DNA of 64,000 nucleotides. Source: Saprospiraceae bacterium (GTDB lineage Bacteria > Bacteroidota > Bacteroidia > Chitinophagales > Saprospiraceae). The position numbers and the translations under genes are program-made. Below are positions 1-64,000 of this stretch, piece by piece; the stretch's first letter is position 1; the number at the start of each line of letters is the position of its first letter. The DNA lies in contig JAIYAV010000126.1 in assembly GCA_027488855.1 (NCBI GenBank), positions 1-64,000 of the forward strand, given 5' to 3'. Below the pieces are notes generated by a model. That model had not been told where the DNA came from. It made no database searches and saw only the letters and a list, made by a program, of their open reading frames with translations.

Positions 1-966
1 ACCATTGTGTTGTACGACGGCAGCCCCGGTTATCCAGATATGAATGTATTGTGGAAAATGGCTGCCGACTTGAGCATCAGCCATTTTGGTACCAGCGCCG
101 CTTATATCTTGTCTTGCATCAAAGGGGGGATTCAACCCGCCAGTTTTGGACTGGAGCACCTGCGTTCGATTGGGGTGACCGGTTCGCCACTGCCCCACGA
201 AGGTTTCGCTTGGGTATACGAACAGGTGAAATCGGATCTTTGGTTGTGTTCCATCAGTGGCGGAACGGATGTGTGTACGGCTTTTGTGGGTGGCAATCCG
301 CTTTGGCCCGTGTACGAAGGTGAAATCCAGTGCCGCACCCTTGGTTGCGCCATGGAGTCCTGGGATGAAGCCGGGCAGCCGCTTATTGACGAGGTCGGCG
401 AAATGGTCATCACCCAAGCCATGCCCTGCATGCCAGTGAAGTTTTGGAATGACCCCGATTTTCGCCGCTACACGGCCAGCTACTTCGATACCTATCCTGG
501 TGTGTGGCGCCACGGCGACTGGCTGCAAATCACGCCCCGCCAAAGCCTGATCATTCTGGGCCGCTCGGATGCTACGCTCAATCGCCAGGGGATTCGGATC
601 GGCACCAGCGAAATTTACCGCTCGGTGGAAAAACTACCCGAAATCCGCGATAGCCTGATCGTCAACCTGGAACAGGAAAATGGCGAGTCGATCATGCCTT
701 TGTTTGTGGTATTGGCGGAAGGAGCAGTTTTGGATGAGGCTTTGTTGAAAAAAATTGCCACCACCTTGCGTACCGATTTTTCCCCGCGCCATGTACCGGA
801 TCGGGTGATTGTGGTGCCGGAAATACCTTATACGCTGAGTGGTAAAAAGATGGAATTGCCGGTGAAGAAAATATTGTTGGGGAAGTCGATAGAGGGATCG
901 GTGAATCGGGATGCGATGCGGAATCCGGGGGCGTTGGAGGTGTTTAAGGGGATAAAAATGGGGTGA
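1..966 (+). CDS. Acetoacetate-CoA ligase (acetoacetyl-CoA synthetase), C-terminal part
   Basis: This is the last ~320 residues of an acyl-CoA ligase; the reading frame is open to base 1, so the N-terminal half lies outside the window. The family activates acetoacetate with ATP and CoA to acetoacetyl-CoA. Visible adenylate-forming features are the aromatic/acidic stretch GTDVCTAFVGGNPLWPVYEGEIQ region typical of acetoacetyl-CoA synthetases (first 20 residues SGGTDVCTAFVGGNPLWPVY), the hinge region GRSDATLNRQGIRIGTSEIY with its conserved Asp and Arg, and the C-terminal catalytic lysine context YTLSGKKMELPVKKIL. Acetate-CoA ligases differ at the NPLWPVYEGE position, which favours acetoacetate. 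The gene ends about 90 bases before the next gene on the same strand. Identity is confident; only the 5' boundary is unknown. Confidence 0.9.
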   Translation, partial: TIVLYDGSPGYPDMNVLWKMAADLSISHFGTSAAYILSCIKGGIQPASFGLEHLRSIGVTGSPLPHEGFAWVYEQVKSDLWLCSISGGTDVCTAFVGGNPLWPVYEGEIQCRTLGCAMESWDEAGQPLIDEVGEMVITQAMPCMPVKFWNDPDFRRYTASYFDTYPGVWRHGDWLQITPRQSLIILGRSDATLNRQGIRIGTSEIYRSVEKLPEIRDSLIVNLEQENGESIMPLFVVLAEGAVLDEALLKKIATTLRTDFSPRHVPDRVIVVPEIPYTLSGKKMELPVKKILLGKSIEGSVNRDAMRNPGALEVFKGIKMG

Positions 967-1055
967 GGGTAAAGATTTAACAGTAAAAACACAGAGAGAT
1001 TTGCTTTGATTTGAGTGGATGTATTATTTTTGTTGGAAAATTACTAAACCAAAAA

Positions 1056-4000
1056 ATGGATGCTGTGATGAGGAAATGGAGATGGATTTTGGGAGTGGTG
1101 GCGATGCTGCTGGCGAATGTGGGGAGTGTTTGGGGGCAATTCGGCTCACCTCAGATAATTTCACGCTGCGATTTACCCTGTTCAACTTTTGGTGCTACTG
1201 CGGCTGACTTTGATCGAGATGGGGATTTGGACCTAATTTTTGATTCGTGGGATAACAACCAAATTTCATGGTACCGAAATGATGGCATTGCGAACTTTAA
1301 GGAACAAAACATAGGCACTTTAGCTGAATATGGAAAGATTATTCTAGTCAACGCAGACATTGACCAAGATGGAGATCAAGACATTATCGCACCCGTTCAC
1401 GACGGAAAAATATTTTGGTTTGTGAATGATGGACGAGGTCAATTTTCTAAACGTTTAATTTTTAACACCCGTGGGCCAATAAGTTATATTGATCCGGCTC
1501 CTTTTAGGCGACTTTTTGTTAAAGATGTTGACGCTGATGGTTATTTAGATGTAGTAGTTTATTTTGATTCTAGCGATGAAATTATTTGGTACAAAAATGA
1601 TGGTAAATATAATTTTACTCAAGTAGATCGTATATATGAATATGGACTTGTTTTATTAGAAGCGCAGGATTTAGACAGTGACGGAGATGTGGATTTGATG
1701 GCATCTAATTATAGGGATAAAACATTGTTCTGGTTTGAATACAATAATGGTGAATTGATCAAAAGGCCAATTGTCATTCCAGGAACGAATAACCTAGATG
1801 CAATTACAACTATTGCCGATGTTGATGGAGATGAAAAACTTGATGTATTGTTTCCTTCTAACCAATTAAAATTATTTTATTGTAAAGGAAATGGGAAAGG
1901 CACATTCTCTGAGCCGAAAGTTTTGATAAATAACTGGGTCTTCGCCCCTGTTTTCTCTTGGGCTGATATGGACTTAGACGGAGACCAAGACATGGTTTGT
2001 ACTGATTTTTATGACGATGATCATAAAATAATTCTATATAAAAACGAAGGATCGGGGCGATTTTCACCCCCAATCTCCTTGTATAAAACCGTAGATTATC
2101 TCAACGAATTTTTTTACTGTGGAGACATGGATAATGACAAAGATATCGATATCATTACTTTTTTTGATGATGTCGTTTGTTTGTATGATAAAGGAGGGCA
2201 AAAATTTGAGAAATATGCATTGAATAATTCTCCTATTAGGGACCTTAAGGATGTGGTTTATTTTGATGTGGACACAAACGGCTATCAAGATATTATCGCA
2301 AGTTCAAATGGATACTACGATGGGCAATTATGGTGGTATGCCAATACAGGAAAAGGGTCTTTTCTTTCTCCTGTTCAGATCGATCATGATTCTGCTAAAT
2401 ATGAGAGGGTATTTGTTATTGAAATAGACCATGACAAGGAACATGATTTAATTACCTTCAACAAAGATAATATTCAAGGTTTTCACAGTATCAACTATTT
2501 AAAGAACACAGGGAAAGGAGTATTTGAGAAAAAAAACTTAATTAACACAAAAAAGGAAAACCTTTCAATCGTTGAGGTTGGCGATCTGGACAACGATGGC
2601 AACACAGATATTCTAGCTGTTCAGGCCGCCGAAAAAGAGGCTTATTTCTATAAAAATGATGGTGATGGAAATTTTTTAGATGCTCAGTTATTGTTTTCTA
2701 CGAGACGTGAAATTAAGTTTGTTGAAGTGATTGATCTAGATACGGATGGGGACAATGACATTGTTATCAGTATGCTAAATTATGGTATTGTTAACTATGT
2801 AAATGATGGGCAAGGTAATTTTCTGGAAGGCAAAGTAATCTATTATAGTCCCACAGGCTTGCCCTTTAAGCTAGATGACTTAGATCAGGATGGAGATTTG
2901 GATTTAGTTGTCGATAACAGTGATTATTCATGGGAGCGTATAAATTGGCTAGAGAATCTAGGCAACTTTGAATTCTCGCATTCTAAGCCTCTTTTTTATT
3001 CGGATCAGTCCAGCCTTTATCCTGGCGTTAACTTTAATCTTGGAGATATAGATGGAGATTTAGATAAAGATATAATTTTTAATTCGTGGTATAATGACCA
3101 ACTATTTTGGATTGAAAACAAAGGAGGAGGTCAATTTACTAGTGAGCGGCTCATTTCTAAAGATTTTTTTAACGGTTATTCAATTTGTTTAGTAGACATT
3201 GACAACGACAGGGACCTAGACATCTTTACAAACAGTAATGACAATCGTATCGTTTGGTATGAAAACCTATTCAACTATCCCAACATCTCCGGCGTAGCCT
3301 TCTGGGATAAAAACACCAATGGAAAATTTGATCCTGAAGAAACTATCATCAAAAACCTCCCCATCCAATTAACCCCAAGTGCAACTTCCACCTTCACAGG
3401 TAGTGATGGTAAGTATCGTTTTTATGTGCCTGATGGGAAATACCAAATCAGCGTCCAACCCGACGAATGTTGGCAATTGACGACTGATTCATTGAGTTAT
3501 ACTGTCAATATTGCAGGTAATGTAGCGCTGAACCGGAACTTTGGCTTCCAACTCGTTCCTAAAGCGCAAGCGGTTCAACCGAGGCTAAGTTCCGGCCCTA
3601 CCCGTTGCGGCTTTGATGTCCCTTTTGTATTGTCGGTTCACAATGAAGGCTGCGTGCCTAGCAAAGGTATGTTTGGCTTGGTGCGCAGCCCTTTGGCCAA
3701 ATATTTAGGTGCCGCTGTATTCCCTGATCGGGTAAGAGGAGACACCCTTTTGTGGAATTATGCGAGTTTGGTGGGCACTGCCACACAACAGCTGAAATTG
3801 AGCTTTCAAATTGAAGGAACTGACTTCCTGGGTGATACAATTCACATCAAAACACTAGCCTACATTGAAAACCCACAAGGGCAACTCCAACTGGCTAGCA
3901 CTTATGACTACCGCTCCGAAATTCGTTGCGCTTATGACCCTAACGACAAACTGACCTTCCCCAATCGGCGTAATGCATACCCCCGGAATTATACCCTTTT

Positions 4001-4646
4001 TAAGGAAGAAATGGAATTTTTAGTGCGTTTCCAAAACACGGGCAATGACACTGCATTCACGGTAGTCATCCACGATACTTTGGATAAAAACCTGGACTGG
4101 TCTACCTTCCGCCCTCTGGCAGGTAGTCATCCTTTTGAAACGCATATTCAGGAAAATGGGGCAGTAAGTTTTACGTTTAAAAACATTCTTCTACCAGATA
4201 GTAAAACCAATGAACCCTTGAGCCATGGTTTTGTGAGCTATCGGATTTCGCCCAAAAGGGGTTTGCCCGAACAAACAGAAATACTCAATACCGCCTACAT
4301 TTATTTTGACTTTAATCCCCCTATTCAAACCAATACTACGAGCAACGTCATGGTGTCCAGTTTGCCAAGGGTAACCAGAACAAAAGACATAAACTCCAGT
4401 TTGGACCACAAACTTTATCCCAATCCTTTTGACGATCAATTGTTACTAGAAATAGCTACAGTGAAGACAGGCGGAAACTATACTTTCACCTTGCTCAACA
4501 GCCAATCTCAAACTGTGCAGCATAAAAAAGTTACCAGTGCTATTGAACGAATCGATACCCAGGAATTCCCCAGCGGCCTCTACTTCTACCTCATCAAAAA
4601 CACCCAGGGCAGAGTGGTCGCCTCCGGAAAAGTGGTGTGCCGCTGA
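1056..4646 (+). CDS. Secreted FG-GAP/VCBS repeat protein with T9SS sorting domain
   Basis: About 1196 residues. A signal peptide follows the start (MRKWRWILGVVAMLLANVG, then SVWGQ). ATG at 1056 is chosen over a TTG at 1011 because it places the basic residues directly before the hydrophobic core; ATG at 1068 is also possible. Residues ~50-750 hold about 14 VCBS/FG-GAP units with calcium-binding loops of the DxDxDGDxD kind (DFDRDGDLDLIF, DIDQDGDQDII, DLDQDGDLDLV), which normally fold into a beta-propeller. A prealbumin/SdrD-like domain follows (GVAFWDKNTNGKFDPEE), then a DUF7619-type domain (AYDPNDKLTFPN, YIYFDFNPPI). The C-terminal ~80 residues (HKLYPNPFDDQLLLEI to SGLYFYLI) are a type A T9SS sorting signal. 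It is therefore probably exported and cell-surface attached; the ligand is unknown. The propeller part looks more AT-rich than the C-terminal third. Confidence 0.88.
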   Translation: MDAVMRKWRWILGVVAMLLANVGSVWGQFGSPQIISRCDLPCSTFGATAADFDRDGDLDLIFDSWDNNQISWYRNDGIANFKEQNIGTLAEYGKIILVNADIDQDGDQDIIAPVHDGKIFWFVNDGRGQFSKRLIFNTRGPISYIDPAPFRRLFVKDVDADGYLDVVVYFDSSDEIIWYKNDGKYNFTQVDRIYEYGLVLLEAQDLDSDGDVDLMASNYRDKTLFWFEYNNGELIKRPIVIPGTNNLDAITTIADVDGDEKLDVLFPSNQLKLFYCKGNGKGTFSEPKVLINNWVFAPVFSWADMDLDGDQDMVCTDFYDDDHKIILYKNEGSGRFSPPISLYKTVDYLNEFFYCGDMDNDKDIDIITFFDDVVCLYDKGGQKFEKYALNNSPIRDLKDVVYFDVDTNGYQDIIASSNGYYDGQLWWYANTGKGSFLSPVQIDHDSAKYERVFVIEIDHDKEHDLITFNKDNIQGFHSINYLKNTGKGVFEKKNLINTKKENLSIVEVGDLDNDGNTDILAVQAAEKEAYFYKNDGDGNFLDAQLLFSTRREIKFVEVIDLDTDGDNDIVISMLNYGIVNYVNDGQGNFLEGKVIYYSPTGLPFKLDDLDQDGDLDLVVDNSDYSWERINWLENLGNFEFSHSKPLFYSDQSSLYPGVNFNLGDIDGDLDKDIIFNSWYNDQLFWIENKGGGQFTSERLISKDFFNGYSICLVDIDNDRDLDIFTNSNDNRIVWYENLFNYPNISGVAFWDKNTNGKFDPEETIIKNLPIQLTPSATSTFTGSDGKYRFYVPDGKYQISVQPDECWQLTTDSLSYTVNIAGNVALNRNFGFQLVPKAQAVQPRLSSGPTRCGFDVPFVLSVHNEGCVPSKGMFGLVRSPLAKYLGAAVFPDRVRGDTLLWNYASLVGTATQQLKLSFQIEGTDFLGDTIHIKTLAYIENPQGQLQLASTYDYRSEIRCAYDPNDKLTFPNRRNAYPRNYTLFKEEMEFLVRFQNTGNDTAFTVVIHDTLDKNLDWSTFRPLAGSHPFETHIQENGAVSFTFKNILLPDSKTNEPLSHGFVSYRISPKRGLPEQTEILNTAYIYFDFNPPIQTNTTSNVMVSSLPRVTRTKDINSSLDHKLYPNPFDDQLLLEIATVKTGGNYTFTLLNSQSQTVQHKKVTSAIERIDTQEFPSGLYFYLIKNTQGRVVASGKVVCR

Positions 4647-4652
4647 CATCAC

Positions 4653-5357
4653 CTACCGCCACCACCCATTGTCCCGCGTCTCCTTCTCCCGTTCAAAAAA
4701 AAAAAAAAAAAACGCATCTCGGTTCAAAAAGAATTGCTCCTGGTTGTAAGTTGGGTCATTTTCCCAGGAAGGAATTTGCCGATGTTCATCGCGTTCAATT
4801 GAATTTTTGAACACAAAAGAAGCAAATATTCCCACCATAGCCCCCAACAAATGGCTTTCCCAACTCACGCCTTCCTGGCCTGGGAAAACGCCATAAATCA
4901 TTGAACCGTAATAAAAGCCTACAATCAGGGCGAGGGCAATTGACTTGAGATTGCGGCGGAAAATACCACTGAATACGACAAACGCCGCCAGACCATAAAT
5001 CACCCCGCTGGCACCAATGTGGAATACGGGCCGCCCAAATACCCATACCGCGGCCCCGGTGAGCAAATAGATCAGGGATATACTGGAGATGGCCACACTG
5101 CGGTAAAAAAACAGCACCATTGCACTCAGTACGAACAATGGCGGTGTATTGGACAACAAGTGGGCAAAATCGGCGTGAATCAGTGGTGCAGTAATGATGC
5201 CCGGCAAGCCAAAGGTCTCCCGTGGGTAAATGCCCCAACTTCCTAAATTGAGGTGTAGGATGCTTTGTGCGAAGTGAATCAACCAAATGGCGACCACAAA
5301 CTTGAAAGGCATTGAAAGGCTTTCGTATACACGCTGCTGGACTACTTTTTTGGACAT
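4653..5357 (-). CDS. Rhomboid family intramembrane serine protease
   Basis: 234 residues with six hydrophobic segments. Rhomboid hallmarks are present: the HxxxxHxxxN-type element IHADFAHLLSNT (residues ~60-71), the catalytic serine in GASG (Ser117), and the catalytic histidine in SWESHLLGA (His169). Rhomboids cleave transmembrane substrates inside the membrane. The soluble tail (~190-234) is odd: it contains six consecutive phenylalanines encoded by an 18-T run (18 A on the plus strand) followed by EREKETRDNGWWR. A one-base change in the run would alter or end the tail without touching the protease core. The gene ends 7 bases from the stop of the convergent VCBS gene. Function as protease is confident; the exact C-terminus is not. 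Confidence 0.9.
   Translation of the reverse strand: MSKKVVQQRVYESLSMPFKFVVAIWLIHFAQSILHLNLGSWGIYPRETFGLPGIITAPLIHADFAHLLSNTPPLFVLSAMVLFFYRSVAISSISLIYLLTGAAVWVFGRPVFHIGASGVIYGLAAFVVFSGIFRRNLKSIALALIVGFYYGSMIYGVFPGQEGVSWESHLLGAMVGIFASFVFKNSIERDEHRQIPSWENDPTYNQEQFFLNRDAFFFFFFEREKETRDNGWWR
4695..4712. repeat. 18-base poly-A tract inside the rhomboid C-terminal coding region
   Basis: Eighteen consecutive A on the plus strand, read as 18 T in the rhomboid gene. With 18 the tail reads FFFFFF-EREKETRDNGWWR-stop. With 19 it stops right after the phenylalanines (TGA). With 17 it continues as an Arg/Gly-rich tail (RRRRGTMGGGGR). Such a run is prone to slippage in replication and in sequencing. Confidence 0.95.
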
Positions 5358-5510
5358 GGTCTTTATTTTCGATAATGCATTATGCAGATTTTAACGGATA
5401 GATGCAAGGAAAAGTTTTTGGGCATAGCCTGTTCGGGATTTTGGATCAAAAAGGCATTTCAATAGACAACTTTAGCATTTCACTGACAAAACTTCAAGTT
5501 TTTTTAATTG

Positions 5511-5583
5511 AACCATCTAAGACATCTAAGGAACATCTTAGAAGGGCAGCCCCCTGAGGTGTCTCTTAGATGTCTTAGATGGT
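5511..5583. repeat. Inverted repeat with AACCATCTAAGACATCTAAG arms
   Basis: The left arm AACCATCTAAGACATCTAAG (5511-5530) is mirrored by CTTAGATGTCTTAGATGGT (5565-5583), with a loop of about 35 bases. The same 20-mer recurs at 33865-33884, and a related CTAAGG-word hairpin lies at 28497-28628, so it belongs to a dispersed family. It lies in the 5358-5922 gap between the divergent rhomboid and proA genes. Confidence 0.85.
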
Positions 5584-5744
5584 GAAAAAACAAGCGGCGT
5601 AGCCGCAAAAGACTAAGTCAAAACGAGTGAATACGGCGATCTTTTTGCTTTTGGACAATAGAGTTAGCCTGAATTTGCATCATTTTTTTTAGAATCATTG
5701 ACCCCGCCTGGAAACTTTTTACCCCTATTTTTGGCTTTTGATTA

Positions 5745-5906
5745 AGAGCATGTTTAATTTTTTTTGTTTGAGGCGAAAATGATGCCAATTTAGGCTGAAT
5801 GAGACTCGAAAAGCGGAGTTTAGCAGCGCTAAATGAGCATTTTCGGGGCGAAATGCAGCCTAAATTGGGTCATTTGCAGCCAAACAAAAAAATTTAAACA
5901 TGCTCT
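5745..5906. mobile_element. 162-bp MITE-like full-length inverted repeat
   Basis: The element starts AGAGCATGTTTAA and ends TTTAAACATGCTCT, and pairs over nearly its whole length. Internal arms such as CCAATTTAGGCTG and CAGCCTAAATTGG, and the centre GTTTAGCAGCGCTAAA, continue the pairing. No coding capacity is seen. It lies directly before proA and ends 16 bases upstream of its ATG, so it would form part of the leader. A non-autonomous transposable hairpin element is the most likely reading; a structured RNA is possible. The rest of the 5358-5922 gap holds only the 5511-5583 inverted repeat. Confidence 0.7.
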
Positions 5907-5922
5907 AAAACTACTTTCACCA

Positions 5923-7170
5923 ATGGACACCATCCTGGAACAACTCCACGCCACCCGCCAGGCGGCCCGCAAACTGAATCAACTCAGCAATGCGGACATC
6001 ACGACCATTCTAAACCGCTTGGCCGACGCCTGTGTTGCCCAAACGCCCGCTCTTTTAGCCGCCAATCAACAGGATTTAGACCGCATGGACCCCGCCGATC
6101 CCAAATACGATCGCCTCTTATTGAACCCCCAACGCCTCCAGGACATTGCCAACGACATCCGCAAAGTAGCTCAATTGCCTTCGCCCCTGGGTCAGATACT
6201 CGAAGAAAAAACCCTGCCAAATGGGTTGGAGATCAAAAAAATCAGCGTGCCCATGGGCCTGATTGGCATCGTGTACGAATCCCGGCCCAATGTAACTTTT
6301 GATGTCTTTGCCCTGTGCCTCAAATCGGGTAATGCCGCCGTGCTGAAAGGTAGCCGCGATGCCCATTTTTCCAACTTGGCCATCGTGGAACTGATCAAAA
6401 CTATCCTGGCTGATTACCAGTTGGAACAAACGATTTACCTCGCCCCAAGCGAGCGGGAAGCCCTTCAGCCCATTCTGACCGCCAACCAATACATCGACCT
6501 GGTGATTCCTCGCGGCAGCCAGGGCCTGATCGATTTTGTGCGCAAAAATGCCACCGTGCCCGTCATTGAAACCGGGGCGGGCATTGTCCATACCTATTTT
6601 GATGCCAGCGGCGACTTGACCAAAGGTAGTGCCATCGTGCACAATGCCAAAACCCGGCGGGTCAGTGTGTGCAATGCGCTGGATACCTTGATTGTACACG
6701 AAGCGCGTTTGAACGATTTGGCGACTTTGTTGCAACCTTTGGCCGCTAGTCAGGTGGAATTGTTTGCCGACGAGGCTGCATTGGCGCACCTGGAAGGCCA
6801 TTACCCTGCGGAATTGTTGTCCTTAGCCACTGAGGAGCATTTTGGGACGGAGTTTTTGTCCTACAAAATGTCGGTAAAAACCGTGGCCAACCTGCAAGCT
6901 GCCCTGGATCACATCGATCAGTATTCCTCCCGCCACAGCGAAACCATCGTAGCGGAAGACCTCGAAGTTCAAGCGCAATTTTTGCGCGATGTGGACGCAG
7001 CGGTGGTGTATACGAATGCCTCTACTGCCTTTACGGATGGTGCTCAATTTGGCATGGGGGCCGAGATTGGCATCAGCACCCAAAAGTTACACGCCCGTGG
7101 GCCGATGGCTTTGCCGGAATTGACCAGTTATAAGTGGGTGGTGAAAGGAGATGGGCATATTCGGGCATAG
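5923..7170 (+). CDS. proA: Gamma-glutamyl phosphate reductase
   Basis: 415 residues, the usual family length. It reduces gamma-glutamyl phosphate to glutamate-5-semialdehyde with NADPH, the second step of proline synthesis in the cytoplasm. It is an aldehyde-dehydrogenase-fold enzyme. Visible signatures are [48 protein letters not shown] and the active-site cysteine in [12 protein letters not shown], plus [19 protein letters not shown] near the end. The start at 5923 ([17 protein letters not shown]) is chosen because upstream codons from 5833 translate the inverted-repeat element rather than family sequence. proB is not adjacent, so proline synthesis genes are split here. Confidence 0.96.
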
Positions 7171-7349
7171 ATTCAAACGGCTCTTAGGTTCAGCGTTGTG
7201 CTGGTACAAGTCTCCAGACTTGTACCATTATCGGCACGTCTCTGACGTGTTTGGCCTCAGTGTTTTCGCGTTGCTCGTGCGTCAGAGACGCGAGAATAAT
7301 GGATTCAAGTCAGAGACTTGAACCAGCGAGATGGGCATATTCGGGCATA
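7148..7349. repeat. 22-bp direct duplication flanking a palindrome-rich insert
   Basis: The 22 bases 7148-7169 (core ATGGGCATATTCGGGCATA, spanning the proA stop) are repeated exactly at 7328-7349. The 158 bases between contain several hairpins: ACAAGTCTCCAGACTTGTAC, CACGTCTCTGACGTG, CGTCAGAGACG and CAAGTCAGAGACTTG. The second copy lies just before the next gene. The arrangement looks like an insertion or duplication at the 3' end of proA. Confidence 0.85.
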
Positions 7350-7370
7350 AACGTTATCTTTATTTCAAAA

Positions 7371-8093
7371 ATGCAAAATCCCTTCCTTACCGCCGAGTGG
7401 CGTCGCCTCCTGATGTTCAATTACGCTGTTGACCCGGCAGTATTGGTACCTTACCTGCCAGCAGGAGTAGAACTGGATTTGTGGAATGATACCTGTTATG
7501 TCAGCCTGGTCGGATTTCGGTTCATGAATACCAAAGTGCTGGGCATGGGTTTCCCCGGGCATCGTCACTTCCCGGAAATCAACTTGCGTTTTTATGTGCG
7601 GTATCAAGACCCGGAGCTGGGTTGGAAAAGAGGGGTCGTATTCGTCCGCGAGCTGGTGCCTGTGCCCACCATCACTTGGGTTGCCAATACCCTCTACCGC
7701 GAACGTTACAAAACGGTACCCATGCAATACCAATGGAACGAAACGCCCGAGCAATTACAAGTACAATATTCCTGGACGCAAAAAGGCCAGCACTACCAAT
7801 TTTCGGCTACAGCCCAGGCTCAAGGCGTGGATCTAGTCCCCGGCAGCGAAGCCGAATTCATCACCGAGCACTACTGGGGCTACGCCCGCTGGGATGCACA
7901 ACGCACGATGGAATATGCCGTGGAGCACCCCCGCTGGCAAACCTATGCGGTTCAAACTTTTGATTGTGGCATCGATTTTGGCGCAGCCTACGGTGCAGAA
8001 TTTGCCTTTTTAAACAGCCTCGAACCTAAATCCGCTTTTTTGGCCGAAGGCTCGGAAATAGCAGTAGGCAAAGGGAGTTTGTTGAAAAAATAG
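7371..8093 (+). CDS. DUF2071 (YqjF-like) family protein
   Basis: 240 residues matching the DUF2071/YqjF family: N-terminal AEWRRLLMFNYAVDPAVLVPY, then LPAGVELDLWNDTCYVSLVGF, FPEINLRFYVRY and GVVFVRELVP, and a C-terminal TEHYWGYARWDAQRTMEY. The family has no settled biochemical role; it is predicted to be a cytoplasmic beta-rich, acetoacetate decarboxylase-like fold. ATG at 7371 is chosen because it begins the conserved region (MQNPFLTAEW); codons from 7251 onward translate the palindromic insert. No signal peptide is seen. It follows proA after the duplicated segment and may or may not be co-transcribed. Confidence 0.85.
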   Translation: MQNPFLTAEWRRLLMFNYAVDPAVLVPYLPAGVELDLWNDTCYVSLVGFRFMNTKVLGMGFPGHRHFPEINLRFYVRYQDPELGWKRGVVFVRELVPVPTITWVANTLYRERYKTVPMQYQWNETPEQLQVQYSWTQKGQHYQFSATAQAQGVDLVPGSEAEFITEHYWGYARWDAQRTMEYAVEHPRWQTYAVQTFDCGIDFGAAYGAEFAFLNSLEPKSAFLAEGSEIAVGKGSLLKK

Positions 8094-8200
8094 TGGGCTT
8101 GAATTTTTTTTGAAAAAAACTGCGCAAACGAGCGTAAGAAACCAACGGCTTTGGAGATGAGTAGATGAAGCCTACTTAATTCGTCCAAATTTTTAATTCT

Positions 8201-11200
8201 ATGAACATGAAAAAGATCCAAAGCCGTTTGATGTGGACATTGTTGAGTGTCCTTTTCCTGAGTTTCTCGGGCCAAGTTTTTTCCCAAAACCAGCCCACGG
8301 TAACCAATACCGCTACCGCCAATGGTTTTGCGGTGAAAAAACAAGTCAGCAACTCTACTGTGCCTTCGGGCGTCGTTTTTACCTACACCATTTTTTACAC
8401 CATTCCGGCTGGGGCCACCAGCATTGCCATCACCGATCAGGTGCCAAGTAGTTTGGTGATTGATGGGGTGATTCCTGGCTCCGGTTGTGGCACTCCAGTG
8501 GTAAGTGTAAGTGGCAACCTGGTCACCTACAGCCTCGCCTCGGTGAGTTCGGGTTGTAGTGGCACCTTCCAAATCAACGTGCACTTCCCGGCGGGCACCA
8601 CTTGTCCCGGCGTTACGGCGCGCAACCAGGTGTGTTTGGAAGCCAAAAATCAATCCAAAATTTGCACCGATTTTATCTCTACGACTGCTACGGCAAACAA
8701 TCCCTTTGCTGTGAGTAAAGGTGTGACGGGCCTGTCCTGGAACCCACAAAACAATGGTTGCCAGTACATCATGGCCCTCGGCGGCAATGTCACTTACAAC
8801 CTGATTGTACACAAAACCAGCCCTTACCAAGGCAACGATGATGGCCAAATCAACCTCAACAGTGCCGTTGTTACCGACGTTTTGCCCGCTGGTGCAACAC
8901 TCGTTTCCAGCACCTGTGGCATCACCCAAAGTGGCAATACTCTTACATGGAACGTCGGCAACCTCAACGCCGCCAGCCCCTGGGTGTATCAGGTTTGTCA
9001 AGTGACGGTGAATTACCCAGCTGCTTCCTTTCCCGTAGGTACCCAAATCCCCAACACAGCTACCCTCTCTGGCACCAATGTTTGTAACCAACAGTTCAGC
9101 GCTACCAGCAATACGACTTGTGTACAGGTAGCTGCGCCCATCAGCTCCGGTACTTTTGGCAAAGGTTTGTACCTGAACAACAAAATGCCCGGCTGTCAAG
9201 GCATTTATTACCTCACTACCTGCAACAATGGCAATACCCCGCTGACTTTTTCGGTACAGGATGTTTTGCCCGCAGGTGTTACCGTTAACTCAATTGTATT
9301 CAATGCATCTGCTCCGGTTACTGCCTCTGCGACCTTAGCCAATAGTTCGGTTTCAACCATTGCGAGCAGCCAAACCGGCAATATCAACTGGACGGCCCCG
9401 ATCATTAGCCCGGTTGCGACTTTGAATTTTAGCCAAACCGGCCTTGCCGCTGCCGCTTGTTTACAAATCCAGATTTACTTCACGATCAATGCCAACGTAG
9501 CACCCAATACGACGATTACCAACTGCGCCAATTTGACTTCCAGCCAAATCCCTGCCCAACAAAGTTGCGCCAGTTTTGTGACCGCTACACCTGCCCCGGA
9601 TTTGTGCTTGTACAAAGAAATTTGCAGCCCTCAAGTGGCTTATCAGCCCGGCAATACATTCCGCTATCGTTTGCGGGTGCAAAACATCGGTTCCCAAAAC
9701 GCCACCAACTTCAACCTGAGCGACATCCTCGATCCCAGCCTGACCTATGTGGGCAACCAAATCGCCTATTCCAGCAACAATTACAATCCCGCCTGCGGTG
9801 GGGTAGGAGCGACCCCTTGGGCCATCGCCAGCCCCAGTGTTAGTGGCCAAACCTTGAACTGGAACAACCTGAACATTGCCGCAGAATGTAAGGACTTTTA
9901 CTACGCCAATTGTGGGGTGTACGGCACTCAGGGTGTGACTTTCTACTTCATCGAATTTGACGTGCAAGTAGCAGCCGACGCAGCGAGCGGGATTGTTCCG
10001 AATACCTTCAAAGGCTCTGGTGGCAACCTGCCCGTGGGTGAAACCTCCAACATCGTTTATACCATCATCAACGTCACCCATGGCACCGAACTGACCAAAG
10101 AAATCAGCAAAGACAACGTGACCTGGGCAAACAGCACGACTACTACTGCTGGCGGCAGCCTTTGGTACCGCTTGAACCTCAAAAACACCGGCACTGGCCC
10201 CTTGTACGATGTACGCAAAGTGGACCTTCTGCCCATCAACGATGGCGTCAACGATTGGAGAGTAATGAACCGCTCCTTGACCCGTGGCTCGCAATTCGGC
10301 GTGAGTAACCCAACTGGCTATGCCTATGCAGTGGTCGCAACTCCTCCAGCAACAGGTACCGCAGGCACCATGGCCGGCAACAACCTGAGCATCCTCAACT
10401 CGATGGGGGTGAGCATTGGTAGCACTGCCGACGCCTGGCCTTTCACGGGATCTGGCAACAATGTTGGCATCGGCTACGGCGCAGCTTATGGCCTGCTCAG
10501 TGGTGGCACCTTGCGCTCTAGCTTCAAAGTGACTACTGCTGCCAATGCACAAACCAACCAACAAGCTTGCAACGATTTTGTATCCCGTGGCTCGGGCAAA
10601 TACATCATCAACGGCAACCTGACTTATACCCCGCTGACTCCGGCTGCTTCCAATACGGTTTGCGCCTCAGTAGTATCCAGTGGATGTTGTGAAAAAACGA
10701 CCTTGCAAGCCATCCAGGGCAAGTGCTGCCTGAAACTGGTTACGCCTTGTGAAGTCAAACTCATTCAGGTCACCGTGCAAGGTGGAGTGATCAGCAGTGC
10801 CAATTGGAACTGTGCCGCTAGTCTGGGTGCTTACCAGGGCCAAAGCAACTTCAACTTTATCCCGAATGCTTGTGCACCAACGATGGACCTATGTTTTGAC
10901 GCCAGCCCCAACAATACCACCGGAAGTATGGTCGTCATGTTTAGCATCACTTTTGCCAACGGCGAGCAGTGCTTCAAAGAAATCAAACTGGACGGTTGCA
11001 AACCACAAAAACCTAGTGATTGCTGCGGCGAATGGGACTTAAAATTCAAAAGTTCTCATTTCAAAAAGACGGGCATTTTCACTTACACCAATCCTTCTAC
11101 CAAGCCAATTTGCTCGGTGAATATCTTGGCAGCGGCTGGTTTGAGCGCCGGAAGTTACAGCGTGGATGGTGGTTTGTCTCAACCGATGGTCAGCACTAGC

Positions 11201-12085
11201 TTGATTACCCTGAGCCCTCCTGCTTACAATAGCCTGGTATTCTGGGTGAGTGCAAGTGTGACCTATGGCAGCAACATCGTGTTGCAAGTGAACTACTGCG
11301 ATGGCACCTTCTGCCGCGATACCCTGAAGTGGAAAGGCAACATCATCAACCACGATGTGCCCACGCTGAGCCACGCCATCCAGTCGAAATTGTACGCGGT
11401 GCGGCTGCAAGCAGACCCCAACTCAAAGTACCACAGCGAAATTGCAGCCATGGCCGTGAGTCTGGATCAAACCGATCCTGGTACTGGTCGCTTGTCTTCT
11501 GCGCCCTACATTTTTGCTGCGAATGCTGGAAAAATTGAAGGCGAGGGCCTGCGTGATGATCAAAACTGTGCAGTCAACACCTCGATGGGTACAGATTATG
11601 TGTACAGCAGCTTCCCATCAGTAGAGGATCTGGAATACTGTGGAACGGCCATCGAAAAAGGCATCTCCCTGGTGATTGCCGACAACAGCGGGGCCAAAAC
11701 CGCGCCAACCTTGCTGATCACTTACTTCGACGCTGAAGGCAACATCCTCAGCACCCGCAAGTTCAGCAACTACATCAGCGGCGACATCAGCACCTCGGCG
11801 GTTGACCTGAAGAACAACGAAACGGACTTCGTCCAACTGAGTGTGTATCCAAACCCGGCTAAAGAACAAGCTACCTTGACTTATGCCCTGGGCCGCTCTC
11901 GTACCTTGAAAATTGACCTTTACGATTTGAATGGCAAATTGGTTCAAACCCTGGATCAAGGGCAACAAACCGAAGGTTTCCACAAATTGAATGTGAATAC
12001 GAGCAACTTGCCTGCTGGGATGTATTTTATTCGCTTGTTGAGCGATGGATTGGTACAGACGCAAAGGTTGAGTGTGGTGAAGTAG
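8201..12085 (+). CDS. Giant secreted DUF11/isopeptide-type repeat protein with T9SS sorting domain
   Basis: 1294 residues. A signal peptide (KKIQSRLMWTLLSVLFLSFS, then GQVFSQ) is followed by a chain of DUF11-like conserved-repeat domains. These show the motifs FTYTIFYTIPAGATSIAITD, VTDVLPAGATLVSSTC, VQDVLPAGVTVNSI, YRLRVQNIGSQNATNFNLSD and YRLNLKNTGTGPLYDVRKVD. Cysteine-rich stretches follow (CCEKTTLQAIQGKCCLK, DCCGEWDLKFKSS). The C-terminus (VYPNPAKEQATLTYAL, NLPAGMYFIRLLSDG) is a type A T9SS sorting signal. It is probably a surface-anchored stalk or adhesin; no catalytic domain is visible. ATG codons occur at 8201 and 8207. It stands alone, with a terminator ~80 bases downstream. Confidence 0.88.
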   Translation: MNMKKIQSRLMWTLLSVLFLSFSGQVFSQNQPTVTNTATANGFAVKKQVSNSTVPSGVVFTYTIFYTIPAGATSIAITDQVPSSLVIDGVIPGSGCGTPVVSVSGNLVTYSLASVSSGCSGTFQINVHFPAGTTCPGVTARNQVCLEAKNQSKICTDFISTTATANNPFAVSKGVTGLSWNPQNNGCQYIMALGGNVTYNLIVHKTSPYQGNDDGQINLNSAVVTDVLPAGATLVSSTCGITQSGNTLTWNVGNLNAASPWVYQVCQVTVNYPAASFPVGTQIPNTATLSGTNVCNQQFSATSNTTCVQVAAPISSGTFGKGLYLNNKMPGCQGIYYLTTCNNGNTPLTFSVQDVLPAGVTVNSIVFNASAPVTASATLANSSVSTIASSQTGNINWTAPIISPVATLNFSQTGLAAAACLQIQIYFTINANVAPNTTITNCANLTSSQIPAQQSCASFVTATPAPDLCLYKEICSPQVAYQPGNTFRYRLRVQNIGSQNATNFNLSDILDPSLTYVGNQIAYSSNNYNPACGGVGATPWAIASPSVSGQTLNWNNLNIAAECKDFYYANCGVYGTQGVTFYFIEFDVQVAADAASGIVPNTFKGSGGNLPVGETSNIVYTIINVTHGTELTKEISKDNVTWANSTTTTAGGSLWYRLNLKNTGTGPLYDVRKVDLLPINDGVNDWRVMNRSLTRGSQFGVSNPTGYAYAVVATPPATGTAGTMAGNNLSILNSMGVSIGSTADAWPFTGSGNNVGIGYGAAYGLLSGGTLRSSFKVTTAANAQTNQQACNDFVSRGSGKYIINGNLTYTPLTPAASNTVCASVVSSGCCEKTTLQAIQGKCCLKLVTPCEVKLIQVTVQGGVISSANWNCAASLGAYQGQSNFNFIPNACAPTMDLCFDASPNNTTGSMVVMFSITFANGEQCFKEIKLDGCKPQKPSDCCGEWDLKFKSSHFKKTGIFTYTNPSTKPICSVNILAAAGLSAGSYSVDGGLSQPMVSTSLITLSPPAYNSLVFWVSASVTYGSNIVLQVNYCDGTFCRDTLKWKGNIINHDVPTLSHAIQSKLYAVRLQADPNSKYHSEIAAMAVSLDQTDPGTGRLSSAPYIFAANAGKIEGEGLRDDQNCAVNTSMGTDYVYSSFPSVEDLEYCGTAIEKGISLVIADNSGAKTAPTLLITYFDAEGNILSTRKFSNYISGDISTSAVDLKNNETDFVQLSVYPNPAKEQATLTYALGRSRTLKIDLYDLNGKLVQTLDQGQQTEGFHKLNVNTSNLPAGMYFIRLLSDGLVQTQRLSVVK

Positions 12086-12162
12086 CCTTTGAAAACCCAC
12101 GAATAAATTCATGGGTTGGGAGGATGACGAAAAACCCTAAGGGGTGGATAGGTAGGTAAATG

Positions 12163-12198
12163 GATCCCGCAGTGCATGAGGCGCTGCGGGATTTTTTT
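12163..12198 (+). terminator. Rho-independent terminator of the DUF11 protein gene
   Basis: The stem ATCCCGCAG pairs with CTGCGGGAT around a GC-containing loop and runs into seven T (12192-12198). It lies 78 bases after the stop at 12085, oriented for the plus strand. Confidence 0.85.
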
Positions 12199-12263
12199 GT
12201 GATTGAGGTATGAACATCTAATTTGATGCCCATCAGTTGGGCCATTCATACTGGCAATTTCTC

Positions 12264-12294
12264 TTGCTTTTGACCAAAGATTGTGGTAATTTCG
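12264..12294 (+). promoter_or_regulatory. Putative promoter of the toxin-antitoxin pair
   Basis: TTG at 12264-12266 and TAATTTCG at 12287-12294 are separated by 20 bases. This is one mismatch from the Bacteroidota consensus TTG-N19-21-TAnnTTTG, and it lies 18 bases before the antitoxin ATG. Confidence 0.45.
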
Positions 12295-12311
12295 TACTTC
12301 AAATTATCGCT

Positions 12312-12542
12312 ATGGTAGATTCATTGCTTTCAATTGATGCCCTTGAGGTGAATTATCTTACAGATGGACAAGGTAAAACAACGGATGTGGTCATCCCCAT
12401 TAATGTCTGGCTGGAAATAAAAAAATTAATTGAACGTAGTACTTTAAAGGAAGAACTAATTCAGGCATTTCAAGAAATGCAAGATATGCGGAATGGTGTA
12501 AGCCCTAGATTAAGCTTAACCGATGTAATCAATGAGCTATAA
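12312..12542 (+). CDS. Antitoxin-like protein of a RelE-type pair
   Basis: 76 residues starting MVDSLLSIDALEVNYLTDGQ. It has a short beta-strand-like N-terminus (TTDVVIPINVWLEIKKLI) and a charged helical C-terminus (KEELIQAFQEMQD, SLTDVINEL). The gene is small, sits directly before a RelE-like toxin and overlaps it by 11 bases, so it is inferred to be the cognate antitoxin that binds and neutralises the toxin and represses the operon. No specific antitoxin family is recognised with certainty. ATG at 12312 is chosen over 12237 because the upstream codons translate the promoter region. Confidence 0.7.
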   Translation: MVDSLLSIDALEVNYLTDGQGKTTDVVIPINVWLEIKKLIERSTLKEELIQAFQEMQDMRNGVSPRLSLTDVINEL

Positions 12543-12915
12543 AGTTAATATCTCTGCTACCCATCGATTTCTTTCCAGTGCGAAAAGGCTAGCAAAAAAA
12601 TACGCATCTTTAAAAACGGACCTCCTTCGCTTACAATCCGAGCTGCTACTCAATCCTAAGTTGGGAATTTTAATCCAAGCTAACACCTACAAAATCAGGT
12701 TGGCGATTAAAAGTAAAAACAAAGGCAAAAGTGGTGGTGCAAGAGTAATTACTTATTATTTTGAAGAAACTGAAGGGCAACTGGATGCCGAGCTTTTTTT
12801 ACTGACAATTTATGACAAATCTGAAAGCGATACTATTGGTGACGCTGAGCTTATGGAATTGATTGGTGAAGCACAAAAAATCGTGGAAGAGCGAAATACA
12901 ACCGAGGAGGAGTAA
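12532..12915 (+). CDS. RelE/ParE-superfamily toxin
   Basis: 127 residues. Signatures of the RelE-like group common in Bacteroidota are visible: an N-terminal helical region (RFLSSAKRLAKKYASLKTDL), then ANTYKIRLAIKSKNKGKSGG, ARVITYYFEE and the strand LFLLTIYDKSE. RelE-type toxins cleave mRNA on the ribosome. The long basic KSKNKGKSGGARVITY segment supplies candidate nucleic-acid contacts. The start overlaps the antitoxin by 11 bases, indicating translational coupling. It could instead act on gyrase as ParE-like relatives do; sequence reading cannot separate these. Confidence 0.78.
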   Translation: MSYKVNISATHRFLSSAKRLAKKYASLKTDLLRLQSELLLNPKLGILIQANTYKIRLAIKSKNKGKSGGARVITYYFEETEGQLDAELFLLTIYDKSESDTIGDAELMELIGEAQKIVEERNTTEEE

Positions 12916-12950
12916 GTTTAATTGGTGATTCAACCCGCCCGATAGGTCTT

Positions 12951-14381
12951 TTACTTAAACAACCGCTCCAAGCTCACCTCCGAATGAACCTCCTCCCGAT
13001 AATAAGCATTTTGCAAAGCCGGATAACTCGTCAACAGCGTTGTCACCACTGATTTTTTAGTACGTGTGAGGTGTTGAAAAACGGTACGCCTTCTTCTCAA
13101 AACAGCAGTATATTCCTTGGTCAATACAAATTCATCGTTGGTGTATTTGGCTTCGCAAAGATTGATGATGCCATCGTTCCGGTCTATGATCAAGTCGATC
13201 TGTACTCCAGGAAGTTCCTCATTTCCTTTAAAATAAAAAGAAGAAGCTTGGGTGTAAATGCCACCAATGCCTAATGCTTCGTGGATTGGTTTGAGGTGGG
13301 TTAAGCAAATATTCTCGAAAGCATATCCCATCCACGATTGGTAGACTGCACCATTGGAAAGACTTTGCCAGACATTGGTACGGTCGCTGGTATTTCCATT
13401 GATGAATTTTAAGTAAAAAATGCTGTAAAAATCAATGACTCGAAATACCGTTTCTTTGGTTTTTTTGCCAAAAGGCCGCAGCGCTTTAACAAAACCACAA
13501 TCGATTAATTGATCCAATATGCGGGCGAAAGAGCCACCATTGTTTACCTTGCTCTGCTCCAGCAATTGATTGCGGGTCATTCCATAAGGATGTTTGGCCA
13601 GGGTCTCGACGATTTGAATGTGGTTTTCAGCATGTTTAAAAAGCGATTGAAAAAGGGGTCTGAATTCGGTAGCCAAGAGTCCATTCTGTTCAAAACAGAG
13701 CTGATCAATCACCTGAGGCACACTTTTACCTAGTTCAACTGCCTGCCAATAATAAGGCACTCCGCCCATCACCATGTACAATTGGGCAATTTGGTATTGG
13801 GTGAATTTCAGGTTTTTGAATTGACAAAAAGCTTTGGTTTCATTCAGGGTAAAAGGTTTTAATTCAATACGTTTGGTGATGCGATTGTGCAAGCCACCTT
13901 TGTCATTGAGCAATTTCCGCAATATCCACGATGCCGCTGAACCACAAGTCATCAAAATCAAATTGTTCATACGCGACCCATGCTGATTCCAAAAATAGGC
14001 CAAGGCCGAAACAAAGCCTGCTCCGGTTCGATCGAGCCAAGGGAGTTCATCAATAAAAACAACTATTTTTTCGGAGCTTGCTGGCATAGCCAGAAGGAAG
14101 TCAGTAAGCAAATGGAAGGCCTCGGACCAGTTTTTAGGCTTTTTTCGATTTTCTGCTAAAGCCCAAACCCGTATTAATTCTTCATAAAAATTATTGAGTT
14201 GAGTAGCTGTTTCCGTTTCATAGGAGCCTGTAAAGCTGAAAACGATACGATTTTTAAAAAACTCTCGTACCAAATAGGTCTTTCCAACCCGTCTGCGTCC
14301 ATAAATCACCACAAATTCTGCTTGTGTGGATTGCAGCAACTTGTTGAAACTAGCCTGCTCTTGTGCTCTACCGATGACCAT
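12951..14381 (-). CDS. STAND-type ATPase with C-terminal DUF234 nuclease-like domain (copy A)
   Basis: 476 residues of the archaeal-ATPase/DUF234 family. Walker A is GRRRVGKTY (Lys34), Walker B is KIVVFIDELPWL (~105-115), and a sensor-like stretch ILMTCGSAASWI follows. A winged-helix region (MTRNQLLEQSKVNNGGSFAR) precedes the DUF234 domain. There the pattern QIDLIIDR...NLCEAKY gives the D-(I/V)...ExK arrangement of PD-(D/E)xK nucleases. The cellular role of the family is unknown. It is a clear paralogue of the gene at 23457-24893 (shared GSAASWI, LLNDKGGLHNRITK, PFTLNET, YAFENICL). The start region abuts 51-bp tandem repeats. The gene lies convergent to the toxin-antitoxin pair. Confidence 0.88.
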   Translation of the reverse strand: MVIGRAQEQASFNKLLQSTQAEFVVIYGRRRVGKTYLVREFFKNRIVFSFTGSYETETATQLNNFYEELIRVWALAENRKKPKNWSEAFHLLTDFLLAMPASSEKIVVFIDELPWLDRTGAGFVSALAYFWNQHGSRMNNLILMTCGSAASWILRKLLNDKGGLHNRITKRIELKPFTLNETKAFCQFKNLKFTQYQIAQLYMVMGGVPYYWQAVELGKSVPQVIDQLCFEQNGLLATEFRPLFQSLFKHAENHIQIVETLAKHPYGMTRNQLLEQSKVNNGGSFARILDQLIDCGFVKALRPFGKKTKETVFRVIDFYSIFYLKFINGNTSDRTNVWQSLSNGAVYQSWMGYAFENICLTHLKPIHEALGIGGIYTQASSFYFKGNEELPGVQIDLIIDRNDGIINLCEAKYTNDEFVLTKEYTAVLRRRRTVFQHLTRTKKSVVTTLLTSYPALQNAYYREEVHSEVSLERLFK

Positions 14382-14390
14382 ATTGGGTTG

Positions 14391-14543
14391 ATTTTGGAAA
14401 AATCTAGCTTTTTAAGGGACTTATTTCCAAAATTAAGGCCAATTTTGGAGAAATCTATAATTTTGAGGCACTTATTTCCAAAATTAAGGTCAATTTTGGA
14501 AAAATCTCTCCTTTTGAAGGACTTATTTCCAAAATTAAGCCCC
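14391..14543. repeat. Three 51-bp tandem repeats upstream of ATPase copy A
   Basis: Exactly contiguous units at 14391-14441, 14442-14492 and 14493-14543. Each begins ATTTTGGA(A/G)AAATCT and ends CTTATTTCCAAAATTAAG. The junctions between units form the palindrome CCAAAATT-N6-AATTTTGG. The unit length is a multiple of three, so the minus strand reads as a 17-residue peptide repeat (LNFGNKSLKKLDFSKI-like) across all three. The repeats begin 10 bases upstream of the ATPase start codon. The middle unit core resembles that of the repeats before ATPase copy B. The remaining bases up to 14679 show nothing further apart from a TATTTTTG box at 14637-14644. Confidence 0.92.
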
Positions 14544-14679
14544 ATCACACCAAAAACCCGCGCCAATTCCTCATACATCCTCCTGACGTTTTCTCCAACA
14601 AAACCCCTTTTCAAGAAAAAATGTAAGATTAACTTTTATTTTTGTTCCCAGCTTTTTTCCCAACAATAAAACCGGAAGT

Positions 14680-17055
14680 ATGAAAAACCACATATCTTTT
14701 TTCACGCTGTTGCTCTGCCTTTTGGGCCAAATTGTTACCCTTTCTGCCCAATCCTACGTGCCCCTTGCCCAAGAATCCAAAATAAAAGTCAAACCGGCCA
14801 TTGCCCTGCAAGCCTATGGCTTCCCGCTGGAAGATGTACGGCTACTACCCGGTAGCCCATTTTATACCGCGATGGAGAAAGACGCGGCCTATTTGCTGAA
14901 AATAGAGCCCGATCGCCTTTTGCACCGCTTTTACGCCAATGCCGGTTTGCCCACCAAAGCTCCCGTGTACGGCGGTTGGGAAAGTGAAGGCCTGTCGGGG
15001 CATACCCTCGGGCATTACCTGTCCGCCTGCGCCTTGATGTATGCGGGCAGCAAGGATGAAAAATACAAGGAGCGAGTGACTTATCTGGTGCAGGAACTGG
15101 CGCGTTGTCAGGAAGCCCGCAAAACGGGGTATGTGGGTGCCATTCCCAAGGAAGACAGCATTTTTGCCCAGGTTGCGCGGGGCGACATCCGCTCCTCTGG
15201 CTTCGACCTCAATGGAGGCTGGTCGCCCTGGTACACCATCCACAAGGTGATGGCGGGCCTGGCCGATGCCTACCTGTATACCAACAGTGACCAGGCGCTG
15301 AAGGTGCTCAAAGGTATGTCCGACTGGACCGGAGCGGTGGTAAACAAACTCAACGACGCCCAGCGCCAAAAAATGCTTAAGTGTGAATACGGGGGTATGA
15401 ACGAAATCCTCGCCAACGTATACGCCTTCACAGGTGAAAAAAAATACCTCGACCTCTCTTACAAGTTCTTCGACGACTTTGTAATGGAGCCTCTTTCCAA
15501 AAAAATCGACCCGCTGCCCGGCAAACATTCCAATACCAACGTACCCAAAGCCATCGGCAGCGCCCGCCAATACCAGCTGACTGGCAATACCCGCGACCAA
15601 ACCATCGCCTCCTTTTTTTGGGAGACCATGGTGCACCAGCACAGCTACGTCATCGGTGGCAACAGCAACTATGAATACTGTGGCGAAGCTGGCAAACTCA
15701 GCGACCGCCTCAGCGACAACACCTGCGAAACCTGCAATACCTACAACATGCTCAAGCTAACCCGACACCTCTTTTGTCAGGAGCCCACAGCCGAGTTGGC
15801 CAATTATTACGAGCGGGCTTTGTACAACCATATTTTGGCTTCGCAAAACCCGGAAACGGGCATGATGACCTACTTTGTCCCACTGCGAATGGGGAGTAAA
15901 AAAGAGTTTAGCGACGAATTCCGCACCTTCACCTGCTGTGTAGGCAGTGGCATGGAAAACCATGTCAAATACAACGAAAGCATCTATTACCACAGCGCGG
16001 ACGGCCAAGGGCTTTACCTCAACTTGTTCATTCCATCCGAATTAAATTGGCAGGCCAAAGGGATGACCGTTCGCCAGGAAACCAACTACCCACAAAGCGG
16101 AAAAGTAAGCGTCAAATTTAGTGGTAAAAAAGCCCAGAAATTCAGTCTGCACCTGCGCCGCCCCTGGTGGATGAACACCAATTGGCAGTTAAAAATCAAT
16201 GGTAAACCCGTCGAAGCCATCGCCCAAGCCAATGGTTATTACAGCATCAATCGGCGTTGGAAAAATGGAGATGTGCTCGAACTGGACATGCCCATGCAGC
16301 TCTACACGGAAAGTATGCCCGATAATCCCAACCGGATTGCTTTCCTCTACGGGCCAATCGTTTTGGCTGGCCAATTGGGCAACAAAATGCCTGATCCCCT
16401 GTACGGCACCCCCGTCATTTTGAGCGCCGAGCGCAAAGCGGATCAATTGGTACAGCCAAAAGACCTTGCTACTTTGAAGTTTCAATTGAGTTCGGCGGTG
16501 GCGAAACCTCTGGCACCTGTATTGATTCCTTTTTTCCAAAGCAACAAAGAATATTACAGCGTGTACTGGGATTATTTCACGCCCGAACAATGGACGGCTC
16601 GCCAGGCTGAATACGAAGCGGAGAAACAACGCCAACAAAAAATCGAGGCCCAAACCCTCGATAATTTCCGCATCGGCGAAATGCAACCCGAACGCGACCA
16701 CAAGTTGGAAGCCAGTGAACGCTCTTACGTGAGTGATGCACTTGGTGTAAATGGCCGGGAAGCACGCACTGGGCACTATTTTGCTTTTGAAATGAAAGTA
16801 CAACCTGGGGGCAAAAACCGCCTGCTGTTCACCTACATCGGCGACGACAAAGACCGCAAATTCGACATCAAAGTAAACGGCCAATTGTTGCTCACCGAAA
16901 CCTTGACGGGGGGACAAACGGGCCGCTTTTACGATCGGGAGTACGCTATTCCAGCCGAATTGTTGACTGCCGGGGATAAAATCGTGGTGCGAGTAGAGGC
17001 AAATTATGGGAAAACGGCGGGCAGGGTCTTTGGTGCCAGGATATTGCGGGACTGA
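14680..17055 (+). CDS. Glycoside hydrolase family 127 (beta-L-arabinofuranosidase-like, DUF1680)
   Basis: 791 residues with a signal peptide (KNHISFFTLLLCLLGQIVTL then SAQS). The GH127 fold is shown by VYGGWESEGLSGHTLGHYLS, FDLNGGWSPWYTIHKVMAGL, CEYGGMNEILANVYAFTG and the zinc/cysteine site. ETCNTYN supplies Glu and Cys, and FTCCVGSGMENH supplies the adjacent Cys-Cys pair, one of which is the nucleophile in the characterised Bifidobacterium enzyme. The family releases terminal beta-L-arabinofuranose from plant glycans and glycoproteins. Residues beyond ~640 form an extra beta-rich accessory domain. Location is periplasmic or extracellular. A TATTTTTG box at 14637-14644 may be its -7 element. 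No other polysaccharide-utilisation genes flank it. Confidence 0.88.
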   Translation: MKNHISFFTLLLCLLGQIVTLSAQSYVPLAQESKIKVKPAIALQAYGFPLEDVRLLPGSPFYTAMEKDAAYLLKIEPDRLLHRFYANAGLPTKAPVYGGWESEGLSGHTLGHYLSACALMYAGSKDEKYKERVTYLVQELARCQEARKTGYVGAIPKEDSIFAQVARGDIRSSGFDLNGGWSPWYTIHKVMAGLADAYLYTNSDQALKVLKGMSDWTGAVVNKLNDAQRQKMLKCEYGGMNEILANVYAFTGEKKYLDLSYKFFDDFVMEPLSKKIDPLPGKHSNTNVPKAIGSARQYQLTGNTRDQTIASFFWETMVHQHSYVIGGNSNYEYCGEAGKLSDRLSDNTCETCNTYNMLKLTRHLFCQEPTAELANYYERALYNHILASQNPETGMMTYFVPLRMGSKKEFSDEFRTFTCCVGSGMENHVKYNESIYYHSADGQGLYLNLFIPSELNWQAKGMTVRQETNYPQSGKVSVKFSGKKAQKFSLHLRRPWWMNTNWQLKINGKPVEAIAQANGYYSINRRWKNGDVLELDMPMQLYTESMPDNPNRIAFLYGPIVLAGQLGNKMPDPLYGTPVILSAERKADQLVQPKDLATLKFQLSSAVAKPLAPVLIPFFQSNKEYYSVYWDYFTPEQWTARQAEYEAEKQRQQKIEAQTLDNFRIGEMQPERDHKLEASERSYVSDALGVNGREARTGHYFAFEMKVQPGGKNRLLFTYIGDDKDRKFDIKVNGQLLLTETLTGGQTGRFYDREYAIPAELLTAGDKIVVRVEANYGKTAGRVFGARILRD

Positions 17056-17125
17056 TTTTTTAAAAATGCTTTTAGGTGGTGTTCCAGAGATTTTGTACTC
17101 TTGCCTTTCCAAACTCAAAACAGCC

Positions 17126-18061
17126 ATGCGCAATACCATCTATTTTTCCCTGTTCTTAGCCTATGCTCTTTTTTCTTGTACAAGTGACCAAAGCAGTTCG
17201 GAAGTACAAGATGCTCTGGATGAATGGTTTCCCAAGCAATACAAAATTGTTGAAGGTAGTCCGATTAACGAAACCGATTCGATAGTGTTGGTACCTGTTC
17301 AGTCTGTGGCAGACCCAAAGATTCAATTTACCATCGATTACCAACCCAAAAAAGAAAAAGGGGGCCTGGTCAAAGACTCGATCCAAAGCGCATTTGCAGC
17401 CGCTAAAGTGAATGCCCAGCCAGCCCGTGATTTATTGGAAGCATTGCAAAAAAATGGCTTCAAAAATGTGGTAGTGGGCACCAATTTGGCTCAAAATGCA
17501 GTCCAGATCCAATTTTACGAGGAGCCCTTCAATTCGATCTTTAGCTCTCGTATGAAGCACATCCAAAAAATCAGCGCAGCATGGGCCGCCCAGCGCAATA
17601 TGGTGCCTTGCCAGTTGACATTTTTGGTGATGGATCCCAAAGCCTGGGGAAAAAGATTCCAGGAAGTACTCGATGCGCGCTTCATCAACCGGGCGAATGA
17701 CTGGGTTTATCAAAATACCATTGCCAGCGCCAATGCTGATTTGGCTGATCCAGGCTCTTCGGAGTTTCTACCGGGTAGTTTAAACTTGAGTGGCGGGCGG
17801 GAAATGGAAATCCGCAAAAAGGTACACGCCGAAGTGGTGGACTTTTTACGAACTTCCAAAAAACTGGATTTCCACGTTGAACTAATCGCCATGGTCAACA
17901 CTGAGTGGGATTTGCGCAACATGGAAACAATCCGTTACTACTTTCCTTATTGCCAACAGAGCGAAAGCACCAAAGTCAACGGGAGTTGTATGGGCAACTT
18001 TGATGGTCGCATTTCTTGTGTCTATAAATTTAAGACTGGGGAAACGCAGGTGGATTTTTAA
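17126..18061 (+). CDS. Putative lipoprotein of unknown function
   Basis: 311 residues. The N-terminus MRNTIYFSLFLAYALFSCTS ends in a lipobox-like LFSC, so it is probably a lipoprotein. ATG at 17126 is chosen over 17006 because the latter would overlap the GH127 gene and hide the signal sequence. The body has no recognised domain; it is charged, with segments such as AAWAAQRNMVPCQLTFLVMD and REMEIRKKVHAEVVDFLRTS. Four cysteines near the C-terminus (YCQQSESTKVNGSC, ISCVYKF) could form disulfides. It starts 70 bases after GH127 on the same strand, but a functional link is not evident. Confidence 0.65.
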   Translation: MRNTIYFSLFLAYALFSCTSDQSSSEVQDALDEWFPKQYKIVEGSPINETDSIVLVPVQSVADPKIQFTIDYQPKKEKGGLVKDSIQSAFAAAKVNAQPARDLLEALQKNGFKNVVVGTNLAQNAVQIQFYEEPFNSIFSSRMKHIQKISAAWAAQRNMVPCQLTFLVMDPKAWGKRFQEVLDARFINRANDWVYQNTIASANADLADPGSSEFLPGSLNLSGGREMEIRKKVHAEVVDFLRTSKKLDFHVELIAMVNTEWDLRNMETIRYYFPYCQQSESTKVNGSCMGNFDGRISCVYKFKTGETQVDF

Positions 18062-18141
18062 TTCAATACAACCTCCCCGCAAAGTTTTTTCTCTGTAAAG
18101 GGTCTACTTGATCTCCTAACTACAGAGAAATCCATTCGCAC

Positions 18142-19578
18142 ATGAAATCAATATTTTTGGGGCTCTGCCTCCTCCTGTTCACAAACCTATCTGCTCAAGA
18201 TAGCTCAAATTACGACCCCGATAAAAAGTATCACCCCGACAGTTTGCGTCGCTGGACGACCAGTATCATGACTGAATTGGGAAAAAAGCACCCCGGATTT
18301 TACCGCTACACCCCCAAAGCGCGTTTTGACTTTTTGATTGATTCCACTACGCAAACCATCAAAGACTCTTTGAATGAATTGAGTTTTTACCGAAAAATAA
18401 AACCTTTGTTTGCCCAAATTGGCTGTTTGCACACCGGAATCAGCCTTTCAGAAGCCTGCAACAATTACCTCGACAACACCTCAACTTTGCTCCCATTTGA
18501 AGTATTTATTGACGAGGATAAAAAAGTTTATGTGGTAAAAAATTACGACAACAACCCTTCCATTCCCTTAACAGCGGAAATCCTCTCCATCAATGAACAC
18601 CCCATTGGCGAAATTCTCCACACCTTGATCAAAGCCATACCAGCGGATGGGTACAATGAAACTGAAAAAATCCTGCTCCTGAACCACCGCTTCGCCTTTT
18701 GGTACCAAACCATAATTGAGCTAAGTGAAAATTTTACCATCCACACCAAGTTTCAGGAAAAGCTAGAAACATATGTGGTCAAAGGAGTAAACAAAGCACT
18801 GTTTCCCACCCTGGCCTCACTGGAATCGGTAGACGTCAAGCAATTGAATCTCGACATTGTAGACAAAACGGGCATTCTCACCATTCATTCCTTCGCCAAA
18901 TCGGTGATCAAAAAAAATGGCCAGCGCTTCAAAAAATTCATCAGCACCACCTTTAAAACTTTAAAACAACAAGGGATTGAAAATTTGGTAATCGACCTGC
19001 GCTACAACATTGGCGGAACCGATGGGAATGCAGCTTTGCTGGCCTCCTATTTTTTTGATAAACGATTCAGGTATTGGGAAAAAATTGAAGTCACCGAGGC
19101 GGTGGCCCGGGAGATAAAGGGAGTGTATCGACTTTTTTTTATTATTTTTGAGCGAAAAGATTCGACTTATTTGTGGAAAAAAACCTGGGTGACGAGCGAG
19201 TTCGATTATTACCAGGTACAAAAACCAGCCAGGCACAACTTCAAGGGGCAAACCTATCTCTTGACCAATGGGCTGTGCATGTCTTCTTGCAGTGACTTTA
19301 CTGCCATCCTTGCACACAATAAAAAGGCTGTGGTGATTGGTCAGGAAAGTGGCGGTGGATACCAGGGCAACACCAGTGGCATGATGCCCACAACCAGCAT
19401 TCCTACTGGACTAAGCATATCGGTTCCCCTGCAAAAATACACCAATGCAGTCGATCCAAACGTCAACTTCGGACGGGGCACCATCCCCAATTACATCCTG
19501 AATCCAAGTGTAGAAGATTGGATGAATAAAAAAGATGTGGAAATGGAATTTGTACTGAAATTGATTGCTAATCAGTAG
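18142..19578 (+). CDS. S41 family (C-terminal processing protease-like) peptidase
   Basis: 478 residues with a signal peptide (MKSIFLGLCLLLFTNLSAQ). The N-terminal half has a helical cap plus a degenerate PDZ-like region. The catalytic S41 core is visible as ENLVIDLRYNIGGTDGNAAL (oxyanion region), LLTNGLCMSSCSDFTAIL with the nucleophile serine, and AVVIGQESGGGYQGNTSG. Family members act as serine proteases with a Ser-Lys dyad; the lysine cannot be assigned with certainty here. It is probably periplasmic or lipid-proximal. It lies 80 bases after the lipoprotein and convergent with sucA, with an inverted repeat between the two genes. Confidence 0.85.
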   Translation: MKSIFLGLCLLLFTNLSAQDSSNYDPDKKYHPDSLRRWTTSIMTELGKKHPGFYRYTPKARFDFLIDSTTQTIKDSLNELSFYRKIKPLFAQIGCLHTGISLSEACNNYLDNTSTLLPFEVFIDEDKKVYVVKNYDNNPSIPLTAEILSINEHPIGEILHTLIKAIPADGYNETEKILLLNHRFAFWYQTIIELSENFTIHTKFQEKLETYVVKGVNKALFPTLASLESVDVKQLNLDIVDKTGILTIHSFAKSVIKKNGQRFKKFISTTFKTLKQQGIENLVIDLRYNIGGTDGNAALLASYFFDKRFRYWEKIEVTEAVAREIKGVYRLFFIIFERKDSTYLWKKTWVTSEFDYYQVQKPARHNFKGQTYLLTNGLCMSSCSDFTAILAHNKKAVVIGQESGGGYQGNTSGMMPTTSIPTGLSISVPLQKYTNAVDPNVNFGRGTIPNYILNPSVEDWMNKKDVEMEFVLKLIANQ

Positions 19579-19599
19579 CCCTGTCAAGTGAAGAATATC

Positions 19600-19662
19600 C
19601 CAAATGAAGAATGACGAATTCGAGGGCAACGCCCCAAATTCATCATTCATCACTCATCATTT
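19600..19662. repeat. Low-complexity inverted repeat between convergent genes
   Basis: AATGAAGAATGACGAATT on the left and AATTCATCATTCATCACTCA on the right pair imperfectly around a GC-rich loop (GAGGGCAACGCCCC). It lies between the stops of the S41 peptidase and sucA and may end both transcripts. Confidence 0.55.
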
Positions 19663-19666
19663 ATCA

Positions 19667-22414
19667 CTAACCAAACGCTTTCTGCAAAATCTCCTCCTGC
19701 TGCTGGTCATGCACCTTCTTAAAGCCCACCGCAGGCGAAGCACTCGCCCGGCGCGAGATGCGCTGCAAATTGCGATCGGTTTCCCAATTCAGTTTCATGT
19801 ATTGCCATGCGCCCATATTGGCCGATTCCTCCTGCACCCAGAAGATTTCTGCTTTGGCGTAGCGCTTGAGCACTTCGGCGAGTTGAGTCTCGGGCATGGG
19901 GTGTAATTGCTCTACCCGCACGATGGCCACGTCGTCACGCTTGAGTTCACGCTTGCGTTGCGCCAGGTCGTAGTAGATTTTGCCCGTGCAAAACAGTACG
20001 CGCTTCACACCCTTCGCTTCTTTGCTGCTTACCGTAAGATCGTCGATGACTTCCTGGAAACCTTTACCCGTCTCAAAATCAGCCATCGGAGACACACATT
20101 CCGGGTGGCGCAGCATTGATTTGGGCGACATCACCACCAGTGGTTTGCGGAATTCCCAGGCCAATTGGCGGCGCAGGAGGTGGAAGAAGTTGGCGGGTGA
20201 ACTGATGTTGGTGACAATCATGTTCAGATCAGCGCAAGCTTGCAGGAAGCGCTCCAAACGGGCACTGGAGTGCTCGGGTCCCTGGCCTTCGTAGCCGTGG
20301 GGAAGAAGCAATGTCAAACCTGACATGCGGTTCCACTTACTTTCCGCAGCAGAGATAAACTGGTCAACGATGGTTTGAGCACCGTTAAAGAAGTCGCCAA
20401 ACTGGGCCTCCCAAATCACCAGGGTGTTTGGATCAGCCAAGGAATAGCCGTATTCAAAACCCATTACCGCAAATTCCGATAGCAGGGAGTTGTAAATGTA
20501 GAATGGAGCCTGGTTCTCCTGGATGTTGTCCAGGCGATTGAGCACCTCGTTGGTTTTTGCATCGTGCAGCACCGCGTGGCGATGGGAGAAAGTACCCCGC
20601 TGCACGTCCTGGCCACTCATGCGCACGGTTTTGCCATCCATCAGGATCGAGCCATAAGCCATCAATTCGGCAGTTGCCCAATCCACTTGCCCTTTCGCCA
20701 ACAGTTTTTTGTTGTTTTCCAACAAGCGACTAACCTTGGGAATGGGGCGGAAATGGCCTGGAATGGTACTGAGGTGATTGAGGATTTTTTCAACCTGGGC
20801 TTTTTCAAGGCCCGTCGCTGGCGATCCTTTGAAATCTTGAACAGTGGCGTGGCGCAATTTTTCCCACTCTTCCTCGGGTTCTTGCAACTTATAGGGCAGA
20901 GGGTGCTGTTTTACTTCTTCCAAACGTTCTTGTAGGTCGCCCCAGTAGGTTTTTTCCAGGTCATCGGCCAACTGTTTGGGCAGTTCTCCCATTTCAATCA
21001 ACTCCTTCTGGTAAATCTCCCGTGGGTTGGGGTGTACACTGATGGCTTGGTATAGGTCCGGTTGGGTAAACATGGGGTCGTCGCCCTCGTTGTGTCCATG
21101 TCGGCGGTAGCACACCATGTCGATGAAAACGTCGGTGTTGAATTCCTGACGGTATTCCATGGCCATTTCGACGGCATAGAGCAGGGCTTCAGGATCATCA
21201 CCATTGACGTGGAAAACGGGTGCAGAAACCACACTGGCTACCCCGGTACAATAAGTGGAAGAACGAGCGTCCTCAAAATCGGTGGTAAAACCAATCTGGT
21301 TGTTGATCACAAAATGGAACGTCCCCCCGGTATTGTAGCCCTTGAGTTTACTCATCTGAATGACCTCAAACACGATGCCCTGACCCGCTACTGCGGCATC
21401 ACCGTGGATGAGGATCGGCAAAATCCGGTCGTACTCACCTTTATATAAGCGATCCGCTTTGGCGCGGGCGTAACCTTCTACCACGGGGTTGACTGCTTCC
21501 AAGTGGGAAGGGTTGGGGGTGAGTTCCAATTGAACTTCTTTACCTCCTGGCGTAACGACCTGTGAGGAATAACCCAGGTGGTACTTCACATCGCCGTCGC
21601 CAAAACTCTGGTCAGGAATGGCGGTACCTTCAAACTCGGTGAAAATTTGCTCGTAGGTTTTTTTCATAATGTTGGCCAACACGTTCAAACGACCGCGGTG
21701 TGCCATGCCAATGATCACCTCTTCGACACCCATTTCTGCACCTTTATTAATGGCGGCATCCAGGGCGACGATGGTGCTTTCCCCTCCTTCGAGTGAGAAG
21801 CGTTTTTGACCAATGTATTTGGTGTGCAAAAACTTCTCAAAACCTACTGCCTCATTCAATTTTTCCAGAATGCGGCGTTTTTTATCAAGGGGAATGTTGT
21901 AATGTTTCTCCGGGCGGCTTTGCTCCACACGGGTACGTAACCAACGGCGCTTTTCACGCTGCTGGATGTGCTGGAACTCAAAGCCGATGTTGCCACAATA
22001 AATGCGCTTGAGGTGCGCCAGGATGTCGCGTAGGGTGGAGGGTTTTTCCAAACCACACTCCATGGCCGCGTAGAAGACCGTATCCAGGTCTTTTTCACTC
22101 AGTTTAAAATCCTCCAGATCCAATTTAGGATTGCGGTTGCGGCGTGGCCGCACTGGGTTGGTCGTAGACAGGAGGTGACCCCGGCCCCGAAAGGCATTGA
22201 CCATGGCCAAAACCTGGAATTCCTGTGGGTTAAATACCGAGGATGGCGTCGTGCCATTGCTTTTTTCATGCCCATTGGTGCTGTGGGCGTAATCAAAGCC
22301 TTTGAAAAAAGAGGCCCAGGAGCCTTCAATTTGCTCGGGATTGTTTTGATATTGCTCGTACAGCGAATCAATGTAAGCTGGGTGAGCATTGGCAATGAAG
22401 GAGAAATCGCTCAT
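19667..22414 (-). CDS. sucA: 2-oxoglutarate dehydrogenase E1 component
   Basis: 915 residues, close to the usual ~930. It is the thiamine-diphosphate-dependent E1o of the TCA-cycle complex that decarboxylates 2-oxoglutarate and transfers succinyl to E2. The N-terminal segment FIANAHPAYIDSLYEQYQNN and the E1o motifs AHRGRLNVLANI, HGDAAVAGQG, GTFHFVINNQIGFTT, RRHGHNEGDDPMFTQP, LPHGYEGQGPEHSSARLERF and SPKSMLRHP are all present. The start at 22414 (MSDFSFIANAHPAYID) is preferred to an upstream ATG at 22519, because the extra 35 residues cover the promoter and have no family resemblance. sucB is not adjacent. It is divergent from rpsT. Confidence 0.96.
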   Translation of the reverse strand: MSDFSFIANAHPAYIDSLYEQYQNNPEQIEGSWASFFKGFDYAHSTNGHEKSNGTTPSSVFNPQEFQVLAMVNAFRGRGHLLSTTNPVRPRRNRNPKLDLEDFKLSEKDLDTVFYAAMECGLEKPSTLRDILAHLKRIYCGNIGFEFQHIQQREKRRWLRTRVEQSRPEKHYNIPLDKKRRILEKLNEAVGFEKFLHTKYIGQKRFSLEGGESTIVALDAAINKGAEMGVEEVIIGMAHRGRLNVLANIMKKTYEQIFTEFEGTAIPDQSFGDGDVKYHLGYSSQVVTPGGKEVQLELTPNPSHLEAVNPVVEGYARAKADRLYKGEYDRILPILIHGDAAVAGQGIVFEVIQMSKLKGYNTGGTFHFVINNQIGFTTDFEDARSSTYCTGVASVVSAPVFHVNGDDPEALLYAVEMAMEYRQEFNTDVFIDMVCYRRHGHNEGDDPMFTQPDLYQAISVHPNPREIYQKELIEMGELPKQLADDLEKTYWGDLQERLEEVKQHPLPYKLQEPEEEWEKLRHATVQDFKGSPATGLEKAQVEKILNHLSTIPGHFRPIPKVSRLLENNKKLLAKGQVDWATAELMAYGSILMDGKTVRMSGQDVQRGTFSHRHAVLHDAKTNEVLNRLDNIQENQAPFYIYNSLLSEFAVMGFEYGYSLADPNTLVIWEAQFGDFFNGAQTIVDQFISAAESKWNRMSGLTLLLPHGYEGQGPEHSSARLERFLQACADLNMIVTNISSPANFFHLLRRQLAWEFRKPLVVMSPKSMLRHPECVSPMADFETGKGFQEVIDDLTVSSKEAKGVKRVLFCTGKIYYDLAQRKRELKRDDVAIVRVEQLHPMPETQLAEVLKRYAKAEIFWVQEESANMGAWQYMKLNWETDRNLQRISRRASASPAVGFKKVHDQQQEEILQKAFG

Positions 22415-22442
22415 TGTGGTGATCTGGTTTTGAAATATGGCA

Positions 22443-22450
22443 CAAAAGTA
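22443..22450 (-). promoter_or_regulatory. Putative -7 element for sucA
   Basis: On the minus strand TACTTTTG matches TAnnTTTG about 29 bases before the sucA ATG. No convincing -33 TTG at the right spacing is seen. Confidence 0.45.
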
Positions 22451-22506
22451 CAACCTATTTAGGTCTTTGGATAATCTTAAACGAAAAGGTTTTTTTAAAA
22501 TTACCT

Positions 22507-22537
22507 TTGGACTTTCCAAATGAATAATTATCTTTGC
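22507..22537 (+). promoter_or_regulatory. Promoter of rpsT, Bacteroidota type
   Basis: TTTG at 22507-22510 and TATCTTTG at 22530-22537, with 19 bases between. This is an exact match to the TTTG/TAnnTTTG consensus and lies about 45 bases before the rpsT start codon. Confidence 0.8.
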
Positions 22538-22582
22538 GCTCCAATTGTTCAGTAGTATTATTAATTGTGAAAAGTTTTAGTA

Positions 22583-22837
22583 ATGGCAAACCATAAATCG
22601 TCTGAGAAGCGTATCCGTCAAGAGGCAAAGCGTCGTTTGTTGAACCGCTACTACAAGAAGACTACTCGTACGTCTATCAAGAAGTTGCGCAGCATGAAGG
22701 ACAAGACGGAGGCGGTAGGTTTCTTGCCAAAAGTGATCCAAATGATCGACAAACTGGCAAAGAAAAACACTTGGCATAAGAACAAGGCAGCCAACCTGAA
22801 GAGCAGCTTGATGAAGCACGTTGCTCACTTGGGTTAA
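22583..22837 (+). CDS. rpsT: 30S ribosomal protein S20
   Basis: 84 residues: [20 protein letters not shown] and the helical, lysine/arginine-rich remainder ([35 protein letters not shown]) match S20, which binds 16S rRNA early in 30S assembly. It has its own promoter at 22507-22537 and a hairpin terminator immediately downstream. It lies between divergent sucA and a TetR gene. Confidence 0.97.
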
Positions 22838-22849
22838 GCTTATGACATA

Positions 22850-22874
22850 CCCCCGGTCTCTAATGATCGGGGGG
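22850..22874 (+). terminator. Hairpin after rpsT
   Basis: CCCCCGGTC pairs with GATCGGGGG (one wobble) across a short loop, 12 bases after the rpsT stop. It is followed by a modestly T-rich stretch (CTTCTCGTTT). It overlaps the leader of the next gene. Confidence 0.65.
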
Positions 22875-22884
22875 CTTCTCGTTT

Positions 22885-23454
22885 GTGGAAAAGTCAAAGA
22901 AAGAACAAATCTACGAAGCCGCCGCGCGCCTGTTCCGGGACAAAGGATACCAGGCCACCTCTATGCGCGATCTGGCCAAGGAAGTAGGCTTACGCGCTTC
23001 CAGTTTATACAATCATTTTCCATCCAAGTCTGATGTGCTCCGCGAAATTTGTACCAACAATGCTCAGCGTTTTCTATCTGGCATGTTGGAAGTGGAGTCC
23101 CTGCAAGTGAATGCTACCGAAAAACTCACCCGCCTGATCCGTTTGCACATCCAATTGTCGCTCGAAGACGTCACCTCTGTCACGGCCTTCAACGACGAAT
23201 GGCGACACCTCGAAGAACCACACCTGAGTGAATTCCTGCAATTGCGCAAAGATTACGAAAGCCGTTTTCAGGCGATCATTAACGCTGGCGTGGCGAGTGG
23301 GGAATTCAAACCCGTTAATCCCTTGATTTTGTCGTATACCTTGTTCTCGGCTCTGCGTTGGTTGTACGATTGGTACAAGCCGGGGAAGAAGATTACGGCG
23401 GAGATGCTGGAGGAGGAGTTGTTGGTGATTTTGCTGGAGGGGGTGCGGGTGTGA
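22885..23454 (+). CDS. TetR/AcrR family transcriptional regulator
   Basis: 189 residues. The N-terminal DNA-binding domain is clear: QIYEAAARLFRDKGYQATSM, RDLAKEVGLRASSLYNHFPS, KSDVLREI. The ligand-binding part (TRLIRLHIQLSLEDVTSVTA, LRWLYDWYKPGKKI) resembles TetR proteins that control fatty-acid degradation. The start is a GTG at 22885; no ATG fits the helix-turn-helix. It ends two bases from the stop of the convergent ATPase gene. The beta-oxidation genes fadJ/fadA beyond that ATPase are plausible targets, an inference from position only. Confidence 0.88.
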   Translation: MEKSKKEQIYEAAARLFRDKGYQATSMRDLAKEVGLRASSLYNHFPSKSDVLREICTNNAQRFLSGMLEVESLQVNATEKLTRLIRLHIQLSLEDVTSVTAFNDEWRHLEEPHLSEFLQLRKDYESRFQAIINAGVASGEFKPVNPLILSYTLFSALRWLYDWYKPGKKITAEMLEEELLVILLEGVRV

Positions 23455-23456
23455 GG

Positions 23457-24893
23457 CTAAGCTTCTTCAAATAAACTGTCCAAGGTCAAAACGTTGTCCA
23501 CCAAACCCAGGCTATATTGGTTTTGCTTCAAACCAAAGGTGCTCAGCATTACCCAAGATAACTGCTTGCGCGTACCCGTTGACGCTTTGAATACTGCACG
23601 TTTCTCCCGAAGGCCATTGCTGAACTCGAGATCAGGAACAAAAGGTTCTTCGTAAAATTTAATTTCAAAAAGATTGATTACGTGGTCTTTGCGGTCTAGT
23701 ACCAAATCAATTTGTGCCCCACCAAGTTCAGGGCTACTCTTTTTGTAAAAACTAGAGACTGAAGAAAAAATACCAGAGATACCCAATGCTTTTTTAATTT
23801 GAGAAACGTGACGTAGACAAATATTTTCAAAGGCATAACCTGCCCAGGATTTGTATTGCTGAGATTGGCTGAGTTGAAACCAAATGCCTTCTTCGGAGGT
23901 GTTGGATTCAATGAATTGTAAATAAAAAAGCGAATAAGGATCGCTGAGTCGATAAGTTTTTTCTCGTTGCTTTCCTTTAAACGCATAATATGAATGGATG
24001 AACCCGGATTGTTCCAGTTCTGTCAACAAAGTGGTGATGCTGCCGCCAGACTTAAATTTTAATTGTTCGATTAATTCCATACGGTGCATGCCTTTCCATT
24101 TACTGGCCAACGCCCGGATGATGGCAACGTACCGTTCAGCGTGTTTGAACAAGGCAGGGTAAAGTTTTGAAAACTCATTTTTGAGCAAGCCATTTTCGGA
24201 GAAACAAATCCGATCAATATTTTGCACTACACTTTGTCCAGCTTTTACTGCTTTGAGATAGTGGGGTATTCCTCCCAGAGCCATGTATAAATGCAGCATT
24301 TGAAACCGATCAAAGTAAATATTTCTAGAGTGCAGATAAACCTCTGTTTCATTTAAGGTGAAAGGATGTAAATGAATGTATTTGGTAATGCGATTGTGCA
24401 ATCCACCTTTGTCGTTTACAACGCGCCGAATCATCCAAGAAGCCGCAGAACCACAAATGACAACAACTAGATTTTGCCGGGAAGCCCAACTGTTCCAAAA
24501 ATAGCCCAAGGCTTCTAAAAAACCTGATTTGTGTCGAGATAACCAAGGGACTTCATCAAAAAAAAGTACGTGTTTTTTTTTAGGGTCCAGTTCCTTCAAG
24601 TACTGCTTCAACAATTGAAAGGCTGCTAGCCAATCCATAGGAACCTCAAGTGGCAATTTGTTTACATAAAAAGCACTTAATTCATCTCGAAAATTGCGCA
24701 GTTGTAATTGTGTTGAGGCGCTTTGGGTTCCTGATATTTCAAAAACGATATTGTCCTTGTAAACACTGGAAACCAGGAAGGTTTTGCCAATGCGTCGACG
24801 CCCCAACACAGCTACCATTTCTGCTTCATTTGACTCCAATGCTTCTTGTAAAATGAGCACCTCTTTTTTCCGCCCGATCACTTGTGCGTCCAT
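23457..24893 (-). CDS. STAND-type ATPase with C-terminal DUF234 nuclease-like domain (copy B)
   Basis: About 478 residues from ATG 24893 (MDAQVIGRKKEVLILQEALE); an ATG at 24917 lies inside the upstream repeat and would add eight residues. Walker A is GRRRIGKTF, Walker B is HVLFFDEVPWL, followed by VVICGSAASWMIRR, DKGGLHNRITKYIHLHPFTL and a winged-helix segment. The C-terminal PD-(D/E)xK-like pattern is QIDLVLDR...NLFEIKFY. It is a paralogue of the 12951-14381 gene. It sits between a TetR regulator and fadJ as a probable later insertion, and is preceded by its own tandem palindromes at 24912-24999. The biological role of the family is not established. Confidence 0.88.
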   Translation of the reverse strand: MDAQVIGRKKEVLILQEALESNEAEMVAVLGRRRIGKTFLVSSVYKDNIVFEISGTQSASTQLQLRNFRDELSAFYVNKLPLEVPMDWLAAFQLLKQYLKELDPKKKHVLFFDEVPWLSRHKSGFLEALGYFWNSWASRQNLVVVICGSAASWMIRRVVNDKGGLHNRITKYIHLHPFTLNETEVYLHSRNIYFDRFQMLHLYMALGGIPHYLKAVKAGQSVVQNIDRICFSENGLLKNEFSKLYPALFKHAERYVAIIRALASKWKGMHRMELIEQLKFKSGGSITTLLTELEQSGFIHSYYAFKGKQREKTYRLSDPYSLFYLQFIESNTSEEGIWFQLSQSQQYKSWAGYAFENICLRHVSQIKKALGISGIFSSVSSFYKKSSPELGGAQIDLVLDRKDHVINLFEIKFYEEPFVPDLEFSNGLREKRAVFKASTGTRKQLSWVMLSTFGLKQNQYSLGLVDNVLTLDSLFEEA

Positions 24894-24911
24894 ACCGTTT
24901 GCTTTATTATT

Positions 24912-24999
24912 CGCCATAAGTGCCTACAAATATAGACTTATGGCGAGTAATAAGCAATTATTTTTCGCCATAAGTACCCTAAAGTATATAGTTATGGCG
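24912..24999. repeat. Two tandem palindromic units upstream of ATPase copy B
   Basis: Two 34-bp units, 24912-24945 and 24966-24999, lie 54 bases apart. Each has the arms CGCCATAA and TTATGGCG; the arms extend to 10 perfect bases in the first unit. Read on the minus strand, the unit at 24912-24945 carries the core CTATATTTGTAGGCACTTAT. This closely resembles CTATAATTTTGAGGCACTTA in the middle repeat before ATPase copy A. The 54-base period is also a multiple of three. Confidence 0.9.
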
Positions 25000-25006
25000 A
25001 AAAACC

Positions 25007-27178
25007 CTATTGAGCATTGGGCAACCGCGAGGGTTGCCCCAACAAATCCCCAACCAATTCCGTCTCCTTCACCAACTCCTCCAATTTCTTCGGCACCCGG
25101 AAACGTGAACCATGTTTTTCCCGCAAATACTTGCACCGCGCCACAAAAGCCTCCAGGCCATAATCCGCAATGTATTGAATGGTTCCACCTTTAAAAGCCG
25201 GGAAGCCCCAGCCATAAATACTCCCCAGGTTAGCTGCCGCGATAGAGTTGATGACGCCTTCCTGCATGCACCAAACCGCCTCCAATACCTGTGAAATCAA
25301 TAGACGATCAATGAGTTCCTGGCGTTCGAAAGCACTGAGTTGGGGGCCGAAGTGGGTGCTTAGCTCCGGCCACAAGTGCCGTTGCCCGTCTTCGGTATAT
25401 TCATAAAAACCCGCTTTTTTTTGGCGACCAGGGCGGGTGAATTCCTGCAACATCTTGTCGAGCGCTTCCACAGCAGGGTGGGGGGTGTACTTGGGGCCAT
25501 AGTGCTCTCCCGCCTGGCGTTCGTAGTTGAGTACGAGGTTGAGGCCGAGGTCATCGGCCAGGGCGAGGGCACCTTTGGGCATTCCCGCCTGGCGGCCCAG
25601 GTTTTCGATCAGAGCAGGTGGGTAACCTTCCTTGAGCATGGTAATGCCTTCCAGGATGAAGGTATTTTGTACCCTTGCGGCATAAAAACCCCAGTCGTCC
25701 TTGACAATGATCGGCGTTTTTTTGATGGCTTTTACAAAGTCAAAAGCGCGAGCTACCGTTTCCTCTGAAGTACGGGCACCGCGCACAATTTCCACCAAAG
25801 GCACTTCATCGGCTGGGTGAAAAAAGTGCAAACCCACGTAATTATCGGGGCGCATGGATACTTCGGCCAGTTTGGTGATGGGAATGGAGATGGTATTGCT
25901 GGCCATGAAGGAGTACTCGTCCATAAAGGCTTCGGCTTCCTTGGTGACTTTTTGTTTGACCATCGCGTTTTCAAAAACGGCCTCGATGACCAGGTCACAA
26001 GTTTCAAACTCGCGGGGGTCTTCCGTGGTGATGATGCGTTGCAACAACTGATCCCGCTCCGTTTTGCTCATTTCGCCACTTTGCACCAGCGGGTTGAGTT
26101 TGTTGCGCACGTATTCGCGGCCCCGCTCGGCAATCAGTTTGGATACATCTTTCATCACCACATCCAGCCCATTGCGCAGGCAGGCATAGGCGATTCCCGA
26201 CCCCATCATGCCGCCAGCACCAATCACCCCTACTTTTTTTGGCCGAAACTTGCCAAAACCCCGCGGGCGATTCAGACCGTGGCGGATGTAATTGCTGTCA
26301 AACCAAAAGGCTTTGATCATGTTTTTGCACTGCTTGCTCATCACCAATTGGGTGTAATAGCGGCTTTCAATGCGTTCGGCGGTATCAAAATCTACTTTGG
26401 AGCCTTCAGAGAGTACATTCAGAATGGCTTGTGGTGCCGGGTAATTGTGGTGGGTTTTGGCGGCCAGTCGGGCGGCTTCGGCGCGGATAAAATCGGCTAT
26501 TGGGGCGTCTTTGGCCGAACCGCCGGGGATCCGTTCCCCACTTTTATCCCAAGGGCGGCGGCCTTCTTTGTTGTTGAGGAGCCAGGTTTTGGCCATTTCC
26601 AGCATTTCTTTTTGGTTGGGCGCCAAATCGTCGATGATGCCGACCCGCAGGGCTTCCTGCGGGGAATACAACTGCCCACTACTCACAATGTGATTGGCTT
26701 TTTCGATGCCCAACAGCCACATCAAACGCACAATCCCTCCGCCGCCAGGAATCAATCCCAGTTCCACTTCCGGCAAACCCAGTACCATGCGCCGATCATC
26801 TACCGCAATGCGGTGGTGGCAAGCCAGTGCCACCTCAAATCCAGTAGCGATGGCACTTCCATTCAAGGCTGCAACCACGGCAACTCCCGGGCTTTCGAGG
26901 TCGCGCAGGAATTTTTTCATTTTTTCACAAAAAGCAAATACTTCGGCTGGATCATTGGTTTGGTACAGGTAATCCAGGTCACCACCAGCCAGGAAGGTCT
27001 TTTTACCGGAGGTCAGAATCACCCCCTTTAGTGCCCCACGTTTTTTATCCGCCTTTAATTGTTCCAAAACGGGAACAAAAGCCTCGAAGATTTCATGATT
27101 GATCACGTTCCGAGGTCGCCCTTTCATGTCGAGGGTGAGGGTGACAATGTTATCGGTATCTTTTTTGTAATAAATCAT
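25007..27178 (-). CDS. fadJ: Bifunctional enoyl-CoA hydratase/3-hydroxyacyl-CoA dehydrogenase
   Basis: 723 residues, the usual length for the fatty-acid oxidation alpha subunit. The N-terminal crotonase domain has TLDMKGRPRNVINHEIFEAF, ILTSGKKTFLAGGDLDYL and LPEVELGLIPGGGGIVRLMW. The dehydrogenase part has the NAD-binding VGVIGAGGMMGSGIAYACL (~330), DLVIEAVFENAMVKQKV and HFFHPADEVPLVEIVRG. The C-terminal helical domains follow. It hydrates trans-2-enoyl-CoA and oxidises L-3-hydroxyacyl-CoA. It starts 8 bases after the fadA stop, so the two form an operon. The last codons overlap a GGGCAACC...GGTTGCCC hairpin (25019-25039). fadB would be an equally fair symbol. Confidence 0.93.
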   Translation of the reverse strand: MIYYKKDTDNIVTLTLDMKGRPRNVINHEIFEAFVPVLEQLKADKKRGALKGVILTSGKKTFLAGGDLDYLYQTNDPAEVFAFCEKMKKFLRDLESPGVAVVAALNGSAIATGFEVALACHHRIAVDDRRMVLGLPEVELGLIPGGGGIVRLMWLLGIEKANHIVSSGQLYSPQEALRVGIIDDLAPNQKEMLEMAKTWLLNNKEGRRPWDKSGERIPGGSAKDAPIADFIRAEAARLAAKTHHNYPAPQAILNVLSEGSKVDFDTAERIESRYYTQLVMSKQCKNMIKAFWFDSNYIRHGLNRPRGFGKFRPKKVGVIGAGGMMGSGIAYACLRNGLDVVMKDVSKLIAERGREYVRNKLNPLVQSGEMSKTERDQLLQRIITTEDPREFETCDLVIEAVFENAMVKQKVTKEAEAFMDEYSFMASNTISIPITKLAEVSMRPDNYVGLHFFHPADEVPLVEIVRGARTSEETVARAFDFVKAIKKTPIIVKDDWGFYAARVQNTFILEGITMLKEGYPPALIENLGRQAGMPKGALALADDLGLNLVLNYERQAGEHYGPKYTPHPAVEALDKMLQEFTRPGRQKKAGFYEYTEDGQRHLWPELSTHFGPQLSAFERQELIDRLLISQVLEAVWCMQEGVINSIAAANLGSIYGWGFPAFKGGTIQYIADYGLEAFVARCKYLREKHGSRFRVPKKLEELVKETELVGDLLGQPSRLPNAQ

Positions 27179-27186
27179 ATTGCAGA

Positions 27187-28392
27187 TTAAACCCGTTCAA
27201 TAATTGTCGCCACGCCCATGCCACCGCCGACACAGAGCGTAACCAAACCCGTTTGCACATCCCGGCGTTCCATTTCATCCAATAAGGTGCCAATTAGGAT
27301 TGCACCCGTCGCTCCCAATGGATGGCCCATGGCAATCGCGCCACCATTGACGTTTAACCGTTCGTGAGGAATATCCAGGTCGCGTTGAAACTTCAACACC
27401 ACGGCTGCAAAAGCCTCGTTGCATTCCCAAAGGTCGATGTCTTTGGCTTGCATTTTGGCGCGTTGCAGGGCCTGTTTAGCTGCTGGGCCAGGGCCGGTAA
27501 GCATCAAAGTGGGCTCCACGCTGGCATTGCCGATAGAGAGGATGCGGGCGCGTGGTTTTAGGCCCAGCGCTTGGCCTTTTTCTTTGCTGCCCATCAGCAC
27601 TACTGCGGCTGCATCCACGATGCCGGAAGAGTTGCCCGCAGTATGTACATGGTTGATTTTTTCCACCAAGGGGTACTTGTGCAAGGCCATTTCGTCGAAG
27701 CCTAAAGCACCCGTAGCGGCAAAAGACGGGCGAAGGCGTTGCAGGATGTTCGCATCAGTATCTGGCCTAGCGTACTCATCATGGTCCAGAATGAGCAAGC
27801 CGCTGCGGTCGTAAATGGGTACCAGGGATTTGGCAAAATAACCGGCCTGAATGGCTTCGGCGGCGCGTTGATGGCTGATCAGGGCAAAGGCATCCACGTC
27901 CTCCCGCGAAAAACCTTCGATGGTGGCAATCAGGTCGGCGGAAATGCCTTGGGGAATGTAATCGGCACGATTGATCAATTCAGGATCGTACATCAGTGGA
28001 CCAGCATCGCTGCCCATGGGTACGCGACTCATACTTTCGAGCCCACCCGCTACCATCAGGTCGCTCCAGCCAATTTTGATTTTTGCGGCAGCCAAATTAA
28101 TGGCTTCGAGGCCGGAGGCACAAAAACGATTTATTGTCAGCCCGCCTACATTCTGGTGCCAGCCGGCGTGAATGAGTGCAGCCTTGGCGATGTTGAAGCC
28201 CTGGTCATCGGTTGGGGTAACGCAGCCAATGATGGCGTCATCTACTTCTTTCGTATCCAGTTGATTGCGCAGTCGGAGCTTTTCCAGGGCGGTGCCCAGC
28301 AAGTCCAGTGGTTTGACTTCGTACAATGATCCGTTGGTTTTTCCACGACCACGCGGGGTACGCAGGGCGTCGAAAATAAAGGCATCGGACAT
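27187..28392 (-). CDS. fadA: Acetyl-CoA C-acyltransferase (thiolase)
   Basis: 401 residues, the normal thiolase length. It performs the thiolytic step of beta-oxidation. The nucleophile cysteine is in [20 protein letters not shown], the histidine is in [18 protein letters not shown], and the second catalytic cysteine is in [16 protein letters not shown]. The N-terminal [20 protein letters not shown] is typical. ATG at 28392 ([15 protein letters not shown]) is chosen; the in-frame codon at 28440 adds residues without family resemblance. It is first gene of the fadA-fadJ operon. The 28393-28675 gap upstream contains only a long inverted repeat. Confidence 0.93.
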
Positions 28393-28496
28393 GGGTTGGT
28401 ATGGTTTTGGGCTAAAGTTAGTGCTTTTGCCCAAAACCATACGATTTTCCTTGGAGAAGATGGGGTGATATACTAAAACTTGGAGCGCCGAAGGCG

Positions 28497-28628
28497 CATC
28501 CTTTCTAAGGTGTCCTAAGGTGTCCTAAGGTGTCTAAGGTGGTTCAAATAAACTATGTTTTAATTGAAGAACCATATTAGATTCATTTTGAACCACCTTA
28601 GACACCTTAGGACACCTTAGAAAGGATG
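28497..28628. repeat. Long inverted repeat of CTAAGG words
   Basis: The left arm 28497-28548 (CATCCTTTCTAAGGTGTCCT onward, with TGTCCTAAGG tandemly repeated) pairs with 28587-28628 (TTTGAACCACCTTAGACACC onward, ending AAAGGATG). The left arm carries one extra 10-base unit. The GAACCA(C/T)CTTAGA motif links it to the repeats at 5511 and 33865. Confidence 0.85.
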
Positions 28629-28675
28629 AGTTGAAAATATTGGGTAGTCAAATTTTACAGATTTGTTGCATTAGC

Positions 28676-30169
28676 CTACTTCAACTGCGTGTTGCTCACG
28701 AAAGCAATCCGCTTGCTGTCCGGCGACCAGGAAGGCACATTGATGGTACCCTGTCCACCGTACACATACGCAATATTCCGGGCAATGCCACCACTGGCAG
28801 GCATCAGACGTAAGTAGATTTTTTGGTACCAGGGATGCTCGCTGGGATTGATTTCCTTGGGGTAGGAGAGGTAAACAATCCACTTGCCATCGGGTGAAAT
28901 GTGGGGAAACCAGTCGTTGTACTCATCAAAGGTTACCTGTTCCTGCTGGCTGCCATCGGGTTTCATGCGCCAGAGTTTCATGGTTCCAGTGCGCACGGAG
29001 TTGAAATAAATCCATTTGCCATCCGGGGTGTATTCGGGGCTGTCATCTAGGGAGACGGTATTGGTCAGTTGGGTTTCTTTTTTCGTAGCAATGTCGACTG
29101 ACCAAATGTCGTACTGTTTGTTTCTCTGGCCCGTAAAAAGTAAACTTTTGCCATTGGGCGACCAGCCGTGCAGGTACGAATGCCCCGATTCGGGTGATGT
29201 GATGGCCACCGGATTGTCCGACCCCGTGATGGGCAAGGTGAAGAGGGTTGAAATTCTGGTAGTACCCATGTGGTTGCTGATGGCGATGTTTTTGCCATTA
29301 AAAGACAAGACGTGGTCGTTGTTGTTATTCGTTGCAAAGCCGGAATTCAACTTGCTGATGCTGCCTGTGGCCAAATCGTAATTGTACAACAAACCTTCGG
29401 AATTGTAAATCAGGGTTTTGCCATCTTTGGTCCAATTGGGGGCTTGCAGGGAATTGGGGGCAGAATGAAGGATTTTGCGCAAGCCAGTTTGCACCTCCAT
29501 CACTTCGATATGGCTACCGAGGTAATCCCGGTAAGGCCGGAAATCTTTCGCTGCTGGAATGGTGATGCGCACATTGCTGAAAATGGCTTTTTCAAGCACC
29601 TTATCCTCATGTGAGCAGATAAAAAGCCCGGCGAATACTTCTTCCCCCAGCTCTATCTCCTTGGTGACCGACTTGTAGTTTTCTCCAAATACGGCTGCCG
29701 AGAAGATGAATTTGTTGCCAATGCGTTGGAATTCAATGTCGGTAGGGTGAAAGACCGATAGCTCCACTTGTTCCGTAATGGCGCCATCGCTGGAGCGATA
29801 TTGGAGCGAGGTCAGGTCGTCGCCGTGGACACAAGCATCAGCATAGCGGGACTCAGTTGTGAGTTTATCCCGGGCAATGATGCCAAATTTGCGGTGTGGA
29901 TTGGTGCCTTTGCCGATAAACTGGACGCTGGCCGAAATGATAAAATCGCCTTTGATTTTTTTCCACAAAAAGTGAAATTGATCGGCCTTGTCCCACATGT
30001 TGATGCCCGCGCTTTCTATGGTGTACTGCTGGGTTTCGGGATTGTAGGTCGCTGAGCCTTTCATGCTCGGGTTTCCCACATCTTCGTGGTGGTCAAATAC
30101 CCCCAATTTGTCTTGCGCGATCAGGTTGAGCGAAAAAATGCAGAGTGCGAAAAAGAATACTGTTTTCAT
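28676..30169 (-). CDS. Secreted TolB-like beta-propeller protein
   Basis: 497 residues with a signal peptide (MKTVFFFALCIFSLNLIAQ). Residues ~25-200 form a concanavalin-like DUF1349-type domain (FHFLWKKIKGDFIISASVQF, RKFGIIARDKLT). The C-terminal part has TolB/WD40-like PD40 repeats: APNWTKDGKTLIYNSEG, LHGWSPNGKSLLFTGQR, PEYTPDGKWIYFNSVR, PHISPDGKWIVYLSYP and PSWSPDSKRIAFVSN. It is not the Tol-Pal TolB; the domain order is that of an exported sugar- or peptide-binding propeller. ATG at 30169 is chosen because it begins the signal peptide. It is probably periplasmic; the substrate is unknown. Confidence 0.8.
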   Translation of the reverse strand: MKTVFFFALCIFSLNLIAQDKLGVFDHHEDVGNPSMKGSATYNPETQQYTIESAGINMWDKADQFHFLWKKIKGDFIISASVQFIGKGTNPHRKFGIIARDKLTTESRYADACVHGDDLTSLQYRSSDGAITEQVELSVFHPTDIEFQRIGNKFIFSAAVFGENYKSVTKEIELGEEVFAGLFICSHEDKVLEKAIFSNVRITIPAAKDFRPYRDYLGSHIEVMEVQTGLRKILHSAPNSLQAPNWTKDGKTLIYNSEGLLYNYDLATGSISKLNSGFATNNNNDHVLSFNGKNIAISNHMGTTRISTLFTLPITGSDNPVAITSPESGHSYLHGWSPNGKSLLFTGQRNKQYDIWSVDIATKKETQLTNTVSLDDSPEYTPDGKWIYFNSVRTGTMKLWRMKPDGSQQEQVTFDEYNDWFPHISPDGKWIVYLSYPKEINPSEHPWYQKIYLRLMPASGGIARNIAYVYGGQGTINVPSWSPDSKRIAFVSNTQLK

Positions 30170-30478
30170 GTTGTGTTGTTTATAGTTTAAAAGCAAATAA
30201 ATAAAGGTAATAAAATCAATACGTATGGCTGACTTTGCCACAGATTTTTGCCCATTTTTCCGAGCTAACCAGGCATTTTCAGCACAACGCGTCGACTGCA
30301 TGCCTACACGCAATAATTTTTTTACGCTCAACACTTGCAATAATTAATTTTGCCCTTTATCTTTTCAGTGACATTTGGAAGTGACTTAACATTGTTTCAC
30401 CAAAATCTGTGCTCGCATCAAGTTGCAAGCAAAAAAACACCAATTGCTTTGCGCTTTTTGCTGTAAACACGCAGAGTC
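30170..30478. other. Intergenic region without recognisable gene
   Basis: AT-rich leader region between the divergent TolB-like gene and a small plus-strand gene. A TAATTTTG box at 30345-30352 fits the -7 consensus but no paired -33 element is seen. No repeat or coding frame is convincing. Confidence 0.5.
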
Positions 30479-30640
30479 ATGAAAAAAAAAGAACCAAAAA
30501 AGAAGACCGGCGGTCGTCAGTACGATGAGACTGAATTTGTCAAAGACAAAAACAAGAAAAACATGGGCCCTTCCAAGGAAAAGCCCAAATACAATAACCC
30601 TAAAAAATGGCTATCGGACGCTGACGACGACGACAACTGA
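30479..30640 (+). CDS. Small highly charged protein, 53 residues
   Basis: A short frame starting MKKKEPKKKTGGRQYDETEF and ending KKWLSDADDDDN. It has a strongly basic N-terminus, lysine-rich middle and acidic tail. Bias toward K, N, D and P, no membrane segment, and clean start and stop codons suggest a real small protein, possibly nucleic-acid or ribosome associated. No family is recognised. It stands alone, followed within 7 bases by a hairpin element. Confidence 0.55.
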   Translation: MKKKEPKKKTGGRQYDETEFVKDKNKKNMGPSKEKPKYNNPKKWLSDADDDDN

Positions 30641-30646
30641 CAATTG

Positions 30647-30805
30647 AGGAACGAGAACGAAATAAGTTTCCGAATTTACCAAAGCTATTTCGAACTTAGT
30701 CGAGTATCTTTTGAGGCGGATAGCAAGCCTATTTAACGAAAAAGATAGGAAGAATAAGTTCGAAAGAGCGAAGGTAAAGCGGGAAGTTATTTCGTTCTCG
30801 TTCCT
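30647..30805. mobile_element. 159-bp MITE-like full-length inverted repeat
   Basis: Left end AGGAACGAGAACGAAATAA and right end TTATTTCGTTCTCGTTCCT are perfect complements. Internal arms (TTTCGAACTTA and TAAGTTCGAAA, AAGCCTATTTAACGAAAAAGATAGG) extend the fold through most of the element. There is no coding capacity. The sequence differs from the 5745-5906 element but the size and architecture are alike. The rest of the gap to 30986 shows nothing clear. Confidence 0.72.
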
Positions 30806-30986
30806 AAAGACTCAAGGGGCATTCAATTCATCTTTCATCCCACCCATCCATGACCGATGATTGAATGATCCTTGACTTCGCGATCTCGCGGATTTTTTGC
30901 ACGGGAAAAAGTAACCCATACGTGCGTACGCTTCTGGTTTTTTCTGCGTACTTTTCACCCCAGTTAACCATAACATCCAACTACCA

Positions 30987-32450
30987 ATGATCCTATCTGA
31001 AGTACTGCCACCCAAAGCAGCTAAGCTTGTTCACCCTGGTGAGTTTGAAGCACATCGGCATTGGTACCCCAAAGCGCTCAATGCGACCATTCATCCCATG
31101 GTTCTTTTTTTCCTCAACCTCAGCCGGGAAAGAATGATCAATCGGTACTGCCACCTACATCCAGTGGTGAAAGCCGAAGCATTGGCGGAACTGCTCAATT
31201 ACAAATGCAAACATTTCCTCTGGGCTGGTGCCGATTTGCTCAATGTGACCTCGGCCAGTGCACGCCGCCAAATGGTCATCATTGAAAACAATTCCTGTCC
31301 TTCGGGTCAAAAATCCATGCCCCTTACCGACGACCACAAAGAACAAGGTGGCTATCGGCTGCTTATTGAGCGTAGCTTCAAGCCTTTTTTGCAAAAAAAA
31401 CGCACAGGGGTGCAAGGGGCTTTAGCGGTTTTGTACGATAAAAACTACATGGAAGCTTCTGGTTATGCAGCAGTGATTGCGGATGTGATGAAGGAAGATG
31501 TATTTTTTGTACCCTTCTTCAACGAGGATCCTAACCCGCCAGTGCGCTACAATGCAGATGCTCAAATGGAGGTTTTGGATGAAAAAGGGGAGTGGCACCT
31601 GATTCGGGCGGCCTTCCGCTACGTGACCCAACGCCCCTGGAATCGCCTGCACATGAACACCAAAACCCGCATTTTTAACCCCGTCGTGGCTTGTTTGGCA
31701 GGTGGTCGCAATAAAATGGTGGCCGCTAAAGCTTACGAACATTTCAATGCGGAATGGGAAGACCAAGGGCTGCGCATCAACATCCCTCAAACCATCTGGG
31801 ATGTGAGCAAAGAGGCCATTCCCCAAAGAGTAGCTGAATTGGGCGGTCAGGCAGTCGTCAAGGTTCCTTACAGCAATGCCGGGCAGGGGGTTTATACCAT
31901 AGTGAATGCCCAGGAATTGGCTGCATTTATGGCCGAAGATTTTCCCTATGATCGTTTTATCGTGCAAAGCCTAATTGGCAATTACAATTGGAGTTCAACC
32001 ACCTCTTCCGGCAAATTGTACCACGTGGGCACCATTCCTACGGCCAACGGCAAAACTTATGTAGCCGACCTGCGCATGATGGTGAGCTCTACCGAAGAAG
32101 GCATTTTACCCCTCTGTGTATACGCTCGCCGGGCGCGCAAACCGCTGGAAGACATTCTGGAAGACGGCTGTGATTCCTGGGATATGTTGGGCACCAACCT
32201 CTCCATCAAAAACCCGGATGGCACCTTCGACAGCGACACCAACCGCTTGGTTTTGATGGATCGACGAGATTTTAATAAACTGGGAATTGGCTTGGATGAC
32301 CTGATTGAAGCCTACATTCAAACGGTGTTTTCCACCGTTGCCATCGATAAAATGGCAGATACCCTGGTCAATGCACAGGGGCGATTCCGAATGAAATACT
32401 TCAAATCGATCAACAATGATCCTTCCCTGATTGAAGAAATCGTGCTATGA
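30987..32450 (+). CDS. ATP-grasp-like protein paired with an aspartoacylase-like enzyme
   Basis: 487 residues, no signal peptide. The segment RRQMVIIENNSCPSGQKSMP recalls the E-x-N-x-x-PSG element of circularly permuted ATP-grasp proteins. AVVKVPYSNAGQGVYTIV looks like the ATP-binding lysine/glycine-rich loop. Later charged residues (VADLRMMVSSTEEGILP, GTNLSIKNPDG) are where metal ligands would lie. ATP-grasp enzymes ligate a carboxylate to an amine or thiol. The next gene overlaps by ATGA, so the two are translated together; the pair probably builds or trims a small peptide or amino-acid conjugate. Fold assignment is by motif only. Confidence 0.6.
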   Translation: MILSEVLPPKAAKLVHPGEFEAHRHWYPKALNATIHPMVLFFLNLSRERMINRYCHLHPVVKAEALAELLNYKCKHFLWAGADLLNVTSASARRQMVIIENNSCPSGQKSMPLTDDHKEQGGYRLLIERSFKPFLQKKRTGVQGALAVLYDKNYMEASGYAAVIADVMKEDVFFVPFFNEDPNPPVRYNADAQMEVLDEKGEWHLIRAAFRYVTQRPWNRLHMNTKTRIFNPVVACLAGGRNKMVAAKAYEHFNAEWEDQGLRINIPQTIWDVSKEAIPQRVAELGGQAVVKVPYSNAGQGVYTIVNAQELAAFMAEDFPYDRFIVQSLIGNYNWSSTTSSGKLYHVGTIPTANGKTYVADLRMMVSSTEEGILPLCVYARRARKPLEDILEDGCDSWDMLGTNLSIKNPDGTFDSDTNRLVLMDRRDFNKLGIGLDDLIEAYIQTVFSTVAIDKMADTLVNAQGRFRMKYFKSINNDPSLIEEIVL

Positions 32451-33427
32451 ACCCATTTGCCCAAACCGATACGCATACCGAAGTCATCCGCCGTCTCGAC
32501 TTAAGCAAAGTGCCCCAGGGCAGCATCCGTCGATTTTGGTTGCACCTCATTTCCGATGGGATGGGGCTTCCGGTGTACATTCCGGTCATTGTAGCGCGGG
32601 GGCGCAAGGATGGCCCGGTACTTGGTATTACTGCCGCAATTCGGGGGAATGAAATCAATGGTATCCCTCTGATTCAGCGTTTTTTTCAGGAAGTTTCTCT
32701 CGACGGCTTAGCCGGAACGGTGATTGGGATACCCGTAATCAATATCCCCTCTTTGCTCATCAAGGAGCGGAACTTTACCGATGGCGCCGACCTCAATCGG
32801 GTGATGCCAGGGCGGGCCGATGGCAGCAACAGCCAGGTGTACGCTTTTCGTTTGGTGGATCGGATTGTGCGTTATTTTGATTACCTGTTGGATTTGCATA
32901 CGGCTAGTTTTGGTCGGGTAAACGCACACTATATCCGGGCTGATTTGGATGATCCGATTTGCCGGGAAATGGCCATTTTACAAAACGCCCAGGTGATTGT
33001 ACACAACCTGGCTTCGGATGGGTCTCTGCGCGGCGCGGCCGATTCCTTGGGAATTTATGCGATTACCCTGGAAGTGGGCAGCCCCCATACTTTTCACAAG
33101 GGTTTCCTGCGCTCAGGTTTGACGGGCATTTACAACCTGCTTTGTCAATTACAAATGACTGGAGGGGCGATTGAACTACCAGAACACCGACCCTATATTT
33201 GTAAAAACTCTTACTGGATTCATTCCGATTCAGGGGGGATTTTGACCGTCTCTCCCAATGTTGGAGAATTGGTTTACGCAGGTGAAACCATTGCCACCTT
33301 GCGCAACATCTTCGGTGATGTGATCAAAGAATACACTGCACCAGAAAATGGGATTGTCATCGGTAAAAGTGTAGATCCCATCAACCAGACGGGTGGGCGA
33401 ATTATTCATTTAGGGGTTTTGGAATAA
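32447..33427 (+). CDS. Succinylglutamate desuccinylase/aspartoacylase-like (M14) protein with altered zinc motif
   Basis: 326 residues of the AstE/AspA-like carboxypeptidase group. The order is kept: LGITAAIRGNEINGIPLIQR, then ERNFTDGADLNRVMPGR (the NxxDLNR arginine), LLDLHTASFGR (metal histidine), YAITLEVGSPHTF (catalytic glutamate), and a C-terminal barrel-like domain (GILTVSPNVGELVYAGETIA). The first metal ligand is odd: the usual HGxE reads RGNE, so one zinc histidine is missing. It may be a non-zinc or altered-specificity homologue. It overlaps the upstream ATP-grasp-like gene by four bases and precedes moaE by 10 bases. Confidence 0.78.
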   Translation: MNPFAQTDTHTEVIRRLDLSKVPQGSIRRFWLHLISDGMGLPVYIPVIVARGRKDGPVLGITAAIRGNEINGIPLIQRFFQEVSLDGLAGTVIGIPVINIPSLLIKERNFTDGADLNRVMPGRADGSNSQVYAFRLVDRIVRYFDYLLDLHTASFGRVNAHYIRADLDDPICREMAILQNAQVIVHNLASDGSLRGAADSLGIYAITLEVGSPHTFHKGFLRSGLTGIYNLLCQLQMTGGAIELPEHRPYICKNSYWIHSDSGGILTVSPNVGELVYAGETIATLRNIFGDVIKEYTAPENGIVIGKSVDPINQTGGRIIHLGVLE

Positions 33428-33437
33428 ATTATTGACC

Positions 33438-33854
33438 ATGCTCAACATCCAAATTAAAGAAATCCCCCTCTCTGCTCAAGAATGCATCGACTTGGCTGCC
33501 GACCCGGCATCGGGTGGAGCAACGGTCTTTATCGGCACGGTGCGCAATCAAACCAAGGGTCGCCCAGTGCTGCGCTTGGAGTTTGAAGCTTATGCGCCGA
33601 TGGCCATTTCGGAGATGACAAAGATCGCTGCGGAAGTGGAACAACGTTGGCAGGCGCATCATGTGGTCATTCACCATCGGGTAGGTAGCCTGGCGATTGG
33701 AGACATTGCGGTGATCATTGCTGTTTCTACGCCGCACCGCAAGGCTGCTTTTGAGGCTTGCCAACACGCGATTGATACGTTAAAAGAAACTGTGCCAATC
33801 TGGAAAAAAGAGATTTTTGAAGATGGGGAGGTTTGGGTGGCGGCACATCCTTGA
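33438..33854 (+). CDS. moaE: Molybdopterin synthase catalytic subunit
   Basis: 138 residues. Signatures are GATVFIGTVRNQTKGRPVLR, EFEAYAPMAISEM, HRVGSLAIGDIAVIIAVSTP, HRKAAFEAC and KETVPIWKKEIFEDGEVWV. The last two supply the conserved His-Arg and lysines of the active site shared with MoaD. It converts precursor Z (cPMP) to molybdopterin. ATG at 33438 is preferred to TTG at 33432. No other moa gene is in the window. It may be co-transcribed with the ATP-grasp/aspartoacylase pair. Confidence 0.93.
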   Translation: MLNIQIKEIPLSAQECIDLAADPASGGATVFIGTVRNQTKGRPVLRLEFEAYAPMAISEMTKIAAEVEQRWQAHHVVIHHRVGSLAIGDIAVIIAVSTPHRKAAFEACQHAIDTLKETVPIWKKEIFEDGEVWVAAHP

Positions 33855-33864
33855 AGTTTATTTG

Positions 33865-33884
33865 AACCATCTAAGACATCTAAG
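33865..33884. repeat. Single copy of the AACCATCTAAGACATCTAAG repeat
   Basis: This is identical over 20 bases to the left arm at 5511-5530 and is followed by a partial return arm (CCATCTTAGG). It lies just after moaE and could form a short hairpin. Confidence 0.8.
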
Positions 33885-34050
33885 GGCCATCTTAGGAATG
33901 ATACGCCTTCAGGGTTCAATCATCCATCGATCTAAAATCACCATTGTGTCGAATAAGCATGCGGATTTGACCGAAAATCCCGATCTTGAGGCACACTTTA
34001 AGCGACAAAGCCCACGCTTGTTACACATTACGGAAAACCTTTGCCATTCC

Positions 34051-35271
34051 ATGCGCCATTTACTTTTCACCTTTGCACTTTTATTTTCCATTGGCTTCCT
34101 GACTGCACAAAAGTCTGGAAAGACCTACACTGTTGATCGTGTACCTGACCCCAAGAACCGCAACAGCAGTGTCAGCGACCCTGACGACTACCTCAGCGCC
34201 TCTGATGAGGCGGTGCTGAACAACCTTATCAATGCAGTGGAAGATTCCGCTACTGCCCAAATCGCAGTAGTTGTACTGGGGTCGATCGGGGAAGACAGCC
34301 CCAAAGAATTTGCCACCAGACTCTTCAACAAATGGGGCATTGGCCAGGCTGAAAAGGACAATGGTCTCTTGATGCTTACGGTAATGGACCAGCGACGTAC
34401 CGAGTTTGAAACGGGCTTGGGGACGGAAAGTATCCTTACCGATGCGATTTGTTATCGGGTGGGAATGCAGGAATTGGTGCCCCATTTTCAAAAAGGAGAA
34501 TACGGCGTCGGCTTGATCGCGGCGGTCAACAAATTTAAATACTACCTCGAAAACCCCAACAGTATTGAAGAAATCCAAGATCAATCCCAGAGCTCAAGTA
34601 GCAAGGGCAGCTGGTTAGATATCCTTTTCGGCCACTCCATTTTTAATGGGATTTTCAACCTACTGACTCTGGTTTTTGTCTACAATGGCCTCAGCAGCAA
34701 GCAGGATGCTTATGATAAATACATGGCCTTGCGCAAATCGCGGAAGTGGTTTTTTCTCATTCTGTTCCCGATTCCCTACGTTTTTATTTGGTGGTTTGTG
34801 GGCCGCAAAATGAAGGAATTGCGTTACGGCAAACGTTACAGCAAAAAAACGGGTGCCGAACTGCGTTTGATTCCCGACAATGAAGAAGATCCTTACCTCG
34901 AGAAAGGCCAAATCACCGAAGAAGAAATCGGCGTAGCGGATTACGACGTTTGGGCCAACGACAACGACGCGGGAGATCTCCTCATCCTGCGCTACAGCAA
35001 AGGCAACCTAAAATACCGCCGTTGCCCCAAATGCAGTTACATCACCTACTACAATTCTCATAGCAAAACCATCACATCGGCGACTTACTCCTCTACGGGA
35101 CTCAAAGAAGTGGTCAACGATTGCAAAAGTTGTAACTACCACGAAGTGAAACGGGTAACGATCCCCATGCTGACCCGGAGCTCGTCTTCAGGCGGCAGTG
35201 GCGGCGGCGGCGGTGGTGGTAGTTGGGGCGGCGGCTCTTCTGGTGGCGGTGGAGCTGGTGTGAGCTGGTAA
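34051..35271 (+). CDS. TPM-domain (DUF477) membrane protein with glycine-rich tail
   Basis: 406 residues. A signal peptide (MRHLLFTFALLFSIGFLTAQ) precedes a TPM domain (YLSASDEAVLNNLINAVEDS, AQIAVVVLGSIGEDSPKEFA, LFNKWGIGQAEKDNGLLMLT, GLGTESILTDA). A hydrophobic membrane segment follows (KWFFLILFPIPYVFIWWFVG), then a cytoplasmic zinc-ribbon-like region with CPKCSY and CKSCNY. The tail is almost only Gly and Ser. The four-cysteine pattern is a visible extra. ATG at 34051 is chosen for the signal peptide. The exact function of TPM proteins in bacteria is unsettled. Confidence 0.82.
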   Translation: MRHLLFTFALLFSIGFLTAQKSGKTYTVDRVPDPKNRNSSVSDPDDYLSASDEAVLNNLINAVEDSATAQIAVVVLGSIGEDSPKEFATRLFNKWGIGQAEKDNGLLMLTVMDQRRTEFETGLGTESILTDAICYRVGMQELVPHFQKGEYGVGLIAAVNKFKYYLENPNSIEEIQDQSQSSSSKGSWLDILFGHSIFNGIFNLLTLVFVYNGLSSKQDAYDKYMALRKSRKWFFLILFPIPYVFIWWFVGRKMKELRYGKRYSKKTGAELRLIPDNEEDPYLEKGQITEEEIGVADYDVWANDNDAGDLLILRYSKGNLKYRRCPKCSYITYYNSHSKTITSATYSSTGLKEVVNDCKSCNYHEVKRVTIPMLTRSSSSGGSGGGGGGGSWGGGSSGGGGAGVSW

Positions 35272-35288
35272 AAAAAGGGGAAGATTGC

Positions 35289-35320
35289 TTGACAGAGCAC
35301 TCGCTTTTGTACTATATTTG
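35289..35320 (+). promoter_or_regulatory. Promoter of tRNA-Thr
   Basis: TTGACA begins at 35289 and TATATTTG lies at 35313-35320. The TTG-to-TA spacing is 21 bases, and the -7 box lies 22 bases before the tRNA. Confidence 0.75.
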
Positions 35321-35342
35321 TAGCCCAATTTAAAATTGTTCA

Positions 35343-35415
<73 letters not shown>

Positions 35416-35510
35416 CTGGAAGAAAGCTCGTTACAGCGGGCTTTTTTGTTTGTACCTGGATTTGACAAATTATTTGTTTGGTTAAAACTGAAAAAACAAC
35501 CTAATTCGTA

Positions 35511-35518
35511 TATATTTG
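35511..35518 (+). promoter_or_regulatory. Putative -7 element for the DUF433 gene
   Basis: TATATTTG fits TAnnTTTG and lies 30 bases before the GTG start. No TTG is found at the ideal -33 distance. Confidence 0.4.
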
Positions 35519-35547
35519 TAAACAACTTCGCAAGCTTCCCATAAATC

Positions 35548-36198
35548 GTGACCAAAACGCTACAACATAAGCTTGAATTTGGGGATGGAATTTACACCGT
35601 AGCAGACATCTCCGAAATTCTCCAACTACCAACAGCCAAGGTTCGGCGTTGGCTGGCAGCTTATTGGAACCAGTATTCCTGGAGCATCGATCGGAGTGTT
35701 GCAGTTAGTTTTCAAGCTTTGGTAGAGTTTTATGTGTTGTATCATTTGGGGGAAGCAGGCATCCCAACCAAAGCAGTGATTCGCGCCAAAACGGCCTTAT
35801 CGGAGTGGTTCAATACTCCCTTTCCTTTTGCCCAAAAAAAGATAGTAGAAAACATCCAAACCGATCAATACCGGATCTACCTGGAATTTGAAGGGCATAT
35901 TGTATCCCTCGATGGTACGAAACAGCTGAATCTGGAATTCATCCGACAGTTTTTCCACAAACTGGATTTTGATCAGGAATCAATTGCCTTGCGCTTTTGG
36001 CCACGGGGCAAGGAAAAAAGCATTGTGGTAGACCCCCAGCGTCAATTCGGTCATCCTGTCATCGGCACAAGCAATATTTATCCTGAAACGATATACGGTC
36101 TGTATCAGGGAGGAGAAAGTATACCTTTTATTTGTTCTGCTTATGACTTAGGGGAAAAGGAAGTTCAGGATGCAATAGAATACTGTAAAGCGGCATGA
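35548..36198 (+). CDS. DUF433-type antitoxin-like protein with N-terminal DNA-binding region
   Basis: 216 residues from a GTG start. The N-terminus (YTVADISEILQLPTAKVRRW) is a MerR-like helix-turn-helix. The C-terminal ~50 residues (PVIGTSNIYPETIYGLYQGG, ESIPFICSAYDLGEKEVQDA) match DUF433, an antitoxin-type domain usually encoded before a DUF5615 PIN-like toxin. The stop overlaps the next ATG in ATGA, exactly as expected for such a pair, but the partner is cut short after ~13 recognisable residues. This gene may therefore be an orphan antitoxin or regulator. Confidence 0.75.
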   Translation: MTKTLQHKLEFGDGIYTVADISEILQLPTAKVRRWLAAYWNQYSWSIDRSVAVSFQALVEFYVLYHLGEAGIPTKAVIRAKTALSEWFNTPFPFAQKKIVENIQTDQYRIYLEFEGHIVSLDGTKQLNLEFIRQFFHKLDFDQESIALRFWPRGKEKSIVVDPQRQFGHPVIGTSNIYPETIYGLYQGGESIPFICSAYDLGEKEVQDAIEYCKAA

Positions 36199-36275
36199 TC
36201 ATTTATCTTGACGAGAATATATCGCCAGAGTTTGATAACAATAGTGTTACCGGGTCTTGTTATATTAAGAATTAA
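36195..36275 (+). pseudogene. Truncated DUF5615-like (PIN-fold) toxin fragment
   Basis: The 26-codon frame begins MIIYLDENISPEFDNN, matching the N-terminal LLDENISP strand-helix of DUF5615 toxins with its conserved Asp. It then diverges and stops. It overlaps the DUF433 stop by ATGA. A full toxin would need ~110 residues, so only its first ~13 codons remain. The next ~100 bases contain no recognisable continuation. Confidence 0.65.
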
Positions 36276-36379
36276 TAGTTACATTTGTCAGGGGATGATA
36301 TATGTACTGTATCAAGGTGAGTAACAGCATTAGTGCTAGAGGAGAAAGACAATATTTGGTTCGGATTCATATACTTTGA

Positions 36380-36670
36380 AATATCTCCATAGCATAAGGT
36401 AGCTCTGGGTATGGAGAGCAGAATTTTAGCTATATGGGAAATTATAATGATTCTGAATTTCTCCGAGCTAAGTTTGACGATGAATAACCCATTAATTTAT
36501 CTTATGTCGAGACGGCAGATTGCAGCTCTGATGTTATATTTGTTTCAAGTGCCAACAAGTTTATAGCAAAACTAAAAGCAGCTAAGAAACTTATGCTAGA
36601 GGCTCCTTTTTATAATTCTGGTCGCCAGATTGGGGAGTTTAATGTAGAGGGATTGGAGTGGACGAAGTAG
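36380..36670 (+). pseudogene. Remnant of a coding gene with in-frame stops
   Basis: One frame gives coherent protein sequence interrupted by stops. GSSGYGEQNFSYMGNYNDSE and LRAKFDDE come before a TAA at 36485-36487. After it, PINLSYVETADCSSDVIFVS and KLKAAKKLMLEAPFYNSGRQ lead to GEFNVEGLEW and a natural stop at 36668. Another stop (TAA) falls at 36395. A single AAA-to-TAA change would explain the central stop. The parent looks like a secreted-protein C-terminal domain with an EF(D/N)V.GL.W ending; the family is not named with confidence. Confidence 0.6.
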
Positions 36671-36710
36671 GAGGGTGTAATTGGCATAGATCTTTAATAA
36701 CATTAAATGA

Positions 36711-37259
36711 ATGAGTGATATTTTTTTAGAGGAAATCACAAGTGGAATAGATTGGTTGGCAATCGGATTGGCTACAACGATGCATGAATGTGCAGTATTG
36801 ACATTAGAGGAAATGTCGCATCGCGATCCTGTAGATTTTGTTGTGGTCAAAAGCCCGTCAAACACTGAGGAACCCTTCAGGCTAAGATGGGTGTTGACAA
36901 CAACTGAGCATATGAAACGTTCTTATCAGGATGAACATAGGAAAACAGATCATGCAGCGATGTGTGTTTCGATCTTACTCACCCAAAGATTGAGCCAATT
37001 CTCAAAGTTCACATCTTCGGAGAAAGGAAATGGCTTTGATTTTTGGCTTGAACTAGATGAATCTGATGAATCTGATAATTTTATCCAGAATGCACGACTG
37101 GAAATATCCGGCATCAGGCGAGAAACTCAGACTAACAAGCCAGAATACAGGCTAAAAGAAAAGGTGGCTCGTCTAAAAAAATATGATCAAGATACAACTC
37201 CTGTGTATATTGGCATCATTGAATTTAGTGCGCCTAAGGCATTATTCCATCAACAATGA
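36711..37259 (+). CDS. Unknown 182-residue protein, first gene of an accessory operon
   Basis: No family is firmly recognised. Features include SGIDWLAIGLATTMHECAVL, a variable middle, then GFDFWLELDESD and ARLEISGIRRE. The D-x-W-L ... R-L-E-(I/V)-S-G pattern recalls a widespread uncharacterised group that may have a PD-(D/E)xK-like fold; this is inference. The C-terminus (VYIGIIEFSAPKALFH) is a short strand. It has no signal peptide or membrane segment, so is cytoplasmic. It overlaps the next gene by ATGA and the two are surely co-translated. It lies just after a gene remnant, in a lower-GC stretch. Confidence 0.6.
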   Translation: MSDIFLEEITSGIDWLAIGLATTMHECAVLTLEEMSHRDPVDFVVVKSPSNTEEPFRLRWVLTTTEHMKRSYQDEHRKTDHAAMCVSILLTQRLSQFSKFTSSEKGNGFDFWLELDESDESDNFIQNARLEISGIRRETQTNKPEYRLKEKVARLKKYDQDTTPVYIGIIEFSAPKALFHQQ

Positions 37260-38377
37260 GCGAAATAAGGGAAATACGAGGAATTCATCGGCGAGCAAAC
37301 CTTCTTGCTCAGGAAGCCTACGTAGCCAAACTTAAAGGTGATTTGGGCGCTGCGCAAATATTATATTCTCAAGCATACGAGCAAGCCAAGGAGGTAGCAG
37401 AATTTTATCATGATCGATACCACGCAGAGCCTACACGCTCAGTTGTGCTGAAAAATGCCGCTTATTATGCTAAAGAGTTAGAACTGTTCAGAGAGGCTGA
37501 ACGGTATGCTGCTATGGCTCTAGCAGGGCGAGATGTGCCTGAAGATGTATTAGATGATCTACGACACCTTCTGGAGGATATTAATTTGTTCCGTCATGCT
37601 GAATCTAAATACTCCTTCCTTGATTCGACAGAAATTCAATTTTCATTGACTGGAAACTCTGTTGGGTATGGCATGGTAAAGTCTAAAGATTTTATTCAGC
37701 GATATAAAATACTTGAGTCAATTGTCCAGCGTACTGCAGAACGTAAGCAAGGTAAGCCTTATCGTATTAAAGGGAAAATAAATTCGGCTGTGTCGGAATT
37801 AGTGGAAGCCTATCTTGCTGTTCCAAGAGAAAATAGTTTTGCCATTAAAATAAGATTTGGAAGTCCTGTAGATGGAAATATATCCTTGTTTCCTGATAAT
37901 TTTCCAGCCCAAGTAGTGGATGATATCATGGACAATATCAACCTCGTCAATGATGAAAGGACTGAGGAGTTACAGGCAAAAATAGGAGACGAAAATTATT
38001 ATCAAAACTTCATTAGCCTTATCTCTACACTTGCCCCTGATGGTAATAACATCAAAGCAGTTGGACTTACCGCCATCAGGCTGGGTGAACTGCGTACTCT
38101 ATGTCTTGAAAAACCAGGGAAGGAAGTAAGAGAACTATTACCTTCAATTGAGGAAAATGGAGATGGTGAAGTAAAACAAGCCGTAGGCACTCTTAGAATG
38201 GGAGATGCTGCATCCAACAGTATCCGTATTGAAACTGAAACTGGTAAAATCAAGATTAACGTCTCTGATGGATTGACCGATTTGGTCAAGATTTTCTTTG
38301 ACGAATCAGTAAAAGTAGTCTATTCTGAAGTATCTAATAAGAAGAATATATTAATTAATCTGGAGCCAATCCGGTGA
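37256..38377 (+). CDS. TPR-containing unknown protein, second gene of the accessory operon
   Basis: 373 residues. The first ~110 look helical and TPR-like (HRRANLLAQEAYVAKLKGDL, AQILYSQAYEQAKEVAEFYH, LKNAAYYAKELELFREAERY, AAMALAGRDV). The remainder is mixed alpha/beta: STEIQFSLTGNSVGYGMVKS, NSFAIKIRFGSPVDG, NLVNDERTEELQAK, and a C-terminal IRIETETGKIKINVSDGLTD then KVVYSEVSNKKNILI. No catalytic motif is evident. The arrangement suggests a partner or sensor protein for the upstream 182-residue product. The C-terminal segment weakly resembles that of the 250-residue protein encoded at 38570. Confidence 0.6.
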   Translation: MSEIREIRGIHRRANLLAQEAYVAKLKGDLGAAQILYSQAYEQAKEVAEFYHDRYHAEPTRSVVLKNAAYYAKELELFREAERYAAMALAGRDVPEDVLDDLRHLLEDINLFRHAESKYSFLDSTEIQFSLTGNSVGYGMVKSKDFIQRYKILESIVQRTAERKQGKPYRIKGKINSAVSELVEAYLAVPRENSFAIKIRFGSPVDGNISLFPDNFPAQVVDDIMDNINLVNDERTEELQAKIGDENYYQNFISLISTLAPDGNNIKAVGLTAIRLGELRTLCLEKPGKEVRELLPSIEENGDGEVKQAVGTLRMGDAASNSIRIETETGKIKINVSDGLTDLVKIFFDESVKVVYSEVSNKKNILINLEPIR

Positions 38378-38569
38378 TTCAATCCTCCTTAGTTTAATTA
38401 CAAGACGCAATCAAAAAGCCCCAATAAAGGTACACTACTCCCTGGTCAATAAGCCGGAAAATAGCAACTAACATAAAGCCTCCCCAACACTTTTCCCCAC
38501 AAGCAAACCAAAAATCCCGTATTTTTACCTCAAAATTTCATTCTACCTACTTGATTAACCCTTGATTCC

Positions 38570-39322
38570 ATGCACAACTACGTCCTAAAATTCGAGGATA
38601 AGCAGCGGCCATTTAAAGATGGCCATGGCATTCCATTGGGTCGTATGGTCGAATTGTTGGCTGTGCTGGTCAAGGCAGTGGGGGCAACAGATGCTAAAGA
38701 TTTGGTATTGAAGGATGTGTTGCATGAGTCGTACGGATTGAATTTGGCTACGCCTGATGCTACCATTCACCATAATCTCAAGGTCATTCACGCCAATATC
38801 AGCCAGAACAAACTCAAAGGCTTTAGCGACGCACAAATGAACTATGCCCGCAAACTAAAGGCCATCATCGGTGATCAACTCAGCTTGGAAGCATATGACC
38901 CACAAGACAATGAGCGGTATTCGGTAACCCAGTTTGATTTGCCTGTCTTACCCAAGTATTACTTTGAGCTGGGGGATGTATACGGGATATTGACCAGCAT
39001 CGGTAGTCCTAATTTGACTGAAAAAGCCAAATCTGTTATCCGTATTACTGGTTTTGCACATAATGTGGAAGTTACGGCGGAGCAGGAAATGGAATTGTTG
39101 CCTTACTTTAAAAAAGCCAAGTTAATCTTTAGTATTCGCAAGCGAATCGATGCCGCTACCAAAGAAATAAAGGGCACCGTGCTGGAAGATTTTAAGCTTA
39201 GCAATCCGCGTAGCTTTGCCGAAATGGCCGCAGAGCTCAAAGCTGCCCAGCCTGATGGCCTTTTTAATGAAATAGAAAATACTGCTGAATATTTCCATAA
39301 ACTACGTGCCTCGAACGAATGA
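38570..39322 (+). CDS. Unknown 250-residue protein preceding a PIN-domain gene
   Basis: It starts MHNYVLKFEDKQRPFKDGHG and has helical MVELLAVLVKAVGATDAKDL, then GFSDAQMNYARKLKAIIGDQ, YYFELGDVYGILTSIGS and SVIRITGFAHNVEVTAEQEM. Its end is helical (RSFAEMAAELKAAQ, NEIENTAEYFHKLRA). It has no known domain and no signal peptide. It overlaps the PIN gene by ATGA, in the position an antitoxin would hold, but is far larger than a VapB and lacks an obvious DNA-binding fold. An antitoxin or substrate-adapter role is inferred from position only. Confidence 0.6.
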   Translation: MHNYVLKFEDKQRPFKDGHGIPLGRMVELLAVLVKAVGATDAKDLVLKDVLHESYGLNLATPDATIHHNLKVIHANISQNKLKGFSDAQMNYARKLKAIIGDQLSLEAYDPQDNERYSVTQFDLPVLPKYYFELGDVYGILTSIGSPNLTEKAKSVIRITGFAHNVEVTAEQEMELLPYFKKAKLIFSIRKRIDAATKEIKGTVLEDFKLSNPRSFAEMAAELKAAQPDGLFNEIENTAEYFHKLRASNE

Positions 39323-39936
39323 GTCAAATTAAGCCCATCAAGCATTGGAGCCGTGTCATGATTGATACTTCGGTGATAGTTGATTACACGAAAAACCCGG
39401 CTCGATTCGATAAAAATCCAGGAGAGAAGGATCGGATTGAAAAAGTCCAACAACTAATCAATTATCTGACCAGCACAGCGCATTTGGGAGAATCACCAAT
39501 GCTATTGGTTTCTGCCATATCTATTGCCGAACTCAGCAAGTTACCAGAATCAAGTTCAAACATTGAGCGCGTGATCAGTCTGTTCAGTGGCGCGGATGTG
39601 ACCTTTGTTGATTTCACAGCTAGTATTGCAGCCTCTATTCCTCTACTGTTTGATACCATTTTGCCTGATGGCCAAAAGTTTCAGTGGCTTAAACAACTTG
39701 AGCAAGATTTGAAATTTGAAGGAATATCATGGGCAAGGCAATGGGTTTCGGATGACTTAAAGATCATTGCTTCAGCCCATGCGCAGCGTAGAAAGCTGGA
39801 TGCATTGATTAGCTCCGACACTAAAGTTTTTGCACAATTGGCCACAAAATTAGGCCTGCCGTTAGTGCAGCCCAGTAAAATTCCCACTAATCCATCCGGA
39901 TCAATTGATGTTGATGTTACTTTTGAGGGGATTTGA
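39319..39936 (+). CDS. PIN-domain putative ribonuclease
   Basis: 205 residues. The PIN acidic residues are in place: SRVMIDTSVIVDYTKN (Asp16), SAISIAELSKL (Glu), WVSDDLKIIASAHAQRR (Asp-Asp), and ALISSDTKVFAQLATKLGL (Asp). It is longer than typical VapC (~130 residues), with an insert around ILPDGQKFQWLKQLEQDLKF. PIN nucleases cleave RNA with divalent metals; VapC-type toxins target tRNA or rRNA. The overlap with the 250-residue gene marks a two-gene unit that looks like an atypical toxin-antitoxin pair. It is convergent with the metallophosphoesterase gene, 9 bases away. Confidence 0.78.
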   Translation: MSQIKPIKHWSRVMIDTSVIVDYTKNPARFDKNPGEKDRIEKVQQLINYLTSTAHLGESPMLLVSAISIAELSKLPESSSNIERVISLFSGADVTFVDFTASIAASIPLLFDTILPDGQKFQWLKQLEQDLKFEGISWARQWVSDDLKIIASAHAQRRKLDALISSDTKVFAQLATKLGLPLVQPSKIPTNPSGSIDVDVTFEGI

Positions 39937-39945
39937 TAACAAAGC

Positions 39946-41853
39946 CTACTTACTCATTATCGGCAAACCCACCAACGGCTTCCTCTTCCCATCCCCTCCA
40001 CTGTACCCAACAAACAAACTCTGCCCCTCAAAATCCTCAAAATATTCGATCCGAAAAGGATGTAGACCTTTTTTCAAAGCAATATCGCCACCCCGCGCAC
40101 GCTCCTCGTGCGAACCATCATTGTCCACCACCAATTGGTCGTGGATGTAAAACTTGGAACCATCATCGGAGCGGGTATAAAAATAGTACAGGTCATCAGC
40201 CGGAATGTCGACATAACCCTCGTAGACAATTGCGTAATGATCAATGTGGGATCCCGCTAGCAACTCCACGTTTAGGTCTTGTACCGTACCTGTTTTTAGC
40301 GGTTTTAAGGTTTTAAAATCAGGTAAAGTCCGGAAATTGCCTTCGTAATAGCGATAGGCCATACCCGGTTTGCCAGCTTGCAGTGTTACAGGTTCCAGTG
40401 GAGCGACTTTGCGGTAAACCTGCTGCCAAGTAGCACTGGCTGCGCCATTTTTGGTATTGAAATAGCGAACTTTCAAGGTTGTCGTGTTGCTAATCGTGAT
40501 GGGTGCCTGGTAAGTTTTGGCATTGAGGCCAGGTTCGGTGCCATCGAGGGTATAGCGCATGCTCAGTCCGGTTTGGGGCTGCTTGAGTTCGATCGTTTTG
40601 GTGGTCAAAAAAATGGCTCGTTCTTCTACCGCCGGACTGGGCGGCGTAAAATCAATGGTGATCGGCAAGGTGCCTTCCAAACGGTAGGGTGCTTCCATAA
40701 AAGGTGAAGGCAAGTTCATTTGCCAGTCCAGCTCCAGTGGCGCGGCTTTTTCAAAAAGCGTATTGCCAGTGATAGCCACCTCAAAATTCACTTGGTGGCT
40801 ACTTTGGGGCGCAACCTTAAACTTGAACTTGCTTTGATTGGGGCTCAATTGGTGGTGGTGGTACAATTGGCTGTCAAAATTCAGGGTATCCTTGCCACTG
40901 TTGTGGATGTTCAACAACACCTGAGCCCGGCGTGCATCGATTTTGAGCAATTGAGGTTTAAAGTTTACCGCGTCCAGCATGGCTTTGGCCTTGGCCAGGC
41001 CTGCATCGTCCACGATGTCATCGTTGTGGATGCCACTCAGGGCCAGGTTGACCAGTTCAGGCCCCTCGTCCGTAAAGGTCACCCAAGTAATGTGATCGAA
41101 CTCCTGGAAACGAGGGCCACGCAATTGGCTACCGCCGCCTGTAGAAGCCAGGATGTAATAATTGCGGTTGTTGCGCTGGGTTTTGAGGTACTGGTGGTTG
41201 TGTCCAGCCAATACCGTGTAAGGGCGGGATTGCAGGGCAGCTTCAATTTCACTGAAGCCATTAAAATCTTTGTAGTTCCATACTGGGTGGTGCATGTACA
41301 GCATCGTCCAGCGCACATTGGGATTGTCAGCAATGGCTTTTTTGACATAATCGATTTGCGGGCGGCTGAGGTTCAGCCCATCACCGTCGTTGGAATCCAT
41401 GGTGATGAACAACACGTTTTTGTACACAAAATGGTACCAGGCTTTGCCATAGCGCTCCAGCCACACCTTGCGCATCACTTCATTGGAAATATCGTGGTTG
41501 CCGGGCAGGGCAAAAAAACGCATTTTCAATTTGCCCACAATGTCGTCCCATTCTGCCCACTGGCGGTCAATTTCTTTCTGGTCTTTGGTGTAGCCTTCAA
41601 TCAAGTCGCCTACACACATCACAAATTCTGGATGCAGTTTATTCAGCTTTTCCACTGCTTTTTCAAAAACCCCATCGCGGTGCCCCCCAGTGCGGTCAGT
41701 GACAATGGCAAACTGGAAGTTATCCGGGTTGTTTTCAAATGGGCGTTTGGTCCAGGGATTGGTACTCGTGGAGTCGACGACAAAAACTGGTTTTTGGGCA
41801 AAGCCAGCCTGGATACAAAAAAAAGTGAGCAGGATAAAAAGTAAACGCTGCAT
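39946..41853 (-). CDS. Secreted metallophosphoesterase with CHB_HEX-like and PA14 domains
   Basis: 635 residues with a signal peptide (MQRLLFILLTFFCIQAGFAQ). The calcineurin-like core shows FAIVTDRTGG, VGDLIEG, LPGNHD, MHHPVW and AGHNHQ, together the dinuclear metal site. A beta-sandwich follows, then a chitobiase-C-like module (MRYTLDGTEPGLNAKTYQAP), and a PA14 domain at the C-terminus (YFYTRSDDGSKFYIHDQLVV, YFEDFEGQSLFVGYSG). PA14 and chitobiase-type modules usually bind carbohydrate. It probably hydrolyses a phosphoester while bound to glycan outside the cell. The substrate is unknown. No T9SS tail is seen. Confidence 0.85.
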   Translation of the reverse strand: MQRLLFILLTFFCIQAGFAQKPVFVVDSTSTNPWTKRPFENNPDNFQFAIVTDRTGGHRDGVFEKAVEKLNKLHPEFVMCVGDLIEGYTKDQKEIDRQWAEWDDIVGKLKMRFFALPGNHDISNEVMRKVWLERYGKAWYHFVYKNVLFITMDSNDGDGLNLSRPQIDYVKKAIADNPNVRWTMLYMHHPVWNYKDFNGFSEIEAALQSRPYTVLAGHNHQYLKTQRNNRNYYILASTGGGSQLRGPRFQEFDHITWVTFTDEGPELVNLALSGIHNDDIVDDAGLAKAKAMLDAVNFKPQLLKIDARRAQVLLNIHNSGKDTLNFDSQLYHHHQLSPNQSKFKFKVAPQSSHQVNFEVAITGNTLFEKAAPLELDWQMNLPSPFMEAPYRLEGTLPITIDFTPPSPAVEERAIFLTTKTIELKQPQTGLSMRYTLDGTEPGLNAKTYQAPITISNTTTLKVRYFNTKNGAASATWQQVYRKVAPLEPVTLQAGKPGMAYRYYEGNFRTLPDFKTLKPLKTGTVQDLNVELLAGSHIDHYAIVYEGYVDIPADDLYYFYTRSDDGSKFYIHDQLVVDNDGSHEERARGGDIALKKGLHPFRIEYFEDFEGQSLFVGYSGGDGKRKPLVGLPIMSK

Positions 41854-41992
41854 GTTGCTGTTTTTAGACCTTTTGTGGAACTTAGTTTTGCTTGCCACAA
41901 AGAACTACTTTCAACATGAGCTGAATGTTAAAAGTAGATTAGTGAAAGGTTAAAAATAAAGCAAAATACAGCGTTTAAGCGCTTGATTTTCA

Positions 41993-42799
41993 TTATTGCG
42001 GCTGAAAAACCTTCTGCTTAAACCCAAAAGAAAATACACTTTGCTCCACGGGCAACATCAACAAAAAATCCTTCAAAGCATCTTGCCGGTAAAACAGTAC
42101 TTTGCCTCGGGCTTTTTCGCCTGGAGCGAGGGTGGTTTTGCGCAGGGAATAATCCATCCAAAAACCACGATCCCCGGTAGTGGGTCGATTGGGCTCAAAG
42201 TTGCCGATGTTTTGCTGAACGATGGATTGATTCGCTGAAGCGGAGTTGATGACCAAGGGAACCGAAAGGAGAAAGTTCGTATTGTCCAGATTGTTGTTGC
42301 GGTTCTCGTTGTTGGAGTTGTTGTTGTTATTATTGTTGCGGTCTTCTTTGGCGTCTTTGATTTCGGAAACAACTACAGCAGTTACCGCAGCGGCGGCCAC
42401 CACACCAGCCAGAACGGCAGCATTTTTGGCATTGGCTTCCCGAACATTCTCCTGCACTTCCATGGAGAACAATTGTTTCTCCGGATCAAGGGCAAAGTAG
42501 CGGGTGCCCGTAGCAGTGGTGATGTAAAACTGTTCTGGTGCAACCAATTGATCCTTCTGGCTCAGGTTCGTTACGTCCACATTGAAGACCAAAAACTCTT
42601 TTTCGGCATGGTCAAAAGCTGCTCGGCCAAAGAGGCTGTCTACACTTTTTTCCACAATGGCTTGGCCGTAATCCCAGCGGATTTTTTGATCAGCGGCGGG
42701 TTCCATGCGAACCACGGCTTGCGGCACGGCGCAAGCGCTAAAGCTAATGGCCAAAACGAAAAAGTGAAAAATAGCAGAGGTGTAATTTTTCAGGTACAT
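41993..42799 (-). CDS. Putative lipoprotein with Ala-rich segment and Asn-rich linker
   Basis: 268 residues. The signal peptide ends in FSAC (residues ~20-23), a lipobox. The middle contains an Ala/Val-rich hydrophobic stretch (NAAVLAGVVAAAAVTAVVVS), followed by an asparagine-rich run (EDRNNNNNNNSNNENRNNN) coded by AAC/AAT repeats. The flanking beta-rich parts (FLVFNVDVTNLSQKDQLVAP, LAPGEKARGKVLFYRQD) look like an immunoglobulin-like fold. No family is recognised. The upstream gap (42800-43116) holds a 144-bp inverted-repeat element. Confidence 0.6.
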   Translation of the reverse strand: MYLKNYTSAIFHFFVLAISFSACAVPQAVVRMEPAADQKIRWDYGQAIVEKSVDSLFGRAAFDHAEKEFLVFNVDVTNLSQKDQLVAPEQFYITTATGTRYFALDPEKQLFSMEVQENVREANAKNAAVLAGVVAAAAVTAVVVSEIKDAKEDRNNNNNNNSNNENRNNNLDNTNFLLSVPLVINSASANQSIVQQNIGNFEPNRPTTGDRGFWMDYSLRKTTLAPGEKARGKVLFYRQDALKDFLLMLPVEQSVFSFGFKQKVFQPQ

Positions 42800-42922
42800 A
42801 AGGTCGGATTTTTATACCTGAAAGGTACAGCAGTCTGGGTTAAGCATCAAATTTGCCTGCGTTAAAATGGTGTTAAAAGCTGTGCTTCAATATACTAACC
42901 ACTATAAATTTTTCTCGGAGGA

Positions 42923-43066
42923 CATGAATTGCCTCCAGCTTCAGCTGGTGGGTATGAGGAAATCTATTATTTTGGGCTTTAGCCCTGGCTTAAAATTAAA
43001 GCTGGGGCTAAAGCCCATTTAGGAGGGCAATCCTGATCCACGAGCTAAAGCACGTGGCAATTCATG
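42923..43066. mobile_element. 144-bp element with 11-bp terminal inverted repeats
   Basis: CATGAATTGCC (42923-42933) and GGCAATTCATG (43056-43066) bound the segment. Inside are the complementary arms GGGCTTTAGCCC and GGGCTAAAGCCC and smaller palindromes (CCAGCTTCAGCTGG). Non-coding. It could be a MITE or a structured intergenic repeat. Nothing else is evident in the 42800-43116 gap. Confidence 0.6.
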
Positions 43067-43116
43067 CTCTTCGCTTCTGGCGTGTAAAAATGTATATTTT
43101 TTTAAATTTCAATACA

Positions 43117-44160
43117 TTAAATCCCGATACGTACGGAAATGTTGTGCGTTCCACTCCACACCTTAGAGGCACGGTAAGCGTAATCCACACTGATCTTGGT
43201 ATTCTTTTCTACTTTGCTCAAAGGGAAAGTCACCGATCCACCTGCGCTCAAACCCGTATAAATCGGTGCCTGAATCGGATCCGTCAAGCCCAAATCAGTT
43301 TTGTAAGCCGCCCGCAATACAAAACGTTCATCAAAGGCATATTCCGCACCACCGCCCAGATTGTCTCTCGAAAAGGAGTTGGAAGTAAAATTACCGAGTA
43401 CCGTAAAGCGGTGTTTTTCCAAAAAGCGAAAGTCGTAGGAAGCGCCAATGTTCAACAAGGAAGGCAATTCAAAACGAGCGCCACGCTGGTCCACGGTTAC
43501 ATCGTAGGAGCCGCCATTGGGGCTTGGCCGTTGGATAGACAGGGCTTCGCCGCGATAAGTCATCGGCGACCCAACATTGCGGAGGCTGATGCCAAATTTG
43601 AAATTGTCCTGTTCACCCGTCACATATTGTACCCCAGCATCAATACCAAAGCCAAAAGCAGAGACATTGGCCAGAGACTCGGAAACAACACGGAGCAATA
43701 ACCCCACTGAAACTTTGTTTTCAAATTCGTGGGCGTAGGCAAAACCCAGGTTGAAAAAACTGGGTGAATAGGTTGCGCCCGTACCTTCTGGCTGATTGGC
43801 GGTCGTGACTTCAATGTCCCCAAAATCCACGGCCATCAAGCTGAGGCCCATCACGCTGCTTTTGCCAATTTTGGCACTCACCGCTGCCGAACTCAGGTTG
43901 ATGCCTGTTCCTCGCAGGTATTGGGTGCTGCCAAAGCCAAAGTCCAGTTTGTTGATGCGTACCAGGCCCGCTACGTTGAGGTTCATCGACTCTACGCCGC
44001 GTACCAGCGAGGTACTCATGCTGTGTAGCCCTGCTGTACGCGCCCATGGGTCCATCAGCAATTCGTAGGCACCCGCTTCGCCCTGGCGATCGGGATTCCC
44101 TGCCTGGGTTGCACCAAAGCTCAACAATAGGAAGAAGAGGGAAAAGTATATTTTTTGCAT
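43117..44160 (-). CDS. PorV/PorQ-family outer-membrane protein
   Basis: About 347 residues with a signal peptide (MQKIYFSLFFLLLSFGATQA) and a beta-rich body. The motif GAYELLMDPWARTAGLHSMS and the repeated outer-membrane strands (SVGLLLRVVSESLANVSAFG, FKFGISLRNVGSPMTYRGEA, EYAFDERFVLRAAYKTDL) match the PorV-type (UPF0164-like) family of 14-strand barrels. PorV in Porphyromonas shuttles T9SS cargo at the outer membrane. Here it is the last gene after a TonB receptor and a giant exported protein, suggesting a dedicated export or uptake set rather than the housekeeping PorV. An in-frame ATG at 44169 adds three residues. Confidence 0.72.
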   Translation of the reverse strand: MQKIYFSLFFLLLSFGATQAGNPDRQGEAGAYELLMDPWARTAGLHSMSTSLVRGVESMNLNVAGLVRINKLDFGFGSTQYLRGTGINLSSAAVSAKIGKSSVMGLSLMAVDFGDIEVTTANQPEGTGATYSPSFFNLGFAYAHEFENKVSVGLLLRVVSESLANVSAFGFGIDAGVQYVTGEQDNFKFGISLRNVGSPMTYRGEALSIQRPSPNGGSYDVTVDQRGARFELPSLLNIGASYDFRFLEKHRFTVLGNFTSNSFSRDNLGGGAEYAFDERFVLRAAYKTDLGLTDPIQAPIYTGLSAGGSVTFPLSKVEKNTKISVDYAYRASKVWSGTHNISVRIGI

Positions 44161-44173
44161 AAAAACCATTTTG

Positions 44174-44285
44174 GAGAGATGAAAGATGAAAGATGAGAGA
44201 TGAAAGATGCTACCGCAGAGGCTTAGACAAGGCCATCATCAAAAACGCTGCGGTAGCATCTCTCATCTTTCATCTCTCATCTTTA
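44174..44285. repeat. Inverted repeat of AGATGAAAG/AGATGAGAG words with CTACCGCAG arms
   Basis: GATGCTACCGCAG on the left pairs with CTGCGGTAGCATC on the right. The outer parts are runs of GATGAAA/GATGAGA words that also pair. It separates the 1336-residue gene from the PorV-like gene on the minus strand and could attenuate transcription between them. Confidence 0.75.
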
Positions 44286-44287
44286 AA

Positions 44288-47200
44288 TTAAAGTCCTGAA
44301 GGATCAAATTTCCGATTGACCCCAAACCACTTAATCGTTCGTTGTCCCAGTTCACCTGCATCCACATGGATCAGGTACACGCCGCTGGCGATGGGGATGC
44401 CCTTGTTGTTCTTGAGATCCCATTCCAAATCGGGGGTAATTTGTTTCTGCAAGATGGCCCGGTTGTTGCCTCGCGGCGTTTGGCCGATCTCATCACGGCG
44501 GTATTGTCGAATGAATTTACCATCCAGCGAGTAAATCGTAATGACGCACTTGGCTGGCAGATTGGTGACCTTCACCGTAGTGGTAAACTGTGATACTTCG
44601 TAATCGGAGAATCCGTAGTAGGGGTTAGGTGTTACCTTAATCATGGCCATCGCACTGTCCACGCCGCGAGTGCTGAGTGCTTCGGCCTGTTTGCCATCCA
44701 AACGGAAGCGGTAAACAGGATAGCCACTTTCCCTTAGTCCGTTTACACCGGTGCGGCGGTCTACCTGGTAAGGGTTGTTCACCCGTAATTTTACGACCAC
44801 GTCATCTGGGATCAAGCCATCTTTATACGATTTGAAGCTGGCACCCGGGCGCGGCAAAATCAAACCACCCCAGGTGATGTCCTTCAATACCCGTCCTTTG
44901 TTGACTGGGCTGTTGTTGGGTCGCAATTGTCGGCTCAGTACTTTACAACTGTCGTAAACGGTCCTAGTGACATAGACAAAGTGTTGTCCACCCGCAAAAT
45001 AGGGCCCCAGGTTGCCATTGGCCGAATTGCCCAGGGTGATGAGGCTATTGGGGTTGAACATCATGTCGCGGCCAACATTGAGCAAAGGATTGTTGGTCCC
45101 CCCGTAAACAGAGTTTTCACCAAAGAAAACATTGAGTCGTTGACCTGTTTCTACATCAATGGCGTAGCCAGGGAACCAACCAAAGCCGACCCGAGAAAGG
45201 GTTGGATCGGGATTGGTTTCTACATCGGGCAAACCATCGTTGTTGGTATCTTCCTTTGTAACATTGGGCGATCCTCGCAAGTCAAAATGACGGCGAATGG
45301 CGGTTTCCCCCGGTGCAGTTTGGGTTGTATACCCTTGTAGTGGGTAGAATCGGTTAGCCGATTCAGTCACAATACAACGGCTCCATAAGGCCTTGTTCGA
45401 AGTAAAGACAATGTCGACGTTGTTGACATCAGCCAGTTTGGACTGGGTACGCAAGAAAGCGGCACCCGACAAATCCGTCCAGGCTGGTGTGATGTACGGG
45501 GTGTTTTGGTCATCCTTGTTGCGGAAATCGGCCAGGATGAAAGGTACAAAGTAGCCTGGACCGATTTGGCTCAAGGCTTTTTTGGGATCCTGGATTTGAT
45601 CGGGTTCGGCGTCGCCAGTAGCCATAAAGTTGAAGACCTTGGTATCAAAATCCGTTTGCCCGGCAATGTATTCATCCTTGATGCCAAATACCCAGGGGGT
45701 GGCACCCGTACGCAAATATTCTTCTTCGTAGCCGATACGGCCATTCCGATCATCTTTATCGACCCCAGGATCGTTGACCTGCCCCACCGAAATGGAGAAC
45801 CCGAATTCCTTGACGATTTGTTCATTGAGGTCATCGATCGACTTTTCAGAACGGATGACTGGACTTTTCGTATTGCTTAAATTGCGCAATTCCCAACGAA
45901 CAGGTGGATCAAAACGATCGTTGCTCATGTTGGCGTCTACGATGCGCAGTTCAAATTCACCATCCTGAACATCCAGTGGGTTGAAAATTTTAACCCCAAT
46001 CGGCCCCCGGCCTGCTCGATACGTAATTTCTGGCTTTTGGGCAAAAGTACCCTGGATGATGGTATTGCGCGTTTCCGTGTTCAGGTCGAGGAAGTTGTTG
46101 CCTGTACCTGCGCCCGCTAAACGCGTGACAACTGCACCATCGCCATACTTGGCATTGAGGCTGCGGTCGGTAATTGGCCGCGGAATGACGGTATAAAATG
46201 GGTTGAACCCATCGCCAATGTTGCGGCGGCCTTCGAGATAAGGCCGTCTTTGACCCAAAACGACTTTAGGATCAAAAGGCCGGTAATTGTTGTACGCGTA
46301 GGCAATGGCTACGAAGTAGTATTTTTTGTGGTTGATCAAGCGGCGATCACCTGAAGCAAATTGATCCTCCGAAATGCGGAACGTATGTTGGATGCCATTG
46401 TTTGCACCCTCTACCCGCAGTTCCGGGATGTAATAATCCGAGCCAGTAGGATTGTCGACCGTTCGCCAGTTGAAAACCCTACCCACTGTATTCTTAACAT
46501 CCACCTGATAAATCAAACGCGCTTTATCGGGGTTGTCGAGGTCGGCTACGGTGACACTCGAATTGCCCAATTGGTACAGTTTATACCCTTCAAAACGGAA
46601 CAAACTATCAGCTACTCCAGCTGGAACTTGCAAACCACGCTGCGCGTAAGCCTCTCTGGCGTTGTTGGAAGTGATGGTGTCGTTGGTGAAAACCGCAATG
46701 ATCTCTTTGTCCATTTCGAGGAAGTCCACATCGGGTGCGTCCGGCCCATCGGTCAACTCAAAACAGTTGTCAAATAGTGCCTGGGCAATGTCGTCAGCTT
46801 CCAGGAGTTTGGAAATGTCCGGGCAAGGATATTGCTGATCAGCTACCCATACTGCCCCAACGATCAGCTCGTTCAAAGCACCTGGATCCAGCCGGAAAGG
46901 CCCGGAAGCCTGAATGGTACGACGGTCACCAAAGGGGATGTCCGCCGAACACATGGTCCAGCCACGGTTATTGTTGGGGGTATCGGTAAAGGCATAACGA
47001 ATGGCAGCTCCGTCCTGATAGGCATCGTCGCCAAAAGTAAAGGGGGTGCCATCACGCCAGGAACCCGACAGATAATTGTAGTATTCCTGAGCATTGGCAG
47101 GGTCGGTGGTTCCCGGAATGGGGCTACCTACCTGACGGTTGTTGTAATAAGTAAAGGAAGACATCCCGATTTCTTCCCCATTCTCGTCTAGGGGCCCACG

Positions 47201-48298
47201 GAAATAATCGATACCCAGTAGTGGAACTTCGTCACAATAAGTATTCACTGCGCCATCACAGGTACAGCCAGTCGTGCCATCCAAGGCATCTTCGTTGTAA
47301 ATGAAGGCCAGACTGCGGCTGGTGTCACAACCCACGTAGTCGTCAGTAAAACATCCCAGATCGGGGTCAACCCACATGGCAAAATAGGTAGAATCAATAC
47401 TTTCCACCGCACGGTTGATCAATTTATAACGCTGGAAAGTCATGTCGTTGATCTCGTCGTTGGTAGCGTAGGAGAAAGCTTGGACTTGTACCTCCATTTG
47501 AATGGGATCACCTTGCGATTCGGAGTGGATGTTGCCCGCATCGTTGTAAACCCAGAAGATCATTTCATCGGGAAACTGCGGTTTGTCCAAACAGCCCCGT
47601 ACTTCGATGACGGGGAAATCTCCTAGCTCTGGGTTGTAATTGCCATCGCCATCCTGATCCCAAAATCCCGCTAAACCCTGGCGGGTACTGGGCAGGGAAA
47701 AATTGTGAATTTCTTCAAAATAGTCATTGCCTGATGCCGGCCAACCTTTGATGTCCCGGGGGATTTTGTTGGGATCATACGGTTTACCAGCGCGGACGGC
47801 AGCATTCCAGTTGCGCAAATGCTCCCGAATACTTTCGCCTTTGACGACAAAAAATTTATCCCAACGGGAACAGGTTTCTTTATTCGTTTTGCCATTGGAA
47901 TTCAGCGGGCCAGGGAAAAAATCGAACTGACGCTCGGCCCGACCGTAAGTCTGAGCAGCCAATTTGAGGTTACCCGCCGGGTCAACTCCACCCAACCATA
48001 CTGCACCTGCGAAAATGGAAGAGACTTCCGGCAAACCAGGCGCTACCTTGGGCACTACATAGCGCCCGTCGTTGCTGTTCCACCATACATCACCGCCGGT
48101 GGTGAGACGAGCCCGAACGTTGTTGATGGCTTGGTCAATCTGGGCAACGGCATTGTTGCAATCCTCCAGGTAACGCAGTTCCGGTTTGTTGGGAGCAGGC
48201 CGTTTGGGATTGTTTTTCCCGGTATGATAGGCCAGTGCTGACGTATGGAGCAAGGCCAGCCCACCTAGAAGCAACAGCCAAGATTTCAAATGTCGCAT
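44288..48298 (-). CDS. Giant exported protein with C-terminal T9SS/FlgD-like domain
   Basis: About 1336 residues, with an N-terminal hydrophobic stretch (MRHLKSWLLLLGGLALLHTS). Recurring features include AGAVWLGGVDPAGNLKLAAQ, GLAGFWDQDGDGNYNPELGD, long extracellular-looking domains with Asp/Asn-rich loops, and at the end KVTPNPYYGFSDYEVSQFTT, LDGKFIRQYRRDEIGQTPRG and ASGVYLIHVDAGELGQR. The end resembles FlgD-like/T9SS sorting domains. No catalytic family is recognised. It follows the TonB receptor by 63 bases and precedes the PorV-like gene, so a surface complex is the likely setting. ATG at 48298 is preferred; an in-frame ATG at 48322 lies upstream. Confidence 0.75.
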   Translation of the reverse strand: MRHLKSWLLLLGGLALLHTSALAYHTGKNNPKRPAPNKPELRYLEDCNNAVAQIDQAINNVRARLTTGGDVWWNSNDGRYVVPKVAPGLPEVSSIFAGAVWLGGVDPAGNLKLAAQTYGRAERQFDFFPGPLNSNGKTNKETCSRWDKFFVVKGESIREHLRNWNAAVRAGKPYDPNKIPRDIKGWPASGNDYFEEIHNFSLPSTRQGLAGFWDQDGDGNYNPELGDFPVIEVRGCLDKPQFPDEMIFWVYNDAGNIHSESQGDPIQMEVQVQAFSYATNDEINDMTFQRYKLINRAVESIDSTYFAMWVDPDLGCFTDDYVGCDTSRSLAFIYNEDALDGTTGCTCDGAVNTYCDEVPLLGIDYFRGPLDENGEEIGMSSFTYYNNRQVGSPIPGTTDPANAQEYYNYLSGSWRDGTPFTFGDDAYQDGAAIRYAFTDTPNNNRGWTMCSADIPFGDRRTIQASGPFRLDPGALNELIVGAVWVADQQYPCPDISKLLEADDIAQALFDNCFELTDGPDAPDVDFLEMDKEIIAVFTNDTITSNNAREAYAQRGLQVPAGVADSLFRFEGYKLYQLGNSSVTVADLDNPDKARLIYQVDVKNTVGRVFNWRTVDNPTGSDYYIPELRVEGANNGIQHTFRISEDQFASGDRRLINHKKYYFVAIAYAYNNYRPFDPKVVLGQRRPYLEGRRNIGDGFNPFYTVIPRPITDRSLNAKYGDGAVVTRLAGAGTGNNFLDLNTETRNTIIQGTFAQKPEITYRAGRGPIGVKIFNPLDVQDGEFELRIVDANMSNDRFDPPVRWELRNLSNTKSPVIRSEKSIDDLNEQIVKEFGFSISVGQVNDPGVDKDDRNGRIGYEEEYLRTGATPWVFGIKDEYIAGQTDFDTKVFNFMATGDAEPDQIQDPKKALSQIGPGYFVPFILADFRNKDDQNTPYITPAWTDLSGAAFLRTQSKLADVNNVDIVFTSNKALWSRCIVTESANRFYPLQGYTTQTAPGETAIRRHFDLRGSPNVTKEDTNNDGLPDVETNPDPTLSRVGFGWFPGYAIDVETGQRLNVFFGENSVYGGTNNPLLNVGRDMMFNPNSLITLGNSANGNLGPYFAGGQHFVYVTRTVYDSCKVLSRQLRPNNSPVNKGRVLKDITWGGLILPRPGASFKSYKDGLIPDDVVVKLRVNNPYQVDRRTGVNGLRESGYPVYRFRLDGKQAEALSTRGVDSAMAMIKVTPNPYYGFSDYEVSQFTTTVKVTNLPAKCVITIYSLDGKFIRQYRRDEIGQTPRGNNRAILQKQITPDLEWDLKNNKGIPIASGVYLIHVDAGELGQRTIKWFGVNRKFDPSGL

Positions 48299-48361
48299 AT
48301 GTAATAAGTGTTTACTAGTCAAAATGTTGTGTTTTACGCTTACGGATGGGATACAACCTTT

Positions 48362-51300
48362 TTAGAAATTATAGATTGCACCGATGTAAATCCGCCGAGG
48401 CAAAGAATAGAGTCCAGGATTGAGAATGGCCCACTGATAGGAGGCCAAATAAGCTTCCACTTCGCGAACTGAGTTCTGGATGTTCCGCAATTTGTCCTGG
48501 CCGTTGGCTGAAGCAAGGAAGCCGTCATCCTTTGGGGAACCCGTTGCAGAATAAACGTTGAGCACATTTTGGCGATTCAGCAAATTGGACACCCGGCAAT
48601 AGAGATTCAAACCCGCGCCTTTGCCAAAGTTGATCGTTTTGTCGATGCGGGCGTTGATCGTAAAGGTCCAGGGCTTGCGGGCACCATTGATTGATCCAAT
48701 GGTTTGAGTGCCCCCCAATTCCAACGGAGTACGATCTGCGGTGTAAGGACGTCCAGAAACGGAAACGGCCTGTACATTCAAACCAGCATCTTCCAAAAAC
48801 TTAGGAATGGCCTGTCCTTGGAAAAAGCGGTAGTCAAAGTTGAGGTTGATGCGGTGGCGCTCGTCGTAGTTCAGGGGGAACAGGGTGCGCAGGTTGCCCC
48901 GGCTAGTCAAGCCCCGTTGCGAGTTGGCATCTGAACCTGTACCATCTGCAAATTGTAAGGTATAGTTGGCGTTCAGGGTAGCATTACCCGTACGGCGCAG
49001 TTCGTACTCGAAGCTGAAACCTTTGACCGTACCAAAATCCAGGTTATCATAAGTGGTGTACTGCGTGATGATGGGCACTGGGAAGAAAGTACGCAGCTGA
49101 ATCCAGTTGCGGATTTCTTTGTAATAAGCCGAGACTTTCAACTTGGAAGTTTCGGTCAAACGTTGTTGGAACCCTACCTCGTAATCAATGGTGCGCTCCG
49201 GCTTGAGGTTGGGGTTGTTTTTGGTGGCACCGGGATTGTCCGTGAAGTAGAAATAATCCACGGCAGTTGCCAGGGTATTGGTTGCTGGGCGTTGCACCAG
49301 GATGTCGTAGTGGGCGAAGAAGTTGGCATCTTCCGAAATCGGGAAAGAAAAGGCCAAACGTGGCATGATGTTGATCTGTACCTTGTAATCTTCAAACGAT
49401 GCATCTGGATTGAAGTCCCGAGACTTGATGTAGTTGGAAACTTTGGTGGCATTTTCATCCTTGTATTTGGGGAAAACCAAACCACCGGAGAAAATGTCAA
49501 TCGGACTGTTCACCGGTGAACCATTGGGGCGGTACCATTGGTCGCCATCCCGATAAGCCTCTACATTGGTACCGGCATCATTGAGGTACACTTTAAAATC
49601 GTCGCCAATATTGCCTGGGCGGGTGCCACCAAACTGTTCGTGATAGTCATTGGCGCCGATGATTTCGTACAAAGAGTATGGGTCTTTCAGCACCTTGGTA
49701 TTGGCGTCATACCGATCCACCCGCAAGCCCAATCGGAAAATAATGTCGCGGAAGGTGAATTTGTCCTGAATGTAAAAAGCCGAATAGATGGGGCGGTTGG
49801 GCGCCACCGGGAAAGTGCGCACGCCGTCGGCATCCGTAGCGGTAAAAAAGTCGTTGAACGTCCCATCAAAAGGTTTGCCCAAATAATCGTAGCCATAATA
49901 CCTGATGATGCCCTGATCATTCAATTCTTTGGCGGAAAACATACTCAGACTCAACTCACTGGGGTCCATCCCATCTACATTGACGTATTCAGTCAACGGG
50001 ATGTTGTTTTTAGCCCGGATGGAGCGGTAAAACTTGTTGTCCTCGTTTTGGGCAATCGACAATTGGCGCAGGTTCAGCGTTACAGCTTGGCCATTGACGG
50101 TATCGGTAATGGTGCCAATGTTTTCAGCGCCTTCTACAATCCCCAGGATGTGGTTGTTCGCTTGCTGGCGGGCAATGTTCCAGAGGGTTCGAGGAGCTAC
50201 CACGTAAGCCCGGTCGGTGCGTTGTTCGTAAATAAACCCAATTTGAATGTTGTGGCGACCTTGATCAGAGTTGCCAGGCACCAGGTCAAAGTTGGTGCGC
50301 CCGTGGAAAGTATACAGATCGCCGTCGTTGAAGCTGGCCTGGTTGTATACCGAACCGACGTTGCTATGGAAGCCCCAGGAACCCGTATAGACATCCGAAA
50401 TCAAGCCATTGGGTGCCACAAAATTGCCCAGTGCAAGCACTGAACCAGCGTCCTGAATGCCTGGAATGAAGATCCGGCCAATTTGGGAATTGATGGTCTC
50501 GTTTTGGTTCAGGCCCATCACGTTGTTGTAGTTGGCCAAAACCGGATTGGAAGCCCCTGGTGTGTAATTGCGCAACACCTGACGGTAGTCCGTATGTTGC
50601 AACACATTGGTTTGGGTGACCCGATCGAATACAAAATTAAAGGTAGGTACCCATTCGATGTCGAACTTGCCGACATGACCGTACTCGAAGTAATTCTGGC
50701 CATGGCGTGCATCGGCTACGTCACCTTTGGTCTTTTCGTACCCAAACTGCAAGGTGTAGGAAGCATTTTGGATCAAAGACTTATTGTTGTTTTGCCCAGG
50801 AGTATTTGCGGCGGCACCCAGTCGATGCCGAAAACGCATCACCCCCCGGTAGGTTGTGGTATTGTTGAAAGGGTTGTTGTGGCTATTGAGCAAACGCCAG
50901 CCTCCTGGCGTAAACTGGTCTTCTTCATCGGCGTACGAACCACTGAAAGAAACATCAATGGCTTTGTTCAGGCGAAAATCTAGTTTCCCAGTTACGTCCA
51001 CTCTTTTGTAACGTTCATCCGGACGGGTTTGCAGGGCATTCACGTCATTGGACTTCAGAAAGTCAGCGTTGACCAGTTGCGAACCTTGAATATTGACGAT
51101 GGGATTGGCTTCCAGCTCCAGTAATTTTTCCGGTTTAACCTGGAATAGAGAAACGGAGGAAGGGTTGTCGTCCAACTGGTCGGTGTAACGCCCCGAAAAG
51201 CGATAGCCCAGAATGGAATGCCCTTGTTTGTTTTTGAGAATGGGCCCGCTCAGGTTGAGTCCAGCCAGGGTATTGCTAAAATTGTCCAAAAATTTGGAAC

Positions 51301-52012
51301 TCTCAATTTCGGCGCCCCCCGTAAACTCGCTGGCTGGTCCCTTGGTCGTGATGGAGATAATCCCTCCAGTCACGTCACCGTACTGGGCTTCCATCCCCCC
51401 GGTAATCACTTGTAATTGTTCAATTTCCGTTTCAGGAATGAGATTACCCCGCACCCGAATGCCGTCAATAATGTAATCAGTGTTGGTGGGTCGGGAGCCC
51501 CTTACGGTTATCGCTCTACCTTCATCAGCAGAAGCCAAGCCCGCAGTAGTGGCTGCGATGGCATTGATGTTGCGGATGGGCAGGTTGCGGATTTGGTCAC
51601 TGGTAATAACCCCCCCCGAAGTGGTGTTGTCCTGCTCGATGAGTGGAACCCGGTACTGGGTTGTAGTAAATACATCAAGCACTATTCCCCCTTGCGACTC
51701 CATTTCGATTTCAACTTTGTTCGCCTTGCCAGCCAATACCCTGATGTCGGTGATTCTGGCTTCCTGGTAACCAATCAAGAAGGCTCTAATTTCGTAGTTT
51801 CCGGGGTCAATATCGGGAAAGTTGAAGTTCCCTTTATCATCGGTATCTGTTCCGGTAAGCTGTACCCCATTTTTGTAAAGCGCAACGGAACCAAACTCTA
51901 TCGGTTTTTTGTCCTCTTTGTCAAGTACCTTACCACTTAAAGAAGTTTGGGCGAAAGAGAACGCTAGGATACCGAAAAACAATAAGCAACACAGGAGTAA
52001 TCTTTGCATCAT
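48362..52012 (-). CDS. TonB-dependent receptor with carboxypeptidase-regulatory-like N-terminal domain
   Basis: 1216 residues with a signal peptide (MMQRLLLCCLLFFGILAFSF). It begins with a CarboxypepD_reg-like/CNA-B repeat (TSLSGKVLDKEDKKPIEFGS), then a plug domain (GGVITSDQIRNLPIRNINAI, RAITVRGSRPTNTDYIIDGI, MEAQYGDVTGGIISI), and a long beta-barrel with the characteristic NFDYRFFQGQAIP and final IGAIYNF ending in an aromatic residue. Such outer-membrane transporters import large substrates with energy from TonB; the ligand is not evident. It begins the TonB receptor/1336-residue protein/PorV set. No SusD homologue is present, so the pair is not a classical Sus system. Confidence 0.92.
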   Translation of the reverse strand: MMQRLLLCCLLFFGILAFSFAQTSLSGKVLDKEDKKPIEFGSVALYKNGVQLTGTDTDDKGNFNFPDIDPGNYEIRAFLIGYQEARITDIRVLAGKANKVEIEMESQGGIVLDVFTTTQYRVPLIEQDNTTSGGVITSDQIRNLPIRNINAIAATTAGLASADEGRAITVRGSRPTNTDYIIDGIRVRGNLIPETEIEQLQVITGGMEAQYGDVTGGIISITTKGPASEFTGGAEIESSKFLDNFSNTLAGLNLSGPILKNKQGHSILGYRFSGRYTDQLDDNPSSVSLFQVKPEKLLELEANPIVNIQGSQLVNADFLKSNDVNALQTRPDERYKRVDVTGKLDFRLNKAIDVSFSGSYADEEDQFTPGGWRLLNSHNNPFNNTTTYRGVMRFRHRLGAAANTPGQNNNKSLIQNASYTLQFGYEKTKGDVADARHGQNYFEYGHVGKFDIEWVPTFNFVFDRVTQTNVLQHTDYRQVLRNYTPGASNPVLANYNNVMGLNQNETINSQIGRIFIPGIQDAGSVLALGNFVAPNGLISDVYTGSWGFHSNVGSVYNQASFNDGDLYTFHGRTNFDLVPGNSDQGRHNIQIGFIYEQRTDRAYVVAPRTLWNIARQQANNHILGIVEGAENIGTITDTVNGQAVTLNLRQLSIAQNEDNKFYRSIRAKNNIPLTEYVNVDGMDPSELSLSMFSAKELNDQGIIRYYGYDYLGKPFDGTFNDFFTATDADGVRTFPVAPNRPIYSAFYIQDKFTFRDIIFRLGLRVDRYDANTKVLKDPYSLYEIIGANDYHEQFGGTRPGNIGDDFKVYLNDAGTNVEAYRDGDQWYRPNGSPVNSPIDIFSGGLVFPKYKDENATKVSNYIKSRDFNPDASFEDYKVQINIMPRLAFSFPISEDANFFAHYDILVQRPATNTLATAVDYFYFTDNPGATKNNPNLKPERTIDYEVGFQQRLTETSKLKVSAYYKEIRNWIQLRTFFPVPIITQYTTYDNLDFGTVKGFSFEYELRRTGNATLNANYTLQFADGTGSDANSQRGLTSRGNLRTLFPLNYDERHRINLNFDYRFFQGQAIPKFLEDAGLNVQAVSVSGRPYTADRTPLELGGTQTIGSINGARKPWTFTINARIDKTINFGKGAGLNLYCRVSNLLNRQNVLNVYSATGSPKDDGFLASANGQDKLRNIQNSVREVEAYLASYQWAILNPGLYSLPRRIYIGAIYNF

Positions 52013-52402
52013 ATGCCGGATGTTTTCTAAATCAATTTAGACTGGCGATAAAGTTAAGACTTTATTAAAAAGTACAGGTGTTAATGAACGACAAATCCGG
52101 TTTTTCCGTGCAAGCTTTTAGCGTTTATAGCAACAATTCTGCATTCTGTCGATAATTGCGGTTTTGAAGGAAAAAAAATTTCAACTTGCATGCAACTTTT
52201 ATGTTGCTTTGTCGTCTTTAACAGTACAATCATCCGGCTGACTTGCCTGAGAGTTTATCTACACCAAAAAAATTGAACGTTTCAAAGTATTCTAACTTGA
52301 GCGTTGTTGGTAGAGGTAAACTTTAAAACCGACCAAATAATTTCCAAACGTTTACCACAGTAAACACTGCGCTGTAATGTGTTCGAGTCAGCAAACAAAA
52401 AA

Positions 52403-52442
52403 AAGAATGGATTGTTAAGAGCAAGCTCAACAACCCATTCTT
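52403..52442 (+). ncRNA. Candidate structured RNA hairpin in the intergenic region
   Basis: AAGAATGG-A-TTGTT pairs with AACAA-C-CCATTCTT around an AGAGCAAGCT centre. It stands ~50 bases before an orphan terminator hairpin, so the two may be parts of a short transcript starting near 52300. No known RNA family is recognised. Confidence 0.3.
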
Positions 52443-52494
52443 GATATTGCAAACAAGAATTTAAGAGAGTTTTTTCATACTAATCCGTATTGGC

Positions 52495-52528
52495 ATGCCA
52501 CGCACACTTTGCGTGGCATCTTTTTTTT
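52495..52528 (+). terminator. Orphan Rho-independent terminator
   Basis: ATGCCACGCA pairs perfectly with TGCGTGGCAT around CACTT and runs into eight T. It faces the plus strand, but no plus-strand protein gene precedes it within several kb. Confidence 0.8.
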
Positions 52529-52644
52529 GTTAACCAAATGTAAAAAAAGTTTCGATCCCTGAATTTTTTCAACCAAAAAAAAAAGTTTTTGTGATCTTCA
52601 ACCCAGGGATAGGCCCTACTTTGAGAGGGTAAAAATCGAGATAA

Positions 52645-53001
52645 ATGCTTAAGTACTTGCTGCCAGCGCTTTTTTGGGCGCTAATTATCCTGTTCCTTTC
52701 TGCTCATCCCCAAATGGGGATTGCTAAACCCTGGTGGGTGTTTCAACCCGATAAATTTGCCCATGCTGGAGCCTATGCCCTGTTGGCCTTCTTGTTACAA
52801 TATGGATTCAAGCGAGCTTATCTGCCAGTCATTTTGGGCACAACCTATGGCATCATCATTGAATTTTTGCAACAGGCCTTTTTTATCGGTAGGCAATTAG
52901 ACGTGTTTGATATGCTGGCCAATTTAATTGGGTGTTTGATCGGGGTTTGGATTTTTCCCTGGGTTTCTAAATTTTTGCCCCACTACTTAGTGCGCAAATA
53001 A
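52645..53001 (+). CDS. VanZ-like family membrane protein
   Basis: 118 residues with four hydrophobic segments. The VanZ pattern is present: LFLSAHPQMGI, then DKFAHAGAYALLAFLLQYGF, TYGIIIEFLQQAFFIGRQLD and DVFDMLANLIGCLIGVW. VanZ-like proteins are small membrane proteins of unknown activity, linked to low-level teicoplanin resistance in VanZ itself; no resistance role is implied here. The conserved DxxxH, E and R-x-x-D residues are visible. It precedes a TPR protein by about 95 bases. Confidence 0.85.
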   Translation: MLKYLLPALFWALIILFLSAHPQMGIAKPWWVFQPDKFAHAGAYALLAFLLQYGFKRAYLPVILGTTYGIIIEFLQQAFFIGRQLDVFDMLANLIGCLIGVWIFPWVSKFLPHYLVRK

Positions 53002-53097
53002 TTTGGTCATTTTTCAACACATCGGCATTCGCTGCTGTTTTTAATCTGTCAAAGGTTTATCTTTAGAGCTTTACTCAACGAATTTCAAGTGGTACCC

Positions 53098-54912
53098 ATG
53101 AGAAGAATGTGCTTATTTGTAGCAGCACTGCTGCTGAGTGCAGTATGGTCCTTTGCCCAGGATGCCAAATTGGCGCAGCAATACCTGGCGGACGGAGAAT
53201 TTGAAAAAGCGGTGATTCTTTTTGAAAAATTGTACACGCAGGACAATGACAACGAGTATTATTTTGACCGCTACATCGAATGTCTGATGGAATTGCAACG
53301 CTACGAAGAACTCGAACGTAGCTTACTCAAACAAATCCGTAAACGCCCCAACGACAGCCGTTTGTACGTCAACTATGGCCGGATGTTCGAACAACAAGGC
53401 AAAGAAGAGGAAGCCAAAAAACAATACCGCAAAGCCATTGACCAGTTGCCTAAAGACCGCTATGCGGTAAGCAAACTAGCCAATGCCTTCAGTTCGGCCA
53501 ATAAATACGATTTGGCGGTAGAGACCTACGAAAAAGGGGCGACCATGCTCAACGATCGTCAGTTTTTTTCCTACAATCTGGCCGACCTCTATCGCCGCAA
53601 AGGGGATGTGGGCAAAATGATCGAGCAATACCTCAATAGCCTGGATGCGTTTCCGGAGCGGGTGGACAACATCAAGAGTATCTTCCAGCGCTACCTCTCG
53701 CCAGAGGACATGAATGTATTGCAGCAGCAGTTGTACGATCGCATTCAAAACGCCAGCAATGCAGGCTCGGTGCAGTACATCGACATGTTGGCCTGGGCTT
53801 TTTTGCAGAAAAAAGACTACAAAAATGCACTTCGTCAAGTACGTGCGCTGGACAAACAGCAAAAAGCAGATGGCCTGAGGGTTTACCAATTGGCCCAAAT
53901 CGCCGCCAATGACAAAGACTACGACGTGGCCATCGAAGCCTATCAATATGTGATCGACAAAGGGGCTGGGACGCCGTTTTTTGTGGATTCCAAACAAGAG
54001 TTCTTGCGTTGCCGCCGCAACAAACTGGTAGAAGGTTACAACTATAGCCGCGAAGAATTGCTGGAACTGGAAAAACAATACGAGACCTTCATCAGCGATT
54101 ATGGCAAGTCCAGAGGGACTGCTGCCCTGATCACGGAGCTGGCTGATCTGGAAGCGCTTTACCTGAATAATCTGGATAAATCCATCACCCTTCTTTCAGA
54201 ATTGATTACCCTACCGGGCATTTCTGCGGGGATGCTAGGCCAGGCCAAGCTCAATTTGGGGGATTATTACCTGATGAAAACGGAAGTTTGGGAGTCTACC
54301 TTATTGTACTCTCAAGTGGACAAGTCGTATAAGGATGACGTGCTGGGCCACGAAGCTCGTTTCCGCAATGCTCGTCTGGCCTACTACTCGGGTGATTTTG
54401 AATGGGCCCAGGCTCAATTTGAAATCCTGAAAGCATCTACCGCCAAACTCATTGCCAACGATGCCCTGGACATGTCGGTTTTTATCGCCGACAACCTCAA
54501 CCTCGATACCACCGCCAAAGCTTTGCAGTTTTACGCCGAAGCAGACATGTTGATTTTCCAAAATCGCTTCACCGAGGCATTTGGCAAACTGGATTCCCTG
54601 CTCAAAGCATATCCCAACCACTCTTTGGAAGATGACGTATGGTACCTCAAAGCCAAAGTATACACCAAAAAACGGGATTACGTGCAGGCAGGAAAAATGT
54701 ACGAACTGATCATCCAAAATTACCCCGATGAAATTCGGGCGGATAATGCGCTGTTTGCGTTGGCGGAATTGTATGAAAATGCGAATCAACTGAACAACAA
54801 AGACCGGGCGTCCATCTTGTACGAGCAACTGTTCATTGATTATTCAGGAAGTACCTTTGCGGTAGAGGCGAGAAAGCGGTATCGCTTGCTGAGGGGAGAT
54901 AAAATACAATAA
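53098..54912 (+). CDS. Exported tetratricopeptide-repeat protein
   Basis: 604 residues. The signal peptide is MRRMCLFVAALLLSAVWSFA; a GTG at 53089 would add three residues. TPR helices run throughout: AQQYLADGEFEKAVILFEKL, SRLYVNYGRMFEQQGKEEEA, KLANAFSSANKYDLAVETYE, NLADLYRRKGDVGKMIEQYL and MYELIIQNYPDEIRADNALF. The C-terminal part resembles tol-pal/outer-membrane assembly type TPRs (KLDSLLKAYPNHSLEDDVWY, YEQLFIDYSGSTFAVEARKR). It is probably a periplasmic scaffold. No gliding or T9SS-specific motif is assigned. Confidence 0.8.
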   Translation: MRRMCLFVAALLLSAVWSFAQDAKLAQQYLADGEFEKAVILFEKLYTQDNDNEYYFDRYIECLMELQRYEELERSLLKQIRKRPNDSRLYVNYGRMFEQQGKEEEAKKQYRKAIDQLPKDRYAVSKLANAFSSANKYDLAVETYEKGATMLNDRQFFSYNLADLYRRKGDVGKMIEQYLNSLDAFPERVDNIKSIFQRYLSPEDMNVLQQQLYDRIQNASNAGSVQYIDMLAWAFLQKKDYKNALRQVRALDKQQKADGLRVYQLAQIAANDKDYDVAIEAYQYVIDKGAGTPFFVDSKQEFLRCRRNKLVEGYNYSREELLELEKQYETFISDYGKSRGTAALITELADLEALYLNNLDKSITLLSELITLPGISAGMLGQAKLNLGDYYLMKTEVWESTLLYSQVDKSYKDDVLGHEARFRNARLAYYSGDFEWAQAQFEILKASTAKLIANDALDMSVFIADNLNLDTTAKALQFYAEADMLIFQNRFTEAFGKLDSLLKAYPNHSLEDDVWYLKAKVYTKKRDYVQAGKMYELIIQNYPDEIRADNALFALAELYENANQLNNKDRASILYEQLFIDYSGSTFAVEARKRYRLLRGDKIQ

Positions 54913-54916
54913 GAGA

Positions 54917-55005
54917 GATGAAAGAGGAGAGATGAAAGATGAAAGAGAATAGTTGAAAGAAGATCACGTGTTTACGCTTTCATCTTTCATCTCTCCTCTT
55001 TCATC
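54917..55005. repeat. 29-bp perfect inverted repeat between convergent genes
   Basis: The arms 54917-54945 and 54977-55005 are exact reverse complements over 29 bases and are built from GATGAAAGA/GAGAGATG words. They lie between the stops of the TPR gene and rpmH, where they could terminate both transcripts. The word use resembles the repeat at 44174-44285. Confidence 0.9.
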
Positions 55006-55007
55006 TT

Positions 55008-55163
55008 TTACTTCAGACGCTTTTCGTCAGAAACCGTCAGCTTGTGACGACCCTTGGCACGGCGTGCAGCCAATACTCTACGGCCGTTCTTCGAGCTCAT
55101 ACGAGTCCGGAAGCCGTGCTTGTTGGCACGTTTGCGACGGGATGGTTGATAAGTCCTTTTCAT
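55008..55163 (-). CDS. rpmH: 50S ribosomal protein L34
   Basis: 51 residues: [20 protein letters not shown] then [20 protein letters not shown] and a short tail, the full L34 sequence. It lies in the 23S rRNA core of the large subunit. The short basic gene follows frr by 134 bases on the same strand. In many bacteria rpmH lies next to rnpA and dnaA; neither is here, so the usual origin linkage is broken. Confidence 0.96.
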
Positions 55164-55253
55164 TGTATATTGCTTTTATTGCGCACAGGCTCTTTTAAAA
55201 AGTGGGGCAAATGTAAGGGTATCTTTGGAAACGACCAAATCTTTGGCATAAAT

Positions 55254-55299
55254 AAATCCTGGCGGGCAACCACACAGGGTTGCCCCTCCGGCAGGATTT
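55254..55299 (-). terminator. Hairpin at the frr stop codon
   Basis: AAATCCTG pairs with CAGGATTT and, inside it, GGGCAACC with GGTTGCCC. The hairpin begins at the frr stop. The inner GGGCAACC...GGTTGCCC pair recurs at the end of fadJ (25019-25039), so it is a repeated element placed at gene ends. The T-tail is weak. Confidence 0.6.
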
Positions 55300-55864
55300 A
55301 TACAGTCATAATGTCTTTCTCCTTCTGTTTGACCATTTCATCTACTGCGGCAATGAATTTTTTGGAAAGATTGTCTGCGTCATCCTCCAATTTTTTGCCC
55401 AAGTCTTCTGAAAAGCCATTTTTCACCGCTTTTTTGATCTCTTCGATCGCGTCACGGCGGCCACCACGGATACCCACTTTGGATTCTTCACCCAAGTTGG
55501 CGCAACGTTTGACCAAATCGCGGCGACGCTCTTCGGTCAATGGTGGAATAGACAAGCGCACTACCACCCCGTCGTTCATGGGCGTTACCCCCAAATTGGC
55601 TTCAAAAATTGATTTTTCAATGTGCGCCAGCATGGATTTTTCCCAGGGCTGGATCACAATGGTCCGGGAATCGGAAGTGGACACGTTGGCTACCTGATTC
55701 ATTGGGGTCGGTGTGCCGTAATAGTTGACCATCAAACCCGAGAGCATCGCCGGATTGGCTTTGCCCGTGGTGATTTTTGACAATTCGATTCTAAGGTGCT
55801 CCAGAGCCTTGTCCATTTGCTCTTCTGCATCCTCCATAATTAGGTCTATTTCCTCCTGCGTCAT
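55298..55864 (-). CDS. frr: Ribosome recycling factor
   Basis: 188 residues, normal length. It splits the post-termination ribosome together with EF-G. Signatures are LRIELSKITTGKANPAMLSG, MVNYYGTPTPMNQVANVSTS, IVIQPWEKSMLAHIEKSIFE, VVVRLSIPPLTEERRRDLVK, and the three-helix-bundle C-terminus (DDADNLSKKFIAAVDEMVKQ). It lies downstream of a zinc peptidase gene whose terminator (55917-55959) separates the two transcripts. pyrH, its usual neighbour, is absent here. Confidence 0.96.
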   Translation of the reverse strand: MTQEEIDLIMEDAEEQMDKALEHLRIELSKITTGKANPAMLSGLMVNYYGTPTPMNQVANVSTSDSRTIVIQPWEKSMLAHIEKSIFEANLGVTPMNDGVVVRLSIPPLTEERRRDLVKRCANLGEESKVGIRGGRRDAIEEIKKAVKNGFSEDLGKKLEDDADNLSKKFIAAVDEMVKQKEKDIMTV

Positions 55865-55916
55865 TGCGAGTATTTTTATTGCGAGGGCAAAAATCGGTAA
55901 AATTTGGGAAAAAGAA

Positions 55917-55959
55917 AAGCCAGAAAAAGGAAATGAAAATTCATCCCTTTTTCTGGCTT
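55917..55959 (-). terminator. Terminator of the zinc peptidase gene
   Basis: AAGCCAGAAAAAGG (55917-55930) is the exact complement of CCTTTTTCTGGCTT (55946-55959). On the minus strand it is followed by a T-rich TTCTTTTTCCC stretch. It lies 25 bases after the peptidase stop at 55985. Confidence 0.8.
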
Positions 55960-55984
55960 ATAAAATGTTCAGAATATTCTTTGT

Positions 55985-56683
55985 TTAATCCCGCGAAGCT
56001 CCCGCATACCGCAGCAGCAAATACACCACCATCACCAGCGCCGAAATCGCAGCAACCACATAGGTCATGGCCGCCCACCACAGTGCATCTTTGGCACCAT
56101 CGTACTCTTCCCCACGGGCCATCCCCGATTCGTTAAGCCAAGCCAATGCTCTACGGCTGGCGTCGAACTCTACGGGCAGGGTGATGAAACTGAACAAAGC
56201 GGTGACTCCAAAAACAATTGCGGTGATCAGCAAAAGTTGTGGCATGGTATTGATCAGCATGAATGACCCGATCAACAACCATTGCTGAGCATTCGCTGAA
56301 AAGTTGACGATGGGTACCAGGCTTGAGCGCAATTGCAACATGCTATAGGCCGTGGCGTGTTGTACCGCGTGCCCACATTCGTGTGCTGCAACTGCAGCGG
56401 CAGCGATGCTATTGCTGGCATATACCGCTTCACTCAGGGCTACCGTTTTGGTTGCCGGATTGTAGTGGTCAGTCAACATACCGTGGGTAGGAATCACTTG
56501 TACGTCGTTGACGCCGTAATGACGCAACATTGCCTCAGCAATTTCTTTACCGGTTAGGCCAGAACGAATCCGGATCTTGCTGTAGTGGTTGAATTTTGAT
56601 TTTAAACGAGCGCTAACGATGAAGCCAATAACGGAAAAGACTCCACCAATCAGCATAAAGACCATATAATCTGCGTTCATCAT
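55985..56683 (-). CDS. YugP-type zinc metallopeptidase (membrane)
   Basis: 232 residues. An N-terminal membrane anchor (YMVFMLIGGVFSVIGFIVSA) precedes the conserved RIRSGLTGKEIAEAMLRHYG and HGMLTDHYNPATKTVALSEA, with the zinc motif AAAAVAAHECGHAVQHATAY (HECGH). Further membrane segments follow (LLLITAIVFGVTALFSFITL, YVVAAISALVMVVYLLLRYA). Family members are uncharacterised neutral zinc proteases of the inner membrane. The conserved glutamate for the third ligand is probably within VEFDASRRALAWL. It starts 49 bases after serS on the same strand. Confidence 0.9.
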   Translation of the reverse strand: MMNADYMVFMLIGGVFSVIGFIVSARLKSKFNHYSKIRIRSGLTGKEIAEAMLRHYGVNDVQVIPTHGMLTDHYNPATKTVALSEAVYASNSIAAAAVAAHECGHAVQHATAYSMLQLRSSLVPIVNFSANAQQWLLIGSFMLINTMPQLLLITAIVFGVTALFSFITLPVEFDASRRALAWLNESGMARGEEYDGAKDALWWAAMTYVVAAISALVMVVYLLLRYAGASRD

Positions 56684-56732
56684 TCGTTTTTTAAATTTAG
56701 ACTTGATGGTATTGCTTCAGGTCACTTTTGTT

Positions 56733-58016
56733 TTAATTGAGTAAATCAAAACCCGTGTACTTGCGCAATACTTCAGGGATAATAACACCTTCTGGGCTTT
56801 GGTTGTTCTCCAAAATCGACGCAACAATTCGCGCCAAAGCGAGTGCACTGCCATTGAGGGTGTGGACCAGTTGAATGTCTTTGTCTTTACCTTCGCGGAA
56901 ACGCATTTTCATCCGATTGGACTGGTACGTTTCAAAATTAGATACAGAACTGACTTCTAACCAACGTTTTTGAGCGGCACTCCAAACCTCAAAATCAAAG
57001 GTAAGGGCAGAAGTAAAGCCCATGTCGCCACCACAAAGGCGGAGGATGCGGAAGGGCAAGCCCAGTTTATTCAACAAACCAGCAACATGCTCCAACATTT
57101 GCATCAAGATTTCATAGGATTGATCTGGATGCGCAATTTGCACAATTTCGATTTTATCAAACTGGTGTACCCGGTTCAATCCCCGCACATGGGCACCATA
57201 TGAACCTGCTTCCCGACGGAAACAAGGCGTATAAGCCGTCATCTTGATGGGCAGTTCGCTGGCATCGAGAATTTGATCGCGGTAAATATTGGTGACGGGT
57301 ACCTCGGCAGTAGGGATCAGGTAGAGGTTGTCCAGGGTCACATGGTACATTTGGGCCTCTTTATCGGGCAATTGCCCGGTTCCCCGCGCCGAGTCTTCAT
57401 TGACCATTAGCGGCGGGATGATTTCTTCATAGCCAGCAGCAGAGGCTTCGTCCAGGAAAAAATTGATCAGGGCACGTTCCAGCTTGGCACCTTTGCCTCG
57501 GTACACTGGGAAGCCTGCTCCAGTCAGCTTTACCCCCAACTCTAGGTCGAACACCTTATACTTAGCGGCAATTTCCCAGTGGGGTAGGGCAGTGTCATTC
57601 AACTCAGGCAATGGGTCGGGCCCAGGGCGGTATATTTCGTTGTCCTCGGGGGTGATGCCTACGGGAACCGATTCGTGTGGAATATTCGGAATGAGGTAGA
57701 GCTGTTCCGTGAGCTGCTCTTCTGTGGACTTCAATTCTTCTTCAATCGCAGCAGTGCGCTCTTTCAAACCGGCTACCTGGCTACGGGATTGTTCGGCCTC
57801 TTCTTTTTTGCCTTGTTTCATCAAAGCGCCGATCTCAGCGGAAAAACGATTGCGTTCTGCATTCGCTTCATCCAATTCCGTCTTTAGTCTTTTACGGTCA
57901 TCGTCGAGTTGAAGGATCACTTCAATGGCTTGCAATAGATCCTCTTTAGCGTTTCTTTTCTTTAATCCGGCCAGGACGCGCTCCTTATTGTTCCGGATAA
58001 AATTGACTTGTAACAT
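56733..58016 (-). CDS. serS: Seryl-tRNA synthetase
   Basis: 427 residues. The N-terminal coiled-coil arm (KERVLAGLKKRNAKEDLLQA to LKSTEEQLTEQLYLIPNIPH) binds the long arm of tRNA-Ser. The class II catalytic core shows motif 2 (PCFRREAGSYGAHVRGLNRV), the serine-binding TAEVPVTN, and motif 3 (NGSALALARIVASILENNQS). It charges tRNA-Ser (and tRNA-Sec) in the cytoplasm. A -7 box lies at 58081-58088. It is divergent from rho. Confidence 0.97.
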   Translation of the reverse strand: MLQVNFIRNNKERVLAGLKKRNAKEDLLQAIEVILQLDDDRKRLKTELDEANAERNRFSAEIGALMKQGKKEEAEQSRSQVAGLKERTAAIEEELKSTEEQLTEQLYLIPNIPHESVPVGITPEDNEIYRPGPDPLPELNDTALPHWEIAAKYKVFDLELGVKLTGAGFPVYRGKGAKLERALINFFLDEASAAGYEEIIPPLMVNEDSARGTGQLPDKEAQMYHVTLDNLYLIPTAEVPVTNIYRDQILDASELPIKMTAYTPCFRREAGSYGAHVRGLNRVHQFDKIEIVQIAHPDQSYEILMQMLEHVAGLLNKLGLPFRILRLCGGDMGFTSALTFDFEVWSAAQKRWLEVSSVSNFETYQSNRMKMRFREGKDKDIQLVHTLNGSALALARIVASILENNQSPEGVIIPEVLRKYTGFDLLN

Positions 58017-58080
58017 AGTGGGCGTGCTGCTTTTTCGGTAAAACCAAGTTTGGGTAAAAACTTTAATGGTTACTTTTTTA

Positions 58081-58088
58081 CAAAGATA
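58081..58088 (-). promoter_or_regulatory. -7 element of serS
   Basis: On the minus strand TATCTTTG matches the consensus TAnnTTTG and lies 65 bases before serS. It almost abuts a plus-strand promoter-like sequence for rho at 58093-58119. Confidence 0.55.
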
Positions 58089-58092
58089 GTGC

Positions 58093-58119
58093 TTGGAATT
58101 AAAAATAAATGTATTTTTG
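58093..58119 (+). promoter_or_regulatory. Putative promoter of rho
   Basis: TTG at 58093-58095 and TATTTTTG at 58112-58119, 16 bases apart; spacing is a little short of the usual 19-21. If used, the rho leader would be about 400 bases. Confidence 0.4.
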
Positions 58120-58519
58120 TGTCATTACAGCACACCTCTTTCTTTCTATAGCACACAAGCAGGGTAGTTTCCTACTTTGCGAAGAGCTGCACAATCCTCC
58201 ATCATTCCTCCTTAAACACACAATAAATATCGTTTTTAAGGGTTTTGAGAGGAGAACGACTTATGGTTTTGCTATACACAAGAATCAAACGGTGTCTACC
58301 GGTCAATGATTGGTAAGGGGTAAGCAAGTTTACCTCACTTACTATTCACAAGCCAGATTAAGGGTTACGCATCAAAATTCAAACACTTGTTTTTTTTGAT
58401 TCAGCTATTTCCATCCACATCTGCCACGATTGTTTTTACTTTTCAAATAACATTCCTTTAACAAGTCCCGAAGCTAGCTACGGCTACCGCTTCAATTTCA
58501 AAAAGAAGCCTTTTCAATT
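58120..58519 (+). other. Likely long 5' untranslated leader of rho
   Basis: This 400-base stretch has no convincing frame. It is C-rich in patches with few G runs (ACACCTCTTTCTTTCTATAG), the type of RNA Rho binds, and Rho genes in other bacteria autoregulate through their leader. No obvious leader peptide is seen. Assignment as a leader is an inference from the promoter position. Confidence 0.4.
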
Positions 58520-60604
58520 ATGTTCGATATTTTGCAATTGAACGACATGTTGGTGCCAGAACTGAGAGAGCTCGCCGAACGACTGGGCGTCCAGGGTTAC
58601 CGAAAACTCAACAAAAAAGAACTCGTCTACAAAATTCTGGATTACCAGGCACTTGCTGAAGGTTCTGAGCGCCCCGCTTTCGAGCCAGGAGAAGATCTTG
58701 ATATCCCCGCCAGCATCACCAGCCGGGAACAGTTTCAAAACGAATTGTATCGCCCTGACGACGATGAAGATGACTCTTTTGTGCCCGCTACGGCCAAAAA
58801 AGAAGCCAATCCTTCTTCTGATCAGCCCGATCCTGAAAATGTTGAGGACGACCCGAATGACCGCAACAAAAGAGCACGCCGCCGCGTGACCCGTGAAGAG
58901 CTTGAACAACAACAAGCCCTCACCCGCCGCGACCGCAACTTGCCACGCCTGGAACGTACCCGCGATCGGAACGAACGTACCGAGCGCGAGCGCGAGCAAG
59001 AACGTGAAGAAAAAAATAGCCGTGCCGAACGGCCTGCTATACCACCTACCCGAGATGAACGACCGACTCGCGATGAACGCCCTACTCGTGAGGAACGTCC
59101 GACTCGTGAGGAACGCCCTAACCGTGAGGAACAAAGGCCGACTCGTGAAGAACGCCCAGACCGGGAGCGTGAACAAGATCGGGAAGAAAGAGGCGGTGGC
59201 CGCATGGAACGCCCTACTCGTGATGACCGTGGCGAGCGGGATCGTCCTGAGCGCAATCCCCGTTTTGAACGCAGCGACCGTGATCGCCCAGAGCGCAACG
59301 ACCGCGACCGTTACGAGCGGGACAATAGAGAACGGGATAGCCGTGGCGACCGCGATGACCGCGATAGAGATCGTGACCGCGACCGCGATGGTGGCCGTTT
59401 CGAAGATGCACCCGAACGCCGCCAGCCTGCTGCTGAAGAATACGAAGATTACGCAGGTGAAGAGGAACGTTTTGACATCGAACTCGATGGCATCATCGAG
59501 GGCGAGGGCATTCTGGAAATGATGCCAGATGGTTATGGCTTCCTGCGTTCTGCGGATTACAACTACCTGACTTCACCCGATGACATCTATGTGTCTCCTT
59601 CCCAAATCAAGCTGTTTGGTTTGCGCACCGGGGATACCGTTTGTGGTGCCATTCGTCCACCTAAAGAAGGTGAAAAATATTTTGCCCTTTTAAAAGTGTC
59701 CAAAATCAATGGCCGCGACCCGCAGGAAATCCGCGATCGGGTGCCTTTCGATTACTTGACGCCGCTGTTTCCTACCGAAAAAATGCGTTTGGTCAGTGCT
59801 CCAGGTTCCAAAAACATGGGCAACCGGATGATCGATCTCTTTACCCCCATCGGTAAAGGCCAGCGTGGTTTGATCGTGGCACAGCCAAAAACGGGTAAAA
59901 CCTTCTTGTTGAAGGACCTGGCGAACGCCATCGCTAAAAATCACCCTGAGTGTTACATCATCGTCTTGTTGGTAGATGAACGCCCGGAGGAAGTTACCGA
60001 CTTCAAACGTAGTGTAAACGCGGAAGTAGTCGCTTCAACCTTTGACGAACCAGCTGAAAACCACGTACGTGTAGCGGGAATTGTGCTTGAAAAAGCCAAA
60101 CGCCTCGTAGAATGTGGTCACGATGTGGTGATTATGCTCGACTCCATCACCCGTTTGGCACGCGCCTACAACACCGTGGCACCTGCTTCTGGTAAGGTAC
60201 TTTCCGGTGGTGTGGAAGCCAACGCACTGCACAAACCTAAAAAATTCTTTGGTGCTGCCCGTAACATCGAAGGTGGTGGTTCACTCACCATCCTGGCAAC
60301 AGCACTGATCGACACCGGTTCCAAAATGGACGGCGTGATCTTTGAAGAATTTAAAGGTACGGGCAACATGGAATTGCAACTTGACCGTGGTCTGGCCAAC
60401 AAGCGCCTCTTCCCAGCGATCGACCTTACCAAGTCGAGTACCCGCCGCGATGATCTGCTTTTGGACAAAGATACCCTCCAACGTATGTTCATCCTGCGCA
60501 ACCACCTCTCGGACATGAAACCCGAAGAGGCCATGGAATTCCTGCGCAAACACATGAATATGACCAGCAGCAACGACGAATTTCTGCTGTCGATGAATGG
60601 GTAA
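58520..60604 (+). CDS. rho: Transcription termination factor Rho with long charged insert
   Basis: 694 residues, ~270 longer than E. coli Rho. The N-terminal Rho_N helical domain ([20 protein letters not shown]) is followed at residues ~110-310 by a disordered Arg/Asp/Glu insert full of RDER, TREER and DRDRDR repeats. Then comes the RNA-binding cold-shock-like domain ([20 protein letters not shown]) and the ATPase: Walker [50 protein letters not shown], and the Q/R loops with [19 protein letters not shown]. It unwinds RNA:DNA and ends transcription. Long inserts are known in Bacteroidota Rho. A terminator is downstream at 60664. Confidence 0.95.
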
Positions 60605-60663
60605 TCGTTGAAATATTTAGGGTTGAAATGTTGGAAAGACAAGACAGCCCTTGGAACGATACA

Positions 60664-60701
60664 AGAGGCTTTGTGGTTAAATAACTACGAAGCCTCTTTT
60701 T
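60664..60701 (+). terminator. Terminator of rho
   Basis: AGAGGCTT pairs with AAGCCTCT, extended by GTGGTT/AACTAC with one wobble, and runs into five T followed by ATTT. It lies 60 bases after the rho stop and just before the next start. Confidence 0.8.
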
Positions 60702-60708
60702 ATTTGCT

Positions 60709-61773
60709 ATGAATCTTAACGAACTCCGTCAATCCAGACAACTCTTATTGGAAAGCATCAGCGGCAGCCGGGCTTATGGGCTGGCTTTGCCTAGTTCCGA
60801 TACCGATTACAAGGGGGTATTTGTTTTGCCCAAAAAGCAATTTTATGGCCTGCACCAACTCGATCAGGTCAATAGCCCCAGCAATGACGAGGTATTTTAT
60901 GAATTGCGGCGCTTTGCCGAATTGTTGGCGAAAAACAACCCCAATATCCTGGAAATGCTGAATGCGCCAGCCGATTGTATCGTGTATCGGCACCCCTTGT
61001 TTGAGTTGTTCAAACCGAGTGATTTTTTGTCCAAACTCTGCCGCGATACCTTTGCGGGCTACGCGATCACCCAAATCAAAAAAGCCCGAGGGCTCAACAA
61101 AAAAATCCACAACCCCCAGGAACCGGAGCGCAAAACACCCCTGCATTTTTGTTATGTGGTTAAAAACCAGGGCTCAATCGCATTGCTCAAATGGCTGGAA
61201 GCAAATAATTTGCAGCAAGAACGCTGTGGCCTGGTCAATATTCCCAACATGCGGGACATGTATGCCCTGTTTTATGACCCCAGTGGCGAATTGGCCTTCA
61301 GCGGAGTCATTCAAAAAGACAGCGCCAACGAAGTCGCCTTGAGCAGTGTACCTAAAGGGACTGAGCCTTTAGCGATTATGTCCTTCAACAAAGATGGCTA
61401 CTCGGCCTATTGTAAAAGTTACCGCGAATACTGGGAATGGGTCAAACTGCGCAACGAAGAACGTTACCAAAATACCTTGCAGCACGGCAAAAACTACGAT
61501 GCTAAAAACATGATGCATACCTTTCGTTTGCTGGATATGGCAGCGGAGATATTGCGGGATGGGGAGGTAATTGTGCGCCGACCCAACCGCGAAGAGTTGT
61601 TGGCCGTGCGGCGTGGGGAGTACTTGTACGAGGATTTGATCCTGCGGGCAGAGGAAAAAATTGCTTACATCAATGAATTGTACGAGAACTGTACTTTGCC
61701 GGAGTTGCCAGATTTGGAAAAGATTGAGGATTTGATTTTGGAGGTACGGGAGCGTTTTTACGCACAAAACTAG
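60709..61773 (+). CDS. COG3541-type predicted nucleotidyltransferase
   Basis: 354 residues. The polymerase-beta-like motif is GSRAYGLALPSSDTDYKGVF: GS followed by DxD (residues ~19-36). The family resembles YcgL-type DNA/RNA nucleotidyltransferases. A helical second half (AKNMMHTFRLLDMAAEILRD, REELLAVRRGEYLYEDLILR) continues the family pattern; the middle (TPLHFCYVVKNQGSIALLKW) is less usual. Members may act on tRNA or protein tyrosines; no substrate is proven. It begins just after the rho terminator, so it is probably read from its own promoter. The next gene starts only 6 bases after its stop. Confidence 0.78.
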   Translation: MNLNELRQSRQLLLESISGSRAYGLALPSSDTDYKGVFVLPKKQFYGLHQLDQVNSPSNDEVFYELRRFAELLAKNNPNILEMLNAPADCIVYRHPLFELFKPSDFLSKLCRDTFAGYAITQIKKARGLNKKIHNPQEPERKTPLHFCYVVKNQGSIALLKWLEANNLQQERCGLVNIPNMRDMYALFYDPSGELAFSGVIQKDSANEVALSSVPKGTEPLAIMSFNKDGYSAYCKSYREYWEWVKLRNEERYQNTLQHGKNYDAKNMMHTFRLLDMAAEILRDGEVIVRRPNREELLAVRRGEYLYEDLILRAEEKIAYINELYENCTLPELPDLEKIEDLILEVRERFYAQN

Positions 61774-61779
61774 CTGCAG

Positions 61780-64000
61780 ATGCCTGATTCAACTACCCTT
61801 GTTTTTCCACCACATGTACATTTTGCCCATTCCTGGCGGAAGTACCAGCAAAAAATTCTGGAGGAAACTGACCTCTTGTTCACCCAGCGCAAATTCCATT
61901 TGGTAGCACCGCCGGGCTCTGGTAAAACGATTCTGGGCTTGGAATTGATGCGCTTGGTCAACCGTAGAACCTTAATCCTGACCCCAACGCTGGTCATTCG
62001 AGAGCAATGGATCGAGCGTTTGAAGCAGGATTTTGGGGTAGAAGACGATTGTGATTGGATCAGCCGAGACCTCCGTCAGCCTGCTTTGCTCACGGTCTGT
62101 ACCTATCAGGCATTGTACCATGCCTGGAAAGCGAACCCTCAAATTCTTGGTCAACTTCAAGAAGCACAAATCGAAACCCTGATCGTAGATGAATGCCACC
62201 ACCTACAAAAAGAATGGTGGAAACCTTTGATCAGCCTGAAAAAAGAGCTCAGCCCTCTGCTCATCGCCCTGACGGCGACTCCCCCTTACGACGTTAGCAA
62301 CTTTGAATGGGCGCGATACCATGAATTGTGCGGGGACATTGACGAGATCATTTACACTCCAGAATTGGTTGCGGCAGGAGACCTTTGCCCACATCAGGAT
62401 TATTTGTACCTCTGTCTGCCCCCGGACGCAGCATCGGTGGAGATACAAGATTTTCATCAGGCTATTGCTGATTTTACCGAAAATTTGCAACACAATCACC
62501 GTTTCATCAATTTGCTCAAAGCACATCCTTGGCTGAATGAACCAGAACTTCACACTGAAGCAATCTATGAAAATCCAGCCTATTTCTCGGCCTTGCTGAT
62601 TGGATTGGAAGGTTTGGGCAAAGTGGCACCCTTGAGTGCTTTGGGCATCATTGGGGCGGATGAAAGCCAAATTCCGGCACTTTCATTGGATTGGATGGAG
62701 ATTTTGTTGCAAAATGCCTTGTTCAAAGACCCTTATTTTGAACCCTTTTTGAAAGAAGAACCCATTGAGCGTATCCCCAAAACGCTGCGTCGGATTGGGG
62801 CGATTGAGAAAGGCAAGGTGCATTTGAAAGAACCCCCTCAGCTCGGCAAACAACTGCGCAACAGCATCAGCAAGCTCAATGCCATTGGGGAAATTGCCAA
62901 AATTGAAGCCCTAAACCTGGGGCAGGAATTGCGCATGGTAATTTTGTGCGATTACATCCGCAAAGAATTGTTGCCAGCGGATGAACTGGATGATCCAAAC
63001 CAAGATCAACTGGGGGTAGTGCCCATTTTTGAATCCTTGCGCCGTGCTTTTCCCTTGGGATTGGAAATTGGGGTATTGAGTGGTTCGCTGATCATTGTTC
63101 CCAAAGCAAGCGAGGGGCTTTTGGATCAGGTTTTGTCAAAATGGAACATTCCGCTGGGCGACGTTCGGCGCAATGCCTTGAAGCACGATTCCCTTTATCT
63201 GCACATTGAGCCCATCAGTGCCAAGGCCAAAACGGCCATTGTCAATGTCATTACGGCACTTTTTGCCCAAGGTGGCATTCAGGCTTTGGTGGGCACCACC
63301 GCTTTGTTGGGAGAAGGCTGGGATGCGCCGGAAATCAATACGCTCGTACTAGCCACTTTTGTGGGTTCACACGTGTTGTCCAACCAAATGCGGGGAAGAG
63401 CCATTCGGGTACATCGACAACTCAAAGAAAAAACCGCCAACATCTGGCACTTGGCCTGTATCGATCCTCGCTCATCGGAAGGTGGAAGTGATGTAGCGAT
63501 GCTAAAACGGCGAATGTCCACTTTTTTTGGCCTCACTCAAAACGCGCTGCCTAGCATCATGAGTGGGATGGATCGCTTTGCTTTGCCTGCCCTGCCCATG
63601 GCTTCCTCCGAGCTGGAGCAGTTCAATTACAACATGGCGCTGTACGCCAAAGCCCGCCCCCGTTTGCATCAGGTTTGGCGAGAGGCAATTGGGAAAGGCT
63701 ATGCCGTGCAAGACAAGGTCAGGGTCTCGCATCAGCCCAACCCCGTCTTTAATGGAAAAAAGAAAATAGCCCTGGAGCAGGCTACCGAGGTATACCGAAG
63801 CGATTTTAAACGTTTCAACACATTTACCGCAATTTGGGTAGGGGTGGCATTCGTTTTGGTCGCTTGGGGGCAGTTCATCGGCTGGGATTGGGGCATCCTC
63901 CTGTTCGGCATTGTAACTGCCATTTTGCTATTGAGCGCGCTGGATTTTTCCCAATTGCGGCGCTTGCGTTGGGTGCCTCAAATTACCCAATATTTTAGAG
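61780..64000 (+). CDS. DEAD/DEAH superfamily 2 helicase, 5' part, C-terminus off the window
   Basis: At least 740 residues; the reading frame is still open at the end of the window. Helicase motifs run in order: HSWRKYQQKILEET, Walker A VAPPGSGKTILGLE, TPTLVIREQW, TLIVDECHHLQKEWW (DECH box), LIALTATPPYD, and late TTALLGEGWDAPEINTLVLA with NQMRGRAIRVHRQ (motif VI arginines). A hydrophobic pair at the end of the visible part (FTAIWVGVAFVLVAWGQFIG, WGILLFGIVTAILLLSALDF) suggests a membrane-anchored helicase. It probably forms an operon with the nucleotidyltransferase, whose stop is 6 bases upstream. The link to defence or RNA repair is inferred. Confidence 0.85.
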   Translation, partial: MPDSTTLVFPPHVHFAHSWRKYQQKILEETDLLFTQRKFHLVAPPGSGKTILGLELMRLVNRRTLILTPTLVIREQWIERLKQDFGVEDDCDWISRDLRQPALLTVCTYQALYHAWKANPQILGQLQEAQIETLIVDECHHLQKEWWKPLISLKKELSPLLIALTATPPYDVSNFEWARYHELCGDIDEIIYTPELVAAGDLCPHQDYLYLCLPPDAASVEIQDFHQAIADFTENLQHNHRFINLLKAHPWLNEPELHTEAIYENPAYFSALLIGLEGLGKVAPLSALGIIGADESQIPALSLDWMEILLQNALFKDPYFEPFLKEEPIERIPKTLRRIGAIEKGKVHLKEPPQLGKQLRNSISKLNAIGEIAKIEALNLGQELRMVILCDYIRKELLPADELDDPNQDQLGVVPIFESLRRAFPLGLEIGVLSGSLIIVPKASEGLLDQVLSKWNIPLGDVRRNALKHDSLYLHIEPISAKAKTAIVNVITALFAQGGIQALVGTTALLGEGWDAPEINTLVLATFVGSHVLSNQMRGRAIRVHRQLKEKTANIWHLACIDPRSSEGGSDVAMLKRRMSTFFGLTQNALPSIMSGMDRFALPALPMASSELEQFNYNMALYAKARPRLHQVWREAIGKGYAVQDKVRVSHQPNPVFNGKKKIALEQATEVYRSDFKRFNTFTAIWVGVAFVLVAWGQFIGWDWGILLFGIVTAILLLSALDFSQLRRLRWVPQITQYFR

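Follow-up and report, generated by a model that had tools for sequence, protein, structure and literature searches.

Two paralogous genes, A and B, lie on the reverse strand of the 64,000-nucleotide window, which is the whole stretch of Saprospiraceae DNA analysed here, and an array of inverted repeats is found directly upstream of each (Table 1). Both proteins match the PADLOC model PDC-S27 (PDLC04984) over nearly their whole length (A: 1.1e-186, 619.3 bits, span 2-475; B: 2.2e-191, 634.8 bits, span 10-483) as well as Pfam ATPase_2 (PF01637), with 71.8 bits for A and 58.0 bits for B against a gathering score of 33.2. The original prediction had labelled them DUF234 proteins, a name that we replace by PDC-S27, as the Pfam cut-off for DUF234 (PF03008, gathering score 22.5) was missed by B, at 20.2 bits, and by A, which was unmatched at E ≤ 0.001. 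The AF2 model of B has a mean pLDDT of 92.2. In the PD-(D/E)XK signature, E418 and K420 of B are invariant and D404 is nearly so (90% or more) among 54 sequences. A fold search matched the ATPase and winged helix, mostly over residues 6-357, to the archaeal ATPases PAB2304 (2qen, Z 20.4) and SSO1545 (2fna, Z 20.2), to CED-4 (4m9s, 16.6) and to archaeal Orc1/Cdc6 (2qby, with DNA, Z 14.0; 2v1u, Z 13.3); a sequence profile reached only 2fna, 2qen and, weakly, TnsC. PAB2304, SSO1545 and Orc1/Cdc6 have the ATPase and winged-helix arrangement in common with the A/B family. Orc1/Cdc6 proteins bind inverted origin boxes; they are not known to carry a nuclease domain or to have sites private to their own promoters.

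The genome encodes about 20 long PDC-S27 copies including A and B (25 matches, of which 19 were counted, 16 of these with a convergent pair in the array-ranking test described below). For B, the start codon at 24893, chosen in the original prediction, was kept in preference to the longer-ORF start at 24917, because the latter would fall inside the array of the gene. PADLOC lists PDC-S27 as a defence candidate. The available sections of a defence survey describe it as an ATPase with PD-(D/E)XK, count 4,562 cases in bacteria and 3,503 in archaea, and likewise treat its antiphage role as a candidate one (PMC12988326). Carriers in culture include Emticicia oligotrophica.

Table 1 Features of genes A and B and their upstream arrays (window positions; B residues in 486-aa numbering)
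Feature	Positions	Strand	Remarks
Gene A	12951..14381	-	476-aa member of the PDC-S27 family with ATPase (PF01637), winged helix and PD-(D/E)XK motif
Predicted winged helix of A, residues 251-315	13437..13631	-	gap-free alignment onto the model of B
Recognition helix region of A, residues 281-294	13500..13541	-	covariation with half-site positions: 281 with 11/12, 284 with 8/7, 287 with 8
PD-(D/E)XK signature of A, D396 ... E410-x-K412	13146..13196	-	conserved motif
Putative operator array of A	14389..14537	-	six 17-bp half-sites
Half-sites of A, gene strand	14521-14537, 14470-14486, 14419-14435	-
Half-sites of A, opposite strand	14491-14507, 14440-14456, 14389-14405	+
Gene B	23457..24893	-	paralogue of A, 45% identity, 478 aa
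Predicted winged helix of B, residues 260-324	23946..24140	-	AF2 model
Winged-helix parts of B: helices 260-272, 279-286, 292-303; wing strands 307-312/320-324		-	AF2 model
Recognition helix region of B	24009..24050	-	290 (=A281) two residues ahead of helix 292-303; 293 (=A284) and 296 (=A287) inside the helix
Residue 318 of B (=A309), between wing strands	23964-23966	-	alignment and model
PD-(D/E)XK signature of B, D404 ... E418-x-K420	23658..23708	-	conserved motif
Putative operator array of B	24905..25006	-	four half-sites
Half-sites of B, gene strand	24990-25006, 24936-24952	-
Half-sites of B, opposite strand	24959-24975, 24905-24921	+

The repeats that the original prediction had described, with a 51-bp unit at A and as palindromes 54 bp apart at B, each close to the start codon, are real and reach much wider than first noted. 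At A, Tandem Repeats Finder (TRF) reported 2.9 copies of the unit at 14391-14539 with 86% matches, which resolve into half-sites of alternating orientation ending 7 bases from the start codon. The convergent-pair score of the 260 bp upstream was equalled in 0 of 500 dinucleotide shuffles, and the plain inverted-repeat score of 11 in 6 of 200. At B, two imperfect palindromes with a period of 54 bp end 11 bases from the start codon; over the 260 bp upward from 24918, a region lacking the gene-proximal half-site, 0/500 shuffles equalled the pair score and 0/200 the inverted-repeat score. Two other elements of the first description were not borne out. The 20-bp core shared by A and B, which had been taken as the key conserved element, consists of the spacer between two half-sites plus the half-site ends; it does not tell the paralogues apart, and the arms are the specific part. 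The multiple-of-three periods look incidental given the half-site distances across the family, and on these distances a coding explanation for them was rejected.

Enrichment upstream of other family members, on whose absence the original prediction was to fall, was borne out. It was scored in 307 of 324 genes found, those with a matched span exceeding 1,200 bp, over 150 bp of upstream sequence and more than 400 aa; 11 of the 307 were the same gene fetched twice, leaving 296 distinct genes. A convergent pair of 17-bp half-sites with centres 30/31 bp apart was present within 260 bp upstream of 205/296 genes at a score of at least 13, compared to 5/592 shuffles and 13/280 downstream regions of distinct family genes; the score thresholds and the model of the half-site had been set with these data in view, and the same ones were applied to the shuffles. 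Before duplicates were dropped, the counts were 216/307, 5/614 and 14/291, respectively. Among other ORFs of the genome that carries A and B, called mechanically, such pairs were found upstream of only 2 of 275, one of them the array of A viewed from its neighbour. The remaining 91 of the 296 genes had no pair at this score.

The half-sites, extracted by geometry from the DNA alone, share the architecture TATW-N8-AAWST, with arms that vary between paralogues. Arrays contain two to nine half-sites in alternating orientation, with centre-to-centre spacings of 30-31 and 21-23 bp favoured. Counting distances that occur more than once, convergent neighbours lie 30-31 bp apart in 202/239 cases, divergent neighbours 21-23 bp apart in 109/166 and same-strand neighbours 52-54 bp apart in 38/42. 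The spacer is T-rich, gene-directed and, judged by motif only, promoter-like, with a TAnnTTTG-like element in part of the family (exact matches in the spacer: 27/170 forward, 0/170 reverse); in the middle repeat of A, this element is directed away from the gene. Weighing against the operator reading given below, members from outside Bacteroidota (by title) showed the pair geometry in 16/41 and the site-11 rule described below in 7/12. In a separate count, inverted-repeat scores of at least 10 were obtained for 7/11 plasmid or phage members and 2/4 archaeal members. Upstream regions of the sister family PDC-S01 also reach inverted-repeat scores of at least 10 (15/30, compared to 6/150 shuffles and 5/29 downstream regions), with a different geometry.

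Across the family, the inverted repeats found upstream of its genes covary with the predicted DNA-binding domain of the encoded protein, as measured by family-wide sequence statistics. Half-site bases covary with four predicted winged-helix residues, 281, 284, 287 and 309 (A numbering). Removal of genes at least 80% identical reduced the 216 genes with a pair to 176, in which residue 281 and site 11 gave z = 21.1 (maximum of 100 permutations, 8.6), followed by 284-8 (13.5), 281-12 (13.1), 309-13 (9.5) and 287-8 (8.7). Since this run pools discovery and test genes, 49 new genes served as the independent test. There, 281-site 11 again came first (z = 12.1, next pair 5.2) and alone stood out, with 281-12, 284 and 309 outside the top 15 pairs; in the tables of these genes the lesser pairs, though unranked, agree in direction (284 T with A at site 8, 8/11; 287 R with G at site 8, 11/15; 309 K with A at site 13, 28/29; 309 R with T, 7/14; 281 D with G at site 12, 6/10). 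An identity-stratified test over all gene pairs also placed 281-site 11 first, and because the pairs in that test are not independent, 93 disjoint sister pairs were used. Where 281 was the same, site 11 was the same in 62 of 62 pairs, and where 281 had changed, site 11 had changed in 17 of 31; with p = 1.5e-10, this pair ranked first among 4,248 tests. Taken alone, 287-site 8 did not reach significance (p = 0.1), and from third place downward the list included columns lying outside the winged helix. These relations suggest a code in which S or T at 281 would specify C at site 11, N would specify T and E would specify G, with D at 281 specifying G at site 12, R at 287 specifying G at site 8, and K or R at 309 specifying A or T, respectively, at site 13. 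With base preferences learnt in other genomes (<60% identity), the true array of a gene ranked near the top among those of its paralogues in each of five genomes (mean normalised rank, 0.02-0.10). Over three of these, the mean was 0.072, against 0.466 for randomly drawn columns, the lowest of 25 such sets reaching 0.370. The columns themselves had been chosen on pooled data that included the tested genomes, so that the base preferences alone were held out. Gene A misfits the code, as its N281 predicts T at site 11, where its half-sites have A, and its array ranked 7 of 16.

Since the half-site letters vary in step with the predicted DNA-reading domain, the gene that a family protein recognises and controls is most likely its own, and we consider the arrays to be paralogue-private operators, probably autorepressive, with a probability of roughly 76%. 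A family member, with its STAND/Orc-like ATPase, winged helix and PD-(D/E)XK motif, would read a private 17-bp half-site through its own winged helix, and this half-site would recur in alternating orientation over the protein's own promoter. One subunit per half-site, bound on the same helix face, would then cover the promoter and repress the gene, repression rather than activation being assumed. The ATPase may set affinity or oligomerisation, and the protein may be released or reorganised, freeing the nuclease, by some trigger such as phage or DNA stress. Of the readings offered in the original prediction, namely a cognate DNA target, an integration site or a self-regulatory operator, the cognate self-site is strongly supported by enrichment and residue covariation and the integration site finds little support; its emphasis on the shared core is misplaced.

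Activation of the gene by its own product, bound to the same half-sites in a positive feedback, would fit the covariation, sister-pair and array-ranking evidence equally well. Some STAND regulators, and some controller proteins of restriction systems, switch on their own genes in this way, and arrays of many half-sites reach far upstream, as is usual for activators. However, 99 of the 170 Bacteroidota-set arrays have their gene-nearest pair, which encloses the promoter-like spacer, ending no more than 15 bp from the start codon, a placement more usual for repression, and we regard an activator site as unlikely.

A site at which the protein cuts or docks in order to spread, home or enforce its retention, with regulation secondary, would agree with the conserved nuclease motif, the roughly 20 copies in the genome, and the absence of B at the same place in 4/4 genus relatives, one of which retains a partial array relic. 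It would also agree with a small downstream excess of own-specificity sites (16 matches in 56.4 kb compared to 3 for control cores); several of the 13 downstream pairs resemble the own sites of the gene (L041, L131, L147, L165, L174), and 2 of 190 genes have two or more own-core matches downstream. Against this, own-core matches number 589 upstream and 16 downstream, and the exact half-sites of A (both forms) and of B (main form) occur only at their own promoters in the 8.37 Mb searched. The second form of A has three exact matches, all at A (control 0). One-mismatch matches are close to the control, in which every match of the reversed pattern was counted (3 vs 2 for B, 2 vs 1 for A), and with exact half-sites found nowhere else a dispersed target was rejected; the fourth, deviating half-site of B (5 matches vs 11 in the control) is too short a pattern to inform. 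The 11-bp own cores, which were derived from the very upstream regions scored, gave 10.0 matches/kb within 300 bp upstream compared to 0.04/kb in the coding region, and another gene's core matched 7 times in the same 58.8 kb of upstream DNA. Apart from simple repeats, no further array was judged real by eye in 458 kb of the genome, the convergent pair of B had 0 matches in phage DNA in IMG/VR, and the empty-site comparison, made for B alone, resolved no unit ends or target duplication. The integration site of the original prediction therefore finds little support, given exact half-sites of A and B confined to their own promoters and the lack of further arrays in 458 kb, with downstream own sites of a few genes and the absence of B and its partial array relic in its favour. 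A primary nuclease or mobility role is very improbable. Leader-RNA hairpins acting as attenuator or stability elements, or chance AT-rich palindromes, are scarcely credible: many arms could pair in RNA and the arrays lie in the 5′ region, but their frequency far exceeds that in shuffles and at other ORFs, the centre spacing of 30/31 bp is preferred, the bases covary with winged-helix residues, and the promoter-like element lies within the palindrome, so that a transcript begun there would miss one arm.

Private self-operators of the kind favoured here resemble known arrangements in part. The antitoxins AbiEi and Rv2827c autoregulate via inverted repeats in their own promoters, with positive cooperativity for AbiEi and negative cooperativity for Rv2827c (PMC7319586, available sections). 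As in PDC-S27, where control is predicted from sequence, a DNA-binding protein is paired with inverted repeats in its own promoter, but the regulator there is a separate antitoxin beside the toxin, whereas PDC-S27 proteins combine winged helix, ATPase and nuclease motif, and the same sections report no recognition code diversified among paralogues such as that of the PDC-S27 arrays. RptR, which represses a restriction-modification/DarTG2 island, is described in the sections available as a small, separate protein that uses a 6-bp palindrome, TAGCTA, in direct repeats (PMC12255303). Promoter repeats of defence genes and a dedicated repressor, in PDC-S27 a candidate one, are common to both; the RptR site is single and conserved, while PDC-S27 sites vary from one paralogue to the next and the effector would itself be the repressor.

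Among the open-access matches listed, we found no report of an operator or autoregulation for the PDC-S27 family and no biochemistry on its proteins, despite the thousands counted in the available sections of the defence survey (PMC12988326). The arrays give PDC-S27 members a candidate DNA partner and a way to locate true starts and promoters, as well as a direct readout, by EMSA or reporter, for the roles of ATPase and nuclease. A more speculative and rather doubtful extension is that the family consists of self-addressed nucleases, whose private address would serve as both operator and assembly platform and would be largely readable through the helix/wing code; holding on the array may silence the nuclease, and displacement by invading DNA or promoter takeover may be the trigger. 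With private specificities, the roughly 20 paralogues of one genome would be spared cross-regulation. The proposed residue-to-base code, derived from sequence alone and replicated for its main pair, would make the family a naturally occurring collection of candidate orthogonal repressor-operator pairs, and it raises the question of why one genome retains about 20 privately addressed proteins that are nucleases by motif.

Genes A and B share 45% identity in a pairwise protein alignment, and the PADLOC PDC-S27 profile covers both almost end to end. Their proposed DUF234 assignment was not upheld, as the Pfam DUF234 score lay under its cut-off. The upstream repeats were found where the original prediction had placed them, and the TAnnTTTG of A's middle repeat is directed away from the gene, in agreement with a core said to run opposite to gene A; the core said to be common to A and B corresponds to the spacer plus half-site ends. 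A total of 25 family-profile matches was obtained in the 8.37-Mb genome, 19 of which, the long ones with enough upstream sequence, were counted; nearly all upstream regions of the 19 same-genome paralogues showed inverted repeats adjoining the start codon, with different arms. The two small ORFs 3′ of gene A resemble by eye an antitoxin/RelE-type toxin pair and gave no Pfam or NCBIfam matches.

Features of the window and of the modelled winged helix of protein B (486-aa numbering)
Feature	Position	Strand	Description
Gene A	12951-14381	minus	Pfam ATPase_2 PF01637 and PADLOC PDC-S27 match
Repeats of gene A	14391-14539		51-bp units
ORF pair 3′ of gene A	12237-12915		Two short ORFs of 101 and 127 aa that overlap, immediately 3′ of the gene
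Gene B	23457-24893	minus	Pfam ATPase_2 PF01637 and PADLOC PDC-S27 match; longer start at 24917 possible
Repeats of gene B	24905-25006		Two palindromes, 54 bp apart
Long inverted repeat	28503-28622		Near-perfect, made up of CTAAGGTGTC decamers, with 3.8 copies in one arm and 2.8 reversed copies in the other; between 28440, where the thiolase ORF begins, and 28676, where the next ORF ends
Heptamer arrays	44175-44284; 54913-55008		AGATGAA-type arrays followed by roughly their reverse complement; hairpins possible
Winged helix of B, helices	residues 260-272, 279-286, 292-303		AlphaFold2 model
Winged helix of B, wing strands	residues 307-312, 320-324		AlphaFold2 model

A strong inverted repeat, defined as a score of at least 10 within 250 bp upstream, was present in 92 of 104 family genes in the first set, 103 of which are distinct, compared to 5/312 dinucleotide shuffles and 13/100 downstream regions. 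Of 100 genes added later, 95 were both distinct and new relative to the first set; this second set gave 92/100 (shuffles 13/300, downstream 20/97), and all 296 distinct family genes together gave 255 (shuffles 17/592). When convergent half-sites with centres 30 or 31 bp apart and a pair score of at least 13 were required, the predicted enrichment upstream of other family members was borne out, with pairs in 205 of the 296 and none reaching this cut-off in the other 91, compared to 5/592 shuffles, 13/280 downstream regions and 2/275 upstream regions of mechanically called ORFs from the genome of the window. Of the two ORF pairs, one is A's own array viewed from the divergent GH127 gene and the other is a simple repeat. 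Organism names were available for 80 loci, and by title 41 of these fall outside Bacteroidota; most of the 41 come from metagenome bins, for which misassignment is possible. An inverted repeat was present in 31/41 and the exact pair geometry in 16/41. Scores of at least 10 were also reached by 7/11 plasmid and phage members and by two of four archaeal members (M. jannaschii and Haloterrigena), with Natronomonas and Haloarcula below 10. The member in Wolbachia phage WO adjoins phage head genes, and its upstream region carries repeated CCGCGG half-sites around TATAATG that reach the start codon; its inverted-repeat score of 7 was matched or exceeded in 13/40 shuffles. Two IMG/VR members carry the same element, and neither scored at least 10. 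The sister candidate PDC-S01 (loci L373-L402) had upstream inverted repeats in 15/30, compared to 6/150 shuffles and 5/29 downstream regions, with a geometry unlike that of PDC-S27 (e.g., L393 and L379).

The arrays are built of 17-bp half-sites, roughly TATW-N8-AAWST, that alternate in orientation and number 2 to 9 per array, most commonly 4 (84/216). Among the distances listed, centres were 30 or 31 bp apart in 202/239 convergent neighbours, 21-23 bp in 109/166 divergent neighbours and 52-54 bp in 38/42 same-strand neighbours. These values approximate 3, 2 and 5 helical turns, which suggests that bound subunits would share one face of the DNA. The 13/14-bp spacer between convergent half-sites is T-rich and directional; in 170 arrays, TAnnTTTG, which corresponds to the Bacteroidota -7 box, had the gene's direction in 27 and the reverse in none, and TATTTTT had the gene's direction in 46 compared to 4 reversed. 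The gene-proximal pair ended within 15 bp of the start codon in 99 of the 170.

Each half-site position was compared with each protein column by background-corrected mutual information, and the signal picked out the predicted winged helix. The strongest pairs among 126 genes (protein A numbering) were residue 281 with site 11 (z 11.2), 281 with site 12 (9.0) and 284 with site 8 (7.7); the maximum over 60 permutations was 8.25, which only the first two exceed. A further 49 genes, each sharing under 75% identity with the first set and with one another, again had 281-site 11 ahead of all pairs (z 12.1, runner-up 5.2), with N paired with T in 15/16, S with C in 13/14, E with G in 4/5 and D mixed; the remaining lead pairs were absent from the top 15. 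Pooling 176 genes with an improved half-site register gave z values of 21.1 (281-11), 13.5 (284-8), 13.1 (281-12), 9.5 (309-13), 8.7 (287-8) and 7.8 (284-7) against a maximum of 8.6 in 100 permutations; the pairs ranking next, site 4-residue 119 (7.7) and site 10-residue 134 (6.4), fall outside the winged helix. In this set, site 11 was C with S (41/46) or T (11/11) at 281, T with N (35/40) and G with E (22/26); site 12 was G with D at 281 (34/38), site 8 was A with T at 284 (37/46) and G with R at 287 (48/54), and site 13 was A with K (103/108) and T with R (28/37) at 309. Of the 176 genes, 161 have S, T, N, E or D as residue 281, and the site-11 rule, allowing either G or T for D, accounts for 146 of them. 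At loci outside Bacteroidota by title it holds in 7/12, two of the seven being near-identical, and three of the five misses (L173, L207, L221) have an alignment insertion beside residue 281.

Kinship was controlled for with 93 disjoint sister pairs, in which site 11 was unchanged in 62/62 with residue 281 unchanged and changed in 17/31 with it changed (p = 1.5e-10, the best of 4,248 column-site tests). The pairs also support 284-site 7 (p = 2.6e-6), 309-site 13 (6.6e-5), 284-site 8 (5e-4) and 281-site 12 (9e-4), and 287-site 8 alone was not supported in them (p = 0.1). Columns were chosen on pooled data, and base preferences were learnt from other genomes, from proteins sharing under 60% identity with the test protein. 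These preferences ranked a gene's own array high against those of its paralogues, with a mean normalised rank of 0.098 for 16 genes of the same genome and of 0.045 (11 genes), 0.071 (8), 0.024 (7) and 0.083 (4) in four other genomes. Taken over the first three genomes the mean was 0.072; with randomly drawn columns it was 0.466, and the lowest value among 25 such sets was 0.370. Gene B's array ranked first of 16 and gene A's seventh. Gene A, one of the two genes in the original finding, is an outlier and counts against the code: its N281 predicts T at site 11, its sites carry A, and its half-sites have two kinds of ending, TAAGT and AAATCT. The reversed TAnnTTTG of its middle repeat is a further misfit.

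The AlphaFold2 model of B (mean pLDDT 92.2, pTM 0.89) comprises an ATPase, a winged helix and a C-terminal alpha/beta domain. In a gap-free alignment, A281, 284, 287 and 309 correspond to B290, 293, 296 and 318, which lie just before the third helix (290), inside it (293 and 296) and between the wing strands (318), so the covarying residues occupy the positions expected for a winged helix that reads DNA. Among solved structures, the archaeal ATPases 2qen and 2fna have the nearest folds, followed by CED-4, plant NLRs and Orc/Cdc6 proteins, some DNA-bound; a sequence-profile search reached only 2fna, 2qen and, weakly, TnsC. In the predicted nuclease motif, E418 and K420 are invariant and D404 nearly so among 54 sequences.

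The sites are largely private to their genes. B's main half-site pattern, with two bases free, occurs exactly 3 times in the genome, all at the B promoter, and the two forms of the A half-site have 3 exact occurrences each, all at the A promoter; one-mismatch matches were close to control genome-wide. Across 458 kb including the window, no array beyond those of A and B scored at least 15, the three further matches at that score being simple repeats by eye. For 197 genes with a pair that were the sole family gene in their locus, the gene's own 11-bp core had 589 matches in the 300 bp upstream; coding regions held 12 (control cores 16) and the 300 bp downstream held 16 (control cores 3), indicating that sites are overwhelmingly upstream with a small downstream excess. 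At least two downstream matches occurred in 2/190 genes (L041 and L165). The pair search adds similar own-specificity downstream sites at L131, L147 and L174, and all five loci carry an own-type half-site pair both before the start and after the stop codon.

From sequence, the best reading is that the private operator would mediate autoregulation of its own gene, probably by repression, which is preferred given the promoter-like element between half-sites and the arrays that end close to the start codon. An array private to its paralogue and lying across that gene's promoter would serve as the operator, the ATPase may act as a switch, and a trigger and a nuclease target are presumed. Gene B is absent from the same place in 4/4 genus relatives, one of which keeps what looks like part of its array, which indicates that the unit is gained and lost. 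In that close relative (L328, FadJ neighbour 98% identical), no gene B follows the FadJ stop and an apparent operator relic, a partial B palindrome with the same spacer start, is visible by eye; another relative, equally close to the genome of the window, has neither gene nor relic.

Autoregulation by repeat-binding proteins is well known, as for AbiEi/Rv2827c (PMC7319586) and RptR (PMC12255303). PDC-S27 has been described as an ATPase plus PD-(D/E)XK candidate with 4,562 bacterial and 3,503 archaeal cases, validation being pending for most PDCs (PMC12988326). Among the open-access full-text matches listed, none was found that describes an operator, a DNA specificity or autoregulation for PDC-S27. 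The features that seem new are the union of effector and inferred regulator in a single protein, an operator private to the paralogue, and a residue-to-base code legible across the family.
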